DNA from: Salinisphaera sp.
Lineage (GTDB): Bacteria; Pseudomonadota; Gammaproteobacteria; Nevskiales; Salinisphaeraceae
Reading direction: 5' to 3'
NCBI RefSeq assembly: GCF_002729955.1
Contig: NZ_PBYA01000008.1
Location: 62,001-126,000 of the forward strand
DNA length: 64,000 nucleotides
Shown: piece after piece, positions 1 through 64,000 of the stretch
Position numbering within the stretch: the stretch's first letter is position 1
How the letters are laid out: the number at the start of each line of letters is the position of its first letter
Translations under genes and position numbers: made by a program
The notes under the pieces: generated by a model
Told to the model about the DNA's origin: nothing
Databases searched by the model: none
What the model saw: the letters and a program-made list of their open reading frames with translations, nothing else

Positions 1-27
1 GCGCATTTTTTTCAAGCACCGGATACC

Positions 28-78
28 GCGCACCGGCCGCCCGACACTGCCCCGCCCCGGGCCGAGCGGCCGGTGCGC
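28..78. other. Large inverted repeat just past the yghU-like stop
   Basis: A perfect 13-bp inverted repeat (28-40 and 66-78, arm GCGCACCGGCCGC) encloses a 25-base GC-rich spacer and ends three bases from the stop codon of the transferase gene on the minus strand. It could fold into a strong hairpin that ends or stabilises that transcript. On the minus strand no T-run follows the stem directly, so it is not a textbook intrinsic terminator. Confidence 0.5.
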
Positions 79-80
79 GT

Positions 81-959
81 TCAGTCTGCTGCCTCGAGCT
101 TGTCCTGGGTACGGTATTCGAAGTCGCTGGCGTCGTGGCGCTCACGCAGCTGCTCCTGCGGTTCGCCCCAGAGACGGTTGACCATACGCCCGCGCCGCAC
201 GGCCGGACGCGCATCGATTTCCTGTGCCCAGCGCTGCACGTTCTCGTACTCCTGCACCTGCAGGAATTCGCCCGCATCGTAGAGCCGGCCGAGTGCGAGC
301 GCGCCGTACCAGGGCCAGGTCGCGATATCGGCAATGCTGTATTCGCCGCCGGCCAGATACTGGGATTCGGCCAGGCGCCGATCGAGCACGTCGAGCTGAC
401 GTTTGACTTCCATGGTGAAGCGATCGATCGGGTACTGCATCTTCTCCGGCGCATAGGCATAGAAATGCCCGAAGCCGCCGCCCAGATACGGGGCGCTGCC
501 CATCTGCCAGAACAGCCAGTTCATCGCCTCGGTACGCGCTGCGGGTTCGCCCGGAAGGAATTCACTGAACTTCTCGGCCAGATACAGCAGAATCGAGCCG
601 GACTCGAACACCCGCGTCGGGTTGGTCGTACCGTAGTCGACCATCACCGGAATCTTGGAGTTGGGGTTGATGGCGACATAGCCGCTGGAAAACTGCTCGC
701 CCTCGCCGATATTGATCGGCCAGGCGTCGTATTCCGCGCCCTCGTGGCCGAGTTCGAGCAGCTCCTCGAACATGACCGTGGCCTTCACGCCGTTGGGCGT
801 AGCCAGCGAATAGAGCTGGAAGTCGTGCTTGCCGACCGACAGCTCGGCTTCGTGGGTCGGGCCGGCGACCGGGCGATTGATATTGGCGAACTTACCGCCG
901 CTGCCCTTTTCCCAGGTCCAGACTTTCGGCGGCGTGTAATCGTGGTTTGCGTCACTCAT
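81..959 (-). CDS. yghU: YghU-like glutathione transferase / disulfide-bond oxidoreductase
   Basis: A 292-residue protein that matches E. coli YghU (288 aa) along its whole length as I recall that sequence: KVWTW near the N-terminus, FANINRPVAGPTHE, LYSLATPNGVK, the SSGYVAINPNSKIPVM segment of the thioredoxin fold, then the all-helical domain with FESGSILLYLAEKF, GGGFGHFY and ERHDASDFE. Known Nu-class members bind two glutathiones and reduce disulfides and organic peroxides. The start is the second of two adjacent ATGs; 14 further in-frame residues upstream look non-native. It is the last of a minus-strand run with padC and the antiporter, 95 bases after padC. One of three GST-fold genes in the window. 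Confidence 0.93.
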   Translation of the reverse strand: MSDANHDYTPPKVWTWEKGSGGKFANINRPVAGPTHEAELSVGKHDFQLYSLATPNGVKATVMFEELLELGHEGAEYDAWPINIGEGEQFSSGYVAINPNSKIPVMVDYGTTNPTRVFESGSILLYLAEKFSEFLPGEPAARTEAMNWLFWQMGSAPYLGGGFGHFYAYAPEKMQYPIDRFTMEVKRQLDVLDRRLAESQYLAGGEYSIADIATWPWYGALALGRLYDAGEFLQVQEYENVQRWAQEIDARPAVRRGRMVNRLWGEPQEQLRERHDASDFEYRTQDKLEAAD

Positions 960-1054
960 CATCGAATTATGTTGATAGCTGTTGGCCGCGATTATCCGCA
1001 TATCCGGGCCTTGGCGTCGAACTGGCCACCGCCGGGCAGCGGCCAGGACATCGA

Positions 1055-1579
1055 CTAGTTGCGCCGGTCTGCATAGCCGTCGGGCAGTTGCTGCGGCGCC
1101 TCGGCGACCACGCTTTCGTCATCGATTTCGCGCGTTTCCACGAAGGTCAGCCGGGCGAATTCGTCGATCACCTGTTTAGGGTAGGTCGGGCCTGCATCAC
1201 GCAGCGCGCGCATCGTCTCCAGATGATCGTTCTGGTAACACACCGTTTTTTCCGGTGCCTCGACCACCCAGCGCGGAAAGAAGATCACGCCGTGCAGACG
1301 TCGCTCGGCGAAGTTCGCGGTCACACTCACCGAGGTGCCGGTGGGCTCGTCCCACGATACCTTGCAGACGTCGTCGGACAGGCGTGCGATATGCGCGGCC
1401 TGATCGCGTACCCAGCGCCCGCCGACCATACCGCTATGAATACGGTAGTCGATGGTGCGGGCGTTCTTGATATACATCTCGTACTGCCAGCCGTTGTCAT
1501 AGGTATAGATGAAATGGCGGCCGAGAAAACCGGCAAGCTCCTCGGGATGGGTCGAGTCGAAGGATTCTTCCGTGATCAT
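1055..1579 (-). CDS. padC: Phenolic acid decarboxylase
   Basis: A 174-residue protein that decarboxylates hydroxycinnamic acids (ferulic, p-coumaric, caffeic) to 4-vinylphenols in the cytoplasm. The family signature is almost intact: FIYTYDNGWQYEMYIKN, TIDYRIHSGMVGGRWVRDQ, VSWDEPTGTSVS, HGVIFFPRWV, VCYQNDH and YPKQVIDEFA, matching Bacillus PadC along its length. The Tyr and Arg residues of the IYTY and RWVRDQ stretches line the known active site. The N-terminus is about ten residues longer than Bacillus PadC. PadR-type repressors often control such genes; none is seen here. It lies between the CPA1 antiporter and the yghU-like gene on the same strand. Confidence 0.95.
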   Translation of the reverse strand: MITEESFDSTHPEELAGFLGRHFIYTYDNGWQYEMYIKNARTIDYRIHSGMVGGRWVRDQAAHIARLSDDVCKVSWDEPTGTSVSVTANFAERRLHGVIFFPRWVVEAPEKTVCYQNDHLETMRALRDAGPTYPKQVIDEFARLTFVETREIDDESVVAEAPQQLPDGYADRRN

Positions 1580-1657
1580 GAGACAGCGCTGTTCCTTAGA
1601 AGCCTGGGGCGATGATGCGCGCCGGCCGCTTGCATGACCATGAACGCGTCGCTTCGC

Positions 1658-2899
1658 TCAATGGCGACGGCCCAGACGTCGGATCACCGGCCCTACCGTC
1701 AGCCCCTGGCCGACGATAGAGAACAACACCACGCAGTAGGTGATGGTCAGCAGCGTATCGCGGGCGTCGCCGGGCGGTAGCGCCAGGGCCAGGGCCACCG
1801 AAATACCGCCGCGCAGCCCGGCCCAGGTCAGCAGCGCACTGGCGTTGCTGCCCAACCGGTGCCAGGGGCGCACCAGCTGCAGGGCCACGCTGACACAGCC
1901 GTAGCGGGTGACGAGCACCAGCGGGATCGCGCATACGCCGGCCAGCAGGTAGCGCCCGTCGAGGGTGATATGAATCATCTCCAGCCCGATCATCACGAAC
2001 AAGACGGTGTTGAGGATTTCGTCGACCGTTTCCCAGAAGGTGTCGAGATGCGCACGGGTGGTGTCGCTCATCGCGAACATGCGCCCGTGGTTACCCACCA
2101 GCAGGCCGGCGATGACCATGGCGATCGGCCCCGAGGCATGCAGCACCAGCGCCAGCTGATAGCCGCCGAGCACCACCGCCAGCGTGACCAGAATCTCCAC
2201 CTGGTGATCGTTCATGCGCCGCAGCATCCAGAAGGCCAGCCCGCCCAGGGCCAGGCCCAGCAAGGCACCGCCGACCACTTCCTGAACGAACAACAGCGCG
2301 ATCTCACCCGCGCCTTCCACATGGCCGGCGCCGGTCAGGCCGAGCAGGGCCAGAAAGACGACCACCGCCACGCCGTCATTGAACAAAGACTCGCCGGTGA
2401 TATTGGTTTCGAGCTCCTGCGATACCCCGGCCTGCTTGAGCAGGGCCAGCACGGCGATGGGATCGGTGGGGGTGATCAGCGCGCCGAACAGCAGACAGTA
2501 GACAAAGCTCAGCTCAAAGCCCAGAAACGGCACGAGCAGATAGGTCACGCAGCCGATGATCGCGGTGGAAAGTACCACCCCGACCGAGGCCAGCACGCCG
2601 ATGGAAAAGCGATGCCTCCACAGATCGCCCAGGTTGACCTGCAATGCGCCGGCAAACAAAAGGAAGCTGAGCATGCCGTCCATCAGCGTGCGGTTGAAGT
2701 CGATGGCCAGCCACCAGTCGCCGGTCTGTTCGCGCACCGCCAGAACGCCGAAGTAATCGGCCGCAACCAACCCGGCCGAAACGACCAGACTGAGCAGCAT
2801 CACGCCGATCGTGGTCGGCAGGCCCACGACGCGGTAATTGACGAACGCGAGCACCGCGGCCAGCGATACCACGACGGCGCTAATCTGTAGCAGACCCAC
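1658..2899 (-). CDS. CPA1-family Na+/H+ antiporter
   Basis: A 413-residue membrane protein with about twelve hydrophobic segments, of the NhaP/CPA1 type that exchanges cytoplasmic Na+ (or K+) for external H+. The diagnostic core is clear: FGALITPTDPIAVLALLKQAG and then ITGESLFNDGVAVVVF, with the conserved aspartates of transport helices 5 and 6 (TPTDP and FND). There is no long C-terminal cytoplasmic or TrkA-C domain; the protein ends shortly after the last helix with RRLGRRH. It heads the minus-strand run antiporter-padC-yghU. Substrate ion and pH dependence cannot be read from sequence. Confidence 0.88.
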   Translation of the reverse strand: MGLLQISAVVVSLAAVLAFVNYRVVGLPTTIGVMLLSLVVSAGLVAADYFGVLAVREQTGDWWLAIDFNRTLMDGMLSFLLFAGALQVNLGDLWRHRFSIGVLASVGVVLSTAIIGCVTYLLVPFLGFELSFVYCLLFGALITPTDPIAVLALLKQAGVSQELETNITGESLFNDGVAVVVFLALLGLTGAGHVEGAGEIALLFVQEVVGGALLGLALGGLAFWMLRRMNDHQVEILVTLAVVLGGYQLALVLHASGPIAMVIAGLLVGNHGRMFAMSDTTRAHLDTFWETVDEILNTVLFVMIGLEMIHITLDGRYLLAGVCAIPLVLVTRYGCVSVALQLVRPWHRLGSNASALLTWAGLRGGISVALALALPPGDARDTLLTITYCVVLFSIVGQGLTVGPVIRRLGRRH

Positions 2900-2941
2900 G
2901 GCCTGTCCCCCAGCAAAAACGCGACAGGATAGCGCGTGGGC

Positions 2942-4003
2942 TTACGACCTGGATATCGAATCCAGCCGGTAGACACGGGCGGCCGTGTCGAAGAACAGCG
3001 CGTTCTTTTCGTCTTCGGAACAGCCGCGCGTCAGGTACTTGAAGGCGTTCCAGAGGGTGACGTAATCGCAGCTGAAGTGATCGACCGGAAAATTGCTCTC
3101 GAACATGCAGCGCGTCGCACCGAAGGCTTCGATACAGGTTTCGATATAAGGCGCCCAGGCGCCTGCCAGCGCTTCGTGCGACGCCGGTCGATGTTCATAG
3201 GACCATTCGAAGCCGGCGAACGGCATGGCCAGCCCGCCGAGTTTGACCACCACGTTGTCGCAGGCTGCCAGGGCCTTGATCCGTCTGCGCCATTCGTCAA
3301 AGCGGGCATCGCGCTGGCCTGCATACACGCCGATACCGACCGGGCCGCCGACGTGGTCGAGCACGATCGTCGTGTCCGGGAAGGCCTGGGCCAGATCGAC
3401 CAGATCCGGTAGCTGGGGCTCCAGCAGCCAGGCATCGAAGCTCAGCCCCCGCGGCGCCAGTTCGGCAAACCCCTTGCGAAAATCGGGGTCGCGCAGCAGA
3501 TGGGCGGGCGTGCCACGGGTCGATAGCGGGCCCAGCACGTTTTCGTCCGCGTCGTAGGCCGCGCTGTGGCGAATGCCGCGAAAGCGGCCCTGCCCGGCGG
3601 ATAGATGGGCCTCAAGCACCTCGGCCACGTCCGCGCCCAGACGCAGGTCGGCATGGCCCACGATGCCGGCACAGGCGCGCGTATCGCCATAGACACCGCT
3701 GGCGGCTACGGCCGCCACGCCGTTGACGAACTCGGTTTCGCCCACGCTGCGCAGGGGTTTGGGGCCGTCGGCGCGATACATCGCCCGGCATTCGATGAAC
3801 ACCGTTGCGCGGATGTCGTGGCCGCGGTCGGTATCGGCCAGCAGCTCGTCGAGCATGTAGCGCGGGCGTTCGCGCAGCATGCGGCTGAAGCCGTGTTCGG
3901 CGAACGGCATGGCGCCGAGATCCAGCCGCGAGCGATCCCATAGATGATGATGGGGGTCGATGATCGGACGGTGGGGTTCGAGTATGTCGGCTTTTTCGCT
4001 CAT
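2942..4003 (-). CDS. Amidohydrolase-2 family metal-dependent hydrolase
   Basis: A 353-residue TIM-barrel hydrolase of the amidohydrolase_2 group, which includes lactonases and decarboxylases of aromatic catabolism. The strand-1 metal motif is PIIDPHHHLWD near residues 13-23; further family blocks are FRGIRHSAAYD, the GGPVGIGVY region after VLDHV, and MFESNFPVD with its conserved Asp near the C-terminus. The chosen ATG is preceded by a good GAGGAG site; an upstream ATG adding five residues lacks one. It diverges from an MFS transporter gene, so the two may handle the same compound. The substrate is unknown. Confidence 0.85.
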   Translation of the reverse strand: MSEKADILEPHRPIIDPHHHLWDRSRLDLGAMPFAEHGFSRMLRERPRYMLDELLADTDRGHDIRATVFIECRAMYRADGPKPLRSVGETEFVNGVAAVAASGVYGDTRACAGIVGHADLRLGADVAEVLEAHLSAGQGRFRGIRHSAAYDADENVLGPLSTRGTPAHLLRDPDFRKGFAELAPRGLSFDAWLLEPQLPDLVDLAQAFPDTTIVLDHVGGPVGIGVYAGQRDARFDEWRRRIKALAACDNVVVKLGGLAMPFAGFEWSYEHRPASHEALAGAWAPYIETCIEAFGATRCMFESNFPVDHFSCDYVTLWNAFKYLTRGCSEDEKNALFFDTAARVYRLDSISRS

Positions 4004-4052
4004 GGCGCTCCTCTGCACGTGGCGGTTCGTTGTTGTGCCCGAAACTTATCAT

Positions 4053-4066
4053 CGAACGAGCGTTCG
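4053..4066. promoter_or_regulatory. Putative TetR-type operator
   Basis: A palindrome CGAACG-AG-CGTTCG lies in the 149-base divergent gap between the amidohydrolase and MFS transporter genes, with a further GGTTCG half-site just to the right. The arrangement resembles operators of TetR-family repressors. No TetR gene is in the window, so the regulator would be elsewhere. Palindrome seen directly; regulatory role inferred. Confidence 0.4.
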
Positions 4067-4152
4067 GTTCGTGAAAGACCGTGCACGGTTATTTGATGTA
4101 GCAGGCATATTCAGGCCTGCTAGGGGCATCGTGTTTTCATCGGACGCCTGAC

Positions 4153-5337
4153 ATGAGTGCTTATCGAGACGGCATACGCCTGGGCGTGGCCGGCGCGGCC
4201 GCGGCGGCGGCGATCTATTTCCCGCAGCCGCTGGCCGCGCGCATCCAGACCAGTTTCGATGTATCGGTGCTATGGGCGGCGATGCCGATGACGTTCGCTT
4301 TCATCGTGCTCACCTCCGGGCCGGTTGTGTTCGGGCGCTTCATTACCGTGGCGCGGGCGATGCGTATCGTCATTGTCACCGAGCTGCTGCTCGCCGCGCT
4401 GTTTGCGGCTCAGGCCGTGGCCTTCGATTCGCTGCCCTATTTCCTCCTGCGCGCGCTGCAGGTGTTTTTATTGCCGCTGTTGATCCCGGCGGTAATCACC
4501 GGCTCGTCGAACATTCAGGGCTCGAACAATCGCGCCCGCGATCTGGCCTTCTATACCGCGGGCACCATCGTCGGCGGTGTCGGCGGGCGGTTGATCGCCG
4601 TAGGGTCGGTCACATTCGAACACTGGCAGCTCGGCAGCCTTGCCATTACCGCCATGCTGCTGTTCTCGGCCTGGCTGCTGCGCGATCCGCCGGTACTGGG
4701 CAGCGACATGCCGCGTCGGCCATCGGCCCATGCCAACACGGCCGTCCCGCCGGTGGAGCAGAAGAAGAGCTGGTGGTGTCAGGTGACCCTGTCCTACCCG
4801 GGCCTGGCACTGGCCTTTGGCGTGCTGACCACGGTACTTACCTGTCTGCCCTTCGAGATCGGCTACAAGCGTGGCGGCGCGCTGATGCTCGCCATCGTCT
4901 ACGGCGGTTATGCCGTGGGCATCGCCACATCGCTGGGCGCACCGGTGATCACCCGTATCAGCCGTGGCCTGCCCAATGCGACCCTGGTGGCCGCCATCGT
5001 GTTCGTCATCGGCCTGGGCGGCGTCATCCAGGGCTCGTTTCCGGCGCTGGTGGCGGGCGTGGTGCTGCTGTGCGGCAGCATGGTGTTCCAGCAGGCCACC
5101 CAGATCGTGCTGCTCAACGACTACTTCGCCCGTTCCCAGTCGGGCACGGTGAGTGCGCTGTTCGTGGCCGCGGTATTCGCCGGCGGCACCCTCGGCTCGA
5201 GCGTGATGGTGTCGCTTTATGAATGGGCCGGCTGGGGCGTGGTCATGGGGATCTGCCTCGTTTTTGCGCTCGTGGCCGGCTACTGCGTTTATGCCGCGGC
5301 CCGTCAGCAGGCCCAGGCGGCCCGCGCCCTGCCCTGA
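4153..5337 (+). CDS. MFS transporter, drug/metabolite efflux type
   Basis: A 394-residue polytopic protein with about twelve hydrophobic helices and a hydrophilic central loop (around residues 185-210, RPSAHANTAVPPVEQKKS). The first helix has the IYFPQPLAARI pattern typical of the YnfM-like branch of the major facilitator superfamily, and LRALQVFLLPLLIP fits the helix-4 region. Such proteins export sugars, drugs or metabolites in exchange for protons. It diverges from the amidohydrolase gene over a gap with a palindromic operator-like site, which suggests joint control. The substrate is not predictable. Confidence 0.85.
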   Translation: MSAYRDGIRLGVAGAAAAAAIYFPQPLAARIQTSFDVSVLWAAMPMTFAFIVLTSGPVVFGRFITVARAMRIVIVTELLLAALFAAQAVAFDSLPYFLLRALQVFLLPLLIPAVITGSSNIQGSNNRARDLAFYTAGTIVGGVGGRLIAVGSVTFEHWQLGSLAITAMLLFSAWLLRDPPVLGSDMPRRPSAHANTAVPPVEQKKSWWCQVTLSYPGLALAFGVLTTVLTCLPFEIGYKRGGALMLAIVYGGYAVGIATSLGAPVITRISRGLPNATLVAAIVFVIGLGGVIQGSFPALVAGVVLLCGSMVFQQATQIVLLNDYFARSQSGTVSALFVAAVFAGGTLGSSVMVSLYEWAGWGVVMGICLVFALVAGYCVYAAARQQAQAARALP

Positions 5338-5412
5338 CCACGCCGACACAGGCGCTGGTGCTGCGCGCTGCCGCGCGGCAGACTGCGACCGTATTTTCCA
5401 ACCGAGCGTGGC

Positions 5413-6345
5413 ATGTCGTCGATCATTCTCCACCACTACGGAGCTTCCCCGTTTTCGGAAAAGGTTCGGGCCATTCTGGGTTACAAGCAGCTCGAATGGC
5501 GCTCGGTGCTCATCCCGCGCATCATGCCCAAACCGGAGCTGGTGGCCCTGACCGGCGGCTATCGCAAGACGCCGGTCATGCAGATCGGGCGCGACATCTA
5601 TGCCGATACGCATCTGATCACACGCCAGATCGAGCGACTCGCGCCCGAACCGAGCCTTTTCCCCGAGGCCGATATCGCGAGCGTCATCGGGCTCGAACAG
5701 CTCGGCGACAAGCGGCTGTTCCTGGCCGCTGTACCGGTGATGTTCCGCCCGGCGGGCCGTGCAGTGCTCATCGACAAACTCGGCAAAGACTATCTGGCCA
5801 GCTTTGGTGCCGACCGCGCCGCCTTGTTCAAGGGTGGCCATGTCGCACGTCCGGACGCGGCGTACTCCGACGCGGTTCTGCCGCCAACGCTGGATGCCGT
5901 AGATCACCAGCTCACCGACCGTGACTTTCTGTTTGGCGAGCGCCCCTGTATTGCCGATTTCTCGGTCTATCACCCCATCTGGTATATCCGCTCGAACAGC
6001 GGTGTAGCGCCACTGCTCGACGACTACCCCAACCTGCTGGCCTGGGCCGATCGCGTCCGCGCGCTGGGACACGGCACCCGCGAAGATATCGATGCCGGCC
6101 AGGCGCACGAGATCGCCGCGCGCTGCGAGCAGTGGCAACCGCTGCCGGCCGCGGTCGAGGGCGGACTCGTCCCCGGCACGCGGGTATCGGTTGCGGCCAC
6201 CGATTACGGCACCGAACCCAGCCAGGGTGAGCTGGTATCGATCGCCGCCGACAGCATGACCATTCAACGCGGAGGCCCGGACGGACAACCCGTTCGCGTG
6301 CACTTCCCGCGCGACGGTTTTCGTGTCGAGGCGGCCGAGGCGTAG
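5413..6345 (+). CDS. Glutathione S-transferase family protein with extra C-terminal domain
   Basis: A 310-residue protein. Residues 1-80 form a thioredoxin-fold GST N-domain: LHHYGASPFSEKVRAILG has Ser where glutaredoxins have Cys, followed by KTPVMQIG and YADTHLITRQIE. A helical domain follows, with ERPCIADFSVYHPIWYIRS near residues 180-200. Unlike a normal GST (about 220 aa) it carries some 80 further residues ending in a short beta-rich segment (GTRVSVAATDYG to VHFPRDGFRVEAAEA). The tail role is unknown. It follows the MFS gene by about 75 bases on the same strand and may be cotranscribed. Confidence 0.85.
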   Translation: MSSIILHHYGASPFSEKVRAILGYKQLEWRSVLIPRIMPKPELVALTGGYRKTPVMQIGRDIYADTHLITRQIERLAPEPSLFPEADIASVIGLEQLGDKRLFLAAVPVMFRPAGRAVLIDKLGKDYLASFGADRAALFKGGHVARPDAAYSDAVLPPTLDAVDHQLTDRDFLFGERPCIADFSVYHPIWYIRSNSGVAPLLDDYPNLLAWADRVRALGHGTREDIDAGQAHEIAARCEQWQPLPAAVEGGLVPGTRVSVAATDYGTEPSQGELVSIAADSMTIQRGGPDGQPVRVHFPRDGFRVEAAEA

Positions 6346-6465
6346 CCCCTGCGGCGGCGCGCCGCCCTCGCCGTGTTGCGAAAAAACCGAGCCGGGCCGT
6401 TGTACCCACCGGCCCATGCCACCATTATCGGTTCATCCATTCGACCCGCCGATAGAGGCCGAGTC

Positions 6466-6654
6466 ATGAAACGAGCACTGGGCGCGATGGCCGCCAACTG
6501 GCTGCGCAAACCGGAAAACCAGGAACGCATCAAGCGCACCGCGCGCAACGTGTGGGGCAAATTCCAGCAGCGCCGTGAGGCCCGCAAGAACCCGAGCGCG
6601 GGCACGAAGGCCCGCGAGGCCCGTCCCACCGAGCGCAACAGCCACGATGAATGA
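6466..6654 (+). CDS. Small basic hypothetical protein
   Basis: A 62-residue strongly basic protein (MKRALGAMAANWLRKPENQ..., then KRTARNVWGKFQQRREARK). The start has an AGAGG-like site eight bases upstream. The gene overlaps the next lipoprotein gene by 8 bases (ATGAATGA), which supports real, coupled translation. I do not recognise a family; no membrane segment or signal peptide is visible. The N-terminal half could form an amphipathic helix. Confidence 0.6.
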   Translation: MKRALGAMAANWLRKPENQERIKRTARNVWGKFQQRREARKNPSAGTKAREARPTERNSHDE

Positions 6655-7027
6655 GTCGCGTGCAAAACGTGCACGCGGCGCGGGGCTGCTCGCAATGCTT
6701 GCGGCCGTGCTTCTCGCCGGCTGTGCGGGCGGCCCGCCCGAGGATCCGACCGAACCGGCCTATCAGCGCTATTGGCAGTGCGCCTATGGCGCGGCCATGC
6801 CCTATGCAGCGGACTACAGCGTGAGCCCGCGCAGCGCGGCCGCTAGGGCGCAGTCGGCCTGCGCCAACGTCTATCGAGCGTATCGCGATGCGCGCATCAA
6901 CTATGTGCGTTCGGTCGTGCCCTCGCATGATCGCGACATGGCGACCACGCTGGGCAATCAGGCGGCGCGGGAACGGCGCAAGATGGTCACGCAGCGCCTC
7001 ATCGAGCTGGTTGCCGAGGCGCGTTAA
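6647..7027 (+). CDS. Hypothetical lipoprotein
   Basis: A 126-residue protein with a clear lipoprotein signal peptide: basic start (MNESRAKRARG), hydrophobic stretch LLAMLAAVLLAG and lipobox LLAGC, so it should be acylated at Cys and exported. The mature part is rich in Ala, Arg and Tyr (QRYWQCAYGAAMPYA, CANVYRAYRDARINYVRS) and has two further cysteines. The function is unknown. The start codon lies inside the end of the small basic gene, so both are probably one transcript. Confidence 0.7.
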   Translation: MNESRAKRARGAGLLAMLAAVLLAGCAGGPPEDPTEPAYQRYWQCAYGAAMPYAADYSVSPRSAAARAQSACANVYRAYRDARINYVRSVVPSHDRDMATTLGNQAARERRKMVTQRLIELVAEAR

Positions 7028-7162
7028 AAGTCCTCGCGGGTGGCCGCACGCGCTGCGTTCCGGCTCTACCCTGCGCCCGCGTGGCAAATCGGGTTACGGG
7101 CAGCCCGGCCGTCTTTGATACCGTCGGTCATGAATTGAATGCACCGACCAACGAGCCCCGCC

Positions 7163-8329
7163 ATGACTGCGCAAACACTGCCCGACACGATGCACGCGAT
7201 GCGCCTGACCGGCCACGGCGGCGTAGACAAGCTCGTCTACCAGGACGACGTGCGCACCCCCACGCCGGGGCCCGGCGAAGTCGTGGTCCGAGTGACCGCC
7301 ACGGCCAAGAACAATACTGACCGCAAGGCCCGCGAAGGCCTTTACCCGACCCGTGAAGCCAACGATGTGACCTCGTTCGCGATCGGCGGCACGCCGACGC
7401 TGACGTTCCCGCGGATTCAGGGCGCGGATATCGTGGGCCGGGTGGCGGCGGTCGGCGACGGCGTGGATGCCTCGCGTATCGGCGACCGGGGCCTGCTGGA
7501 CTTCAATATCTATGCCGAGACGCCCAACGGGGCCCGGCGCGATATCAACCTCATGCCCGACTATTACGGCCACGGCGCCGACGGCGGCTATGCCGAGTAT
7601 GTCGCCGTCCCCGCCGATCAGTTCCATACCATCGACAACGATCTGAGCGATGCCGAGCTGGCCAGCCTGGGCATGTGTTCCTATCAGACCGGTTACCATA
7701 TGCTCACGTCGGCGAACATCACCGCGGGCGAGCGTGTGCTGGTCACCGGTGCCAGTGGCGGCGTGGGCACGGCGCTCATCCAGCTGTGCCGGGTGATCGG
7801 CGCCATTCCCTATGCGCTGAGCACGCCCGACAAGGCCGATGCGCTGCGCGCGCTGGGCGCCGAAGCGGTGTTCGATCGTGCCGATATGGACGATTTCACG
7901 GCGACGGTGCGCGAGGCCACCGACGACGAACCCATCGATGCGGTGATGGACCTGGTCGGCGGCGACATGACCCGTCGCTTCATCGACACGATGATCTTCG
8001 ATATGGGCCGTCGCACCACCTATCCGCGCCTGAGCATCGCCGGCGCCAGCGGCGGCAACGTCAGCGAAGTGCTCTGGACCCGTATCTATCTCTATCAGGT
8101 GCAGATATTCGGCGTATCCCACGGCACCCGCGACGAGGCCGAACAGCTCATGCGCTGGATTCGCGGTGGTGAACTCCAGCCCGTGCTCCATGCCGCGTTC
8201 AAGCTGTCAGAACTGCACGAAGCCGAGCGCTATTTCGTGGATCGCTCCAGCAATTACCTGGGCAAGATCGTGATCGTGCCCGACAGCCAGTGGGACCAGC
8301 ACGGCGCCCCCTACGCGCTGACCGGCTGA
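7163..8329 (+). CDS. MDR-family (quinone oxidoreductase-like) NADPH oxidoreductase
   Basis: A 388-residue medium-chain reductase. The GroES-like domain opens with MHAMRLTGHGG and holds VRVTATAKNNTDRKAREGLYP and PRIQGADIVGRVAAVG. The Rossmann domain has the dinucleotide loop VLVTGASGGVGTALIQL, then VFDRAD and AVMDLVGGDM. Catalytic and structural zinc cysteines are absent, as in the zinc-independent quinone/enal reductases. The ATG eight codons into the open frame fits the usual start better than the first. It is followed 58 bases later by the proline-racemase-family gene. The substrate, probably a quinone or alpha,beta-unsaturated carbonyl, is uncertain. Confidence 0.85.
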   Translation: MTAQTLPDTMHAMRLTGHGGVDKLVYQDDVRTPTPGPGEVVVRVTATAKNNTDRKAREGLYPTREANDVTSFAIGGTPTLTFPRIQGADIVGRVAAVGDGVDASRIGDRGLLDFNIYAETPNGARRDINLMPDYYGHGADGGYAEYVAVPADQFHTIDNDLSDAELASLGMCSYQTGYHMLTSANITAGERVLVTGASGGVGTALIQLCRVIGAIPYALSTPDKADALRALGAEAVFDRADMDDFTATVREATDDEPIDAVMDLVGGDMTRRFIDTMIFDMGRRTTYPRLSIAGASGGNVSEVLWTRIYLYQVQIFGVSHGTRDEAEQLMRWIRGGELQPVLHAAFKLSELHEAERYFVDRSSNYLGKIVIVPDSQWDQHGAPYALTG

Positions 8330-8387
8330 CCCGTCCGAACTCGCAGCGACGCCTGCATCGCTCCCGAATTTTTCAAGAGACCGCGGC

Positions 8388-9434
8388 ATGAGCGCAGAAC
8401 TCACGTTTCAGATCATCGATACCCATGCCGGCGGCGATGTCAGCCGCATCGTGGTGGGCGGTATTACCCAGTTGCCCGGGGCGACGGTACGCCAGCAGAT
8501 GGAGTATCTGCGCGACCATGCCGACGGCCTGCGCACCGTGTTGCTCGAAGAGCCCTACGGTATCCCTGAGATGTCGGTGGACCTGATCGTGCCGCCGGCC
8601 AACCCCGAGGCGCAGGCCGGTTACATCATCATGGAAGTGATGGGCTACCCCATCTACTCGGGCTCCAACACCATCTGTACGGCCACCGCCCTGCTCGACA
8701 ACCACATGATCCCCAAGCGCGAAGGCCGTCAGCAGTTCGTGCTGGAATCGCCCGCCGGACGTGTGGCCATCGAGGCACGGGTGGAGAACGGCGTCGTGGA
8801 GGCGATCACCTGCGAAGGCCTGCCCAGCTATATCGACACCCACCGCGCCACAATTCATGTGCCGCTCATCGGTGAGGTGACCTACAGCATTGCCTATAGC
8901 GGGGGCTTTTATGCGCTGGTCGACGCGGCCGAGCTGGGCTTTTCGCTCACCCGCGACGAGGAGTCGCGCCTGGCCCACTGCGCCCAGGCAATCGTCGAGG
9001 CCATTCTGGAAGAACGCGGCTTTTCTCACTACGAGCTCGGCGACGTGGGGCCACTGCCGTTCCTGCACTTCATGGGCGATGTCGAGCAGACCGGCGCCGG
9101 CCATTACCGCTCGCGCTCGGCCACCTATGTGCACCCCGGCGTGATCTGTCGCAGCACCACCGGCACCGGCACCTCCGCGCGTATGGCGTTGATGCATTAC
9201 GAAGGCCGCATGCAGCCGGGCGATACGCTGGAAACCGTGTCACTGCGCGGCTCGAGCTTTCTGGGCACCTTCACGCGTGTAGCCCAGGCCGGCGGTCACG
9301 ACGTGGTGGAAAACACCATCACCGGCAAGGCCTATGTGATCGCACGTTCGCAGATCGTGGTCAACCCCGAAGACGAACTGGTCGACAGTTCCCAGCTGGG
9401 CGGCATTCTCACCTGCACACAAACTCGGGGCTAA
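8388..9434 (+). CDS. Proline racemase superfamily protein, Ser/Thr variant
   Basis: A 348-residue protein of the proline racemase / hydroxyproline epimerase / trans-3-hydroxyproline dehydratase superfamily: IDTHAGGDVSRIV at the N-terminus, the SGSNTICTATALL block (residues 91-103) and the RSTTGTGTSARMAL block (255-268). Both catalytic cysteine positions are replaced: the first (Cys of MCGHGT in racemases) is Ser91 and the second (Cys of RSPCGTGT) is Thr258. A Cys/Thr pair is known from trans-3-hydroxy-L-proline dehydratases; a Ser/Thr pair leaves no thiol base at either site. Another cysteine, Cys97, is close by. No other hydroxyproline genes surround it, so the reaction is open. Confidence 0.85.
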   Translation: MSAELTFQIIDTHAGGDVSRIVVGGITQLPGATVRQQMEYLRDHADGLRTVLLEEPYGIPEMSVDLIVPPANPEAQAGYIIMEVMGYPIYSGSNTICTATALLDNHMIPKREGRQQFVLESPAGRVAIEARVENGVVEAITCEGLPSYIDTHRATIHVPLIGEVTYSIAYSGGFYALVDAAELGFSLTRDEESRLAHCAQAIVEAILEERGFSHYELGDVGPLPFLHFMGDVEQTGAGHYRSRSATYVHPGVICRSTTGTGTSARMALMHYEGRMQPGDTLETVSLRGSSFLGTFTRVAQAGGHDVVENTITGKAYVIARSQIVVNPEDELVDSSQLGGILTCTQTRG

Positions 9435-9553
9435 GCGGACCGCATCCGTTCGACACGGCGGGCGCAACGGCGCTGGATCTATTCATTCCGCCACTAAACG
9501 CAAAGGACGGGCATGGCGGCTCGGTTTCGCCGCGCACGCGAGAGGCTAATCAG

Positions 9554-9580
9554 ATCTGCGTGCATCTGCGTCGATCTGCG
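9554..9580. repeat. Three tandem ATCTGCG units, period 10
   Basis: ATCTGCG occurs at 9554, 9564 and 9574, giving three near-identical 10-bp units in the 204-base gap between two convergent genes (the racemase-family and deacetylase-family genes). One unit per helical turn would put each copy on the same face of the DNA. No gene or clear terminator is seen in this gap. Confidence 0.5.
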
Positions 9581-9638
9581 GGCGTCTTGTCTTCCCAAAC
9601 ACGCCACATGTACATACGCCCTGCGGCAACGCGGGCCG

Positions 9639-10526
9639 TTAGCCGACCGATCGAGCGAAATGGCGGGCGATCGCCCCCGGCGTGGTCAGCCAGACATCGT
9701 CGCGCACCGCCGCCACATGGGCGAGCGCCCGGCGTAGCGCGCGCAGGCGAAACGGCTGGCCGACGATATACGGGTGCAGCGCGATGCCCATGACCAGGGG
9801 CTGCTCGCGCGCCTGCTCGCGCATTTCGTCGAACTGGTCGACGATGCGGGCGGCGAACTCGCGATAGTCGATATGGTGGGCCACGATCGACGGAATATCG
9901 TTGATCTCCTGCGGGTACGGCACTGATAGAATCCGCCCGCCGTCACGCGTGGCCATCCACGTCGGTTGATCGTCGTGGCACCAGTCCAGATGGTAGCCAA
10001 AGCCGGCCTCGGCGAGCAGGTCCGGGGTGATCTCGCTCTGGGCGATCCATGGGCCGAGCCAGCCGTTCGGTGCCTCGCCGAACGCCGCCGTGAGTCGATC
10101 GCGCGACTCGGCGATGAGCGCGGCCTCGCCGGCCTCGTCGAATTCGTTCTGGGATTCGCTGTTGGTCCGCCCGTGGGCAATGAGCTCGGTATGCAGACGC
10201 TCACGATAAGCCGTCACCAGTTCCGGACAATGGTCGAGGATCGTGCTGTTCACGATCAGGCCCACCGGCAGATCGAGCGCTTCGAACATGTCGAGCATGC
10301 GCCAGGCACCGACGCGGTTGCCATAGTCGCGCCACGCATAGTTGAGCACGTCAGGCTCGCGTCGGCCGCTCGCAAGCGCCGCGCCGTAACCCTGGCCGAA
10401 ATCGAAGTGTTCCAGATTCAGCCCGACATACACTGCCAGTCGCCGGCCGTCGGGCCAGTCGAAGTCCGGCCGATCAACGATGGCGCTGTAGGGATAGCGC
10501 CCGTGGCTTCGAGGGGTTCGTGGCAT
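9639..10526 (-). CDS. Polysaccharide deacetylase family (NodB-like) hydrolase
   Basis: A 295-residue (beta/alpha) barrel hydrolase of the NodB-fold group, closest by motif to PuuE/allantoinase-like members. Visible blocks are RRLAVYVGLNLEHFDFG, WRDYGNRVGAWRMLDMFE, AHGRTNSE (metal-binding His region), WLGPWIAQSEITPDLLAEAGF and MGIALHPYIVGQPFRLRAL. The Asp of the usual DD dyad is not obvious. No signal peptide is present, so it acts in the cytoplasm, as PuuE-type amidases do. It diverges from the secreted DNA ligase gene. The substrate is probably a small amide rather than a polysaccharide, by analogy only. Confidence 0.82.
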   Translation of the reverse strand: MPRTPRSHGRYPYSAIVDRPDFDWPDGRRLAVYVGLNLEHFDFGQGYGAALASGRREPDVLNYAWRDYGNRVGAWRMLDMFEALDLPVGLIVNSTILDHCPELVTAYRERLHTELIAHGRTNSESQNEFDEAGEAALIAESRDRLTAAFGEAPNGWLGPWIAQSEITPDLLAEAGFGYHLDWCHDDQPTWMATRDGGRILSVPYPQEINDIPSIVAHHIDYREFAARIVDQFDEMREQAREQPLVMGIALHPYIVGQPFRLRALRRALAHVAAVRDDVWLTTPGAIARHFARSVG

Positions 10527-10619
10527 GACAGGGCCGCAGACGGAATAGACGGCGCCAGTGTAAGGCCCGGATGCATGCGGCGCCCATCTGCGCTAGCGTC
10601 GGGTACGGGGGTGTGGTGC

Positions 10620-11501
10620 ATGCGATCGAATCATACATTCGCGACCGGGTGGCTCATCCACGTGGTGCTGGTGTTATTCAGCGGCCTTACGGCCGCCGCC
10701 GAACCGCCATCGGTCACGCTGGCCGAACGCTACGACGGCCAGCACGATCTGTCGACCTACTGGGTGAGCGAGAAATACGACGGCGTACGCGGCTACTGGA
10801 CCGGCGACGCACTTCTCACCCGCGGCGGTACGCCTATCGATACGCCGGCCTGGTTCACCGCCGGCTGGCCGGACACGCCCATGGACGGCGAGCTGTGGAT
10901 CGGCTACGGCGAGTTCGCCCGTGTTTCCGGCATCGTACGAACCCACGACGCCCGCGATCGCGAGTGGCGCCGGATCAGCTATCGCGTGTTCGACCTACCC
11001 GAACACGGCGGCGATTTCGACGCCCGGGTGCCGGCCATTCGCGAAACCGTGGCCGCTATCGACCAGCCCTGGGTGGTCGCGATTCGTCAGTTCAAGGTCG
11101 ACGATCCGACCGCGCTCGATGCGGCCCTGGACGCAGTGCTCGCCCGTGGCGGCGAAGGGTTGATACTGCACCGCGGCGCGGCGCCCTATCGCGCCGGGCG
11201 CAGCGACGATCTGCTCAAACTCAAGCCCTACGACGATGCCGAAGCGATCGTGACCGCCATCAACCCCGGCCAGGGCCGCCTCGAAGGCCTGATGGGCTCG
11301 CTCGACGTACGTACGCCCGACGGGCGCGAATTTGCCATCGGCAGCGGCTTTACCGACGCTGAGCGTGCCGATCCCCCACCGGTGGGCAGCTGGATAACCT
11401 ATCGTTACAACGGCGAAACCGCGACCGGCCTACCGCGGTTTGCCCGTTTTCTAAGGCGACGACCGGGCGGACCGCCGCCCGAGCCGGACTCAGGCGGGTA
11501 A
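10620..11501 (+). CDS. ligE: Secreted ATP-dependent DNA ligase, LigE type
   Basis: A 293-residue minimal ATP-dependent ligase with an N-terminal export signal (hydrophobic WLIHVVLVLFSGLTAAA, residues 11-27), a mark of the LigE class. Motif I is SEKYDGVRGYW, with Lys52 as predicted adenylated residue; motif III-like YRVFDLPEH, motif IV GGEGLILH and motif V LLKLKPYDDAEA follow. A short OB-fold ends the protein (GSWITYRYNGETATGLPRFARF). LigE enzymes seal nicks, are thought to act in the periplasm, and have been linked to DNA uptake or biofilm in Proteobacteria. The ATG was chosen because signal peptide and ligase core follow directly. Confidence 0.9.
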   Translation: MRSNHTFATGWLIHVVLVLFSGLTAAAEPPSVTLAERYDGQHDLSTYWVSEKYDGVRGYWTGDALLTRGGTPIDTPAWFTAGWPDTPMDGELWIGYGEFARVSGIVRTHDARDREWRRISYRVFDLPEHGGDFDARVPAIRETVAAIDQPWVVAIRQFKVDDPTALDAALDAVLARGGEGLILHRGAAPYRAGRSDDLLKLKPYDDAEAIVTAINPGQGRLEGLMGSLDVRTPDGREFAIGSGFTDAERADPPPVGSWITYRYNGETATGLPRFARFLRRRPGGPPPEPDSGG

Positions 11502-11547
11502 GACGACACGCGCCGCCTGCCCCGATCCGAGGGCCAGGCCTAGGCGA

Positions 11548-11850
11548 CTAGAGCTTGACCTCGAAGCCTTCGAACTGGGGCGGGCCGAGATAGATATCGC
11601 GGCGCGCGCCGGCGTTTGCGTGGGCCTTGCGAAAGGCCTCGCTCTGGGTCCAGGCCTCGAACGCTGCGCGGGATTCCCACTCGGAGTGCGAGGCAAACAA
11701 CGTGTGCTCCTCGTTGGACGGCCCCTGCAACAGATTGAACTGCTTGAAGCCGGGCACCTCCTGCAGATGGGTGTCGCGTTCGCGCCAGATGGCGAGAAAC
11801 TCCTCTTCGCAGCCGGGTTTGATCTTGAAACGGTTCATGGCAATGAACAT
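11548..11850 (-). CDS. Antibiotic biosynthesis monooxygenase (ABM/IsdG-like) domain protein
   Basis: A 100-residue single-domain protein with the dimeric alpha-beta barrel pattern: FIAMNRFKIKPGCEEEFLAIWRERDTHLQEVPGF, then FNLLQGPSNEEHTLFASHSEWESRAAFEAWTQSEAFRKAH. This matches the HmoA/IsdG heme-oxygenase-like branch, where the Asn of MNRF and the His of SEAFRKAH are typical heme-pocket positions. The start ATG has a GGGAG site; a longer upstream frame is unlikely. It may degrade heme or act as a quinol monooxygenase; heme is favoured by motif. It diverges from the AEC transporter. Confidence 0.82.
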   Translation of the reverse strand: MFIAMNRFKIKPGCEEEFLAIWRERDTHLQEVPGFKQFNLLQGPSNEEHTLFASHSEWESRAAFEAWTQSEAFRKAHANAGARRDIYLGPPQFEGFEVKL

Positions 11851-11987
11851 GGCCTGCTCCCATCCGTGAAAAACCGTTGTGAGTATACGCATCGCCCGGC
11901 GCCCCATGGCCAGGACGATCAATGCGCAGTACAGCTACAATGGCGCGTTTTGTGACCGGGCCGGCCTTGGCCCCGACAGGAGCCTTC

Positions 11988-12860
11988 GTGCTGATTCGTA
12001 TTCTCGAGATCACGGTGCCGGTATTCGGCATCATCGCCCTGGCCTACGCCTACGGGCGCCGACGCCCGACTGATCTGCGCGATGCGAACCGGCTCAACAT
12101 CAGCATCTTCACGCCCGCGCTGATTTTTCATGCGCTCACCGAGCGCTCCCAGGGCGGGGACGATTTCATTATGGCCGCCGTCGGCGCCACGGTGATCGTG
12201 CTCGGTTCCGGCCTGCTCGCCTGGTCCTGGGTACGGTTCACCAAACGCGACCCGGCCGTCTACGTCGGCCCGGCCATGTTCAACAACTGTGGCAATCTGG
12301 GCCTGCCGCTGGCGATTCTCGCCTTCGGCGAAGACGCCCTGCCGCTGGCCGTGGTGCTGCTGGTCACCGAAAACCTGCTGCAATTCACCGTCGGGCTGTG
12401 GCTGCTGGGCGATTCGATTCATATCAAACGCCTGGCCACCAATCCGGTCCTGGTGGCCACCTTCGCCGGCGTGATCGGCATGGTCATGGACTGGCATGCC
12501 CCGGCCATGATCGAGCCCGGCATACGCATGCTAGGCGAAATCTCCATTCCGCTCATGCTGGTCGCACTCGGCGTACGCCTGGCCGACGGTGCGCCGGGCC
12601 AATGGTCCGCCGGCTTCTGGGGCGGACTGGCCTGCCCGCTCACCGGCCTGATCGTGGCCGTGCCCTGGGTTTTGATCACCCAACCCGATCCGCCGCTGGC
12701 CGCACTGCTGATCGTGTTCGGCGCCCTGCCGCCGGCCGTACTCAACTACATGCTCGCCGAACAGTTCGAGATCGCCCCGCAGCAGGTCGCCGCGATCGTG
12801 GCCGTCGGACATGTAATCGCGCTCGCGGTCATACCGCTCGCGCTTTATTGCGTTCTATAG
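11988..12860 (+). CDS. AEC (auxin efflux carrier) family transporter
   Basis: A 290-residue protein with about ten membrane helices and the AEC pattern: ITVPVFGIIALAYAYGRR, LNISIFTPALIFHAL, FNNCGNLGLPLAILAFGEDALPLAVV and GEISIPLMLVALGVRL, ending with an ALPPAVLNYMLAEQF block. The GTG start is preceded by AGGAG at the right distance, better than the upstream in-frame ATG. Bacterial AEC members carry carboxylates such as malate or malonate, or amino acids. No metabolic partner lies beside it, so the substrate is open. Confidence 0.88.
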   Translation: MLIRILEITVPVFGIIALAYAYGRRRPTDLRDANRLNISIFTPALIFHALTERSQGGDDFIMAAVGATVIVLGSGLLAWSWVRFTKRDPAVYVGPAMFNNCGNLGLPLAILAFGEDALPLAVVLLVTENLLQFTVGLWLLGDSIHIKRLATNPVLVATFAGVIGMVMDWHAPAMIEPGIRMLGEISIPLMLVALGVRLADGAPGQWSAGFWGGLACPLTGLIVAVPWVLITQPDPPLAALLIVFGALPPAVLNYMLAEQFEIAPQQVAAIVAVGHVIALAVIPLALYCVL

Positions 12861-12910
12861 CGCCTGCATCGAGATCGCTTGCCCAGCTACGTCCCATGCG
12901 AGAAAAGACG

Positions 12911-13210
12911 TCAGCGAAGCCGCGAGGGTAATTTGCTCGGATTCGCCTTGCCATGCGTACGAGCGAGTATCGTAATTCGGCTTTCTGGTATCTGATACCA
13001 AACCAGAAACGGAAATCGGCGCAGCACTGCTCGCCGTATGCCGCGGTATTTTTGCGGGTAAAGAAACGGCTCTTCGGCGATCCGCGCCACCAGGGCGTTG
13101 AATTCAGCGTTGAACTCGGCTGCCAAACCGACCTGTTGCTGTTCGTACCACTACTGAGCTTCCACCACATCACGTTCTGCGGTGCGACGAAAATAGACGT
13201 TGTAGATCAA
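12911..13210 (-). pseudogene. ParE/RelE-family toxin interrupted by an amber codon
   Basis: Reading from a TTG at 13210, which overlaps the antitoxin stop (TTGA), the frame gives LIYNVYFRRTAERDVVEAQ, a TAG codon at 13151-13153, then WYEQQQVGLAAEFNAEFNAL and on to RRFPFLVWYQIPE, ITILARTHG and a normal stop. Both halves lie in one frame and fit a single toxin of about 98 residues; the amber falls at a variable position just before the conserved WYE. Without suppression, only the last 71 residues could be made, from an internal TTG at 13126, lacking the first helix. Likely an inactivated toxin, unless this is a sequencing error or a suppressed codon. Confidence 0.85.
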
Positions 13211-13428
13211 GGCAGCTGGCTTTTGATTCGCTCGCGAACGTCGGACCACGGGCTTTCGTCAGCCGGATTCGCTTCAGCATCCGCGATACGCGCGTCCAGT
13301 AACGATTGCTCGGCGGCTGTCACCGGCACCTCTTCCGTGCCAATCGTTTCCCAGACCGCCTGGATGAACTCCAATCGCTCAGCAAGTGAGAGTTCCTTGA
13401 CCTTCGATATTAAGTTCGCATCGATCAT
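13207..13428 (-). CDS. Addiction-module antitoxin (TIGR02574-like)
   Basis: A 73-residue acidic protein: LISKVKELSLAERLEFIQAVWETIG, then an Asp/Glu-rich middle and ESPWSDVRERIKSQLP. This is the pattern of the short 'putative addiction module component' antitoxins paired with ParE/RelE toxins. It lies directly upstream of the toxin, with its stop overlapping the toxin TTG start, as expected for coupled antitoxin-toxin expression. The antitoxin frame is intact while the toxin is interrupted. Confidence 0.85.
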   Translation of the reverse strand: MIDANLISKVKELSLAERLEFIQAVWETIGTEEVPVTAAEQSLLDARIADAEANPADESPWSDVRERIKSQLP

Positions 13429-13626
13429 GGCTAGAGAATAGCGTAATCACCGCATACGCAATACGCCCGGTCACCAAGCACACAACTCAAGCAGACAACT
13501 ATCGAGTTCAAACCGGCGCGGCACAATAACAAGCCGTCTCAGCCCACCTGGGTACGCCATGGGGGAACGCGCGCAGCGACCACTTACCTTCAACTGGACA
13601 ACGCCCCAGATGTTCGGCGGTTCGCA

Positions 13627-13661
13627 CAAAAAAGCCGGCCGATCATAAGACCGGCCGGCTT
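13627..13661 (-). terminator. Rho-independent terminator after the Old Yellow Enzyme gene
   Basis: On the minus strand, AAGCCGGCCG pairs with CGGCCGGCTT across a 10-base loop and is followed by a T-run. It sits 27 bases after the stop of the flavin oxidoreductase gene. The rest of 13429-13626 shows no gene. Confidence 0.85.
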
Positions 13662-13687
13662 GGCGCAACGCAGGATGCGCTATCCGA

Positions 13688-14797
13688 TCAACTCTGTTCG
13701 CTCAGGAAGGGATAGTCGGTATAGCCCTTTTCGTCGCCGCCGTAGTAGGTGGCTTCGTCGGGCTTGTTGAGTTCGGCACCGACACGGAAGCGCTCCACAA
13801 GATCCGGGTTGGCGATATAGGGACGACCGAAGGCCGCACCGTCGCCGAGATCCTTTTCGATCAGGTCTTCGGTCTTCTCCGCCGTGTAGTGGCCGCAGAA
13901 AATAAGCTTGCCGTTGGCAAAGCGCTCCCGCAGGGACTGACGGAACTCGTCGGTGAGCTTGATATTGCCGCCGGCCCAGTCGGGTTCCGCGATATGCAGA
14001 TAGGCCAGACCACGCTTGTTGAGCTGTTCGGCCATGTAGAAGGCCATGGCCTTGGGTTCGTCGTCGCTCAGGCCGAAGATCTCGATGAACGGCGACATGC
14101 GAATGCCCACGCGATCGGCGCCCATCACTTCAACCACGGCATCGACGACTTCCAGCGGCAGACGCGCGCGGTTCTCGATCGAGCCGCCATAGGCGTCGGT
14201 CCGCTTGTTGGAACCGGTGGCCATGAACTGCTGGAGCAGATAGGCGTTGGCGGCATGGACTTCCACCATGTCGAAGCCGGCCCGCTTGGCGCGGATGGCG
14301 GCCTGACGATATTCCTCGACCACCTCGGGGATTTCCTTGGTTTCCAGCGCACGCGGCGTGGAGGAATCCTGCAGGCCTTCGCTGCCATCCTCGAACTGGA
14401 CATAGGACTGGGCGCCTTCGCCGCGAATGGCACTGGGCGCGACCGGCTTGCGGCCGTCCGGGTGCACCATTTCATGGCCGACCCGGCCGACGTGCCACAG
14501 CTGCAGGCACATGCGACCGCCGGCGTCATGCACGGCGTCCACCACGCCTTTCCAGCCGGCTTCCTGCTCGTCGGTGAAAATGCTCGGGGTGAACACATAA
14601 CCGCGGGCGGATTCCGAGATGTTGGTAGCCTCGGAGATGATCATGCCGGCGCCGGCACGCTGCGAGTAATAGGTACGCTGCATTTCGCCCGGCACCTGAT
14701 CGCGACAGCGCGCACGTGTGAGCGGCGCCATGATGACGCGGTTGGGCAGCTGTACGGCGCCAAAATCGATGGGGGAAAGAAGCTTGTCGACGGCCAT
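13688..14797 (-). CDS. Old Yellow Enzyme family NADH:flavin oxidoreductase (NemA-like)
   Basis: A 369-residue FMN barrel enzyme. Features are LLSPIDFGAVQLPNRVIMAPLTRARC at the N-terminus, CLQLWHVGRVGH, MVEVHAANAYLLQQFM with the His/Asn pair that binds the phenolic or nitro substrate, and YGGSIENRARLPLEVV. NemA-type enzymes reduce activated alkenes, nitroesters, N-ethylmaleimide and quinones with NAD(P)H. The ATG at 14797 has an AAGGA site; an in-frame extension upstream of 38 codons reads like non-coding sequence. It ends in its own strong terminator, and lies downstream of azurin, which also has its own terminator. Confidence 0.92.
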   Translation of the reverse strand: MAVDKLLSPIDFGAVQLPNRVIMAPLTRARCRDQVPGEMQRTYYSQRAGAGMIISEATNISESARGYVFTPSIFTDEQEAGWKGVVDAVHDAGGRMCLQLWHVGRVGHEMVHPDGRKPVAPSAIRGEGAQSYVQFEDGSEGLQDSSTPRALETKEIPEVVEEYRQAAIRAKRAGFDMVEVHAANAYLLQQFMATGSNKRTDAYGGSIENRARLPLEVVDAVVEVMGADRVGIRMSPFIEIFGLSDDEPKAMAFYMAEQLNKRGLAYLHIAEPDWAGGNIKLTDEFRQSLRERFANGKLIFCGHYTAEKTEDLIEKDLGDGAAFGRPYIANPDLVERFRVGAELNKPDEATYYGGDEKGYTDYPFLSEQS

Positions 14798-14908
14798 TTT
14801 GGTTCCTTGGACGAAAGATCGTGTGATGCCCAAGGAGTTGGTGGCCGCGACGGGCAAATCAAGTCGATTGCGCACAACGCATTCTTGCGCCAGACACAAA
14901 ACCGGGCA

Positions 14909-14941
14909 CAAAAAAGGCCCTGCCGCAGTGCGACAGGGCCT
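14909..14941 (-). terminator. Rho-independent terminator after azurin
   Basis: On the minus strand AGGCCCTGTCG and its partner TGCCGCAGGGCCT-like arm form a GC-rich hairpin followed directly by a T-run. It sits 18 bases past the azurin stop codon, so azurin is probably a single-gene transcript. Confidence 0.85.
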
Positions 14942-14959
14942 GAACTCGCCTGGCTGCGC

Positions 14960-15412
14960 TTATTCGGCCTTGACCGTCAACGTGCCCTTCATGCCGGCCT
15001 GGAAATGGCCCGGGAAGGTGCAGATATAGGTGTAGTCGCCCGGCTCTTCCGGTGCGGTGAAGGTCACCGAATCGGATTCGCCGCCGCCAACCAGCCCGGT
15101 ATGGGCGACGATCTGGTCGCTCAATTCTTCCGGCACGTAGTCGTTGGCCTTGGCGCTCATCGCGGCTTCGTCGATCTTGGCCGCATCGGCATCCGCCTTG
15201 AGCAGAATCCAGTTATGCGCCATGGCCGCGGCCGGCAACTTGCTGTTGTTGACCAGCTTCACCGTGACTTCTTCGCCCGGCTTGACCGTGATCGATTCCT
15301 GGCTAAAGCGCAGGCTGTTGGTGCCCTCGATTTCGACCGTCTTCGCCTGGGCGGCGACCGCCAGCGTGGACAGCGCAGCAAACAGCGCGAACAGAATTGT
15401 CTTCTTCAACAT
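14960..15412 (-). CDS. azu: Azurin, periplasmic blue copper protein
   Basis: A 150-residue precursor with a signal peptide (MLKKTILFALFAALSTLAVAAQA, cleavage after residue 23). The mature cupredoxin carries the full type-1 copper site: His66 (AHNWIL), Cys131 and His136 (ICTFPGH) and Met141 (GMKG). It would carry electrons in the periplasm, for example to a peroxidase or nitrite reductase. Unlike classic azurins, the two cysteines that form the N-terminal disulfide are missing: Cys131 is the only cysteine in the mature chain. The upstream in-frame extension was rejected because the signal peptide starts at this ATG. Confidence 0.93.
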   Translation of the reverse strand: MLKKTILFALFAALSTLAVAAQAKTVEIEGTNSLRFSQESITVKPGEEVTVKLVNNSKLPAAAMAHNWILLKADADAAKIDEAAMSAKANDYVPEELSDQIVAHTGLVGGGESDSVTFTAPEEPGDYTYICTFPGHFQAGMKGTLTVKAE

Positions 15413-15586
15413 GTGAATTATCTCCGTCGATTTTGTATATGCACAATGAAAGCAATACGAGCGATACGCAAGCTGTGGCAAAGACGATGTGCCCGGGCCA
15501 CGGGCCAGACGCTCGCGAACCCGATCGCTGAAAAGTCTAGCCGGCACGGCTGAACCCCGGCTGACGCATCGAACATGGGCGACGGC

Positions 15587-16711
15587 TTAAAAGACGATGA
15601 CCTGTCGGATGGCCTCACCGGCGGCGAGCCGCTCGAAGCCGGTATTGATCTCGTCGAGCGACAGCCGATGGGTGAGCAGCCGGTCCACCGGCAGACGGCC
15701 GGCCTGATAAAGCGCGATGTATTCGGGGATATCGAGCTTGGGCACATGGCCACCCAGATACGAGCCCATGAGGGTGCGCTCCTGGGCTACCAGCTGGGTG
15801 GGCGATACCGGCAGGCGCACGTCCGGATGGGGCAGGCCGGCGGTGACCGTCTTGCCGCCCTTGCCGGTGGCCGCAAAGGCGAACTCCAGGGCCGGCTGTA
15901 CGCCCGCGAATTCCGCGGCCACGTCCACGCCGCCGCCGGTCCATTCCTTGATCTTGTCGAGTGCGTCCTCGTCCTTGGTATTCACTGTGGCGGTGGCGCC
16001 CAGCTCGCGCGCGCGCTCGAGCTTCTCGTCGTCGATATCGGCGGCGATCACCTGTGAGGCGCCGCCGGCAATCGCACCCAGTACGGCCGACAGGCCCACG
16101 CCGCCGAGACCGACCACGAGTACGGTCTGGCCCAGACGCAGATTGGCGGTATGCACCATCGCGCCCACGCCGGTGAGCACGGCACAGCCGAAGATGGCCG
16201 CAATCTCGAAATCCAGGTTCTTATCGATCTTGACCAGAGATTCGGTGCGTACCACCGCGTATTCGGCAAAGCCGGACACGCCCAGGTGGTGATAGACGTC
16301 GCCGGCCTGCTCCTTGATACGGATGCCCTCATCGAGGAGCGTACCGGCGTTGTTCGCCTGTGCACCCGGCGTGCACAGCGCAGCCCGGCCATCGGCACAG
16401 TAGTCGCAGTGGCCGCAGCTGGGTACAAAGGAACACACGATATGGTCGCCAACCTCGAAGCCCTTGACGTTCGGCCCGACCTCGATGATCTCGCCGGCCG
16501 CTTCGTGGCCCAGCACCATGGGCGTAGGCCGGGGCCGGTTGCCGTCGATGGTGGACAGATCCGAATGACACAGCCCGGCCGCATGTACCTTGATGAGCAC
16601 CTCGCCCGCCTGCGGCGCATCGAGCTCGAAGGTCTCGATCTTGAGCGGCTGGGAATCACTGTAGGGGCGTTGCGCGGACATTTCGCGCAATACGGCGGCT
16701 CGGGTCTGCAT
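15587..16711 (-). CDS. Zinc-dependent alcohol dehydrogenase (MDR)
   Basis: A 374-residue zinc alcohol dehydrogenase. The catalytic-zinc block is GLCHSDLSTIDG and GHEAAGEIIEVG; the structural-zinc lobe is CGHCDYCADGRAALC; the NAD loop is VLVVGLGGVGLSAVLGA. Overall it resembles the class III / aryl-alcohol dehydrogenase branch with the longer substrate lobe. The ATG at 16711 has a GGAG six bases upstream; 20 extra in-frame codons before it are unlikely. A palindrome 62 bases upstream may be its operator. It probably oxidises a primary alcohol with NAD+; the substrate is unknown. Confidence 0.92.
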   Translation of the reverse strand: MQTRAAVLREMSAQRPYSDSQPLKIETFELDAPQAGEVLIKVHAAGLCHSDLSTIDGNRPRPTPMVLGHEAAGEIIEVGPNVKGFEVGDHIVCSFVPSCGHCDYCADGRAALCTPGAQANNAGTLLDEGIRIKEQAGDVYHHLGVSGFAEYAVVRTESLVKIDKNLDFEIAAIFGCAVLTGVGAMVHTANLRLGQTVLVVGLGGVGLSAVLGAIAGGASQVIAADIDDEKLERARELGATATVNTKDEDALDKIKEWTGGGVDVAAEFAGVQPALEFAFAATGKGGKTVTAGLPHPDVRLPVSPTQLVAQERTLMGSYLGGHVPKLDIPEYIALYQAGRLPVDRLLTHRLSLDEINTGFERLAAGEAIRQVIVF

Positions 16712-16772
16712 AAGAACTCCTGGTCTTGAAAAATGCCGGCAATATAAGCGGCCTGCGCTCGAATCTATCATT

Positions 16773-16787
16773 CGAAACGATGTTTCG
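16773..16787. promoter_or_regulatory. Putative operator upstream of the alcohol dehydrogenase
   Basis: A palindrome CGAAAC-GAT-GTTTCG sits in the 196-base divergent gap between the alcohol dehydrogenase and phosphoribosyltransferase genes. Its form suits a TetR-family dimer. No regulator gene is adjacent. Palindrome seen; function inferred. Confidence 0.35.
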
Positions 16788-16907
16788 GGAGTATGAATCT
16801 TACCCGCGAGGCTTCGAGGGCCCGGTCAGTCGTGCAAAAATACGGCCTTTATACGTTTACCCGACGGTCCGTGCGTCGTGCGCTGGATCGTTCGCAAAGG
16901 CTTTGAC

Positions 16908-17474
16908 ATGACCCCCAGCACCGAGACCTACCCTATCGATATCGCCGGCCTGCACCGCGAACTGCCCCTGTTCGAAGTGGCCGCGGGTACCCGCATCGCG
17001 GTGCTCAACGTACTTGGCGATACCGAGCTGGTGGAAACCGCAAGCCGGGCGCTGGCGACCAAGCTCGAAGCCGTGGACTACAGCGTGCTGGTCACCGCGG
17101 AGGCGAAGTCGATCCCGCTGGTACATGCGCTGTCGGTCGCCACGGGCAAGCCCTATATCGTGCTGCGCAAGAACTACAAGCCGTATATGGGCGACGCGCT
17201 CAAGGCCGAGACGTTGTCGATCACCACCGGTCAGCCACAGACGCTGTTCCTCGACGCCAAGGATCGTGCGCTGGTCGACAGTGCCAATATCGTGCTGCTC
17301 GACGACGTCATCAGCTCGGGCTCCACGCTGCAGGCCATGCGCGCGATCATGGATCGCGCAGGCGCGCATGTGGCGGCCGAAACCGCGATCCTCACCGAAG
17401 GCGAGCGCGAAAACTGGCACCACATCATTTCGCTGGGGCATTTGCCGGTATTCACCGACGCAGCCGCCGGCTAG
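16908..17474 (+). CDS. Phosphoribosyltransferase, adenine PRTase-like
   Basis: A 188-residue type I PRTase. The PRPP-binding loop is IVLLDDVISSGSTLQAM; upstream lie LVTAEAKSIPLVHALSVATGKPYIVLRKNYKPYM, with the lysine/arginine-rich segment typical of APRT and Xpt-like enzymes. It would transfer a purine or related base to PRPP in salvage. The ATG at 16908 follows AAAGG at a good distance. Its stop overlaps that of the convergent exchanger gene by four bases. Base specificity is not certain. Confidence 0.85.
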   Translation: MTPSTETYPIDIAGLHRELPLFEVAAGTRIAVLNVLGDTELVETASRALATKLEAVDYSVLVTAEAKSIPLVHALSVATGKPYIVLRKNYKPYMGDALKAETLSITTGQPQTLFLDAKDRALVDSANIVLLDDVISSGSTLQAMRAIMDRAGAHVAAETAILTEGERENWHHIISLGHLPVFTDAAAG

Positions 17475-18502
17475 GCGAATACCGCGGTCGCGATGCCGAA
17501 ACCGTAAAGCACGATCAGCGCCGCACTTTCGAAACCGATATTGCCCACGCCGCTCTTCTCGCGCCGGATCAAGCCCAGCAGCAGCACGCCGGTCATAAGA
17601 ATCGACAGCCCCATCCAGAGCAGGGTCTGCTCGGGAATCGCGTGGTAGATCGAGCCATCGCGATAGGCCAGATCGGCGGCGCCGGCAAACAGGCAGTCGA
17701 AGGCATTGCCACCGATGATGCCGCCCACGGCCAGCTGCAGCGCGCCGCGGCGTACCGCGGCGACCGAGGTCACCAGTTCCGGCAGCGAGGTGCAGATGGC
17801 GGTAAGTATCACCCCGACCGCGGTCGCCCCCAGCCCGGTCTGTGTACCGATACGGCTGGCCACGATCTCCAGCACGAAACCGCTCACCCCGAGCAGCGCC
17901 GCGAGCCCCACAAAGCTCAGCCAGAGCGCGGCGAGCGGGCGGGCTAGCGCTTCGTCGTCGGGTTCGTCATCCCGGGTTTCACCGGTCTCGCGCGGTGCCC
18001 ACATACGCAGCTGCTGGGCATCGTTGACCACGCGCAGGCCAAAGCCATAGCCGGCGAAGAGCACCAGCGTGGCCGGGTGGATACCGGCGACGGTATAGGC
18101 CGGTGTGTAGGGCGCGACCAGCAGCAGGGCCAGCAGACAGATCAGCAGCGCGCTCTGGGCCAGATTAGCGGTCGAGGCGGCCGCATGTTCGAGGTTGGCG
18201 CGCTGGTAGACCGCATCGGCGATGGCCAGAAACACGGTCTGTACCGCGATACCGCCGAGCGCATTGCTCATGGCCAGTTCCGGCTCGCCCTTCAGCGCGG
18301 CGGTCACCGACACCACGATGCCGGACAACGACGTCGCCGCGCCCAGCAGGACCGCGCCGGCGATCGCTTCGCCCAGGCCCGTGCGGTCGGCCAGATCGTC
18401 GGCGATATGGGTCAACCGGGTGCCGACCACGGCGATCACCGCCGCGATCAGGGCGAATATGCCCAGGCTGGCTTCAAGGCCAAGCGTCGATAGCCAGTTC
18501 AT
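17471..18502 (-). CDS. Sodium/calcium exchanger (CaCA) family protein
   Basis: A 343-residue membrane protein with the two inverted repeats of the Ca2+:cation antiporter superfamily. The first alpha repeat is LLGAATSLSGIVVSVTAALKGEPELAMSNALGG; the second is LTAICTSLPELVTSVAAVRRGALQLAVGGIIGGNAFD. The second repeat has the TSLPE core; the first has Ser-Gly where Pro-Glu is usual, so cation binding may differ. About ten hydrophobic helices are visible. Its ATG overlaps the crotonase stop as ATGA, so the two are coupled, an unusual pairing with no obvious shared role. Confidence 0.85.
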   Translation of the reverse strand: MNWLSTLGLEASLGIFALIAAVIAVVGTRLTHIADDLADRTGLGEAIAGAVLLGAATSLSGIVVSVTAALKGEPELAMSNALGGIAVQTVFLAIADAVYQRANLEHAAASTANLAQSALLICLLALLLVAPYTPAYTVAGIHPATLVLFAGYGFGLRVVNDAQQLRMWAPRETGETRDDEPDDEALARPLAALWLSFVGLAALLGVSGFVLEIVASRIGTQTGLGATAVGVILTAICTSLPELVTSVAAVRRGALQLAVGGIIGGNAFDCLFAGAADLAYRDGSIYHAIPEQTLLWMGLSILMTGVLLLGLIRREKSGVGNIGFESAALIVLYGFGIATAVFA

Positions 18503-19311
18503 TTACTTACGCTACGTCGTTTGAAGGGTTTGTCGCTGTCCTTGCCATTGCGCATCACGCTGATGCGTTGGTTGGCGCGGCCGATGAGCCGGCGTTGCCA
18601 GCGCCGTTCGGCGGCGGTCACCGACGACTCGCTGGCATCCCAGGATTCCTGCAGCAGAAACTTGCTCGCCGCGACCGCGTCGGGCGAATAGGCGCTCATT
18701 TCCAGGGCAATATCGCGCGCGGCCTCGGCCGGGTTGTCGTCGAGATGGGTCACCAGGCCGATTTCATGGGCCTCGCGGGCACTGATGATCTTGGCGCTCA
18801 TGACCAGCTGCTTGGCCACATCGATACGTACCAGTTCGCGCAGCAGGGCCACGCCGCCCATATCCGGCACCAGCCCCCATTTGGTTTCCATGACCGACAG
18901 ACGCGCATCGGGCGCGGCCACGCGCACATCGGCACCCAGCGCCAGCTGTATGCCCGCACCAAAGCAGTTGCCGTGAATGGCGGCCACCACGGGCACGCCG
19001 ATATCCCGCCATGCCAGGCTCCAGCGCTGAAAACGATTGGCATAGGGCAGCCACAGCTGGGCCATCAAGGGCGCCACCGCCAACGGCCCGTTCATTACCG
19101 AGCCGAAATCCAGGCCGGCGCAGAAGGACGGCCCGTTGCCCTGGATGACGATCGCGCGCAGGTCGCGATCCTTGGCCAGTGTGCCGGCGGTGTCGTTGAC
19201 CGCGTCGAGCATGGCCATGTTCATGCCGTTGTGCTTGCGCGGACGATTCAGACAGACCCGTGCCAGCTTGCCCTCGTGTTCGACGAGAACGGTTTCGTCG
19301 GCTTCGCTCAT
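18499..19311 (-). CDS. Enoyl-CoA hydratase / isomerase (crotonase) family protein
   Basis: A 270-residue crotonase-fold enzyme: LARVCLNRPRKHNGMN, RAIVIQGNGPSFCAGLDF (oxyanion hole), VAAIHGNCFGAGIQLALGADVRVAAPDARLSVMETKWGLVPDMGG and SAKIISAREAHEIGLV. The Glu of the METKWGL block lies where one catalytic glutamate is expected; at the other site (GNCFGAGIQLA) Gly/Ala rather than Glu is seen, which leans towards isomerase or another activity. The ATG at 19311 suits the GGGAG site better than one two codons upstream. It is coupled by ATGA to the CaCA exchanger downstream. Confidence 0.88.
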   Translation of the reverse strand: MSEADETVLVEHEGKLARVCLNRPRKHNGMNMAMLDAVNDTAGTLAKDRDLRAIVIQGNGPSFCAGLDFGSVMNGPLAVAPLMAQLWLPYANRFQRWSLAWRDIGVPVVAAIHGNCFGAGIQLALGADVRVAAPDARLSVMETKWGLVPDMGGVALLRELVRIDVAKQLVMSAKIISAREAHEIGLVTHLDDNPAEAARDIALEMSAYSPDAVAASKFLLQESWDASESSVTAAERRWQRRLIGRANQRISVMRNGKDSDKPFKRRSVSK

Positions 19312-19430
19312 GCGCATTCTCCCGGCATAAAAGCACACACTTTGCAGGGTTTTGGCGGAATCGACCAGCGCGCTTCAGCCCTGCCACCCGCCTGGGCATG
19401 CGCCGTGCATGCCGCGCTGGCGGCACCATG

Positions 19431-19459
19431 AAAAAGGCGGCCCCGAAAGAGGCCGCCCT
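19431..19459 (-). terminator. Rho-independent terminator after the dienelactone hydrolase gene
   Basis: On the minus strand GGCGGCC and GGCCGCC form a hairpin followed by TTTTT, 23 bases past the stop codon of the dienelactone hydrolase gene. Confidence 0.8.
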
Positions 19460-19482
19460 GGTCGATATCCGAGTCCGGCCGT

Positions 19483-20151
19483 TCAGCCTTTCAGATGCTT
19501 TTCAAAAAAAGCCATGCTGCGCTCCCAGGCTTTTTTGCTCGCCTCGGGGTCGTAGTAGTCCCAGTCCTCGTTGCCGAAGGCATGCGGCGCATCGTAGCGG
19601 TAGGCCTCGTAGGGCACGTTTGCCGCCTTGAGCTTGGCTTCGAAGGCATCGGCCTGATCGATCGGAAAAAAGGTGTCCTGCTCGGCGAAATGACACTGCA
19701 ACGGGATAGTGATCGACGCCGGATCGCCGGCTTCGTCCGGCGGGATGCCATACCAGGAGACGGCGGCATCGGTTTCGTCGTTGTGCATGGCCGAGAGCAC
19801 GGCCAGCACGCCGCCCATGCAGAAGCCGATCACGCCGACCTTGTCGCTGTCGGCCTTGAGGTACTGCAGCGCACCTCGGATATCCTGGGTGGCGGCATCG
19901 CCGAAGTCGAGCTCGTTCATCTTGTGCTCGGCTTCTTTTTCATCCAGGGCCTTGTCGCCGTGGTAGAGGTCGGGCACCAGCACGCGATAGCCGGCGTCGG
20001 TCCATTGCTGGCCGACTCGCTTGATCTGGTCGTTGAGCCCCCACCATTCCTGGATGACGACGATGCCGGGCGCGTTCGCGTTCTTGGGCTCGGCATAGAA
20101 GCCGCTGGCGCTGCCGCCATCCGGGCGCTTGTATTCGATATGTTCGGACAT
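19483..20151 (-). CDS. Dienelactone hydrolase family protein
   Basis: A 222-residue alpha/beta hydrolase. The triad of the family is visible: Cys in VIGFCMGGVLA, Asp in AEQDTFFPI and His in APHAFGNE. IVVIQEWWGLNDQIKRV provides the oxyanion/substrate loop with the conserved Glu. Family members open dienelactones in chlorocatechol breakdown or cleave other small esters; no chlorocatechol genes are near. Its own terminator follows, and a cluster of palindromes lies just upstream of its start. Confidence 0.92.
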   Translation of the reverse strand: MSEHIEYKRPDGGSASGFYAEPKNANAPGIVVIQEWWGLNDQIKRVGQQWTDAGYRVLVPDLYHGDKALDEKEAEHKMNELDFGDAATQDIRGALQYLKADSDKVGVIGFCMGGVLAVLSAMHNDETDAAVSWYGIPPDEAGDPASITIPLQCHFAEQDTFFPIDQADAFEAKLKAANVPYEAYRYDAPHAFGNEDWDYYDPEASKKAWERSMAFFEKHLKG

Positions 20152-20231
20152 GGCCTGCGTTACTCGCTAATGGAACGTACTCGCATGCTACCGCGCCCGG
20201 CCCTGGTTTTTATTAATCCGGCACCAGAACA

Positions 20232-20393
20232 GCTGACAGTGTCAGCCGTTTCCAACGCCATTCGAAATAAAGGCCGGCACATGTCCGTCTTTTATTTTCA
20301 ATGGCTTCGCGGCCGCTGGCCGCGGTGAGCATGCTCACGCATACGCGCGTTATTAACCCGAAGATTCATGTATTTTTGTGCCGGGTTAATAAC
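20232..20393. promoter_or_regulatory. Cluster of four palindromes in an intergenic gap
   Basis: Within 162 bases between the dienelactone hydrolase start and the next minus-strand gene lie GCTGACA-G-TGTCAGC (20232-20246), CGCGGCC-GCT-GGCCGCG (20308-20324), the 14-bp palindrome GTGAGCATGCTCAC (20325-20338) and a perfect 12-bp repeat GTTATTAACCCG with a 21-base AT-rich loop (20349-20393). The first is a candidate operator about 80 bases upstream of the hydrolase start. The last follows the end of the preceding gene and might end its transcript, though it has no T-run. Confidence 0.5.
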
Positions 20394-20429
20394 CACAGGG
20401 GCGCGCAGCGCCATTGCGCCACAGCCGCG

Positions 20430-20906
20430 TTAGCGCGCGGCCTGCAGATGCCCGCCGGTAAGCGCGGCGACCTGGGTATCGTCGAGCACCGCCTGCAGCG
20501 GCAGCCAGGCCTGACTATCCGGCCGGCGGGTACGCAGCGCCGGATCGGCCAGCGACACCTTCTCGCCCGTCTTTTCCTCGATCATGCGTTCGATGGTCGC
20601 GGCATCCAGCTCACCGTTTTTGAGCTTGACCAGTTCCGCCTCGTCCAGGTCCAGCGTGGTGTTGCTGGCGCTGCCCGGCAGGTAGATCGCGCCGGTCGCG
20701 AAATCCACCGCGAAGGCGATCACGCCCGGCACGATGAAGAACAGCAGTCCGATGCCATCGAGCACGGCCACGGCCGGGTCGATACGGCCGTCGACCTGTC
20801 CCTTGCGCTCAGGGTAGAGGATCACCCCGCAGGCGGTGGTGCCAACGAGCGTGACGGCCATCGCGGCGGCGATACCGGCACGGCGGGCATTTCTGAAATC
20901 GGCCAT
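20430..20906 (-). CDS. Conserved hypothetical envelope protein
   Basis: A 158-residue protein with an N-terminal hydrophobic segment (GIAAAMAVTLVGTTACG), possibly a lipoprotein signal with an imperfect lipobox. It continues with GVILYPERKGQVDGRIDPAVAVLDGIGLLFFIVPGVIAFAVDFATGAIYLPG, a pattern I recall from a small family in Pseudomonas and relatives that is often mislabelled as a nucleotidyltransferase. A second hydrophobic stretch (GLLFFIVPGVIAFAVDF) is probably a membrane helix. The ATG has an AGGAG site. The function is unknown. Confidence 0.75.
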   Translation of the reverse strand: MADFRNARRAGIAAAMAVTLVGTTACGVILYPERKGQVDGRIDPAVAVLDGIGLLFFIVPGVIAFAVDFATGAIYLPGSASNTTLDLDEAELVKLKNGELDAATIERMIEEKTGEKVSLADPALRTRRPDSQAWLPLQAVLDDTQVAALTGGHLQAAR

Positions 20907-21052
20907 GGCATATTCTCCTGGGTGGGGTGGGCTGATTCGGGCCAGGCAAGCGGCCACGGTTTTCACAATAAAATAATTGTAGCCCCTACTCAGGATTGCC
21001 GCCCGCGGCCGATGCAGTAGAGACCGGCCCGCGCGTCGACCTACCCAAGATC

Positions 21053-21583
21053 ATGGCAGCATTCCATCTGGCGGTAACACCGTGCACCGACACGTTCACC
21101 CGCCCACCACCGGCCTGGCGAACGGAGGGAGGTTTCACGCTCAGCGAGCTGATGATCGTGGTCGCGATCATCGGCGTTCTGGCCGCGATCGCGATCCCCG
21201 TCTATATCGATTACGTTGCGCGGGCCCGGGTCAGTGAAGGGCTTACGCTGGCGTCGCCGGTGAAAACCGCCGTGGGCGAGTATTACAGCGTCAACGGCGA
21301 ATTGCCGACGGTGGCCAACAACAACTGGACCGAAGTGCTCGCCGCGCTGAACCTGCCCAACAGCTCCGATACGGGCGCGGCGTCGGGCAACAACGTCAAA
21401 CGAATCTGGTGGCATAACAGCGCCGATGATCCGTCGATCCGTATCCGTTACAGCGGCCTGCCGATCGACGACGACCTGCTCTATCTGGAAGCGGATTTCA
21501 ACAACGGCTCGATCAGCTGGAACTGCGTGGCCCCCGCCAGCGGCGGCGTGCCCGACCGCTATCTGCCGGCCAGCTGTCGCTAG
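21053..21583 (+). CDS. Type IV pilin (PilA-like) with long leader
   Basis: A 176-residue prepilin. The class III cleavage and assembly motif is [38 protein letters not shown], with Glu at mature position 5. A C-terminal cysteine pair (SWNC ... ASCR) forms the usual disulfide-bounded D-region. PilD would cleave after Gly27 and methylate Phe28. The leader from the only in-frame ATG is 27 residues with few basic residues, longer than the 6-10 typical of type IVa pilins, and no clear ribosome site precedes it. No pil assembly genes are adjacent, so this is an orphan pilin. Confidence 0.88.
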
Positions 21584-21601
21584 CCGGCGCCCGCGGGCGC
21601 T

Positions 21602-22000
21602 TCATTCGCCCTGTTTGAAGCGCCGAAGCTCGCGGCGCTGTTTCTTGTCCGGCCTGAGCGACGGTCGCGGCATGGTCATGCGCGCGGCACGCCGTTCGCT
21701 GGCCTGGACCTCGCGATGCTCACGACTGGCCGGGGTTTCCTCGTACAGCTGCACGGCTTGGGCCGCCGGGCCGCGCTGCTCGGACAGCCCGCGCACATCG
21801 ACCTCGAACGCCGTTTCGCCCTTGGTGATCTCGAGGCGATCATCGATCTTGACCCCAGTGCTCGCCTTGGCCCGGTTGCCGTTCACGTGCACCTTGCCAC
21901 CCTTGACGGCCTTGGCCGCCATGGAACGGGTCTTGAAGAACCGGGCCGCCCAGAGCCATTTGTCGACCCGGACGGGGTTGTTGTGCGCGGATTGCGTCAT
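21602..22000 (-). CDS. hslR: Heat-shock protein 15, S4-domain ribosome rescue factor
   Basis: A 132-residue protein. The S4 RNA-binding domain is VRVDKWLWAARFFKTRSMAAKAVKGGKVHVNGNRAKASTGVKIDDRLEIT, followed by a basic tail (REHREVQASERRAARMTMPRP, DKKQRRELRRFKQGE), exactly the Hsp15 layout. Hsp15 binds free 50S subunits still carrying nascent chains and helps recycle them after heat shock. It converges on the pilin gene, leaving 18 bases between stops, and diverges from the small DUF3634-like gene. Confidence 0.93.
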   Translation of the reverse strand: MTQSAHNNPVRVDKWLWAARFFKTRSMAAKAVKGGKVHVNGNRAKASTGVKIDDRLEITKGETAFEVDVRGLSEQRGPAAQAVQLYEETPASREHREVQASERRAARMTMPRPSLRPDKKQRRELRRFKQGE

Positions 22001-22042
22001 GCGCAGACTGTGACATCAAATTCACGGCGGGCAAACCATCGC

Positions 22043-22321
22043 GTGTTCGACCGATTTCGTCTGATCTACCGGCTTCGTGCCACGCCCGAAGGGGTCGAGG
22101 TGGTTGCCGGGCGCGTGCCGCCGCGCTTTCTGGCCGCGGTGCGCGATGTCGCACGTCTGCACGGCATCGACCGCGGGGAAATCGAATGCAAGGGGGCCGG
22201 ACGCAAGGCACGCCTGCGCTTTTCAAGCAATTTCCCGAACGCCGGACGCCAGGCCATACGCAACGTCTGGTCGCCGCCGACGACACCGGGCCCCGGCGGA
22301 GGTCGTCGCGCCAGCGGCTGA
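22043..22321 (+). CDS. DUF3634-like small protein
   Basis: A roughly 92-residue protein from a GTG start. It contains RLRATPEGVEVVAGRVPPRFLAAVRDVARLHGIDRGEIECKGAGRKARLRFSSNFPNAGRQAIRNVW, which resembles the DUF3634 family (GRVPP, LRFS, RNVW). Typical members have an N-terminal membrane helix; this one does not clearly have one. An alternative GTG at 22010 would add 11 residues. There is no ATG or strong ribosome site, so the start is uncertain. The function is unknown. Confidence 0.6.
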   Translation: MFDRFRLIYRLRATPEGVEVVAGRVPPRFLAAVRDVARLHGIDRGEIECKGAGRKARLRFSSNFPNAGRQAIRNVWSPPTTPGPGGGRRASG

Positions 22322-22410
22322 ACCGCGTTTCGCGGGTAAGACCAAGGTCTGACACGCCCCCGACGAATGACGTATGTTTACGCCCGGTGTCTTTGCCCAG
22401 GAACTAGCGC

Positions 22411-23076
22411 ATGATCACGGTTCATCATCTCGAGGATTCGCGCTCGCAGCGCGTGCTCTGGCTGCTCGAAGAGCTTGCGCTGCCCTACGAGGTTCGCCAC
22501 TACAAGCGCGATCCCAGGACCATGCTCGCACCGGCCGAACTCAGGAAGGTACATCCGCTGGGCAAATCCCCGCTGATCACCGACGACGATCGCACCGTGG
22601 CGGAGACGGGGCTGATCATCGACTACATCGTTGAAAACCATAGCGACGGGCGGCTGGCCCCACCGCGCGGCAGCGAACAACGCATGCACTATGACTATTG
22701 GCTGCACTATGCCGAGGGGTCGGCCATGCCGCCGCTATTGCTGCATCTTGTATTCGATACCGTCGAGAAGCGGGCACCGTTTCTCATCAAGCCCATCGCC
22801 AAAGCGATTTCGACCAATGTGAAGAAACAGTTCATCTGGCCGCAGCTCAACCTGCATATGGACTACATCGAGCATACGCTGCGTCAGAAGGAATGGTTCG
22901 TGGACCACCACTTCACCGCGGCAGACGTCATGATGAGCTTTCCCCTGGAAGCCGCCTGCGCGCGTATGGACCTGCAGGCGCGCTGCCCGAATATCATCGC
23001 CTTTCTCAAACGCATTCACGAGCGCCCGGCTTACCAGCGTGCGCTCGAAGTCGGCGGCCCCTACGCCTATGCCTGA
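22411..23076 (+). CDS. Glutathione S-transferase
   Basis: A 221-residue canonical two-domain GST: thioredoxin-fold domain with HHLEDSRSQRVLWLLEELALPYEVRHY (Ser at the usual activation site), HPLGKSPLITDD (cis-Pro) and ETGLIIDYIVENH (glutathione-binding Glu/Thr), then a helical domain with FTAADVMMSFPLEAACAR (N-capping motif). It probably conjugates glutathione to electrophiles or reduces peroxides. It converges with the ComEA-like gene. Confidence 0.92.
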   Translation: MITVHHLEDSRSQRVLWLLEELALPYEVRHYKRDPRTMLAPAELRKVHPLGKSPLITDDDRTVAETGLIIDYIVENHSDGRLAPPRGSEQRMHYDYWLHYAEGSAMPPLLLHLVFDTVEKRAPFLIKPIAKAISTNVKKQFIWPQLNLHMDYIEHTLRQKEWFVDHHFTAADVMMSFPLEAACARMDLQARCPNIIAFLKRIHERPAYQRALEVGGPYAYA

Positions 23077-23079
23077 TGC

Positions 23080-23109
23080 GACAAGGCCCGCACGCAGGCG
23101 GGCCCTGTC
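23080..23109. terminator. Bidirectional terminator-like hairpin
   Basis: GACAAGGCCCGC and GCGGGCCCTGTC form a near-perfect 12-bp stem with one mismatch and a 6-base loop, exactly between the convergent GST and ComEA-like genes. No long T-run flanks it, so it may be a weak terminator or 3'-end stabiliser for both. Confidence 0.5.
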
Positions 23110-23129
23110 GATTCCCTGAGCGTGCTGTA

Positions 23130-23417
23130 TCAGCTGCCGCCGTCGGTCGAGGCCGAGCTGCTGTCGACCGTGACCTGATCGCGAATACGGTCGACGGTCG
23201 TGCTGCCAATACCGCTGACGCGGGTCAGGTCGTCCACCGATTCGAAGTCACCGTGGGCTTCACGTTCTTCGATGATCGCAGCCGATTTGGCTTCCCCGAT
23301 GTAAGGCAACTCAGCCAGCGCCTCGGCATCGGCGGTATTGACGTTGACGGCCGCCATTGCGAGGGCGCTCATCGTCAGGGCCGAAACGGCAACCAGCATC
23401 AGTAACAGATTCTTCAT
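23130..23417 (-). CDS. ComEA-like helix-hairpin-helix secreted protein
   Basis: A 95-residue exported protein: signal peptide MKNLLLMLVAVSALTMSALAMA, then VNVNTADAEALAELPYIGEAKSAAIIEERE and FESVDDLTRVSGIGSTTVDRIRD, the paired helix-hairpin-helix motifs of the ComEA/YbaV family, and a Ser-rich tail. Such proteins bind DNA non-specifically in the periplasm and can pull in transforming DNA. The ATG at 23417 was chosen because it starts the signal peptide. It is alone in an AT-rich context with its own upstream region. Confidence 0.88.
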   Translation of the reverse strand: MKNLLLMLVAVSALTMSALAMAAVNVNTADAEALAELPYIGEAKSAAIIEEREAHGDFESVDDLTRVSGIGSTTVDRIRDQVTVDSSSASTDGGS

Positions 23418-23974
23418 TTTAAAAACCCCAATTTTTAAATGAAGCTTCAACCTAGCGGGGCGTTATTGAATGTTCAAATTGAACTTTTATGACACGTAAA
23501 AGAGCGTTTCATCAATCGAACAATCAATTATTTAGCGCTATTTTCAATTAAATATAGAAACAGCGTTCCAACCACATAACTTGTTACCGACTCCGCTGGC
23601 GATCCATGCCGCCCGGCGCCGGCAGGCGCAAACGCCCCATCAACGAGCTGCCCGCGTCGCGGCATACCAGCGAGCGCGCCGTAGCCCAGTGGTCGGCGTT
23701 GCAACGCTCGTTTCGAACGTGAATTCTCTACGCCTTGGTCACACAATTCATGCGCGTTGCGCCGCTCTGGCCCATCAATCATCGAATGGCACGACCCGGA
23801 TCGCCGGCTCAGAAACGTACGCCACCGCGCGTATGCCGTAGCGCGCTTCTTGCCGGATCCGGCACGGGCGCGTTCTGCCCGCTGGGGCGCGAGCAAACCG
23901 GAGGAGGCTCGGGGCTTGTGGTGAGCCACATCAACACGCCGAGTCGGTCGCTGCGGCATGCCGCAGCGTAGCGA
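23418..23974. other. 556-base interval without a recognisable gene
   Basis: The left 160 bases (to about 23575) are strikingly AT-rich for this chromosome and probably hold the ComEA promoter and leader. The rest is GC-rich. Short open frames exist on both strands, but none has a family pattern, ribosome site or plausible composition. No tRNA cloverleaf or terminator could be confirmed. Confidence 0.6.
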
Positions 23975-24907
23975 TCAGCGTTCGCCGGCCTCGCACAGAG
24001 CCTGGATATGTACCGCCGAGCTGGCCGCGAGGGCGTCGAGGGCGTAGCCGCCTTCCAGTGTGGACACCACCCGCCCGTCGCACAGGCGATCAGCGGCTTC
24101 GACAATACGCTCGGTCACCCACTGGTAATCTTCGGCCTCGAGCATGAGGTCGGCGAGCGGGTCCGAGCGGTGGGCATCGAAGCCGGCCGAAACGAAGATC
24201 ATGTCCGGGGCGAACGCGTCCAGGGCCGGCAACCAGTCACGCTCGACCGCCTGGCGGAACACGCTGCCCGGCGTACCGGCCTTGAGCGGCGTCTTGACGA
24301 GGGTGTCGTGGCCATTGTCGTCGGAGGTAAAAGGAAACAGCGGGCTCTGATAGCTCGAACAGAACAGTGCGCGCGGTTCGTTGCGCAGCACGTCTTCGGT
24401 GCCGTTACCGTGATGCACGTCGAAGTCGAGAATCGCCACCCGACGCAACCCGTGCGCATACAGTGCATGGGCCGCGCCCACCGCCACATTGTCGAAGAAA
24501 CAAAAGCCCATCGCCCGGTCGCGCTCGGCATGGTGGCCTGGCGGGCGCACGGCACAGAAGGCGTTGGCGGCCTCGCCTGCCAGCACGGCATCGGTCGCGG
24601 CAACGAGTGCGCCAGCGGAATGCAGCGCAGCGGTCAGGCTGTGGCCGTTCATGTAGGTGTCATCGTCCAGGCGGACCCGCCCACGGCTGGGCGCGAAGGT
24701 CACCAGTTCGTCGACATAGGCCGGGCTGTGTACCCGCTTGATCGCATCCAGCGGTGCCTGGGGTGCATCGCGCCGGGCAACGCGTCGATCCACGCCGACC
24801 ACGCTCATGCCTTTTTCGACCGCCACGAGACGGGCGGGCGCCTCCGGGTGGCCACGTCCCATATCGTGCAATGGGCAACTCGAATGGCTGAAATAGGCAG
24901 TGGTCAT
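23975..24907 (-). CDS. Histone deacetylase family (acetylpolyamine amidohydrolase-like) protein
   Basis: A 310-residue zinc deacetylase. The fold markers are in order: HPEAPARL, AVRPPGHHAERDRAMGFCFFDNVAVGA (His-His catalytic pair), RVAILDFDVHHGNGTEDVL (zinc Asp/His), FVSAGFDAHRSDPLADL (zinc Asp) and STLEGGYALDALA. Bacterial members deacetylate polyamines or small acetylated amines, and some act on proteins. The ATG at 24907 begins the TTAYFSHSSCPLHDMGRGHPE motif; extension upstream is unlikely. The substrate is unknown. Confidence 0.92.
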   Translation of the reverse strand: MTTAYFSHSSCPLHDMGRGHPEAPARLVAVEKGMSVVGVDRRVARRDAPQAPLDAIKRVHSPAYVDELVTFAPSRGRVRLDDDTYMNGHSLTAALHSAGALVAATDAVLAGEAANAFCAVRPPGHHAERDRAMGFCFFDNVAVGAAHALYAHGLRRVAILDFDVHHGNGTEDVLRNEPRALFCSSYQSPLFPFTSDDNGHDTLVKTPLKAGTPGSVFRQAVERDWLPALDAFAPDMIFVSAGFDAHRSDPLADLMLEAEDYQWVTERIVEAADRLCDGRVVSTLEGGYALDALAASSAVHIQALCEAGER

Positions 24908-25046
24908 AGAGGAATCATCCGAGTACCGACAGGTAGCGCGACCCCGGAGCGGCGTCGACATATGCTGCGCATCGAACAACACCGGACCGCGCAATGCAAG
25001 TCAGCCAAAAGTCGGCATGGGCCGGGCCGGCCTGCACGCGCCCATT

Positions 25047-25075
25047 AAAAAACGCCGCACGTGGCGGCGTTTTTC
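25047..25075 (-). terminator. Rho-independent terminator (bidirectional form)
   Basis: AAAAAACGCCGC-ACGT-GGCGGCGTTTTT is a strong hairpin with A- and T-runs on both sides. It lies 60 bases past the stop of the DUF3015-like gene on the minus strand. Confidence 0.85.
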
Positions 25076-25135
25076 GATCATCGACCCACCCGCGCTCGCA
25101 TCGTGGCGGCGGGCACAGAGGGTTCGCCTCACGCA

Positions 25136-25525
25136 CTAGCGCATGGCCACGATACGATCGACCACGTTGCTGTCGGCCGATACCTCGGGCCCGTACAGGG
25201 TGCTGTAGTTGCTCTGCATCCACTGACCGAAGGCGTCCGGGTTGTCTTCGTGCAGCAGAGCGGCGAGCGCGTCCAGGTTCTCGCCTTCGCCCGTGGCTGC
25301 TTCGCGGCGCAGTGCGACCGACTGCGTATCGGCGAAGTCCTGAGCCTGGGCGAAATCGTCGTCGATGTTCTTGCCCACGATATAGGCCGTGGTACCCGCG
25401 GTGCTGGCGGTGGTGATCAGGTCATCGCGATCACGGGCCGAGCTGCTGGTAGCAAGGCCGAGACCGACTGCGGCCACGCCGCAAAGGGCAAGACCACGCT
25501 TCCAGGTGCTGGTTTGTTTATGCAT
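25136..25525 (-). CDS. Secreted DUF3015-like protein
   Basis: A 129-residue protein with a signal peptide (WKRGLALCGVAAVGLGLATSSSA). The mature part has ITTASTAGTTAYIVGKNID and VALRREAATGEGENLDALAALLHEDNPDAFGQWMQSNYSTLYG; the GEGENLDALAALL and F..WMQSNY patterns resemble DUF3015 periplasmic proteins, although the usual cysteines are absent. The function is unknown. It lies downstream of thiC on the same strand, but 85 bases away, and ends in a strong terminator. Confidence 0.65.
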   Translation of the reverse strand: MHKQTSTWKRGLALCGVAAVGLGLATSSSARDRDDLITTASTAGTTAYIVGKNIDDDFAQAQDFADTQSVALRREAATGEGENLDALAALLHEDNPDAFGQWMQSNYSTLYGPEVSADSNVVDRIVAMR

Positions 25526-25610
25526 TCGTTACTCCCATGAGGTTCTGGCGATTACGCAGGTGAGGCTAGGCACCTGCGCATGAACTATTACTGAATTGGC
25601 CAGCGCCCAC

Positions 25611-27515
<1,905 letters not shown>

Positions 27516-27536
27516 CTACCAACCTGCCATGTGCAA

Positions 27537-27569
27537 TAAAAGCCGCGCACGGGCGTGCGTGCGCGGTTT
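27537..27569 (-). terminator. Rho-independent terminator after pncA
   Basis: On the minus strand ACCGCGCACG and CGTGCGCGGCT form a stem with a short loop followed by TTTTATT, nine bases past the pncA stop codon. It separates the NAD-salvage operon from thiC. Confidence 0.8.
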
Positions 27570-27577
27570 CGAAGTCA

Positions 27578-28204
27578 TCAGCCGGCGGCCGACAGGCTCG
27601 CGCTGTCCACGATCATTGCCCCCGCGGCCTGCATGGCTTCGAGCGCGGCGGCGGTATCGCCGGGCTGCATATCCACGCCGCGTACGCCGTCGCGCACCAG
27701 CGTTACGCCAAACCCTTCGGCGAGCGCATCCAGCACGGTGAACTTCACGCAGACATCGGCCGCCAGGCCGAGCACCACTACATGATCGATCCGGGCCTCG
27801 CGCAGATGGGCCGTCAGCCCGGTGGCCTGGCGATGATGGTTGTCGTAGAAGGCGGAGTAGCTGTCGATTCGCGGGTCCGTGCCCTTGCGCACCACGTAAT
27901 CGATACCGGCCACGTCCAGCGCCGATGCAAAGCCGGCCCCGGGGGTGCCCTGCACACAGTGCACCGGCCACAGGATCTGGTCATGGCCGTCCAGCTGCGT
28001 AACCTCGAACGGCGCGTGGCCGGCGTGTTCGGCGGCGAACGACAGATGGTGCGGCGGGTGCCAGTCCTGGCTTGCCACCACGTGATCGAACAGCGGCATC
28101 AGGGCGTTGGCCACCGGTACCACCGCATCGCCGTCGCCCACCGCGAGCGCACCGCCGGGCAGGAAATCGTTCTGAATATCGACGAGCAGCAGGGCCTGTT
28201 TCAT
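27578..28204 (-). CDS. pncA: Nicotinamidase
   Basis: A 208-residue cysteine hydrolase that deamidates nicotinamide to nicotinate for NAD salvage. Triad residues are the Asp in LLVDIQNDFLPGG, the Lys in VVRKGTDPRIDSYSAF and the Cys in VLGLAADVCVKFTVLDA; the metal-binding Asp-His pair is in ASQDWHPPHHLSF. The ATG lies 7 bases after the pncB stop, so the two genes form an operon (nicotinamide to nicotinate to nicotinate mononucleotide). A terminator follows. Confidence 0.95.
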   Translation of the reverse strand: MKQALLLVDIQNDFLPGGALAVGDGDAVVPVANALMPLFDHVVASQDWHPPHHLSFAAEHAGHAPFEVTQLDGHDQILWPVHCVQGTPGAGFASALDVAGIDYVVRKGTDPRIDSYSAFYDNHHRQATGLTAHLREARIDHVVVLGLAADVCVKFTVLDALAEGFGVTLVRDGVRGVDMQPGDTAAALEAMQAAGAMIVDSASLSAAG

Positions 28205-28211
28205 ATCGGGT

Positions 28212-29684
28212 TCACTCCGCCAGCTTGCCCGAGCGCGACGAGGCCGGCATATCGCGCCGCGCCAGCCAGTCGCGCAGCGCGTCGGTGGATTCTTCAAGAT
28301 AACGATCGATCAGTGCCGGGTAATCGCGGCGCGCGGCGAAGTAGGCGAACTGTTCCGCGGCATAGGCACGCACGTCGACCAGATCCGGGGCACTGCCGGT
28401 GCGCTCGCCGGCTCGAACCACGCCGGTGAGCAGGTCGATATGCGGAGCCTGGGGGTCGAACTGGTGGCAGCTCTCGCCCGAGGTGCCGGCCCAGGCTGTT
28501 TTCGGCGCGGCCTCGTCGAACAGCAGATCGGCGAACGGCGCGCCGTCGTCGGTGAAGCGACGTACCTGATGCACGCCGGGCCGGGTGAGCTTGCCCGGCG
28601 TATCAGAAAGCTTCATTCGATAGGACCAGGTGCCGCGATCGCTGCGGATCGCAGCGAGCTTGTAGACGCCGTCGAGCGCGGCATCCGGCTGCGCGGTGGT
28701 CAGGCGCGTACCCACGCCCCAGAGCACGATCGGCGCCCCTTCGCGCTTGAGTTCGGCGATGACGTTTTCGTCCAGGCTCGAACTGGCCGCAATCCGTACC
28801 TTCTCGAAACCGGCGGCATCGAGCATGCGGCGCGCGGTTTTCGACAGCTCGGCCAGATCGCCCGAATCCAGACGGATGCCGGCCATCTCATGGCCGCTTT
28901 CGCGCAGTTTCATGCCGGCACGAATAGCGTTTTGGATACCGTCGATGGTGTTGTAGGTATCCACCAGAAACACGCAGTTTTCGGGCAGGGCCGCTGCATA
29001 GGCATCGAAGGCATCGATTTCGTCGTCGAAGGCCATGACCCAGCCGTGGGCATGGGTGCCCGATACCGGAATTCCGAACAGCTGGCCGGCCAGCACGTTG
29101 GAAGTACCGGCACAGCCGCCGATATAGGCCGCCCGCGCGGCCGATACGCCGCCGTCGATGCCCTGCGCCTTGCGCAGCCCGAAATCCAGCACCGGATCGT
29201 CGCCGGCGGCATGGGCGATACGGGCGGCCTTGGTCGCGACCAGGGTCGGGAAGTTCATCATGTTCAACAGCGCGCTTTCCAGCAGCTGTGCCTGCAGGAT
29301 CGGCGCCCGCACGCGCAGCATCGGTTGATGCGCGAATACCGCCGTGCCTTCGGGCACGGCATCGATATCGCCGGTAAAGCGCAGCTCGCGCAGATAATCC
29401 AGAAAGCCCGGTTCGAAAAGCGCGCCGCCCGCGTTGTCTTTCAACGTGGCCAGATAATGGATATCGGCCTCGGTGAACGACATCTGGGTGGCGTATTCCA
29501 CCGCCGTTTCCAGCCCGCATGCGATCGCGAACCCGTTATCGAAGGGCGCATCGCGAAAGAACAGATGAAACACCGCCTCGCGCTCGCTCGAGCCGTTGTG
29601 CCAATGGGCATAGGCCATGGTCAGCTGATAGAGATCGGTCAGTAGCGCAGGCGCACGACCATAGAGTTGCCCCAGCAAGGACAT
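28212..29684 (-). CDS. pncB: Nicotinate phosphoribosyltransferase
   Basis: A 490-residue enzyme making nicotinate mononucleotide from nicotinate and PRPP, the step after PncA. Evidence: [15 protein letters not shown] at the N-terminus, [64 protein letters not shown] (substrate His) and [11 protein letters not shown], then [10 protein letters not shown] of the phosphate site. The ATG at 29684 begins the conserved region; an upstream frame reads like non-coding. It diverges from the DUF374 acyltransferase gene. Confidence 0.95.
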
Positions 29685-29799
29685 AGACGAAACAGGCAGG
29701 GATGGTCTGAGTAGAATGCGAACGTTGCTCGCGACTTTCAACTCGCTGCCCCGCCCCCGAACTTGCACGGGGGTACGATCGAGCCGCAAGCTCGCTGCG

Positions 29800-30546
29800 A
29801 TGGACAGGGACAAAGCCACCACCGCCACGGGCGATCAAGCGCGATCAAAGCGGCGCAAGGCGCGCCGCCGCGCGCCCACGCGAGGCCAGCGCCTGGTTCG
29901 GATGGTGTCGCAGCGGGGGATGGCCAGCTATATCTGGTTGCTGCGCCTGAGCTGTCGTATCGAAATCGTGGCCGGCGGCGAGCACCTGGAAAGCGCGCTT
30001 GCCTCGGGCCAACCGGTGGTGCCGTGCGCCTGGCATCAGCGCCTGGTGCCCAGCGGCCTGTTTCTGCGCTCGCTGGTGGATCAAGGCATGAATGTCGGCT
30101 TCTTGATCAGCCCGTCGCGAGAAGGCGATTTCATGTCTCGGGTTGCCCACAACCATCGCGTCATCCCGATTCGCGGTTCCTCCAGCCGCACCGGCCGAGA
30201 GGCCATGCAGGCGTTGACCGCTGCCGTGGCCGAGGGCATCTCCCCCATGATGTACGGCGACGGCCCGCGCGGCCCGGCCCGTGTTTTCAAGACGGGGGCG
30301 GTCATCCTGGCCAGTCAGAGCGGCGCCCCGCTGTTGCTCGTGGGTGCGGCGAGCAGCCGCTTCTGGCAGGTAAAATCGTGGGATCGCTTCCAGGTGCCCA
30401 TGCCGTTCTGCCGGTTTAGAATTGCGCTGGGCGAACCTTGGCCGATCGGCCCGTTGCACGACAGGCGCGAGGCCGAAACCATCGCAGAAGAACTGGGCCG
30501 GCGTCTCGACGCGCTATGCGACGTCGCCCGGCATGCATCCCCCTAG
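29800..30546 (+). CDS. DUF374 lysophospholipid acyltransferase-like protein, copy 1
   Basis: A 248-residue acyltransferase of the DUF374 branch. After a very basic N-terminus ([15 protein letters not shown]) come [83 protein letters not shown] and a basic SFWQ-like stretch. DUF374 members resemble 1-acyl-glycerol-3-phosphate acyltransferases and often act on lipids at the inner membrane; only one short hydrophobic segment is visible here. It is followed by a paralogue 12 bases later. The acyl donor and acceptor are unknown. Confidence 0.82.
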
Positions 30547-30558
30547 GATCCGTTGTTT

Positions 30559-31320
30559 ATGAGTCAGGACAGTAAGCGCCCGCCGAGCGCATTCAGCCGG
30601 CTGGGCCTGGGTATCGGCGTATCGGTGCTCAAACCGACCGCCCGTGCCCTGCTCGCCAGCTGGCGTATCCAGCAGGTGAGCGGCGAAGCGTACCTTTGGC
30701 AAGCCATCGACAGCGGCCGGGCCCTGATGCCCTGCTGCTGGCATCAGCGGTTGAGCGCGAGCGTGGGGTATCTGCTCAAGGCCCAGTCCCGCGGTTTGAA
30801 ACCCGGGTTTCTGGTTTCGCCCTCCCGCGACGGCGAGATTACCGCCCGCGTGGTCGAAGGCATGGGGGCGCATATCATTCGCGGGTCCGCCACGCGCACC
30901 GGCGCCCGCGCCATGCGCGATCTCTACGGCGTGATGAAAACCGGCGTGGCGCCGATCATCCATCCGGACGGCCCGCACGGGCCGGGCTTCGTGGCCAAGC
31001 CGGGCACCCTGATGCTTGCCCAGATGACGCAGGCCACCCTGCTGCCGCTTTCATTCTCGGCCGACCGTTACTGGCAGCTCGATTCCTGGGACCGGGTGAT
31101 CATCCCCAAGCCCTTCGCCCGGGTGACGATCACCATCGGCGAACCGGTCACCGTCGCCCGCGGCGAAAGCGTCGAGGCCGCCGCCGAATCCCTGGGCTCG
31201 CAGCTGGACGCGCTCACACGCGAGGCGGATCGTCTGGCCGGAACGACGCCGCGGCCGCCGAAGAAGCTCGGCAAGCCGCGCGCTCCCAGCGCCGGTGCCG
31301 AAACCAGCGGCGACGATTAG
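30559..31320 (+). CDS. DUF374 lysophospholipid acyltransferase-like protein, copy 2
   Basis: A 253-residue paralogue of the preceding gene with the same pattern: LMPCCWHQRLSASVGYL, FLVSPSRDGEITARVVEGMGAHIIRGSATRTGARAM, APIIHPDGPHGPGFVAKPGTLMLAQMTQATLLPLSFS and YWQLDSWDRVIIPKPFARVTITIGEP. The tail (PPKKLGKPRAPSAGAETSGDD) is low complexity. The spacing suggests translational coupling to copy 1. Its stop overlaps the stop of the convergent acyl-AMP ligase gene by two bases. Possibly the two work as a heteromer or on different substrates. Confidence 0.82.
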   Translation: MSQDSKRPPSAFSRLGLGIGVSVLKPTARALLASWRIQQVSGEAYLWQAIDSGRALMPCCWHQRLSASVGYLLKAQSRGLKPGFLVSPSRDGEITARVVEGMGAHIIRGSATRTGARAMRDLYGVMKTGVAPIIHPDGPHGPGFVAKPGTLMLAQMTQATLLPLSFSADRYWQLDSWDRVIIPKPFARVTITIGEPVTVARGESVEAAAESLGSQLDALTREADRLAGTTPRPPKKLGKPRAPSAGAETSGDD

Positions 31321-33272
31321 GCCGTGGCGGTCTCGGCCTGCAGGTAGGCTGCCAGCGCGTTGATGGTCGAATAATCGAACAGGTCGGTCATTTCCACCCG
31401 GTTCGGCCAGCGCGTTTCGATGCCTTCATGGATCTGGGCGAGTTCCAGCGAGGACAGGCCGATCTCGAACAGATCGTCGTCGACGCCGATATCCCGGCCG
31501 GGCACGACCTCATCGCAGATCGCCTTGAGTTCGGCGGCGAGGTCGGTGTTCTCGGCCGCTTCGGACTCGGACTCCCGAGGGCCGAGCAAGGCATCGAGCC
31601 GGGCGGCGATCTCGTCGAATTCGCCTTCGGCATACTGGCGTGCCAGCAGCGAACGCTGCAGCTTGCCGCTGGTGGTCTTGGGCATGCGTGCAATCGGCAG
31701 CACCTGCGATGCCACAAGCCCCGCGCGCTGGTTGAGCGCACCGCGCAGTTCCCGGGCGATGCCGGCGAAATCTTCAAGATGACCGCGAAACACCACGAAC
31801 AGCACCAGCGCCTGCTCGGTGGTGCTCGGCGCCTGTACGCCCGCCGCGGCGAGCTTGTTGAGCTCTGCGCCGGGCAGATCCTGTAGCAGCGCTTCGATAT
31901 CCTGCGGGTAATGGTTCTGGCCGTTGACGAAGATGATTTCCTTCGCGCGACCGGTGATCACGAGTTCGCCGTCGTGGCGAAAGCCCAGATCGCCGGTGTC
32001 CAGCCAGCCCTCGCCCACCAGCGCGTCGGCGTTCGCCCGCGGATTGTCGTGATAGCCGCCGGTGACGTTGGCGCCGCGAATGAGCACCCGGCCGACCACG
32101 CCGTCGGCAACGGCCTGGCCCTGGGCATCGACCAGCGCAAGTTCGGTCGACTTGACCGGCGTGCCCAGGCACACCAGTTCCAGCGCATGCGCGCCCTCGT
32201 CGAAGCGCACCGTATCGCCTACGCCCAGTTCGCCGCGGGCCACGGAGATACTGCGCAGCCCGCGCCCGGGGTTCGGGAATGTAGCCGCCAGGCTGGCCTC
32301 GGCCAGGCCGTAGACGGCGAACATGGTCGTCGCATTCAGGCCGGTGGGCGCCAGCGTGTCGAGAAATTCGCGTACCAGCGCCGGGGCGATGGGCTCGGCG
32401 CCGTTGTAGATCAGGCGCACGCTGGATAGATCCAGTTCGGGCCGGCCCTTGGCCGAAATCGCACGCAGCGTGTGCCGATACCCGAAGTTGGGCGAGCACA
32501 GCAGCGTGGCGCGCGTTTCGGCGGCTTTTTCGAGCCATAGCAACGGCCGGCGCGCGAACAGATCCGGCGTCATCAGATAATGGGCAAAGCCGTTGTGGAC
32601 CAGGGTCAGATGGAAACCGATCAGGCCCATATCGTGGGTGAGCGGCATCCACGACAAAGCCACCTCATCAGCGCCGAACTGCGAACCGCTGCTGATCGCT
32701 TCGATATTGGCGAGCACGTTGGCATGGGTGAGCACGACGCCTTTCGGATCACCCGTGGAGCCGGACGAAAACTGGATGAACGCCGTATGTTCAGGCGTCA
32801 GCCTGGCGCGCTCGGCCGCATGGTCCACGGCCGGCGGCTCGTCGGACAGCGCACGCTCGCCCAGACGCTCGCTGGCGGCCTGCTCGCCGCGCTGTTCGAG
32901 CAGTTCGCGCAGGCGCTCGATATGTTTGGGCGCGGCCACCACGCGCGGCTCGTCGAGATGGCGCCAGACCCGCAGCAGCTTGTCCATCTGGGCAGCGGTC
33001 GCACCCGCCGCGATCGGCACCGGCACGATGCCGCCATAGATCGCACCCCAGAAGAACTGCAGAAAACGCAGGTTGTCTTCGACGAACAGAATCAGCGGTT
33101 CGCCGGTCGTCATGCCCTGCTGCTGCAGCACGGCCAGTCGGTCTTCGGCCGACTTGGCCAGCATGCGATAGTTGAGACCCCGTTCCTCGTCGGCACCGTC
33201 GATGAAGACGATGCCGTGCGGCGAGTCTTTATGCGCATCCAGCGCGTCGGCAAGCGTATTGAAAGCAGGCAT
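31317..33272 (-). CDS. Fatty acyl-AMP ligase fused to a C-terminal acyl carrier protein
   Basis: A 651-residue two-domain protein. Residues about 1-560 are an adenylating domain of the FAAL/acyl-CoA synthetase type: FIQFSSGSTGDPKGVVLTHAN (A3), SWMPLTHDMGLIGFHL, YGLAEASLAATF (A5) and WLDTGDLGFRHDGELVITGRAKEIIFVNGQNHYPQDIE (A7-A8). Residues about 565-651 form a phosphopantetheine-binding carrier domain, with Ser608 in FEIGLSSLELAQIHEGIE. It should activate a carboxylic acid, probably a fatty acid, as acyl-AMP and load its own carrier arm. It is coupled to the upstream P450 gene, and a PPTase gene diverges. The exact acid is unknown. Confidence 0.85.
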   Translation of the reverse strand: MPAFNTLADALDAHKDSPHGIVFIDGADEERGLNYRMLAKSAEDRLAVLQQQGMTTGEPLILFVEDNLRFLQFFWGAIYGGIVPVPIAAGATAAQMDKLLRVWRHLDEPRVVAAPKHIERLRELLEQRGEQAASERLGERALSDEPPAVDHAAERARLTPEHTAFIQFSSGSTGDPKGVVLTHANVLANIEAISSGSQFGADEVALSWMPLTHDMGLIGFHLTLVHNGFAHYLMTPDLFARRPLLWLEKAAETRATLLCSPNFGYRHTLRAISAKGRPELDLSSVRLIYNGAEPIAPALVREFLDTLAPTGLNATTMFAVYGLAEASLAATFPNPGRGLRSISVARGELGVGDTVRFDEGAHALELVCLGTPVKSTELALVDAQGQAVADGVVGRVLIRGANVTGGYHDNPRANADALVGEGWLDTGDLGFRHDGELVITGRAKEIIFVNGQNHYPQDIEALLQDLPGAELNKLAAAGVQAPSTTEQALVLFVVFRGHLEDFAGIARELRGALNQRAGLVASQVLPIARMPKTTSGKLQRSLLARQYAEGEFDEIAARLDALLGPRESESEAAENTDLAAELKAICDEVVPGRDIGVDDDLFEIGLSSLELAQIHEGIETRWPNRVEMTDLFDYSTINALAAYLQAETATA

Positions 33273-33281
33273 GAGAAACCT

Positions 33282-34610
33282 CTAGGACAAGTTCTGTCGA
33301 GCGCGCCAGCGAATCGGCACGCCGTCGCCGGGCCGCAGATTGATCCGCGATTCCAGCATCGGTGGATGTTCACCGGCATACACCGGCGTGAAAAGACGCA
33401 GCATCGTTACCAGATGCTGGCGCATTTCGGTCATGGCCATATGTTCGCCCACGCAGTGACGCGGACCGGCGGCGAACGGCATATAGGCAAAGCGTTGCGA
33501 AGGCACACCCTGTTTTAGAAAACGCGCCGGCGAAAAGCAATCCGGCATGGCCCAGTAGGCCGGATCGCGGTGCAAAACATAGGGGCTGATCAGCAGCTGA
33601 TCGCCTGCGGCGATTTCGTAATCGCCGAATGTATCGGCTTCGAGGGCGCGGCGGGACAACAGCCAGCCCGGCGGATACAGCCGTAGCGTCTCATGGATTA
33701 TCGCATCGATGAAACGCAGCCGGTCGCTGGCGTGATCGACCAGGGCCGGAATTTCGCGCTCGTCGATCGCGTCCACCTCTGCCTGAGCCCGTGCACAGAC
33801 CTCGGGGTGGCACGCGATTTCGTACCAGGCCCAGGCGAGCGCGCTGGCGGTGGTTTCATGGCCGGCCACGATCAGGGTCATGACCTCGTCGACCAGCGTG
33901 CGCCGACTCATGGCCTCGCCATCGCGGTCGCGGGCGGCCAGCAAATGCCCGAGAAAATCGAAGGACTGCTCGTCGCTATCCTGTCGGCTGTCGATAATCG
34001 ACTCCACGACCCCACCCAGCCGATGAAAGCGTGCAGCGAAACGCAGATCCCGGGTCGCCTCCTCGCTGAGCAGGGAAAACGGGTTGCTCTCGCCCTCGAC
34101 CAGCCGCGCGTAGTCGGCGCCGAAGATGGACTTGAGCACGATCACCAGCGTCAGCTCGCTGATATGCGCAGCCACGTCGACCCACATCTCGTCGCCTGCC
34201 GCTTGGCGCCAGCGCTCGGCCAGAGCGAGGTTTTCGTGCGCGATCATGGTGTTGAAGTCCGCCAACCGGCGCGGCTTGAACGCGGGCTGGATGAGGCGGC
34301 GCTGGCGCGCCCAGAACTCACCCTCGCTCACCATGATGCCTTCGCCCAGCAACAGACGAACGCGATCCAGGCCCAGGCCCTTGGCATAGCGCGCCGAGCG
34401 CCGAACCATGATCTGCTGGACGAAGGCCGGGTCATGCACGACCCAGCGACGCGCACCGCCCTGCGGCGCGGGGACGCGATACACCGGACCATATACATGG
34501 TGCCAACGCACGAGCATGCGCCGCGTTGCATCATCGGGTGCGACATCGAATGGCGCGGACGGGCCGACTTTGTCGGCGGCGGAGACAATATCGGATAGGC
34601 TGCTGGACAT
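33282..34610 (-). CDS. Cytochrome P450
   Basis: A 442-residue P450. The I-helix oxygen motif is AGHETTASALAW, the K-helix ExxR is HETLRLYPPGWLLSRRA and the heme loop is FAAGPRHCVGEHMA with thiolate ligand Cys386. No membrane anchor is apparent and no reductase domain is fused, so it needs a separate ferredoxin or flavodoxin partner, none of which is adjacent. The stop codon is nine bases from the acyl-AMP ligase start, with the AGAGG ribosome site for the ligase overlapping the P450 stop, so the pair is one operon. An acyl-ACP substrate is suggested by context. Confidence 0.9.
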   Translation of the reverse strand: MSSSLSDIVSAADKVGPSAPFDVAPDDATRRMLVRWHHVYGPVYRVPAPQGGARRWVVHDPAFVQQIMVRRSARYAKGLGLDRVRLLLGEGIMVSEGEFWARQRRLIQPAFKPRRLADFNTMIAHENLALAERWRQAAGDEMWVDVAAHISELTLVIVLKSIFGADYARLVEGESNPFSLLSEEATRDLRFAARFHRLGGVVESIIDSRQDSDEQSFDFLGHLLAARDRDGEAMSRRTLVDEVMTLIVAGHETTASALAWAWYEIACHPEVCARAQAEVDAIDEREIPALVDHASDRLRFIDAIIHETLRLYPPGWLLSRRALEADTFGDYEIAAGDQLLISPYVLHRDPAYWAMPDCFSPARFLKQGVPSQRFAYMPFAAGPRHCVGEHMAMTEMRQHLVTMLRLFTPVYAGEHPPMLESRINLRPGDGVPIRWRARQNLS

Positions 34611-34690
34611 CTGGGAACGACCCGATCGATACGCGGCCCCTGGCTCCTGGGCAAACGGCTGCGCGGCTTGGAATCAAATCGATTATTTTT

Positions 34691-35356
34691 ATGTTACGTG
34701 TATTTTACACCTTCCTGGGTGTACACGATCAAGTGCTGCTCGCCCGACAGCAGGCGTTCGACCCGCCGGCGTATCGCGAACGCATCGATCGCATGAAGGA
34801 TGACGGGGCCCGAAGCCGGACCCGGGCCGGGCTCTGGTTGCTGAAAAAATTGCTGGCCGCTGCCGACTATGCCGACGATACGCTTGAGCGCATCGGCTTC
34901 AGCGCCAGCGGTCAGCCGCAGATTCATGACGCGCCTGCATTCAGCATTTCGCACAGCGAGCAGCTGGTCGCCTGCGCGCTATGCGACGAAGCAAGCATTG
35001 GCCTGGATGTGGAACACCGACGCCTGCGCGACATGGCGCGCATGGCACGCCTGCTCGACCCGGCCGAACGCGCCCACGTTGAGCGTCAACCGCTCGCATT
35101 CTTCGACTACTGGTGCGCCCGCGAGGCCACGGTCAAGGCCAGTGGCCGGGTCGGGCTCAAGCGCATCCGGGCCCTGAGCCTGGCCGGCGACACCGCCAGG
35201 CTCGACGAACGGGACTGGCACCTGCGCGCGCTCGATCTCGATGCCGGCTATGCGGCCTGTCTGGCCAGCGATCGCCCGATCGGGCCGGTCGATCTACGTG
35301 AGCTCAGTCTTCCCGGCCGAGAAAATACAGGCCCGCATAGATCTTCGGATCAATGA
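34691..35356 (+). CDS. 4'-phosphopantetheinyl transferase, Sfp type
   Basis: A 221-residue enzyme that moves phosphopantetheine from CoA to carrier-protein serines. Signature residues are FSISHSEQLVACALCDEASIGLDVEH (the GxDxE metal motif) and FFDYWCAREATVKASG (the WxxREAxxKA motif). It diverges from the P450/acyl-AMP ligase operon over 80 AT-rich bases, which suggests that it activates the fused carrier domain, though it may also serve other ACPs. The last 53 bases overlap the convergent Nudix gene. The start ATG has no strong ribosome site. Confidence 0.9.
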   Translation: MLRVFYTFLGVHDQVLLARQQAFDPPAYRERIDRMKDDGARSRTRAGLWLLKKLLAAADYADDTLERIGFSASGQPQIHDAPAFSISHSEQLVACALCDEASIGLDVEHRRLRDMARMARLLDPAERAHVERQPLAFFDYWCAREATVKASGRVGLKRIRALSLAGDTARLDERDWHLRALDLDAGYAACLASDRPIGPVDLRELSLPGRENTGPHRSSDQ

Positions 35357-35828
35357 GCCTGCCCTCGGCCTCACGTTCGACCAGCCAGGTCTCGACCTCG
35401 GCCAGCGGTATCGCGTACGGAATGATGTCTTCGCTGTCATCGCCGCCGCCGGCACCGACGCGCGTGACCGGGCCCGCACGATAGAAACTCAGCGTTTCGC
35501 TGGTCAGCCCCGCGCTTGGCGGGCCTTCGGCGAGGAACGTCATGCGGGCCGCGCGATAGCCGGTTTCTTCCTCCAGCTCGCGTAGCGCGGCCAACTCCAT
35601 GGCCTCGTCTTCTGCCCCGGCAATGTCGCCGACCAGCCCCGCGGGCAGTTCGATCACGTTGGCCTGCAGGGGCAGGCGGGGCTGCTCGACGAGCAGCAGT
35701 TCGTTGTTATCGGTCACGGCCACGATCACGACCACACCGCGCGCGTTGACGCGTTCCACATACTCCCAGTGGTCGCGGCGTTTCAAACGCAGGAATTCAC
35801 CTTCATGAAGGGTGCGATCGGCAGACAT
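35304..35828 (-). CDS. Nudix hydrolase, ADP-ribose pyrophosphatase-like
   Basis: A 174-residue protein with an intact Nudix box, GDIAGAEDEAMELAALRELEEETGY, that fits Gx5Ex7REUxEExGU. The preceding VIELPAGLVGD and following AEGPPSAGLTSETLSFYRAGPV match the ADP-ribose pyrophosphatase subgroup. It would clean up ADP-ribose or related dinucleotides. The start at the internal ATG (MSADRTLHEGEFLRLK) is the normal family start. It overlaps the PPTase gene by 53 bases, tail to tail. Confidence 0.9.
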   Translation of the reverse strand: MSADRTLHEGEFLRLKRRDHWEYVERVNARGVVVIVAVTDNNELLLVEQPRLPLQANVIELPAGLVGDIAGAEDEAMELAALRELEEETGYRAARMTFLAEGPPSAGLTSETLSFYRAGPVTRVGAGGGDDSEDIIPYAIPLAEVETWLVEREAEGRLIDPKIYAGLYFLGRED

Positions 35829-35910
35829 ATCGGTGTCAGGGCTTGTGAACAACACCGCCAAGTCTAACCGCAGCGCCGGCCCTGCGTTCGTGCCGCGTGC
35901 GCGCTTCCCC

Positions 35911-36723
35911 TCAGGCCACGCGCAGCGGGTGCACGTTGCTGGGCTTGATCGTGTCCTTGATATCGTTCCAGTGCACGATTTCCATGCGCCCGTCGAAATG
36001 CTCGACCAGCGCCGTGGCCGACTCCACCCAGTCGCCCGAGTTGTAGTAGCTCACCCCTTCGATGGTCTTCATCTCGGCATGGTGAATATGCCCGCAGACG
36101 ACGCCGTCGAAGCCGCGGCGTCGGCATTCGTGGGCCACGGCCTTCTCGAACTCGCTGATGAAGTTCACGGCCGACTTCACCTTGTGCTTGGCATAGGCCG
36201 ACAGCGAAAAATAGGGATAGCCCAGCCGGGCCCGCGCGTTGTTGAAGTAGCGGTTGACGCGCAGCAGCGTGACGTAGGCGACGTCGCCGATACGGGCCAC
36301 CCAGCGATGGTAGCGGGTCACCACGTCGAACAGATCGCCATGGATGATGAACAGCTTGCGATTGTCGGCGGTGACATGAACCGCATCGTTGACGATCTGG
36401 ATATTGCCCATGCGCAGCTCGTAATCGACGAACTTGCGCAGGAAATCGTCGTGGTTGCCGGTCACGTAATAAACCTGCGTACCGCGCCGCGACTTGGTAA
36501 GAATACGGCGAATGACGTTGGTATGTTCCTGCGGCCAGAAGAACGTCGAGCGCAGCCGCCAGCCATCGATGATATCGCCGACCAGGTACAGGTTCTCGCA
36601 CTCGCAGTGCTTGAGAAACGAAGACAGCGCCTCGGCCTGGCTGCCGGCCGTGCCCAGATGCGCATCGGATATGAACACGCTGCGATAACGTAGCGGTTGG
36701 CGTTGCTTGTTGTCTTTTGACAT
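35911..36723 (-). CDS. LpxH-like UDP-2,3-diacylglucosamine diphosphatase family phosphatase
   Basis: A 270-residue calcineurin-like metallophosphatase. All metal motifs are present: SVFISDAHLGTAGSQ (DxH), LVGDIIDGW (GDxxD), VTGNHDD (GNHD), IIHGDLFD and VCGHIHHAE (GHxH). Members make lipid X in lipid A synthesis or act on other pyrophosphates. Length and the AEALSSFLKHCECENLYLVGD pattern fit the LpxH-like group that is broader than true LpxH, so the exact role is open. It diverges from purD. Confidence 0.85.
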   Translation of the reverse strand: MSKDNKQRQPLRYRSVFISDAHLGTAGSQAEALSSFLKHCECENLYLVGDIIDGWRLRSTFFWPQEHTNVIRRILTKSRRGTQVYYVTGNHDDFLRKFVDYELRMGNIQIVNDAVHVTADNRKLFIIHGDLFDVVTRYHRWVARIGDVAYVTLLRVNRYFNNARARLGYPYFSLSAYAKHKVKSAVNFISEFEKAVAHECRRRGFDGVVCGHIHHAEMKTIEGVSYYNSGDWVESATALVEHFDGRMEIVHWNDIKDTIKPSNVHPLRVA

Positions 36724-36908
36724 GGCCTGTTCCGGTAACGGATTCGGTTGCAGCCTAGAACGCACAAATCACGGTTCGGTGACGCTTTAATGGCGTTTTC
36801 ATGACAGCCTTGAATGAACTTTTTACGAAACGCTTTTGCTAAGCTTCGCCGCAGGCGCCCGTCGGGCCGCGCCGCGGCGGCACTTCTTTTCAGACGACAA
36901 GACAACAG

Positions 36909-38231
36909 ATGACAGCCAAACGACACCGGGTTCTTATCGTGGGTAACGGCGGGCGCGAGCATGCGCTGGCGGTCAAGATCGCGGCCTCGCCACGGGTCGA
37001 CCAGGTGTATGTCGCGCCGGGCAATGCCGGCACCGCCCGGATGCCGGGCGTCGAGAACATTGCGCTTGCCGCCACCGATATCGATGCGCTGCGCGATTTC
37101 GCCCGCGACAACGCCGTATCCCTCACCGTCGTTGGCCCCGAGGCGCCGCTGGCGGCCGGCATCGTGGACTGCTTCGAGCAGGCCGGGCTGGCCTGTTTCG
37201 GCCCCGGCCGCGACGCCGCGCGCCTGGAAGCCAGCAAGGCATTCTCGAAGGATTTTCTTGCGCGCCACGCGATCCCCACCGCCGACTATGCGGTATTCAG
37301 CGAATACGACCAGGCCGCGGCCTATATTCGCGACGTGGGCGCGCCGATCGTGGTCAAGGCCGACGGGCTGGCCGCCGGCAAGGGCGTTTTTCTCGCGGAT
37401 AGCGAACAGGCCGCGCTCGCCGCGGCCCGCGACATGCTCGAAGACAATGCCTTTGGTGACTCGGGCGCGCGGATCGTCGTCGAGCGATTCCTCACCGGCG
37501 AAGAAGCCAGCTTCATTGCTCTGGTCGACGGCAAGAACATCCTGCCGCTGGCCAGCTCCCAGGATCACAAGGCCGCCCATGACGGCGATACCGGCCCCAA
37601 CACCGGCGGCATGGGGGCCTACTCTCCGGCCCCGGTCATGACCGATGCCGTTTTCGAACGCGTGATGGCCGACGTCATCGAGCCGACGGTGGCCGGCATG
37701 GCGGCCGACGGCAACGCCTTTACCGGTTTTCTCTACGCCGGCCTGATGATCGACGAGGCCGGCGATGCCCGCGTGCTCGAATTCAACGTGCGCCTGGGCG
37801 ACCCCGAAACCCAACCGATTCTCATGCGCCTGCAAAGCGATCTGGTGGATCTGATCGAAGCGGCGCTGAACGCCCGCCTCGACCAGGTCGAGGCCGAATG
37901 GGATACGCGCGCCGCGCTGGGCGTGGTGATGGCGGCCGGCGGTTACCCCGGCAGCTATGAAAAAGGCGACGAAATCACTGGCCTCGACGCCGCCGAGGCG
38001 ACCGGCGCACAGGTATTTCATGCCGGCACGCGACTGGCCGATAACGATAAGGTACTCACCGACGGCGGGCGCGTATTATGTGTCTGCGCGCTCGGCGACG
38101 ACGTTGCCCAGGCCCAGGCGCGCGCCTATGCTGGTGTGGAAAAAATAAGCTGGCGCAAGGCGATGTATCGCCGCGATATCGGGCATCGAGCGATATCGCG
38201 CGAGACGTCAGCTACGCTTAATGAACGATAA
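36909..38231 (+). CDS. purD: Phosphoribosylamine-glycine ligase
   Basis: A 440-residue ATP-grasp enzyme of step 2 of purine synthesis, making GAR from phosphoribosylamine, glycine and ATP. Evidence: VLIVGNGGREHALA at the N-terminus, KADGLAAGKGVF, ASQDHKAAHDGDTGPNTGGMGAYSPAP, and EFNVRLGDPETQPILMRL. Length is normal, with a slightly longer C-terminal tail after SWRKAMYRRDIG. It stands alone, not beside purH, as in many gammaproteobacteria. Confidence 0.97.
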   Translation: MTAKRHRVLIVGNGGREHALAVKIAASPRVDQVYVAPGNAGTARMPGVENIALAATDIDALRDFARDNAVSLTVVGPEAPLAAGIVDCFEQAGLACFGPGRDAARLEASKAFSKDFLARHAIPTADYAVFSEYDQAAAYIRDVGAPIVVKADGLAAGKGVFLADSEQAALAAARDMLEDNAFGDSGARIVVERFLTGEEASFIALVDGKNILPLASSQDHKAAHDGDTGPNTGGMGAYSPAPVMTDAVFERVMADVIEPTVAGMAADGNAFTGFLYAGLMIDEAGDARVLEFNVRLGDPETQPILMRLQSDLVDLIEAALNARLDQVEAEWDTRAALGVVMAAGGYPGSYEKGDEITGLDAAEATGAQVFHAGTRLADNDKVLTDGGRVLCVCALGDDVAQAQARAYAGVEKISWRKAMYRRDIGHRAISRETSATLNER

Positions 38232-38282
38232 TCAAGAATAATCCCCCCTTTTCGCGATCGGACTGTCCCAAGGAATCCAGTG

Positions 38283-38843
38283 ATGAAATCGACTCGTTTC
38301 GTGAGCCGTATGTGCCTGTTGTGTGTTCTGCTCGTCACGGCTTCGGCCAGTCAGGCCGCCACCGAAAAGACGGTCTACGGCTGGGTGGAGAAGGCACAGC
38401 TCGTGCCCTGGGGCGTGACCCTCAAGGCCAAGCTCGATACGGGCGCGCTCACCTCGTCGCTGCACGCCACCAATATCGAGAAGTTCGAAAAGGACGACGA
38501 CACCTGGGTGCGCTTCACCACGCGCGTGGAAGACCAGCGCACCAACGAAATGGTGGAAAAGAAGTTCGAGCGGCCGCTCTATCGTGAACTCGAGGTCACC
38601 GGCGCGGGCGGCAGCGACGAGCGCCCCGTGGTGCTGCTCGATGTCTGCATGAACAACACGATCTACGAAGAACAGTTTTCTCTGCGCGATCGCGGCGACA
38701 TGATCTACCCGCTGCTGCTGGGTCGGCGCACCATCCGCCACCTCGGGCTGATCGACGTGAGCAAGAGCTTTCTCAACGAGCCCGAGTGCGACCACGACTC
38801 CAAGGTCGTCGAACACAAGAAAGACTCCGACTCCGACGACTGA
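38283..38843 (+). CDS. Retropepsin-like 'ATP-dependent zinc protease' family protein (PF05618)
   Basis: A 186-residue exported protein: signal peptide MKSTRFVSRMCLLCVLLVTASASQA, then a domain with TVYGWVEKAQLVPWGVTLKAKLDTGALTSSLHATNIE. The DTGA motif is the catalytic aspartate loop of pepsin-like folds; the Zn-protease name is historical. It is followed by ERPVVLLDVCMNNTIYEEQFSLRDR and YPLLLGRRTIRH. The first gene of a three-gene cassette with the transglutaminase/7TM protein and ATP-grasp enzyme, probably as protease or processing factor. The start has AGGA eight bases upstream. Confidence 0.85.
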   Translation: MKSTRFVSRMCLLCVLLVTASASQAATEKTVYGWVEKAQLVPWGVTLKAKLDTGALTSSLHATNIEKFEKDDDTWVRFTTRVEDQRTNEMVEKKFERPLYRELEVTGAGGSDERPVVLLDVCMNNTIYEEQFSLRDRGDMIYPLLLGRRTIRHLGLIDVSKSFLNEPECDHDSKVVEHKKDSDSDD

Positions 38844-38859
38844 ACGGCCCGGCATTTAA

Positions 38860-40401
38860 GTGAAAGACTTTCATCTCAAGACGCTGGCGCTGTTTCTCAG
38901 CGTCATTGCCATCGCACTGTGCTACTACAAGACGGAACGTCTCGGCGTGCCGCTGACGCCGCAGTCCAGCGCCCAGGTGTGGACCGCTGAGGCCACGGTC
39001 CGCTTCGATGGTCAGGATCGATCCGCCAAGATCAACCTGGCGGTGCCCAAGGCCCCGCCGGGCTTCTCTGTCCTCGACGAGAACTTCATCTCGGCCGGCT
39101 ATGGCCTGGCCACCAACGATGTCGGCGCCAACCGGGTGGTCCAGTGGGCGGCCCGCAACCTCAGCGGCCAGCAGACGCTCTACTACCGCGTCGTGCTCAC
39201 CGAGGACAGCGACGCGCATCGCGATCGCACCGAGCCGACCCCGTCCTATCCGGATATCCCCGAGTATTCGGACCCGGAGCGGGCGGCAGTCTTCACCCTG
39301 CTCGACAGCGTGCGTGCACGCTCGGCGGATACCGCCTCCTTCGCCCATGAACTGCTGCGTCGCTTCAACGATCCGACCCCGGAAGCCGAGGTAAAGGTTC
39401 TGCGTGACGAGTCCGCGGATGCGACCGCCCAGGTCAAGCAGATCCAGCATATCCTTGCCGGCGCGCGTATCCCCTCACGGATCGCGCACGTGTTGCCCCT
39501 GGCCGGCAGCCTGCGTCACGGCAGCCTCACGCCCTGGCTCGAGGTCTACAACGGCGAACGCTGGCTGGCCTTCAATCCGCGCACCGGCGCCGCCGGTTTT
39601 CCCGCCGATGCCCTGGTCTGGTATGCCGGCGACATGCCGCTGGTGGATATCGAGGGCGCCGACAACGCCAGCGTGCAGTTCTCGGCGCTGCGCACCTCGC
39701 GCGATGTCATGGGTCTGGCCCAGCAGCGCGCGCGGCTGATCAATTCCGATGTGCTCGAATATTCGCTGCTGTCGCTGCCCATCGCCACCCAGAACACCTA
39801 CAAGATCCTGTTGACCGTGCCGCTGGGCGCGCTGGTGGTGGTGCTGTTGCGCAACTTCATCGGCCTGCGCACCTTCGGCACGTTCATGCCGGTGCTGATC
39901 GCGCTGGCGTTTCGCGAAACCGAACTGCTCTGGGGCTGCATCCTGTTCACGGTGCTCGTCGCGCTGGGGCTGATCATTCGCTTCTACCTGGAGCGATTGA
40001 AGCTGTTGCTGGTGCCCAGGCTGGCCTCGATGCTCACGATCGTGATCCTGCTCATGGCGGGCGTGTCCATCATCAGTCACAAGCTGGGCATGGAACACGG
40101 GCTATCGATTGCCCTGTTCCCGATGGTGATTCTGGCCATGACCATCGAACGCATGTCGATCGTATGGGATGAAAACGGGCCGAAGGACGCGCTGTTGTCG
40201 GGCTTTGGCAGTCTGGCCGTCGCGGCCGTCGGCTTCGTGGTGATGACCCATCCGCTGGCCGAGTATCTGGCCTTCGTATTCCCCGAACTGTTGTTGCTGG
40301 TCCTGGCGTTCACCCTGCTCGCCGGCCGCTATACCGGCTACCGTGTCTCCGAGCTGTGGCGATTCCGCGCCTCGGCCCGGGCGATCACGAACAAGCAATG
40401 A
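38860..40401 (+). CDS. Inactive transglutaminase fused to seven transmembrane helices
   Basis: A 513-residue protein from a GTG start. Residues 1-20 are a membrane anchor (LKTLALFLSVIAIALCYY); residues about 25-285 form a large periplasmic region (the family's inactive transglutaminase-like domain); the C-terminal 230 residues carry about seven helices (LTVPLGALVVVLLRNFIGL, LFTVLVALGLIIRFYL, MLTIVILLMAGVSII, GFGSLAVAAVGFVVM and LLLVLAFTLLAGRYTGY visible). This matches the Transglut_i_TM / 7TM_transglut family. Its stop overlaps the next gene as ATGA, so translation is coupled. Confidence 0.87.
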   Translation: MKDFHLKTLALFLSVIAIALCYYKTERLGVPLTPQSSAQVWTAEATVRFDGQDRSAKINLAVPKAPPGFSVLDENFISAGYGLATNDVGANRVVQWAARNLSGQQTLYYRVVLTEDSDAHRDRTEPTPSYPDIPEYSDPERAAVFTLLDSVRARSADTASFAHELLRRFNDPTPEAEVKVLRDESADATAQVKQIQHILAGARIPSRIAHVLPLAGSLRHGSLTPWLEVYNGERWLAFNPRTGAAGFPADALVWYAGDMPLVDIEGADNASVQFSALRTSRDVMGLAQQRARLINSDVLEYSLLSLPIATQNTYKILLTVPLGALVVVLLRNFIGLRTFGTFMPVLIALAFRETELLWGCILFTVLVALGLIIRFYLERLKLLLVPRLASMLTIVILLMAGVSIISHKLGMEHGLSIALFPMVILAMTIERMSIVWDENGPKDALLSGFGSLAVAAVGFVVMTHPLAEYLAFVFPELLLLVLAFTLLAGRYTGYRVSELWRFRASARAITNKQ

Positions 40402-41402
40402 GCAGTATCGGACGCGGTTGGCGCAGCCGGTTGCGGCTGCTGCGGCGCAACCCGCCGCTGCGCATGCCGTCGACGCTCAGAGAGCTGGGCATCCTCGGCA
40501 TGAACGAGCGCAACGGCGACTACATCAGCATCTACAACAAGCGTAAGTACTATCCGCTGGTCGACGACAAGCTCAAGACCAAGCAGCTGGCGCTGGAAGC
40601 GGGCATCGCCACACCGCAGCTGTATGGCGTGATCGAGATCGAACACCAGGTGCGCGATCTCGACACGATTCTGGGCGATCATCAGGACTTCGTGATCAAG
40701 CCGGCCCAGGGATCGGGCGGCAGCGGGATCATGGTCATCGGCGGCCGGCGCGGCAATCAGTTCCTGCGCTCGTCGGGCGTGAGCGTGTCCCGCAGCGAGC
40801 TCGAGCACTTCATCTCGAACGTGCTGTCGGGCATGTACAGCCTGGGCGGCCTGCCCGACAAGGCCATTATCGAGTATCGCGTGAAGCCGCATGCGGTATT
40901 CGATGCGGTGAGCTTTCAGGGCGTGCCCGATATCCGCACCATCGTCTTTCGCGGTATTCCGATCGCCAGCATGGTGCGCCTGCCGACCCGCCAGTCCGAC
41001 GGCAAGGCCAATCTCCATCAGGGCGCGATCGGTGCCGGCATCGACCTGGCCACCGGGCGCACGGTGGACGGGGTATGGTTCAACAGCGTGCTGGATTCAC
41101 ACCCGGATTCCGGCAATGCCGTGCGCGGCATTCAGGTGCCCGACTGGCAGCTGCTGCTGGAACTCGCCGCACGCTCCTACGACCTCACCCAGCTGGGTTA
41201 TCTGGGCGTCGATGTGGTGCTGGATGCCGAGCACGGGCCGCTGGTGCTCGAGTACAACGCCCGGCCGGGCCTGAATATTCAGCTGGCCAATCAGATGGGC
41301 CTGCGCCACCGGCTGGAAAAGGTGCGCGCAATCGAAAAGATTCCCAGCTCCGCGGCCGCACGCGTCGCGCTCGGCCAGGAACTATTCGGCGAAGGCGGCT
41401 AG
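40398..41402 (+). CDS. RimK-like ATP-grasp ligase (sugar-transfer/alpha-L-glutamate ligase family)
   Basis: A 334-residue ATP-grasp enzyme. Motifs: FVIKPAQGSGGSGIMVI (nucleotide-binding glycine loop), IEYRVKPHAVFDAV, DIRTIVFRGIPIASMVRLPT, GKANLHQGAIGAGID and GYLGVDVVLDAEHGPLVLEYNARPGLNIQLAN (metal-binding Glu/Asn). It should form an amide or peptide bond between an acyl phosphate and an amine. The start ATG overlaps the previous stop (ATGA), completing the protease-7TM-ligase cassette. No signal peptide is visible, so it is cytoplasmic. Its product is unknown. Confidence 0.88.
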   Translation: MSSIGRGWRSRLRLLRRNPPLRMPSTLRELGILGMNERNGDYISIYNKRKYYPLVDDKLKTKQLALEAGIATPQLYGVIEIEHQVRDLDTILGDHQDFVIKPAQGSGGSGIMVIGGRRGNQFLRSSGVSVSRSELEHFISNVLSGMYSLGGLPDKAIIEYRVKPHAVFDAVSFQGVPDIRTIVFRGIPIASMVRLPTRQSDGKANLHQGAIGAGIDLATGRTVDGVWFNSVLDSHPDSGNAVRGIQVPDWQLLLELAARSYDLTQLGYLGVDVVLDAEHGPLVLEYNARPGLNIQLANQMGLRHRLEKVRAIEKIPSSAAARVALGQELFGEGG

Positions 41403-41403
41403 C

Positions 41404-41445
41404 GGCGCGCCCGGCGCAATCGTCGAACGATTGGCGGGCCGCGCC
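41404..41445. terminator. Terminator-like hairpin between convergent genes
   Basis: GGCGCGCCCG...GCAATCG and CGATTG...CGGGCCGCGCC form a long imperfect GC-rich hairpin with a short TCGAA loop (about 41404-41445), starting two bases after the ATP-grasp stop and ending 17 bases before the methyltransferase stop. No T-run follows, so termination is only possible. Confidence 0.45.
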
Positions 41446-41462
41446 CTTGCGTACCTGCCGGC

Positions 41463-42080
41463 TCAGCTGGCCTTGTTACGGGCGTGGATGAAGGTCCAGT
41501 AGCCGAAGGCATTGACCGGCCGCGTCTCGACCACGTCGAGATCGGCCATTTCCAGGAAATCGTCCAGCGGGAACGACGGGCGGAAACCGACCAGCTTCGA
41601 CAGCGGCGACACCATGCGCTCGAGCGAGGCCATCGCGCCCCTGCCCTGGCTGAAGTGGTTCACGATAAACAGATCGCCGCCGGGCTTGCAGACGCGCTTC
41701 ATTTCCTCGACGACCTTCTTCGGGTCCGGGGCAACGGAAACGACATACATCGCCACGACCTTGTCGAAGCTGTTGTCCGCGTATTCCAGCGCCTGTGCAT
41801 CCATCAGCGCCAGCGAGATACGGTCCGCGTTGCCGTTTACGCGCGCCTTGGCGTATTCCAGCATCTCCGGCGATACGTCGATGCCCACCACCTCGACATC
41901 GTCGGCGTAGTGATCGAGCGACAGCCCGGTACCCACGCCCACCTCGAGTACGCGATCACCGGCGTTGCAGTCCATCTTGCGCACCGCGACTTCGCGTCCC
42001 TGCTCGAACACCGGGCCGAAGAAACGATCGTATTGTCGTGACAGACGGCGATACGCGGTTACAACGGATTTTTCATCCAT
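41463..42080 (-). CDS. SAM-dependent methyltransferase, phosphatidylethanolamine N-methyltransferase (PmtA)-like
   Basis: A 205-residue class I methyltransferase: VLEVGVGTGLSLDHY (motif I), VVGIDVSPEMLEYAK (post I), ALMDAQALEYADNSFD, VVAMYVVSVAPDPKK and VCKPGGDLFIVNHF (motif III). The overall pattern, with SVVTAYRRLSRQYDRFFGPVF at the start and a C-terminal FRPSFPLDDFL segment, matches bacterial PmtA enzymes that methylate phosphatidylethanolamine towards phosphatidylcholine. The ATG at 42080 gives the natural N-terminus; the longer frame is unlikely. It converges with the ATP-grasp gene. Confidence 0.82.
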   Translation of the reverse strand: MDEKSVVTAYRRLSRQYDRFFGPVFEQGREVAVRKMDCNAGDRVLEVGVGTGLSLDHYADDVEVVGIDVSPEMLEYAKARVNGNADRISLALMDAQALEYADNSFDKVVAMYVVSVAPDPKKVVEEMKRVCKPGGDLFIVNHFSQGRGAMASLERMVSPLSKLVGFRPSFPLDDFLEMADLDVVETRPVNAFGYWTFIHARNKAS

Positions 42081-42187
42081 GAATAGGTTCCCGTAGATTA
42101 GTCGTGCGACCACTTAGGCGAGCGAAGAATACGCCTGTGTCGTCGCCGACACAAAAATCGCTGGCCGCGAGTTTGGCCAGGGATTGG

Positions 42188-42763
42188 CTAGAGCACGCCG
42201 CGCGAGCTTTCCTGTACCTGTTGGCCGACGAGTTCGAACAGTCCGCGCATATCGTCACCGCGATGACACAGCCGCGGACGTGTTTCATGCTCGAAGAAAC
42301 GGATGGTGCGAAAAGAGCGGGCGGAATCCATGTGAAACCAGTGCCGCAGGCCGGCGGGCACGCGCACGTAGTCGCCCGGCTCACAGGCCAGCGCGAACAC
42401 CGCGTTCGAAGCGCGCATGAACAGAATGCCTGCGCCGTGGACCAGCAACTGCGACTCCACCGCATCGTGGGCATGCTCGATCATGAGTTCGCGCTCGATG
42501 GTATCGCGGCGCGGATGCGAAACCGCCACGCTGGCAACGTCCAGGGCCACTTTCGGCATGCTCGCCATGAGCCGGTCGAGCGGCTCGATATAACTGCCGA
42601 TCACCTCGTCCGGGCGCGACTCTTCGTCAAAGACCAGGCTGGGTAATTCGACATGGTCGTAATGCACGCCCACGCCGGCCAGACGCGCGCCGATACAGGC
42701 GCGCTCGGTATCACAGAGCTTGAGTTGATAGGCGTGGTCGACGTCGCGGTAGAGCTGGGTCAT
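42188..42763 (-). CDS. mtnD: Acireductone dioxygenase
   Basis: A 191-residue cupin that oxidises acireductone in methionine salvage (Fe form to ketomethylthiobutyrate, Ni form off-pathway). Metal ligands are His97, His99 and Glu103 in IEHAHDAVE, and the later His in VPAGLRHWFHM. The remaining family pattern SQLLVHGAGILFM, GDYVRVPAG and FRTIRFF is intact. The start at the MTQLYRDVD ATG is usual for the family. No other mtn genes are adjacent, so salvage partners must lie elsewhere. Confidence 0.9.
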   Translation of the reverse strand: MTQLYRDVDHAYQLKLCDTERACIGARLAGVGVHYDHVELPSLVFDEESRPDEVIGSYIEPLDRLMASMPKVALDVASVAVSHPRRDTIERELMIEHAHDAVESQLLVHGAGILFMRASNAVFALACEPGDYVRVPAGLRHWFHMDSARSFRTIRFFEHETRPRLCHRGDDMRGLFELVGQQVQESSRGVL

Positions 42764-42845
42764 GGTCTTTGCCGTCGCGCAAAAGGGGCCTTGCCCCGAA
42801 TGGAACACTACACAGCACAGCGCCCCGCAGGAATCCGCCGCGCTC

Positions 42846-42874
42846 AAAAAAGCGCCGGCATGGTAACCGGCGCC
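42846..42874 (-). terminator. Rho-independent terminator after aconitase
   Basis: On the minus strand GGCGCCGGT and ACCATGCCGGCGCTTTTTT form a hairpin ending in a T-run, 49 bases past the aconitase stop. It shields mtnD from aconitase transcription. Confidence 0.8.
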
Positions 42875-42922
42875 ACGTGACAGCGAAATGTCGGGCCGAC
42901 GAAGCCGCCGACCCGGGCATAA

Positions 42923-44854
42923 TCAGCCCTGGTCGCGCTTCCAGTTGATCAACCCGCCGGCACGCAGGATGTCGATCTGGCGATCCGACAGCGCATGCTT
43001 GCAGGTGATCGTGCCACCGTCTTCGGTCTCGACTTCGAGGCTATCCCCGGCCGCCAGTGCATCGTGTAGACCGCTGATCTTGAGTTTGGTGCCCTGCTTG
43101 AGCTTATCCAGATCCTCGCCGTTGGCGAAGGTCAGCGGCAGCACACCGAAGTTGACCAGGTTCTGCCAGTGGATACGGGCATAGTCCTTGGCAACGACGA
43201 CGCGTAGCCCGAGATAGCGCGGCGCAATCGCGGCATGTTCGCGCGAACTGCCCTGACCATAGTTGGAGCCGCCGATGATCGCATGATCGCCCGTCTCCTT
43301 GGCGCGATCGGGGTAATCCTCGTCCACGACGTCGTAAACGAACTCGGCGATGGCCGGGATGTTGGAGCGAAACGGCAGCACCTCGGCACCCGCGCGCATG
43401 ATTTCGTCGGTGGAGATATCGTCGCCGACCTTGAGCAGCACCGGCAGCTCGAATTCATCCGGAATACCGTCGAAATCCGGAAGGGACTTGATGTTCGGCC
43501 CCTTGACCAGCTCGACCTTGCGCGCCTCCTCGATCGGGAGCGGCGATTCGAGCATCTTGTCGTTGACCACCGGGTCGTCCGGATTGCTCACCTTCGGATA
43601 TTCGAAGTCCAGCGTACGCGGGTCGGTGATCTTGCCCATCAGCGCCGAGGCGGTCGCCGTTTCCGGCGAACACAGGAATACCGAGTCTTCCTTGGTGCCG
43701 GAGCGCCCCGGGAAGTTGCGCGGGGTGGTACGCAGGCTGTTGCGCTTGTAGGCCGGCGCCTGGCCCATGCCGATACAGCCGTTGCAGCCGGCCTGATGCA
43801 GACGCGCGCCCGAGGCGATCAACGGGCCCAGCAGGTTGTCGCGGGCCAGCGTCTGCAGCATGGCACGCGACGACGGGTTCACGTCGAAAGACACATGCTT
43901 GCTCACTTCCCGTCCACGCACCATTTCCGCAGTGATGGCGAAATCCCGGTAGCCCGGGTTGGCGGAGGAGCCGATATAGGACTGATACAGCTCGTCGCCG
44001 GCGACTTCTTCCACCGGCACGACGTTGCCGGGCGAAGTCGGCTTGGCGATCAAGGGCACCAGCGTCGACAGGTCGATTTCGTCGTGCTCGTCGTATTCGC
44101 AGCCCTCGTCGGCCACCAGTTCCTCGTACTCGTCTTCGCGGCCCTGGGACTTGAGAAAGCGCTTGATCTCGGCATCGGCCGGGAAAACCGTGGTGGTCGC
44201 ACCCAGCTCGGCGCCCATGTTGGCGATCACGTGTCGATCCATGGCCTCCAGATTGTCCAGACCCGGCCCGTAGTATTCGATGATCTTGCCCACGCCCCCG
44301 GATACGCCGTGTCGGCGCAGCATTTCCAGAATCACATCCTTGGCCGACACCCAGTCCGGCAATTCACCGGTGAGCTTGACACCGAAGACCTTCGGCATCT
44401 TGGTATAGAGCGGCTCGCCGGCCATGGCCATGGCAACTTCCAGACCGCCCGCGCCGATCGCCAGCATGCCCATCGAACCGCCGGCCGGCGTATGGCTGTC
44501 GGAGCCCAGCAGGGTCTTGCCCGGACGCCCGAAGCGTTCCATGTGCACGGCATGAGATATGCCGTTGCCCGGGCGCGAGTAGTAGGCCCCGAAGCGTTCG
44601 CAGGCGGACTGCAGGAACAGGTGATCGTCGGGGTTCTTGTTGTCTTCCTGGATGAGGTTATGGTCGACGTACTGGGCCGAGATCTCGGTCTTGACCCGGT
44701 CGAGCTCCATCGCCTCGAGTTCGAGCATGACCAGGGTGCCGGTCGCGTCTTGGGTCAGCGTCTGGTCGATTCGCAGCGCGATCTCTTCGCCTGGCGTCAT
44801 CTCGCCGTCGATCAGATGCGACGCGATGAGTTTCTGGGCAACGTTCTGGGCCAT
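42923..44854 (-). CDS. Aconitate hydratase, Aquifex-type
   Basis: A 643-residue aconitase of the citrate cycle. Motifs: LLGSDSHTPAGGSMGMLAIGAGGLEVAMAMAG, GCNGCIGMGQAPA (two of the three cluster cysteines), FLCSPETATASALMG (the third) and SNYGQGSSREHAAIAPRYLGLRVVVAKDYARIHWQNL in the swivel domain. The size (about 640 rather than 890 residues) fits the TIGR01342-type aconitase. The ATG is preceded by GGAGG. A Fur-like box lies about 100 bases upstream; a terminator follows. Confidence 0.95.
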   Translation of the reverse strand: MAQNVAQKLIASHLIDGEMTPGEEIALRIDQTLTQDATGTLVMLELEAMELDRVKTEISAQYVDHNLIQEDNKNPDDHLFLQSACERFGAYYSRPGNGISHAVHMERFGRPGKTLLGSDSHTPAGGSMGMLAIGAGGLEVAMAMAGEPLYTKMPKVFGVKLTGELPDWVSAKDVILEMLRRHGVSGGVGKIIEYYGPGLDNLEAMDRHVIANMGAELGATTTVFPADAEIKRFLKSQGREDEYEELVADEGCEYDEHDEIDLSTLVPLIAKPTSPGNVVPVEEVAGDELYQSYIGSSANPGYRDFAITAEMVRGREVSKHVSFDVNPSSRAMLQTLARDNLLGPLIASGARLHQAGCNGCIGMGQAPAYKRNSLRTTPRNFPGRSGTKEDSVFLCSPETATASALMGKITDPRTLDFEYPKVSNPDDPVVNDKMLESPLPIEEARKVELVKGPNIKSLPDFDGIPDEFELPVLLKVGDDISTDEIMRAGAEVLPFRSNIPAIAEFVYDVVDEDYPDRAKETGDHAIIGGSNYGQGSSREHAAIAPRYLGLRVVVAKDYARIHWQNLVNFGVLPLTFANGEDLDKLKQGTKLKISGLHDALAAGDSLEVETEDGGTITCKHALSDRQIDILRAGGLINWKRDQG

Positions 44855-45154
44855 GGATCCCTCCAGCGTGTTAGATGCCCTCACCATAGCCTGCGCCAAC
44901 CCGTTCAGAAAGTGTCGACGGCATATCAAAGCAAAAAATATGCCGTAAATGAGAATTATTACTATTTATCGGCATTTTTAGTTCGCATGTGAGGGGGCAA
45001 ATCGGCTACCGTTAGTACAGCGATGCAGCAGGCATCGACTCGCCACGAAGAAACGCCGGCACCGGCAACTTGTGTAAACTACACGGATTACGTCTACGCC
45101 TTGCACGCGACTGTGATCCATACACGAGTGCTTCGCGTAGAATAGGAACACGCA
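44855..45154. promoter_or_regulatory. Divergent aconitase / nuo control region
   Basis: This 300-base gap holds promoters in both directions and an AT-rich core (about 44930-44985) with a dyad: TATGCCGTAAAT on the left and ATTTATCGGCAT on the right flank the Fur-like site, and could also form a hairpin. The nuoA start has an AGGAA site at 45141. No gene is visible in the gap. Confidence 0.6.
44950..44964. promoter_or_regulatory. Fur-box-like site
   Basis: TGAGAATTATTACTA matches the 7-1-7 Fur consensus TGATAAT-N-ATTATCA at 11 of 14 arm positions and is extended by AAA and TTT flanks. It lies 96 bases upstream of the aconitase start and 190 bases upstream of nuoA. Both code for iron-sulfur proteins, which makes iron-responsive control plausible. 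By-eye match only. Confidence 0.5.
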
Positions 45155-45604
45155 ATGAACGCTGCTACCGAACAAGCCGTCGTGATCTGGCCGCTGCTGC
45201 TATTCGCCGCCGGGGCGCTGGGGCTCATCGTGTTCATGCTCGGCGTTTCTGCCGTGCTGGGCGGGCGCCATGAGTCGCGGTTGGGCAACCAGCCCTACGA
45301 ATCCGGCATCAAGCCCACGGGCAGCGCAAGAATGCGCTTCTCGGCCAAGTTCTATCTGGTGGCGATCATTTTCGTGCTCTTCGATCTCGAAGTGGTCTTC
45401 ATCTTCTCCTGGGCCATCGCAGCGCCTGCGTTGGGCTGGCCCGGTTACTTTGCATTTCTGTTCTTTCTCGGGGTGCTGACCCTGGGCCTGATCTACGAGT
45501 GGCGCATCGGCGCGCTCGATTGGGCACCCAAGGCGCCGCGCCAGTACCGCCTGGAGGCGATCGAAAGCAATCGCCGCCGCAACCAGGCCGACGCGCCACG
45601 ATGA
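45155..45604 (+). CDS. nuoA: NADH-quinone oxidoreductase subunit A
   Basis: A 149-residue membrane subunit of complex I with three hydrophobic helices. It holds the conserved [43 protein letters not shown] segment, including the Cys/Asp/Glu-rich loop positions near the quinone channel (the usual Cys of YECG is Ser here: YESG, as in many NuoA proteins). First gene of the 13-cistron operon; AGGAAC precedes the ATG. The C-terminal tail is slightly long and basic. Confidence 0.96.
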
Positions 45605-45659
45605 AAATCTCGCGCCTGGCAGACCCGCTTCGACTGAACACTCGACAGGACGATCATTA

Positions 45660-46316
45660 ATGGGATGGTCACTGACTAGCACCGACAAGAATCCGAAACC
45701 CGGCTCGGCCGGTTCGGACGACGGCAGCTCGAACACGATCGAGGATGCGCTGGCGCGTAACGTCGTCACCGCCAAACTCGACGACATGATCGCCTGGGGC
45801 CGCAAGCACTCGATGTGGCCGTTCAACTTCGGCCTTTCGTGCTGCTATGTGGAAATGGCCACCGCCCTGACCGCGCCCCACGACATGGCCCGCTTCGGCT
45901 CGGAGGTCATTCGAGCTACGCCGCGCCAGTCGGACGTGATGATCATTGCCGGCACCTGCTTTCTGAAGATGGCGCCGGTCATCCAGCGTCTCTACGACCA
46001 GATGATGGAGCCGCGCTGGGTGATCTCCATGGGCTCCTGCGCCAACTCGGGCGGCATGTACGACATCTATTCCGTGGTTCAGGGCGTGGACAAGTTCCTG
46101 CCCGTCGACGTCTACGTATCAGGCTGTCCACCCCGCCCGGAAGCCTTTCTCGAAGGCCTGCTGCTGCTTCAGGAAAACATCGGCGCGGAAAAACGCCCGC
46201 TGTCGTGGATGATCGGCCCGCAGGGCGTCACCCAGCGGCCGAAGCTGTCGATGCGCGACCGTAAACGCAGCGAGCGCCTGTCGGTTACCACTCTTCGTAC
46301 GCCGGATTCGGTCTGA
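45660..46316 (+). CDS. nuoB: NADH-quinone oxidoreductase subunit B
   Basis: A 218-residue peripheral-arm subunit that holds cluster N2, the last cluster before quinone. The ligand motifs are [27 protein letters not shown] and [11 protein letters not shown]. The N-terminal 35 residues form a Ser/Gly/Asn-rich extension ([21 protein letters not shown]). Its stop overlaps the nuoCD start by one base (TGATG), so translation is coupled. Confidence 0.97.
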
Positions 46317-48064
46317 TGCTCGATCGCGTCGATATCAAACAGCAGCTGTTCGAACGCTTTGACGAGCGTACGTTCACCGAGCAGATCACCGCCGATGGCA
46401 TGCCCACCCTGTGGGTCGGCCGCGACAGGATCTGCGACGTGCTCAAGTTCCTGCGCCAGGACAGCACCCCCGCCTACCGGATGCTGTTCGACCTGACCGC
46501 GATCGACGAGCGCGTACGTGAGCACCGGCTCAACCAGCCGGCCGCGGATTTCACCGTGGTCTATCACCTGCTCAGCCTGTCGCCGGTTGCCGAGATCCGC
46601 CTCAAGGTCGCGCTGTTCGACGACGATCTGAGCACGCCCACCGCCACCGGCGTATGGCCCAACGCCAACTGGTACGAGCGCGAAGTATGGGACATGTTCG
46701 GGATCACCTTCGACGGGCACCCGAACCTGCGCCGCATTCTCATGCCGCCGACCTGGAAGGGCCACCCGCTGCGCAAGGATCACGCCGCCCGCGCGACCGA
46801 GTTCGAACCGCTGCACCTGGACCCGAAGCGCCAGGACGAGGAAGAGAACGCCCTGCAGTTCAAGCCCGAAGACTGGGGCATGAAGCGCGAGTCCGGCGAT
46901 ACCGAGTTCATGTTCCTTAACATGGGCCCGAACCATCCTTCGGTGCATGGCGTATTCCGTATCGTGCTGCAGCTCGACGGCGAGGAAATCATCGGCGCGG
47001 TGCCGGATATCGGCTATCACCATCGCGGCGCCGAGAAGATGGCCGAGCGCCAGTCCTGGCATACCTACATCCCCTATACCGACCGGGTGGACTATCTCGG
47101 CGGGGTGATGAACGAACTGCCCTACGTCATGAACCTCGAGCACGTGCTTGGCATTCAGGTGCCGGAACGGGTCAAGGTCGTGCGCGTAATGCTGTGCGAG
47201 TTCTTCCGTATCACCAGCCACCTGATGTTCTTCGGCACCTATGTGCAGGACATCGGCGCGATGAGCCCGATCTTCTGGATGTTTTCGGATCGCCAGAAGG
47301 CCTACGACGTGATCGAGGCGATCACCGGCTTTCGCATGCATCCGGCGTTCTTCCGTATCGGCGGGCTGACCATGGACCTGCCGAACGGCTGGGATCGCAA
47401 GGTCAAGGAATTCCTCGACTGGTTCCCCTCGCGCCTGACCGAATACAAAAAAGCCATGGCGCGCAACAGCGTGCTGGTCAAACGTTCCAAGCATATCGGC
47501 GCCTATTCCCAGGACGAGGCGATCGACTGGGGCATCACCGGCCCCGGCCTGCGTTCGACCGGCGTCGACTTCGACCTGCGCAAGGCCCGGCCCTACTCCG
47601 GTTACGAGAACTTCGACTTCGAGATTCCCACCGGCACCAACGGCGACTGTCAGGACCGTCTCGATGTCCGCATCGAAGAGATGTTCCAGAGCTGTCGCAT
47701 CATCGAGCAGTGCATGAAGAACATGCCCGCCGGTGACTACAAGGCCGATCATCCCTTGACCACGCCGCCGGTCAAGGAGCGCACGATGCAGGACATCGAA
47801 ACCCTGATCGCGCACTTTCTGACCGTGAGCTGGGGGCCGGTGGTGCCGGCGATGGAATCGGCCTGCATGGTCGAAGGCACCAAAGGCCTGAACGGCTATT
47901 ACAGTATTTCCGACAAGCATGCGATGAGCTATCGCACGCGTATCCGTACGCCCAGTTTCGCCCATCTGCAGCAGATACCGCTGATCTCGCAGGGCGGCCT
48001 GGTGGCCGATCTGGTGGCGATTATCGGCGCGATCGACTTTGTTATGGCAGACGTGGACCGATGA
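46316..48064 (+). CDS. nuoCD: NADH-quinone oxidoreductase fused subunit C/D
   Basis: A 582-residue fusion. Residues about 1-170 are the NuoC (30-kDa) domain with [47 protein letters not shown]; residues about 185-582 are the NuoD (49-kDa) domain with [56 protein letters not shown] and a quinone-site His/Tyr pattern, ending DFVMADVDR. The fusion is typical of gammaproteobacterial complex I. Start coupled to nuoB; stop overlaps the nuoE ATG (ATGA). Confidence 0.97.
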
Positions 48065-48528
48065 AGTTATCGAAAACCGAAATTGAGGCCATCCAGCACG
48101 AGATGACCCTGTACGAGGACCCGGGCGCTGCGACCATCGAAGCGCTCAAGATCGTGCAGGAGCATCGCGGCTGGGTATCGGACGAGTCGCTGGAAGCGGC
48201 CGCGGCCGTGGTGGGCGTGACCCCGACCCAGATGGAAGCGGTGGCCACGTTCTACAACCTGATCTTTCGCCAGCCCGTGGGCCGGCACGTGATCATGATC
48301 TGCGACTCGATCTCCTGCTATCTGACCGGCTACGAGGAAATTCTGGCCTATCTGAAGAAGACGCTGGGCATCGAGTTCGGCCAGACCACGCCGGACAACC
48401 GCTTCACACTGCTGCCGATCTGCTGTCTGGGCAACTGCGACAACGGCCCGGCCATGCGTATCAACACCGACTATCACGGCCGGCTCACGCCCGATAAGGT
48501 CGACGCCATTCTGGCGGAATACCCCTAG
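48061..48528 (+). CDS. nuoE: NADH-quinone oxidoreductase subunit E
   Basis: A 155-residue subunit with the [2Fe-2S] N1a site: CxxxxC in [10 protein letters not shown] and CxxxC in [15 protein letters not shown]. The [35 protein letters not shown] part is the conserved fold. It passes electrons near the NADH/FMN site with NuoF. Start overlaps the nuoCD stop. Confidence 0.96.
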
Positions 48529-48551
48529 GCGCGGCGCAAGGACGAACAGTC

Positions 48552-49868
<1,317 letters not shown>

Positions 49869-49882
49869 CGCACGGTTTAGCG

Positions 49883-52567
49883 ATGGCAACGATCAAGATC
49901 GACGGCAAGCAGTTCGAGGTGGACCCCACCGACAACCTGCTCAAGGTCGCGCTTTCCAAGGGCTTCGACCTGCCCTATTTCTGCTGGCACCCGGAGCTGC
50001 ATTCCGTGGGCGCCTGTCGCCAGTGCGCGGTCAAGCAGTACAAGAACGAAGACGATACCCAGGGCCAGATCGTCATGGCCTGCATGACGCCGGCCGCGGA
50101 CGGCGGCTGCTTCTCGATCGCAGACAAGGAAGCCAGCGATTTCCGTGCCCAGGTCATCGAATGGCTGATGATCAACCATCCGCATGACTGCCCGGTATGC
50201 GAAGAAGGCGGCGAATGCCATCTGCAGGACATGACCCTGATGACCGGGCATACGCGCCGCCGCTATCGCGGGCCCAAGCGTACCCATCGTAATCAGGACC
50301 TTGGCCCGTTCATCAATCACGAGATGAACCGCTGTATCGCCTGCTATCGCTGCGTGCGCTACTACCGCGACTATGCCGACGGCGACGATCTGCGCGTGCT
50401 CGGCTCGCATTCGAACGTCTATTTCGGCCGCGAAGCCGACGGCGCCTTCAACAGCGAGTTCTCGGGCAACCTGGTGGAGGTCTGCCCCACCGGCGTGTTC
50501 ACCGACAAGACGCTGGGCGCCCACTACAACCGTAAATGGGACATGCAGAATGCCCCCGGCATCTGCACCCATTGCTCGCTGGGCTGCAACACCAGCCCCG
50601 GTTCGCGTCAGGGCGTGCTCAAGCGCATCCAGAACCGTTTTCACGGCGAGATCAACCACTATTTCCTCTGCGATCGCGGCCGTTTCGGCGCCGGCTTCGT
50701 CAACCGCGAAGACCGTCCGCGTCAGCCGCTGGTACGTGCCGACAACGGCGTGCTCGAGCCCGAGGACATGGACGTCATGCTCGCCTCGCTCAAGAGCGTG
50801 CTGGCCGAGGCCAAGGGTCTGGTCGGTATCGGTTCGCCGCGGGCCTCGCTGGAAGACAACTTCGCGCTGCGGCATCTGGTCGGCGCCGACAACTTCCACA
50901 ACGGCATGAGCGCACCCGAAAGCCATGCCAGCCTGGCCGCCCTCGCGCTGCTGCAGGAACACGCCGGCCGGCTGCCGACGTTGCGCGATGTGGAATCCTG
51001 CGATGCGGTGTTCGTGCTCGGCGAAGACGTCACCCAGTTCGCCCCGCGCCTGGCGCTGTCGCTGCGACAGGCGGTACGCAACGAGCATCACGTGCTTGCC
51101 GAGGCCGCCAATATCCCGAAATGGCATGCCCGCGCGGTGCGCGACGAGGGCCAGCATTTCTACAGCCCGCTGTTCATGGCGGTGCCGGCGGCCACGCGTC
51201 TGGACGACGTGGCCACTGAGCTGTTCCATCTGCGCCCGGCGCGGATCGCGGAACTGGGCTTCGCGGTGGCCGCCATTCTCGACGAGGCCGCACCCATGCC
51301 GGCCAATATCGACGAGGAAACCCGCGCCCACGCCGAAACCATCGCCAACGCCCTTAAGACGGCGAAGAAACCGCTGGTGGTGGCCGGCACGAGCCTGGGC
51401 AGCGAAGCCGTGCTCACCGCCGCCGGCAACGTCATGCGCGCGCTGGAGTCGGTGCACGACGATGCGGGCCTGTTCGTTACGCTCAACGAGGCGAACAGCC
51501 TCGGCATGGCCATGATGAGCGATCGCGATGTGGATCACGCCTTCGAGGCCATCAACAGCCGTCGTGCGGATACGCTCATCGTCATGCAGAACGATCTCTA
51601 CGAGCGCGCCCAGCACGGCAAGGTCGATGCCGCCATCAAGGCCGCCAAGAACCTGATCGTGCTCGATCACAGCATGACCGCCACCATCGCCAAGGCCGAC
51701 TACGTCCTGCCGGCGGGCAGCTTTGCCGAGGCCGACGGCACCCTGGTCAACAACGAAGGCCGTGCCCAGCGCTTCTTCCAGGTCTTCATTCCGGAGGCGC
51801 CGCTGCAGGAAGGCTGGCGCTGGTGTGCCGATCTCAACCGGGCGATCGGCAAGCCGGTGGACTGGTACGGCATGGACGATCTCATCGACGCCATCGAGGC
51901 CGAGTGTCCGCAGTTCACGGGCATCAAGACGGCCGCGCCGAGCACGAGTTTCCGCAAGGCCGGCATGCGCTTTCCGCGCAGTCCGCACCGGTATTCCGGG
52001 CGTACCGCGCTGTATGCCAACGTCGACGTGCGCGAGCGTCGTCCGGAAGTGGACGTGGACTCGGCGCTTGCCTATTCGATGGAGGGCTACCACGGCAGCG
52101 ATCAGCCGCCGGCGCTCATGGCCTATGCCTGGGCACCGGGCTGGGATTCCAACCAGGCCGCCATCACCCGTTTTCAGGATGAAGTCGGCGGCCACCTCAA
52201 GGGCGGCGACCCCGGTACACGTCTGCTCAAGGTCGATGCCAACGTGCCCGACTATGCGCCGGCCGAGCCCAAGCTGGTCGAAGGCTGGCAGGCGATCCCG
52301 CGCTATCACATCTTCGGCAGCGAATCGCAGTCGGCCAAGGCCCCGGCGATTCAGGAACGCATGCCGCGTGCCTGGTTCACCCTCAACGAGGCCGGCGCGA
52401 AGGCGCTGGGCCTGGCCGCGGCGGATACCCTGCGTCTGACCATCGACGGCGAGATCCATGCCCTGCCCATCACCATCGACCCCAGCCTGCCCGACCGGAC
52501 CATTGGCGTGCCGGTGGGCGCCCATGGCCTGATGGGCGTGCGTCTGCCTGCAGCGGTGTCCCCCTGA
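49883..52567 (+). CDS. nuoG: NADH-quinone oxidoreductase subunit G
   Basis: An 894-residue subunit. It begins with a ferredoxin domain with the N1b ligands ([27 protein letters not shown]), then the His/Cys motif for N5 ([19 protein letters not shown]), N4 ([19 protein letters not shown]) and the extra N7 motif C-x2-C-x3-C-x27-C ([10 protein letters not shown] ... [10 protein letters not shown]), followed by the large molybdopterin-oxidoreductase-like domain with no cofactor. The presence of N7 points to an E. coli-like complex. Its stop overlaps the nuoH start (TGATG). Confidence 0.97.
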
Positions 52568-53544
52568 TGTTCGGCTTCAGCACAGATACATTGATCGATT
52601 TCGCGTTCACCGCGTTCGAAACGATCGCCATTCTGCTGGCGGTCGTGATCGCGGCCGCGCTGCTGATCTGGGTCGAACGCCGCCTGCTGGGCGTCTGGCA
52701 GGACCGCTACGGGCCCAACCGGGTCGGGCCGTTCGGCATCCTTCAGGTGGCCGCGGACATGATCAAGATCTTCTTCAAGGAAGACTGGATCCCGCCGTTC
52801 GCCGACAAGGCCGTGTTCGTGATCGCGCCGGCCATCATCATGTTCACCACGCTCATGGCGTTCGCGGTGGTGCCGTTCACCGAAACCATCGGCGTGGTCG
52901 ATCTCAACATCGGCATTCTGTTCGTGCTGGCGATGAGTTCGCTGGGCGTGTACTCGGTGATCCTGGCCGGCTGGTCCTCGGACAATAAATACGCCCTGCT
53001 CGGCGGCATGCGTACCGCCGCCCAGATGATTTCCTACGAGGTCTTCATGGGCCTGAGCCTGCTGGGCGTGGTGCTGCTGGCTGGCAGCTTCGATCTGCGT
53101 GCGATCGTGGAATCGCAAGCCGGCATGTGGAACGTGATCCCGCAGTTCCCGGCGTTCGTGATCTTCTTCATTGCCGGTATTGCCGAAATTCACCGTGCGC
53201 CGTTCGATCTACCGGAAGCCGAACAGGAACTCACGGCCGGCTATCACACCGAATATTCGGGCATGAAGTTCGGCATGTTCTTCGTGGGCGAATATCTGGG
53301 CATCGTGCTTATTTCCTGTCTGACCACGGTGCTGTTCTTCGGCGGCTGGCTGGGTCCGATCCTGCCGGGCTTCGTGTGGTTTGCGCTCAAGGCCGGATTC
53401 TTCATCTGCTTTTTCGTGCTGCTGCGCGCGGCCACCGTGCGCCCACGCTACGACCAACTCATGGCCTTCGGCTGGAAGATCCTGCTGCCCATCGCGCTGG
53501 TCAACGTCGCGATCACGGGTGCTGTCGTGGTGGCCATGGCATGA
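52567..53544 (+). CDS. nuoH: NADH-quinone oxidoreductase subunit H
   Basis: A 325-residue membrane subunit with eight or nine helices. Evidence: [45 protein letters not shown] (quinone-entry loop), [54 protein letters not shown] (conserved acidic loop) and [22 protein letters not shown]. It joins the peripheral and membrane arms. The start overlaps the nuoG stop by one base. Confidence 0.97.
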
Positions 53545-53590
53545 GCATGTCGCCCTCTTTTTTCGATTTCACCGGTTACGCGAGTCACCT

Positions 53591-54106
53591 ATGCTGAGTG
53601 TTCTGCGCACCATCTGGATGACCCTGATGCACACCTTTCGCAAGCGCGATACGGTGCTGTATCCGGAAGAAAAGCCTTATCTGCCGCCGCGTTATCGCGG
53701 GCGTATCGTACTCACCCGCGATCCGGACGGCGCCGAGCGCTGCGTGGCCTGCAACCTGTGCAGCGTGGCCTGCCCGGTGGACTGCATCAGCGTGGTCAAG
53801 GCCGAGGACGAGAGCGGGCGCTGGTATCCGGAAACCTTCCGGATCAACTTCTCGCGCTGCATCTACTGCGGCTATTGCGAGGAAGCCTGCCCGACCTACG
53901 CGATCCAGCTCACCCCGGACTTCGAAATGGGCGAGTTCGATCGTCAGAACATGGTCTACGAGAAGTCGGACCTGACCATTTCCGGCGTCGGCAAGCGGCC
54001 CGGCTACAACTTCTATCGCGTCGCCGGCATGGCCGTGGGCGGCAAGGACAAGGGCGAGGCCGAGAACGAGGCCGCGCCCATCGACGTCAAGACGCTGCTG
54101 CCCTGA
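53591..54106 (+). CDS. nuoI: NADH-quinone oxidoreductase subunit I
   Basis: A 171-residue subunit with two ferredoxin motifs, [15 protein letters not shown] and [15 protein letters not shown], that bind clusters N6a and N6b. An N-terminal amphipathic segment ([26 protein letters not shown]) anchors it to the membrane arm. The start at 53591 was chosen because it opens the usual N-terminus; an upstream frame has no support. Confidence 0.96.
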
Positions 54107-54119
54107 GGTCTGGCCGATC

Positions 54120-54677
54120 ATGGAAATCGCTTTCTATCTCGCTGCCATCGTCGCCGTTGCCGCCACCGCGCGGGTAATCAGCTGTGCCAATGCCGTGCAT
54201 GCGCTGCTGTACCTGATCGTGTCGCTGCTGTCGGTGGCGATCGTGTTCTATACCCTGGGCGCGCCTTTCGCGGCCGCGCTCGAGGTGATCGTCTATGCCG
54301 GCGCGATCATGGTGCTGTTCGTATTCGTGATCATGATGCTCAACCTCAATCAGGAAACCGTGGCCCGCGAGCGCAGCTGGCTGGCCCCGCGGGTATGGAT
54401 CGGCCCCGGCGTGCTGGGCGTCGTTTTGATCGGCGTTCTGGCCGTGGCGCTTGCCAGCGGTGGCTCCATGGGCAACGTCGACAGCACGCCGCTCATGGCC
54501 GAGCGTATCGGCATGACCATGTTCGGCCCCTATGTGCTCATCGTGGAACTGGCCGCCTTCGTGCTGCTGGGGGCCCTCGTGGTCGCCGCCCATCTGGGCC
54601 GCGACGATCGTGATGTGGCCGAAGAGAAACGCGTCGCCGCCGCCCGCGGGCGTCGCCACCCGGGAGGCGAACAATGA
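54120..54677 (+). CDS. nuoJ: NADH-quinone oxidoreductase subunit J
   Basis: A 185-residue membrane subunit with five hydrophobic helices: [69 protein letters not shown] (the pi-bulge helix region) and [23 protein letters not shown]. The tail is basic. Its end overlaps nuoK by four bases (ATGA). Confidence 0.95.
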
Positions 54678-54982
54678 ACGGCATTCCCATGGAACACGGC
54701 CTGATACTGGCCGCCCTGCTGTTCACCCTCGGGCTGGTCGGGCTGATGGTACGGCGTAATACGCTGTTCGTCCTCATGTGCCTGGAAATCATGCTCAATT
54801 CGGCCGGTCTGGCCTTCATCGTGGCCGGTGCGGCCCATGGCGCGCCCGACGGGCAGGTGATGTTCATCCTCGTGATCACCCTGGCCGCTGCCGAAGCGAG
54901 CATTGGCCTGGGTCTGCTGCTGCAGCTGCATCGCCGCTTCAAGACCATCGACATCGACGCCGCCAGCGAGATGCACGGATGA
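54674..54982 (+). CDS. nuoK: NADH-quinone oxidoreductase subunit K
   Basis: A 102-residue membrane subunit with three helices. The conserved acidic residues are in [24 protein letters not shown] and [20 protein letters not shown], which form part of the proton channel. It starts inside the nuoJ stop (ATGA) and its own stop overlaps the nuoL ATG. Confidence 0.96.
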
Positions 54983-56829
54983 ATTTGCTAGCCCTGACCA
55001 TCGTCTTTCCGCTCGCCGGCAGCCTCGCGCTGTCGTTCTTCCCGCGCATGGCCGACCGTGCCGCGGCGACCATCGGCGCCGGCTCGGTTGGGCTGTCCGC
55101 GCTGGTATCGGCGTGGCTGATCTATACCTTCGTCACCGGCGACGGTGCGGCGTATACGCAAACCCTCTGGACCTGGGTGTCGGTGGGTGATTTCACCCCG
55201 GCGTTCGCGCTGTATTTCGACGGCCTGGCGGCGACCATGCTCGGCGTAATCACCGGCGTGGGGTTTCTCATCCACATGTTCGCCAGCTGGTACATGAAGC
55301 ACGACCTCGACGGCGGGCCGGGCATGGGGCGTTTCTTCGCCTACATGAACCTGTTCATCGTCGCCATGCTGCTGCTCGTGCTGGGCGACAACCTGTTCCT
55401 GCTGTTTCTCGGCTGGGAAGGCGTGGGCCTGTGCAGCTATTTGCTGATCGGCTACTACTACCGTGACGAAGCCAACGCCTGGGCCGCCTTCAAGGCGTTT
55501 CTGATCACCCGTATCGGCGATGTGTTCCTGGCCATCGGCCTGTTCCTGATGTTCGCCACCTTCGGCACCCTGGATATTCAGACCCTGCTGGAACAGGCGC
55601 CCCAGGCCTGGGCCGAGGGCGACCCGATGGCCAGCGTTGCGGCGCTGCTGCTGCTGGGCGGCGCGGTGGGCAAATCCGCCCAGCTGCCGCTGCAGACCTG
55701 GCTGCCTGACGCCATGGCCGGCCCCACGCCCGTCTCGGCGCTGATCCACGCGGCCACCATGGTTACGGCGGGCGTCTACTTGATCGCGCGCATGCATGTC
55801 GTGTTCGAGCTCGCCCCGGCCGTGCTGGCCCTGGTGGGCGTCGTCGGCGCGGTCACGCTGCTGCTGGCAGGCTTCGCTGCCCTGTGCCAGACCGATATCA
55901 AGCGCGTGCTGGCCTATTCCACCATGAGCCAGATCGGCTATATGTTCCTTGCGCTGGGCGTGGGTGCCTGGGACGCGGCAATCTTTCACCTGATGATCCA
56001 TGCCTTCTTCAAGGCCCTGCTGTTCCTGGCCTCGGGCTCGGTGATCATCGCCTGCCATCACGAACAGAACATCTTAAAGATGGGCGGGCTGCGCAAGAGC
56101 CTGCCGCTGGATTACGCGGTATTCATCATCGGCGGCGCGGCGCTGGCCGCCCTGCCCCTGGTCACGGCCGGCTTCTATTCCAAGGACGAGATCCTGTGGC
56201 TGTCGTTTGCCAACGGCCACCATGTGCTGTGGTTCGCCGGCCTCGTCGGCGCATTCCTGACCGCGCTCTATACCTTCCGCATGATCTTCATCGCCTTCCA
56301 CGGCGAAGCGCAGATCAAGGCCCATGCCGGCCGTGGCATCGCCCATCACCTGCCGCTGATCGTGCTGGCGGTGCTTTCCACCTTCCTGGGCGCCTGGATT
56401 CATCCGCCGCTGGCCGACGTACTGCCGGTTCACGAAGGCGGCGATCACGGCACCACGAAGCTGGTCGTGGAAGTGCTTTCCGCGGCCGTCGCCATCGTCG
56501 GCCTCGGCCTGGCTGCGGCGTTGTTCCTGGGCCGTCGACAGATGGCCGACAAGCTCGCCTCGGGCCCGCTCGGGCGCGGTCTTTGGCAGCTGTGGCACAA
56601 CGCCTGGGGCTTCGACACGCTTTACGATCGCGTGTTCGTGCGCCCCTATCTGCTGCTGACCCGCCTGCATCGTCGCGACTGGATCAACTCGACCGTCAAC
56701 GTCGCACCGCAGCTTGCGCTCATGCTCAACAGCGCGCTGGTCACCACCCAGAGCGGGCGACTGCGCTGGTATGCCCTGTCGCTGTTCGCCGGTGCCGCGC
56801 TTCTGCTGATCGCGCTGCTGTTCGGGTGA
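54979..56829 (+). CDS. nuoL: NADH-quinone oxidoreductase subunit L
   Basis: A 616-residue antiporter-like subunit, the distal proton pump with the long lateral helix. Evidence: [46 protein letters not shown] (conserved Glu), [41 protein letters not shown] (conserved Lys/His), [20 protein letters not shown] and [13 protein letters not shown]. The ATG overlaps the nuoK stop. A 70-base gap follows before nuoM. Confidence 0.97.
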
Positions 56830-56899
56830 TGCGCATGAATACACACGATAACGGCGTGGCGACTGCGCGCTCATTCACAGGTCCCAAGGAACGTTTTCA

Positions 56900-58429
56900 A
56901 TGATCCTGTGCTGGCTTCTATTCGTCCCCTTCATCGGCGGCCTGCTGTGCTGGCAGCTGGAAAGCCGCCATGCCCCTGCACAGGCGCCGCGCTGGATCGC
57001 GCTGCTGACGATGCTGCTCGTGGTCGGCCTGGCCCTGTGGCTGTGGCTGACGGGCGATTACTCGCTGGCCGGTGGTGCGGTGGGCGATGCCCCGAACTGG
57101 GCGCATCAGATCCGCCTGCCCTGGATCGATCGCTTCGGCATTTCCTTTCACCTGGCGCTCGACGGCCTGTCGCTGATCATGATCATGCTGACGGGCTTTC
57201 TCGGCGTGCTCGCCGTGGTGTGTTCCTGGCGGGAAATCACCAACCGCATCGGCTTTTTCCACCTGAACCTGCTCTGGATCATCGGCGGCGTGGTCGGCGT
57301 GTTCCTGGCCGTGGATCTTTTCCTGTTCTTCTTCTTCTGGGAAATGATGCTGGTGCCGATGTATTTCCTGATCGCGCTGTGGGGACACAGCGGTTCCAAG
57401 GGCAATACCCGCATCGGCGCGGCCATCAAGTTCTTCATCTATACCCAGGCCAGCGGCCTGCTCATGCTGGTGTCGATCCTCGGGCTGGTGTTCGCCCACT
57501 ACAGCCAGACCGGCACCTTCACCTTCGACTACATGGTGCTGCGTGAAACCCCGCTCACCGGCACCATCGCCTATGTGCTGATGCTGGGCTTTTTCATTGC
57601 CTTCGCGGTGAAGCTGCCGGTGGTGCCGCTGCACGGCTGGCTGCCCGATGCCCACGCCCAGGCGCCGACCGCCGGCTCGGTCGATCTGGCCGGCATCCTG
57701 CTCAAGACCGCGGCCTACGGCATGCTGCGCTTTGCCATTCCGCTGTTCCCCGAAGCCTCGGCACAGTTCGCCCCGGTGGCCATGGCGCTGGGTCTGATCG
57801 GTATCTACTACGGCGCGCTGCTGGCCTTTTCGCAGACCGACGTCAAGCGCCTGATCGCCTGCTCCAGTATTTCCCATATGGGCTTCGTGCTCATCGGCAT
57901 CTATTCCGGCACTCTGCTCGCGCTGCAGGGCGTGATCGTGCAGATGGTGGCCCATGCCTTCTCGGCGGCGGGTCTGTTCATCATCTCGGGCCAGATCTAC
58001 GAGCGCATCCATACCCGCGACATGCGCCAGATGGGCGGCCTGTTCGGCCGCATGGGCGCGCTGCCCGGCTTTGCGCTGGTGTTCGTCATGGCCTCGCTGG
58101 GCATGCCCGGCACCGGCAACTTCATCGGCGAGTTCCTGATTCTGTTCGGCGCCTTCGATACGGTGCCCTGGGTCGTGGTCGCCGCCAGCGGTGGGCTGGT
58201 GATGGCCGCCATCTATTCGCTGGTGCTCATGCACCGCGTTTACTGGGGCACCCCGAAGTCGGAGGCCTCGCTCGGCGGGCTGGACCCGCGCGAATACAGC
58301 ATGATGCTGCTATTGCTCGTGCTCACGCTCTGGCTGGGCCTGTTCCCGAACACCGTGCTCGATATCTCGCATACGGCGATGACCGAAGTCACCGACTGGT
58401 TCGCCGTTGCTCCCTTGCCGTCCCGTTAA
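56900..58429 (+). CDS. nuoM: NADH-quinone oxidoreductase subunit M
   Basis: A 509-residue antiporter-like proton-pumping subunit with about 14 helices. Markers: FFFFWEMMLVPMYFLIALWG (conserved Glu), AFAVKLPVVPLHGWLPDAHAQAPTAGSVDLAGILLKTAAYG (Lys and the HAQAP loop), DVKRLIACSSISHMGFVLIG and GMPGTGNFIGEFLILFG. An AAGGAA site precedes the ATG. Confidence 0.97.
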   Translation: MILCWLLFVPFIGGLLCWQLESRHAPAQAPRWIALLTMLLVVGLALWLWLTGDYSLAGGAVGDAPNWAHQIRLPWIDRFGISFHLALDGLSLIMIMLTGFLGVLAVVCSWREITNRIGFFHLNLLWIIGGVVGVFLAVDLFLFFFFWEMMLVPMYFLIALWGHSGSKGNTRIGAAIKFFIYTQASGLLMLVSILGLVFAHYSQTGTFTFDYMVLRETPLTGTIAYVLMLGFFIAFAVKLPVVPLHGWLPDAHAQAPTAGSVDLAGILLKTAAYGMLRFAIPLFPEASAQFAPVAMALGLIGIYYGALLAFSQTDVKRLIACSSISHMGFVLIGIYSGTLLALQGVIVQMVAHAFSAAGLFIISGQIYERIHTRDMRQMGGLFGRMGALPGFALVFVMASLGMPGTGNFIGEFLILFGAFDTVPWVVVAASGGLVMAAIYSLVLMHRVYWGTPKSEASLGGLDPREYSMMLLLLVLTLWLGLFPNTVLDISHTAMTEVTDWFAVAPLPSR

Positions 58430-58441
58430 GCGAAAGGCGTC

Positions 58442-59893
58442 ATGACCGACTTTTCCACTCAGATGCTCGCCCTCGCGCCCTTGCTGATTCTGTGCGCGAC
58501 CGTCGTCGGCGTGATGCTGTCGATCGCGGTACACCGTCATCACTTCACGGCGGCCACGATGACCGTGGTCGGCCTGAACGCCGCACTCCTGTCGCTGCTC
58601 GGCGTGCTCCAGGTCACGCCGATCCAGGTCACGCCGCTCTTCATCATCGACGATTATTCGCTGCTGTTCGGCGCGATCGTGCTGGTGGCCTCGCTGGCCT
58701 GTACCACTCTGGCGCATGCCTATCTGGACACGCTGCCGGACCGGCGCGAAGAGTTCTATATTCTGCTGCTGTGCTCGGCTGGCGGCGCGCTCGCGTTGAT
58801 CGCCAGCCGGCATTTCGCCTCGCTGTTCATCGGCCTGGAGCTGTTGTCGGTGCCGCTCTACGGCATGGTCGCCTACGCCTATCGCGACCGTATTTCGCTG
58901 GAAGCCGGCCTCAAGTACATGGTGCTCTCGGGCGCGGCCTCGGCCTTTCTGCTGTTCGGCATGGCGCTGCTCTATGCGGCTTCCGGCAGTCTGGAGTATG
59001 CCGGCCTGGTGGATACGCTGGCCGGCGACGCCGCTTCGCCCTGGCTGCTGGTGGGCGTGGGCATGATGGTCGTGGCACTCGCCTTCAAGCTGTCGCTGGT
59101 GCCTTTTCATATCTGGACGCCGGACGTCTATGAAGGCGCGCCCGGCCCGGTCTCGGCCTTTCTGGCCACGGTCAGCAAGGTGGCGGTGTTCGCCCTGCTG
59201 CTGCGCTTTTTCACCCTGGCCCCGCCGGCCGCCAACGGCTGGCTGCTCACGCTCATGGGCGTGATCGCCATGGCCTCCATGCTCGTCGGCAACCTGCTTG
59301 CGCTGCGCCAGCGCAACGTCAAGCGCCTGCTCGGCTATTCCTCGATCGCGCATCTGGGCTATCTGATGACCGCGATCGTGGCCGGCGGCAGCTTCGGCAT
59401 CGAAACCGTCGGCATCTATCTGGCCACCTATGTGGCCACCACCCTCGGTGCCTTCGGCGTGGTCACGCTCGTATCCAGCCCCTACTCCGGCACGGATGCA
59501 GGCGCGCTGCACCACTATCGCGGCCTGTTCTGGCGTCGGCCGTATCTGGCCACGGTATTCACCATCATGATGCTGTCGCTGGCCGGCATTCCGATGACCG
59601 CGGGCTTTCTCGGCAAGTTCTATGTGATCGCCATCGCCGTGCAGTCCGGTCTGTGGTGGCTGGTCGGCGGTATCGTGCTCGGCAGCGCCATCGGGCTGTA
59701 CTACTACCTGCGCATGATGGTCATCCTGTTCCTGGATGAGCCCGGTGAAAGCCGTCGCGACGCGGTCTCGGGCTGGGGCCAGCAGTCGGGCGGCATCATG
59801 GTGCTACTGCTGGCACTCGCGGTGATCTTCTTCGGCATCTATCCGCAGCCGTTGATCTCGCTGGTGTGTGCTGCGGGCATGGCCGGCGGCTGA
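58442..59893 (+). CDS. nuoN: NADH-quinone oxidoreductase subunit N
   Basis: A 483-residue antiporter-like subunit nearest the quinone site. Markers: LLLCSAGGALALIASRHFASLFIGLELLSVPLYGMVAY (conserved Glu), ALAFKLSLVPFHIWTPDVYEGAPGPVSAFLATVSKVAVF (Lys) and KRLLGYSSIAHLGYLMTAIV. Its stop overlaps the ATG of the following lipoprotein gene by one base (TGATG), extending the transcript beyond the usual nuo set. Confidence 0.97.
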   Translation: MTDFSTQMLALAPLLILCATVVGVMLSIAVHRHHFTAATMTVVGLNAALLSLLGVLQVTPIQVTPLFIIDDYSLLFGAIVLVASLACTTLAHAYLDTLPDRREEFYILLLCSAGGALALIASRHFASLFIGLELLSVPLYGMVAYAYRDRISLEAGLKYMVLSGAASAFLLFGMALLYAASGSLEYAGLVDTLAGDAASPWLLVGVGMMVVALAFKLSLVPFHIWTPDVYEGAPGPVSAFLATVSKVAVFALLLRFFTLAPPAANGWLLTLMGVIAMASMLVGNLLALRQRNVKRLLGYSSIAHLGYLMTAIVAGGSFGIETVGIYLATYVATTLGAFGVVTLVSSPYSGTDAGALHHYRGLFWRRPYLATVFTIMMLSLAGIPMTAGFLGKFYVIAIAVQSGLWWLVGGIVLGSAIGLYYYLRMMVILFLDEPGESRRDAVSGWGQQSGGIMVLLLALAVIFFGIYPQPLISLVCAAGMAGG

Positions 59894-60333
59894 TGTTGGC
59901 GGGCCGGTATCGCGCCGCTGTTTCAGGCCTATTGCTTGCGGGCCTGATACTGGCCACGGCCAGCTGCGCAACGCAGGCGCCGCTGTCACAGGACGACGCC
60001 CGCGCCGACCGGGCCGCCCGCCAGTGGCTCGCCGTCGTCGACCGCGGCGAATATGAGCGCAGCTGGCAGCAGGCATCGGCAATGTTTCAGAACGGTATCG
60101 ATCAAGATGCCTGGGTCGAAGCGGTTCGAAACGCCCGCGCCGGCACCGCGACGCCAAACCAGCGCGAACTCGTTTCCATCGCCCACACCCGACAGCTGCC
60201 CGGCGTGCCCGAGAACGACTACGTGGTACTCGTCTATGCCAGCCAGTTCGACGACCGACCCCCGATCCAGGAAACGCTTACCCTGGCCCGGGGGGACGAC
60301 GAGCTGAAAACCGCTGGTTATTTTCTGCGCTAA
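59893..60333 (+). CDS. DUF4019 family lipoprotein coupled to nuoN
   Basis: A 146-residue protein with a signal peptide (YRAAVSGLLLAGLILATASC) that looks like a lipoprotein type with a variant lipobox. The mature part holds ARQWLAVVDRGEYERSWQQASAMFQNGIDQDAWVEAVRNARAGTATPNQRELVSI and PENDYVVLVYASQFDDRPPIQETLTLARGDD, the DUF4019 pattern. The start overlaps the nuoN stop (TGATG), so it is probably cotranscribed with complex I. The function is unknown. Confidence 0.82.
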   Translation: MLAGRYRAAVSGLLLAGLILATASCATQAPLSQDDARADRAARQWLAVVDRGEYERSWQQASAMFQNGIDQDAWVEAVRNARAGTATPNQRELVSIAHTRQLPGVPENDYVVLVYASQFDDRPPIQETLTLARGDDELKTAGYFLR

Positions 60334-60345
60334 CGGGTCGCCGAA

Positions 60346-60861
60346 TCAGCCTACTCGCGTCGCGGGCCCGACGTAGCGGCATTCACGCACGCTCATGCCG
60401 CCCATGGTCAGCGTTCTGTGGTGACCGTCGGCGGTCAAACCCAGCGCCTGGTAGAACCGCTGTGCGGCGTGATTACCCTTCAACACCCACAGGCTGATCG
60501 CTGCGGCGTTTCTCGCGAGCTCGCTCTGGCAAATCGTCTGCCAGAGGCGGCGACCGATACCCTGGCGGTACGCGCACGGCGCGACATAGATCGCGTACAC
60601 CTCGAGCGTTGCCGCCTCGGCATCATCGTCCCGACTGGGGCCATAGGCTGCAAACCCGAGGAGCGCCGGCCCATCCCGAGCCACGAGAACCTCGATCGCG
60701 GGATCGGCGAGCGCCTGTATCCACTGCGCCTTTCTGGCCGCCGTGCTGAGTTCGTCCAGATAGCCCTGAGGCAACAAGCCACGGTAGGCCGCGCGCCAGG
60801 CGGCCACATTCAGCGCGGCGATTCGATCGACATCGTCGGCGCGCGCGGGCTCGACCTCCAT
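60346..60861 (-). CDS. GNAT-family N-acetyltransferase
   Basis: A 171-residue acetyltransferase: VEPARADDVDRIAALNVAAWRAAYRGLLP, AATLEVYAIYVAPCAYRQGIGRRLWQTI (acetyl-CoA loop R/QxxGxG/A), LWVLKGNHAAQRFYQALGL. It acetylates an amine of unknown identity. The ATG lies two bases from the stop of the FAD-oxidase gene, making it the last gene of a three-gene operon. Confidence 0.88.
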   Translation of the reverse strand: MEVEPARADDVDRIAALNVAAWRAAYRGLLPQGYLDELSTAARKAQWIQALADPAIEVLVARDGPALLGFAAYGPSRDDDAEAATLEVYAIYVAPCAYRQGIGRRLWQTICQSELARNAAAISLWVLKGNHAAQRFYQALGLTADGHHRTLTMGGMSVRECRYVGPATRVG

Positions 60862-60863
60862 GC

Positions 60864-62276
60864 CTAGGCTTTGACGATCACGCCCGGATTGAGCCGATTG
60901 TGCGGGTCCAGCGCTGTCTTGACGGCGGCCAGCATGTCGCGCTCCACCTCGGACTTGTAGCGATCCAGGGCCGCGACCTTGAGCCGGCCGATGCCGTGTT
61001 CGGCCGCGATCGAGCCGCCCATCTCGGCGACGATGTCGTGCACCACCGCATGGGCGGCCTCGGCCTGATCGAGAAACGCCGGCCCGTCGGCGTCGACGGG
61101 CTGGGACAGGTTGAAATGCAGGTTGCCGTCGCCCACGTGCCCGAACGGACAGGGGCGCACGCCGGGCAGCGCCTCGCGAATGGCCGTCATCGCACGGTCC
61201 AGGAAAACGGGCAGCTTCGATACCGGCAGCGAAATATCGTGCTTGATCGAGGCGCCTTCGGCGACCTGGGCCGGCGGCAGGGACTCGCGCAGATGCCATA
61301 GCCGACGACTGGTTTCCACGTCGTGGGCGATGATGACATCCACCAGTTCGTGCGCGTGGCGGGCGTGCTCGACCACGTGGGCCATGGCATCGAGCAACCA
61401 GTGACCCTGGGCGGAGCTGGCCAGTTCGACCAGCAGATACCAGTCGTGGTCGATATCGAAGGGCTCTTCGCAGCCCTCGATATGGGTACAGGCCAAGGAC
61501 ACCGCCTGGCGCGACATCAGCTCGCAGCCGGTCAGATTATGCCCCGAAGCCGCGGTCAGCCGGCGCTGCAACTTCACCGCCTGGGCCGGGGACTCCAGCG
61601 CGAACAGCGCACTCACCTGCTGGACCACCGGCTCGTAGAGTTTCATCACCGCGGCGGTGATGATGCCCAGCGCACCTTCGCTGCCGATGAACAGATCGTC
61701 CAGGTCGAAGCCGCTGTTGTCCTTGCGCAAGCCGGTGAGATTGTTCCAGATACGCCCGTCGGCGAGCACCACTTCCAGCCCCAGCGCCAGATCACGGGTG
61801 TTGCCATAGCGCACTACGTTCAGCCCGCCCGCATTGGTCGCCAGATTGCCACCAATACGACAGCGATCGCGCGAGGCCAGCGTCAGGGGAAAGAACAGGC
61901 CGGCATCGTCTGCGGCCTGCTGCACGTCGGCCAGAATACAGCCGGCCTCGACGGTGATGGTCGCGTTGTCGGCGTCGACTTCGCGCACGCGGTTCATGCG
62001 CTCGAGGTTGACGATGACATGTCGCTCATCGTCTTGGGCTGCCGCCCCGCCTACCAGCCCGGTGTTGCCGGACTGGGCGATCACCGCACACTCGGCCTCG
62101 GCACAGGCGGTGACCACGGCTGCGACCTGGGCGGTATCGGCGGGTCGCACCACCGCCAGCGCGGTCGGGCTAAACGCGCCCCGCCATTCCACCAGATAGG
62201 GCGCGGCGGCGTCTGCCTGGAGCACGTCCGCTGCGCCGACGATTTCGGTCAGTTTAGCCAGCAGCGCATCGCGCAT
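60864..62276 (-). CDS. FAD-linked oxidase, D-2-hydroxyacid dehydrogenase-like (GlcD/D2HGDH group)
   Basis: A 470-residue flavoprotein. The PCMH-type FAD domain has VVRPADTAQVAAVVTACAEAECAVIAQSGNTGLVGGAA, LEAGCILADVQQAADDAG, NLATNAGGLNVVRYGNTRDLALGLEVVLADG and GSEGALGIITAAVMKL. The C-terminal part has PFGHVGDGNLHFNL and AAEHGIGRLKVAALDRYKS. Such enzymes oxidise D-lactate, D-2-hydroxyglutarate or glycolate. Its ATG directly abuts the stop of the TIGR01777 gene (TGA|ATG). The substrate is not resolved. Confidence 0.88.
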   Translation of the reverse strand: MRDALLAKLTEIVGAADVLQADAAAPYLVEWRGAFSPTALAVVRPADTAQVAAVVTACAEAECAVIAQSGNTGLVGGAAAQDDERHVIVNLERMNRVREVDADNATITVEAGCILADVQQAADDAGLFFPLTLASRDRCRIGGNLATNAGGLNVVRYGNTRDLALGLEVVLADGRIWNNLTGLRKDNSGFDLDDLFIGSEGALGIITAAVMKLYEPVVQQVSALFALESPAQAVKLQRRLTAASGHNLTGCELMSRQAVSLACTHIEGCEEPFDIDHDWYLLVELASSAQGHWLLDAMAHVVEHARHAHELVDVIIAHDVETSRRLWHLRESLPPAQVAEGASIKHDISLPVSKLPVFLDRAMTAIREALPGVRPCPFGHVGDGNLHFNLSQPVDADGPAFLDQAEAAHAVVHDIVAEMGGSIAAEHGIGRLKVAALDRYKSEVERDMLAAVKTALDPHNRLNPGVIVKA

Positions 62277-63173
62277 TCAGCGATCTCCGATCAGGTCTTC
62301 CAACGCGGGCTGGAGCTGGCGGAATTCGAATTTGAAACCGGCCTTTTCCAGCGCCCTGGGGATCGCACGCTGGCCGGTCAGCAGCAAATGCGCCATCTCG
62401 CCAACCATCAGCTTCAACACCGGGCCGGGCACCCAGGCGAACTTGGGCCGGTGCAGCACGCGCGCGAGCGTGGCCGTGAACTCGCGATTGGTGGCGGGCT
62501 CCGGCGCAGTCAGGTTGAAGGCCCCGCTGCAGTCCGGGTTGTCGATGAGAAACCGGATCGCGGCCACCTCGTCAAGGATATGAATCCAGGGCATGTACTG
62601 ATTGCCGGTGCCGAAATGCCCGCCCAGACCGAACTTGAACGGCGTAATCATCTGCGCCAGGGCGCCGTCATTGGCCCCCAGCACAATACCGGTACGAATA
62701 CGACAGACCCGGATGCCGGTGGCCTCGGCGCGGCGTGCCGCCTGTTCCCAGGCCACGCATAGCTCGGACTGGAATTCGTCGCCGGGCGATTCGTTTTCGT
62801 CCAGTACGTCATCGCCGCGCGCGCCGTAATAACCCACCGCCGAACCGCTGACCAGCACCTGGGGCGGTGTCTCCCACTCGCCGATCGTTTCGGTGAGCTG
62901 GCGTGTGATCCGCAGGCGGCTTTCGCGCATTTCGCGTTTGCGCGCCTCGGTCCAGCGACCGTCCGCCAGATTCTCACCGGCCAGATTGATGACCGCATCG
63001 GCCGGAGCCGCTGCCTTGATATCGCCCACGGGTACGACCCCGGAAGGCAATACCTTCGCCGCGGCAGCGGTATCGCGGGTGACGACCTGCACGGCCCAGC
63101 CATCGGCCAATAGCGACTCACAAAGATGGCGGCCGATAAAGCCGGTGCCACCGGTCAACAACGCCTTGTTCAT
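62277..63173 (-). CDS. TIGR01777 family NAD-dependent epimerase-like protein (YfcH type)
   Basis: A 298-residue short-chain-type protein: ALLTGGTGFIGRHLCESLLADGW (NAD(P) glycine loop), VINLAGENLADGRWTEARKREMRESRL, LVSGSAVGYYGARGDDVLDE and RIRTGIVLGANDGALAQMITPFKFGLGGHFGTGNQYMPWIHI. It matches the YfcH group. The function of the group is poorly known. The start ATG follows a GTG and a GGAG site. It leads the operon TIGR01777-FAD oxidase-GNAT. Confidence 0.9.
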   Translation of the reverse strand: MNKALLTGGTGFIGRHLCESLLADGWAVQVVTRDTAAAAKVLPSGVVPVGDIKAAAPADAVINLAGENLADGRWTEARKREMRESRLRITRQLTETIGEWETPPQVLVSGSAVGYYGARGDDVLDENESPGDEFQSELCVAWEQAARRAEATGIRVCRIRTGIVLGANDGALAQMITPFKFGLGGHFGTGNQYMPWIHILDEVAAIRFLIDNPDCSGAFNLTAPEPATNREFTATLARVLHRPKFAWVPGPVLKLMVGEMAHLLLTGQRAIPRALEKAGFKFEFRQLQPALEDLIGDR

Positions 63174-63355
63174 CACACGCTCCGCGAGTAAAAGACAATC
63201 CAGAATGCGAACTTGCAGACTAAAGCGCCGGCGAGGACAGCGCTAGCCCCGCTGAAACTCCAGTCCACAATACGCCGATCTACTGCCTCGCGCCGAATGG
63301 TTTTTGATTGCCTATTGCAAAAAACTTTCAGATCGCGTTAGCTGTGCGGGGCGTG

Positions 63356-63431
63356 GCGGCGGTAGCTCAGTTGGTAGAGCGCGACCCTCCCACGGTCGAG
63401 GTCGCGAGTTCGAATCTCGTCCGCCGCTCCA
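63356..63431 (+). tRNA. tRNA-Gly(CCC)
   Basis: A full cloverleaf: 7-bp acceptor stem GCGGCGG/CCGCCGC, D-arm GCTC-AGTTGGTA-GAGC, anticodon stem CGACC/GGTCG with loop CTCCCAC (anticodon CCC), T-arm GCGAG-TTCGAAT-CTCGT with one G-U pair, discriminator U and an encoded CCA end. It reads GGG codons. Confidence 0.96.
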
Positions 63432-63461
63432 TTCTTGCCCCGGTCGCTGCATCCGCGCGCG

Positions 63462-64000
63462 CTAGCGCTGGTAAAGCAGCGACTCTGCCTCCAGCGCGGC
63501 CACGATGCGTCGTGCAAGCGCATCCGCCTGTTTCGCAACCGATCGTCGTGCGCCATCCGGGCTGTCGAAGACGAACCGTGCGCTGACCTGCTGGGCGGCG
63601 TTGTCGATCACGCGCACGTTGTAGGCGGCCCGCCCCTGTCCGATCACGCGGCGCGACACAGTATCCATATCCGCCAGTTCGATCACGATCGTGGCCTGAG
63701 CGCCACTGGTACGGCTGGCCGCATGACGGCTCGCGGCGTTCTGTTCGCGGGTGGGCGGCGCCGCAGCGAGCATGGGCGTACAGGCATGCCCGGCCGCAAA
63801 CAGCCGGTCGCAGAGCGCCTGTTCGAAGGCGGCTTCGATGGCCAGATCGGCAAAGGCGCCATAGGCAAGAAAACCGTCGTAGCGCTGCGCCTGATGCGCC
63901 GGGTCGACGAACCGATACCCCGGCGCGCCGGCACAGCCGGCCAGCCCGAGGGCCATGCTCAAACCCAGAATGGCCACTGCAGCAAAACGGCGCAGGTCAG
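63462..64000 (-). CDS. Hypothetical lipoprotein, 5' end cut by the window edge
   Basis: The frame stays open to the right edge of the window. The visible N-terminal part is LRRFAAVAILGLSMALGLAGC, a good lipoprotein signal with lipobox LAGC, so the true start is probably just beyond 64000; the first in-frame start inside the window is GTG at 63977. The mature part (YRFVDPAHQAQRYDGFLAYGAFADLAIEAAFEQALCDRL, ATIVIELADMDTVSRRVIGQGRAAYNVRVID) resembles small outer-membrane lipoproteins of unknown role. The gene converges on the tRNA. Confidence 0.7.
   Translation of the reverse strand, partial: DLRRFAAVAILGLSMALGLAGCAGAPGYRFVDPAHQAQRYDGFLAYGAFADLAIEAAFEQALCDRLFAAGHACTPMLAAAPPTREQNAASRHAASRTSGAQATIVIELADMDTVSRRVIGQGRAAYNVRVIDNAAQQVSARFVFDSPDGARRSVAKQADALARRIVAALEAESLLYQR

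Follow-up and report, generated by a model that had tools for sequence, protein, structure and literature searches.

The gene cluster described here raises the question of what becomes of a fatty acid that would be activated, tethered and oxidized within one locus, and of which molecule receives it. The window, i.e., the whole 64,000-nt stretch of DNA that was analyzed, belongs to a Salinisphaera-like genome in which we confirmed two tandem DUF374 acyltransferase genes, a fatty acyl-AMP ligase (FAAL) fused to an acyl carrier (ACP) domain, a cytochrome P450 and a 4'-phosphopantetheinyl transferase (PPTase). Pfam matches and coordinates showed all of these parts, including the carrier Ser608, the heme Cys386 and the divergent PPTase, to be present as an earlier note on this DNA had reported. 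We propose, with a probability of roughly 0.5, that the cluster encodes a dedicated acyl-ACP branch whose oxidized chain is finally attached to lipid A as a secondary acyl group.

The two acyltransferase genes lie on the forward strand. DUF374-1 occupies positions 29800-30546 (inner ATG at 29800 in a frame that is open from 29716) and DUF374-2 positions 30559-31320 (ATG at 30559, frame open from a TTG at 30553), and both proteins exceed the Pfam PF04028 cut-off of 26.8 bits (54.1 and 64.5 bits, respectively). The pair converges on the ligase, as previously described, and the frames of DUF374-2 and the ligase overlap by 4 nt. The ligase (31317-33272; AMP-binding 181.9 bits, PP-binding 37.7 bits) and the P450 upstream of it (33282-34610; p450 239.4 bits) are both on the reverse strand. 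The earlier note considered these two genes translationally coupled: coupling is plausible for such close neighbors on the same strand, but they do not overlap, and there is a gap of 9 nt between the P450 stop (33282-33284) and the ligase start (33270-33272). The PPTase gene (34691-35356, forward strand) diverges from the P450. Its product scores 35.1 bits against the Pfam ACPS family (PF01648, cut-off 25) and contains GLDVE and WCAREATVK, which we take to be PPTase motifs; the open frame from 34526 overstates this protein, since its probable ATG is at 34691. In a promoter scan, sigma-70-like sites were absent, against an expectation of 1.1 from shuffled sequence.

The catalytic residues of the ligase-carrier and the P450 are intact. 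Ser608 is invariant across 41 aligned ligases. When compared by sequence with solved structures, the ligase matched, in order, the adenylation proteins 6ulw/6ulx and 4r0m (269-284 bits), 3kxw, which is presumably a FAAL, the fatty acyl-adenylate ligase 3pbk and FadD32 entries, whereas the match to 4-coumarate-CoA ligase reached only 91 bits. Its best NCBIfam match is the fatty acyl-AMP ligase family PRK09192 (NF006624), with a score of 369.6 bits that is below the cut-off of 600. Judged by its solved relatives, the ligase is closest to FAALs rather than to acyl-CoA ligases. For the P450, the heme cysteine C386, the ExxR pair E307 and R310 (E307xxR310) and the acid-alcohol pair E252 and T253 of the I-helix (AGHETT) are invariant in 44 aligned sequences. 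Its structure model (pLDDT 85.7) has CYP184A1 with oleic acid as top fold match, with CYP97 and CYP3A close behind and BM3 also among the matches.

We then considered whether the genes are kept together in other genomes, using the best 80 of at least 577 homologous loci; related metagenome genomes are included, so the locus counts are not independent. The named loci (L) and genomes (G) also overlap (L029 = G050 and L010 = G008 by coordinates), and these two sets are likewise not independent. Neighbors were counted by direct tblastn, and recurrent families were obtained with a codon-position filter on frames. At the 60 loci that remained after 20 of the 80 were left out for short upstream sequence, a P450 was found at 52, DUF374 at 52, both at 48, a PPTase at 25 and all three at 22. 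The earlier note had named the absence of joint conservation as a ground for abandoning its idea; this does not apply, with ligase, P450 and DUF374 together at 48 of the 60 loci. Since the gene set recurs in many other genomes, it is not a chance arrangement.

The conserved core is smaller than the set first described, which had included the PPTase and the second DUF374. The PPTase count of 25/60 is a lower bound, as L078 and L082 add two weaker finds at other settings (at least 27). We rejected the PPTase as a core part: P450 and DUF374 occur without a PPTase match at 26 loci, and at 22 of these the two genes are less than 300 nt apart, which leaves no room for it between them. The second DUF374 was rejected as well, being present at five of the best 80 of at least 577 loci, all of them Salinisphaera-like. 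The P450 itself is missing at 8 of the 60 loci with enough upstream sequence, which suggests that oxidation is not always needed.

Acyltransferases are frequent partners of the ligase: a DUF374 or LpxL-like gene was found nearby at 56 of 60 loci, and L024 and L053 have neither. An LpxL-like representative scored 100.7 bits against Pfam Lip_A_acyltrans, and its matches to NCBIfam lipid A acyltransferases were below cut-off. ArnT-like and ArnC-like genes were identified at seven and six loci, respectively, of the best 80 of at least 577, again with NCBIfam matches below cut-off, and genome G077 combines the ligase, a P450 and LpxL-like, ArnC-like and ArnT-like genes. Families of GGDEF-EAL and nadC genes also recur (38/80 and 31/80 loci, best 80 of at least 577; Pfam, one representative each), and these look like background synteny. 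A literature search by title or start of abstract, mostly outside subscription journals, returned no description of this gene set.

The identity of the acyltransferases bears most directly on the acceptor. The earlier note spoke of an uncharacterized pathway, but DUF374 itself has a published function: it was renamed LpxJ, a late acyltransferase of lipid A that replaces LpxM in Rickettsia and Epsilonproteobacteria, and the activity of R. typhi LpxJ requires W60, H61, D86, D132, W172 and D173 (PMC6148475). By motif and alignment, made without the R. typhi sequence, DUF374-2 retains all six residues (W63, H64, D93, D139, W179 and D180) and DUF374-1 retains five (W106, H107, D182, W222 and D223, equivalent to W60, H61, D132, W172 and D173). 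At the D86 site DUF374-1 presents E136, and the same E occurs in three other rows of its subclade. Among 44 aligned DUF374 proteins, the W60, H61, D132 and W172 sites are kept in all 44 and the D173 site in 43, and at the D86 site 39 proteins have D and four have E. The HX4D/E motif is absent from both cluster proteins (HQRLVP and HQRLSA), as in LpxJ. Based on these sequence features, the cluster acyltransferases are members of the LpxJ (DUF374) family.

Genomes with DUF374 tend to encode few enzymes of the LpxL/LpxM type. The genome of the window carries two DUF374 genes, both in the cluster, a single Lip_A_acyltrans gene (LpxL/LpxM-type) and LpxK. Among 61 relatives, 11 genomes have one Lip_A_acyltrans gene; all 11 carry DUF374, and six belong to this genus. 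In a sample of the class (n = 151 genomes), the ligase is present in four genomes, all with DUF374, which is itself found in 16 of the 151 (p = 8.7e-5). At most one Lip_A_acyltrans gene was found in 14 of these 16 DUF374 carriers versus 59 of 135 genomes without DUF374. G077 possesses the ligase and yet has three Lip_A_acyltrans genes.

These results suggest the following pathway. The PPTase would prime Ser608 on the ligase's own carrier, and the ligase would convert a free fatty acid to acyl-AMP and load it on that carrier, which would set the chain apart from acyl-CoA and from housekeeping acyl-ACP. The tethered chain would then be oxidized by the P450, most simply by hydroxylation, and the LpxJ-like DUF374 proteins would transfer it to lipid A, at a hydroxyl on one of the primary acyl chains, a reaction in which LpxJ substitutes for LpxM. 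We infer all substrates, the order of oxidation and transfer, and lipid A as the acceptor from the parts. The sequence of activation, tethering, oxidation and transfer had already been put forward in the earlier note and fits the parts; the acceptor, left there as a lipid or small molecule, is likely to be lipid A given the published function of DUF374 as LpxJ.

Alternatively, the same loading and oxidation could serve DUF374 proteins with a different acceptor in the membrane, for example a lysophospholipid, a glycolipid or an amino-acid lipid. The structure model of DUF374-2 (pLDDT 90.6) matches the folds of LpxM, PatA and PlsC, and the ranking of LpxM first by Foldseek was given no weight because a second aligner placed the three in a tie (Z scores of 13.1 for PatA, 13.0 for PlsC and 12.9 for LpxM); we consequently did not use the fold to decide on the acceptor. 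In the tree, the cluster DUF374s form their own clade, separate from nine of the ten non-cluster DUF374s tested, so their acceptor may have changed, and the conserved D to E change in DUF374-1 would also be compatible with this. Neighbors of non-cluster DUF374s were dropped as support for lipid A: of seven settings, with one to three neighbors scanned in each, six were without lipid A genes, and only L122 presented them (LpxK and a Kdo-transferase). Against another acceptor stand the retained LpxJ residues, the recurrent LpxL-like, ArnC-like and ArnT-like neighbors and the single LpxL-type enzyme in the genome of the window, and we consider this alternative unlikely.

A FAAL with a carrier, a P450 and a PPTase also recall natural-product clusters, and a 3565-aa frame with adenylation-domain similarity, possibly an NRPS, is found elsewhere in the genome. 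It is nonetheless improbable that the locus makes the acyl starter of a small secondary metabolite (a lipopeptide, signal or surfactant). No NRPS or PKS was found among the recurrent neighbor families scanned with Pfam, an HlyD-type export protein occurs at only seven of the best 80 of at least 577 loci, the Salinisphaera cluster is flanked by housekeeping genes (NAPRTase and ThiC), and four families of the class sample retain the set alongside membrane acyltransferases.

It is also possible to view the oxidized acyl-ACP as a sphingolipid donor, of the long-chain base or the N-acyl chain, in the way that AasR-AcpR feeds serine palmitoyltransferase (SPT), a published dedicated trio (PMC9386255). 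Indeed, L029 and L069 have the ligase followed by a second FAAL and an SPT (575.9 bits at L029, cut-off 500), the same gene order appears in G035 and, by position, in G043, and the ligase adjoins ceramide genes in four Panacagrimonas-type genomes; DUF374 was not found in three of these four, those with flanks scanned. However, SPT lies beside the ligase at only two of the best 80 of at least 577 loci, and while the ligase is present in all 14 genomes of the genus, an SPT was matched in 8. The genome of the window yielded no SPT match (NF047599, E 1e-90), and we rejected this as the main reading there. It is retained, because of the Panacagrimonas-type loci, as a decidedly improbable rival. Finally, a salvage and repair route returning exogenous fatty acids to the membrane, with a detoxifying or optional P450, would agree with the eight P450-free loci but is very improbable, as the ligase-fused carrier suggests channeling to one product and the P450 is kept at 52 of 60 loci.

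The proposed lipid A branch resembles several known systems in part. With LpxJ, an enzyme of 3' secondary acylation of lipid A, the cluster proteins share the Pfam family, the catalytic residues, the lack of HX4D/E and a setting in which LpxM-type enzymes are scarce; they differ in having their own acyl-ACP source, a P450 and two tandem copies, and in forming a clade separate from nine of the ten other gammaproteobacterial DUF374s tested. In AasR-AcpR-SPT (PMC9386255), a specialized ligase and carrier likewise send a free fatty acid to one membrane lipid. PRK09192 is both the best family of the window ligase, albeit below its cut-off, and the family of the SPT-linked second FAAL of L029; here, unlike in that trio, the carrier is fused, a P450 is present and the acyltransferase is LpxJ-like rather than an SPT. 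The genome of the window also differs in its lack of an SPT match.

The rhizobial AcpXL-LpxXL branch for very-long-chain lipid A also uses a dedicated carrier and acyltransferase to put an oxidized fatty acid on lipid A. In that branch dedicated synthases build the chain, and the acyltransferase is of the LpxL kind, whereas here a free acid would be activated and a P450 is present. The P450 BioI is proposed to act on acyl-ACP in biotin synthesis, and a P450 acting on a carrier-bound chain is thus proposed in both cases; the fold here is nearest to CYP184A1, CYP97, CYP3A and BM3, and no biotin genes appeared among the neighbors scanned.

We tentatively extend the lipid A reading, with somewhat less confidence, to a P450-dependent pathway across many gammaproteobacterial lineages with a dedicated LpxJ subfamily, whose two Salinisphaera copies may each serve a different position or chain. 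The permeability of the outer membrane and the recognition of lipid A by immune receptors are both determined by secondary acyl chains, and known lipid A hydroxylation uses, to our knowledge, other types of enzymes. If the proposed pathway is correct, the ligase-carrier-P450-LpxJ module would be an added way to oxidize or select lipid A chains from free fatty acids, a whole DUF374 subfamily would gain a partner, and these bacteria would possess a previously undescribed way of customizing their outer membrane.

All five genes that the earlier note had described were found in the window: two tandem DUF374 acyltransferase genes (29800-30546 and 30559-31320, + strand), a fatty acyl-AMP ligase (FAAL) gene (31317-33272, - strand), a P450 gene (33282-34610, - strand) and a phosphopantetheinyl transferase (PPTase) gene (34691-35356, + strand). 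The carrier domain follows the ligase in one continuous reading frame, 9 nt separate the P450 stop from the ligase start, and position 34691 is the most likely start of the PPTase gene, which leaves 80 nt between it and the start of the divergently transcribed P450 gene. The flanks are ordinary, with NAPRTase and ThiC on one side and, on the other, PurD (identified by eye) and a 7TM-transglutaminase-like protein whose NCBIfam RloB match falls below the cut-off. Among the matches listed, the nearest named relatives of this 3.84 Mb genome are Salinisphaera species, the ligase of S. shabanensis being 86% identical. The window also holds two ordinary proton-antiporter family genes (54778-58429; one for complex I chain 5, the other related to it), where AT skew is strongly negative, and a gene for an ATP-dependent DNA ligase that carries an OB domain (9966-11501).

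The ligase groups with FAALs in NCBIfam and solved-structure searches, its top NCBIfam model (PRK09192) scoring below the cut-off. Carrier Ser608 is unchanged across 41 aligned ligases, as are Cys386, Glu307/Arg310 and Glu252/Thr253 of the P450 across 44 aligned sequences. The closest fold neighbour of the predicted P450 model (pLDDT 85.7) is CYP184A1 with bound oleate, followed by CYP97, CYP3A and BM3; a fatty substrate would therefore fit, which is agreement and not proof.

DUF374 had been taken as an unassigned family in the earlier note, a view superseded by a 2018 study that reports its members as LpxJ (PMC6148475). According to this study, LpxJ attaches a secondary acyl chain to the lipid A of bacteria without LpxM, lacks the HX4D/E motif and requires W60, H61, D86, D132, W172 and D173 (PMC6148475). 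All six residues are present in the second DUF374 protein and five in the first, which has E at the D86 site, as do the three other members of its subclade. Using the predicted model of the second protein (pLDDT 90.6), Foldseek returned only LpxM, PatA and PlsC at E < 0.001. This fold supports the acyltransferase superfamily and not any given acceptor, which it leaves undecided because a second aligner placed the three in a tie (Z of 12.9, 13.1 and 13.0, respectively).

A tree of 56 DUF374 proteins gathered the 46 cluster members into one supported group (SH-aLRT 99), together with one of the ten non-cluster proteins. This one, from genome G145, sits on a long branch; in the tree as a whole, long branches meet and the deepest joins are weak. 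One of the seven non-cluster settings scanned (L122) places DUF374 beside LpxK and a Kdo-transferase; in each of the remaining six, one to three neighbours were scanned and none was a lipid A gene. Judged from this grouping and these settings, the cluster DUF374 enzymes appear to form a specialised lineage within the LpxJ family. In G145, DUF374 adjoins a PPTase (L124, 3716-5061, near a RoxA-like cytochrome c protein) and no ligase was detected in the genome at E 1e-120; the pair may be a remnant or may use a different donor.

We compared the best 80 of at least 577 related loci, 60 of which extend 3.3 kb or more beyond the ligase on its upstream side. Within 2.6 kb (P450), 10.5 kb (DUF374) and 4.5 kb (PPTase) of the ligase, these 60 presented P450 in 52, DUF374 in 52, both in 48, PPTase in 25 and all three in 22; tighter distances gave 51, 51, 46, 25 and 21. 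Leaving out the Salinisphaera-like loci (L009-L017) gave P450 45/53, DUF374 45/53, PPTase 18/53 and LpxL-like genes 22/53. An LpxL-like gene occurs in 27 of the 80 loci (22 of the 72 with more than 1 kb downstream), and one representative matched Pfam Lip_A_acyltrans, the family of LpxL/LpxM-type enzymes, at 100.7 bits. DUF374 or an LpxL-like gene is present in 56 of the 60 loci, both being missing from L024, L029, L053 and L069. ArnT-like (7/80) and ArnC-like (6/80) glycosyltransferase genes, which NCBIfam assigns below the cut-off to the aminoarabinose pathway of lipid A, perhaps make another lipid A decoration; they recur next to the cluster, as at L031 4619-6340, L025 5789-6550 and L132 11583-14447. 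Two genes recur upstream of the cluster in those of the 80 loci that are not from Salinisphaera, namely nadC (31 loci) and a PAS-GGDEF-EAL gene (38 loci; e.g., L031 868-4413); the NAPRTase neighbour in Salinisphaera belongs, like nadC, to NAD metabolism. The records titled Endozoicomonas sp. G2_2 (L010) and Lysobacterales bacterium SP48 (L015) are probably misnamed, since they show the Salinisphaera gene order and their ligases share 68% and 64% identity with that of the window.

The window's genome carries LpxK, a single Lip_A_acyltrans gene and two DUF374 genes, both in the cluster. Across 151 gammaproteobacterial genomes, the ligase (E 1e-120) was found in four and DUF374 (E 1e-8) in 16, including all four with the ligase (Fisher p 8.7e-5, or 8.3e-4 when the window's genome is left out). 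At most one Lip_A_acyltrans (E 1e-15) was found in 14 of the 16 genomes with DUF374 versus 59 of the 135 without it, and in 13/15 versus 17/76 among the listed genomes that reach 2.3 Mb and 90% completeness. The exceptions are G175, with two copies, and G077, with three; in G077, DUF374 lies on a different contig from the ligase and P450, which are accompanied by LpxL-like, ArnC-like and ArnT-like genes and lack DUF374 and PPTase matches beside them. In a set of 61 relatives, a single Lip_A_acyltrans was found in 11 genomes, every one of which had DUF374 above the cut-off; none of the 27 without DUF374 had just one, and 23 of the 34 with DUF374 had two or more. These counts, which are phylogenetically non-independent, fit a replacement of LpxM by DUF374.

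Some loci may point to a second lipid. In Panacagrimonas (L029, at 8676-15572, and L069), a second FAAL and a serine palmitoyltransferase come after the ligase and P450; G035 (L135) has the same gene order and the places match in G043. This makes four genomes rather than five because the coordinates of G050 equal those of L029. No DUF374 was found in the scanned flanks of L029, L069 and G035, and a weak LpxL-like match (25%) lies about 15 kb away in G035. The ligase-P450 module of such loci may be linked to ceramide synthesis. One study describes an AasR-AcpR-SPT trio that channels free fatty acid to sphingolipids via a special carrier (PMC9386255). Serine palmitoyltransferase had no match in the window's genome and occurs in 8 of 14 genomes of the genus, the ligase in all 14; thus, the ceramide genes are either neighbours particular to one lineage or a hint that more than one membrane lipid can draw on the oxidised acyl-carrier. 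In all eight genomes with serine palmitoyltransferase (G001-G005, G007, G009, G013), its gene has a second Lip_A_acyltrans at most about 3 kb away, which may therefore belong to its cluster. This suggests that an LpxL-like enzyme contributes to the synthesis of sphingolipids or of linked lipids.

From the parts of the cluster, their conservation and their family assignments, we infer substrates, an order of steps and an acceptor: the PPTase would prime the carrier, the ligase would activate and load a free fatty acid, the P450 would oxidise it, and the LpxJ-like enzymes would place the oxidised chain on lipid A. The cluster would share this principle with AasR-AcpR and with the rhizobial AcpXL-LpxXL branch, and differs from both in having its carrier fused to the ligase, a P450 and a transferase of the LpxJ type. 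A literature search covering few subscription journals found the combination in no title or abstract start, and the words P450 and PPTase are absent from the main text of a FAAL review (PMC11837247). We rate the cluster as a probable new case of an already known kind of system, in which a dedicated acyl carrier supplies a lipid of the outer membrane.
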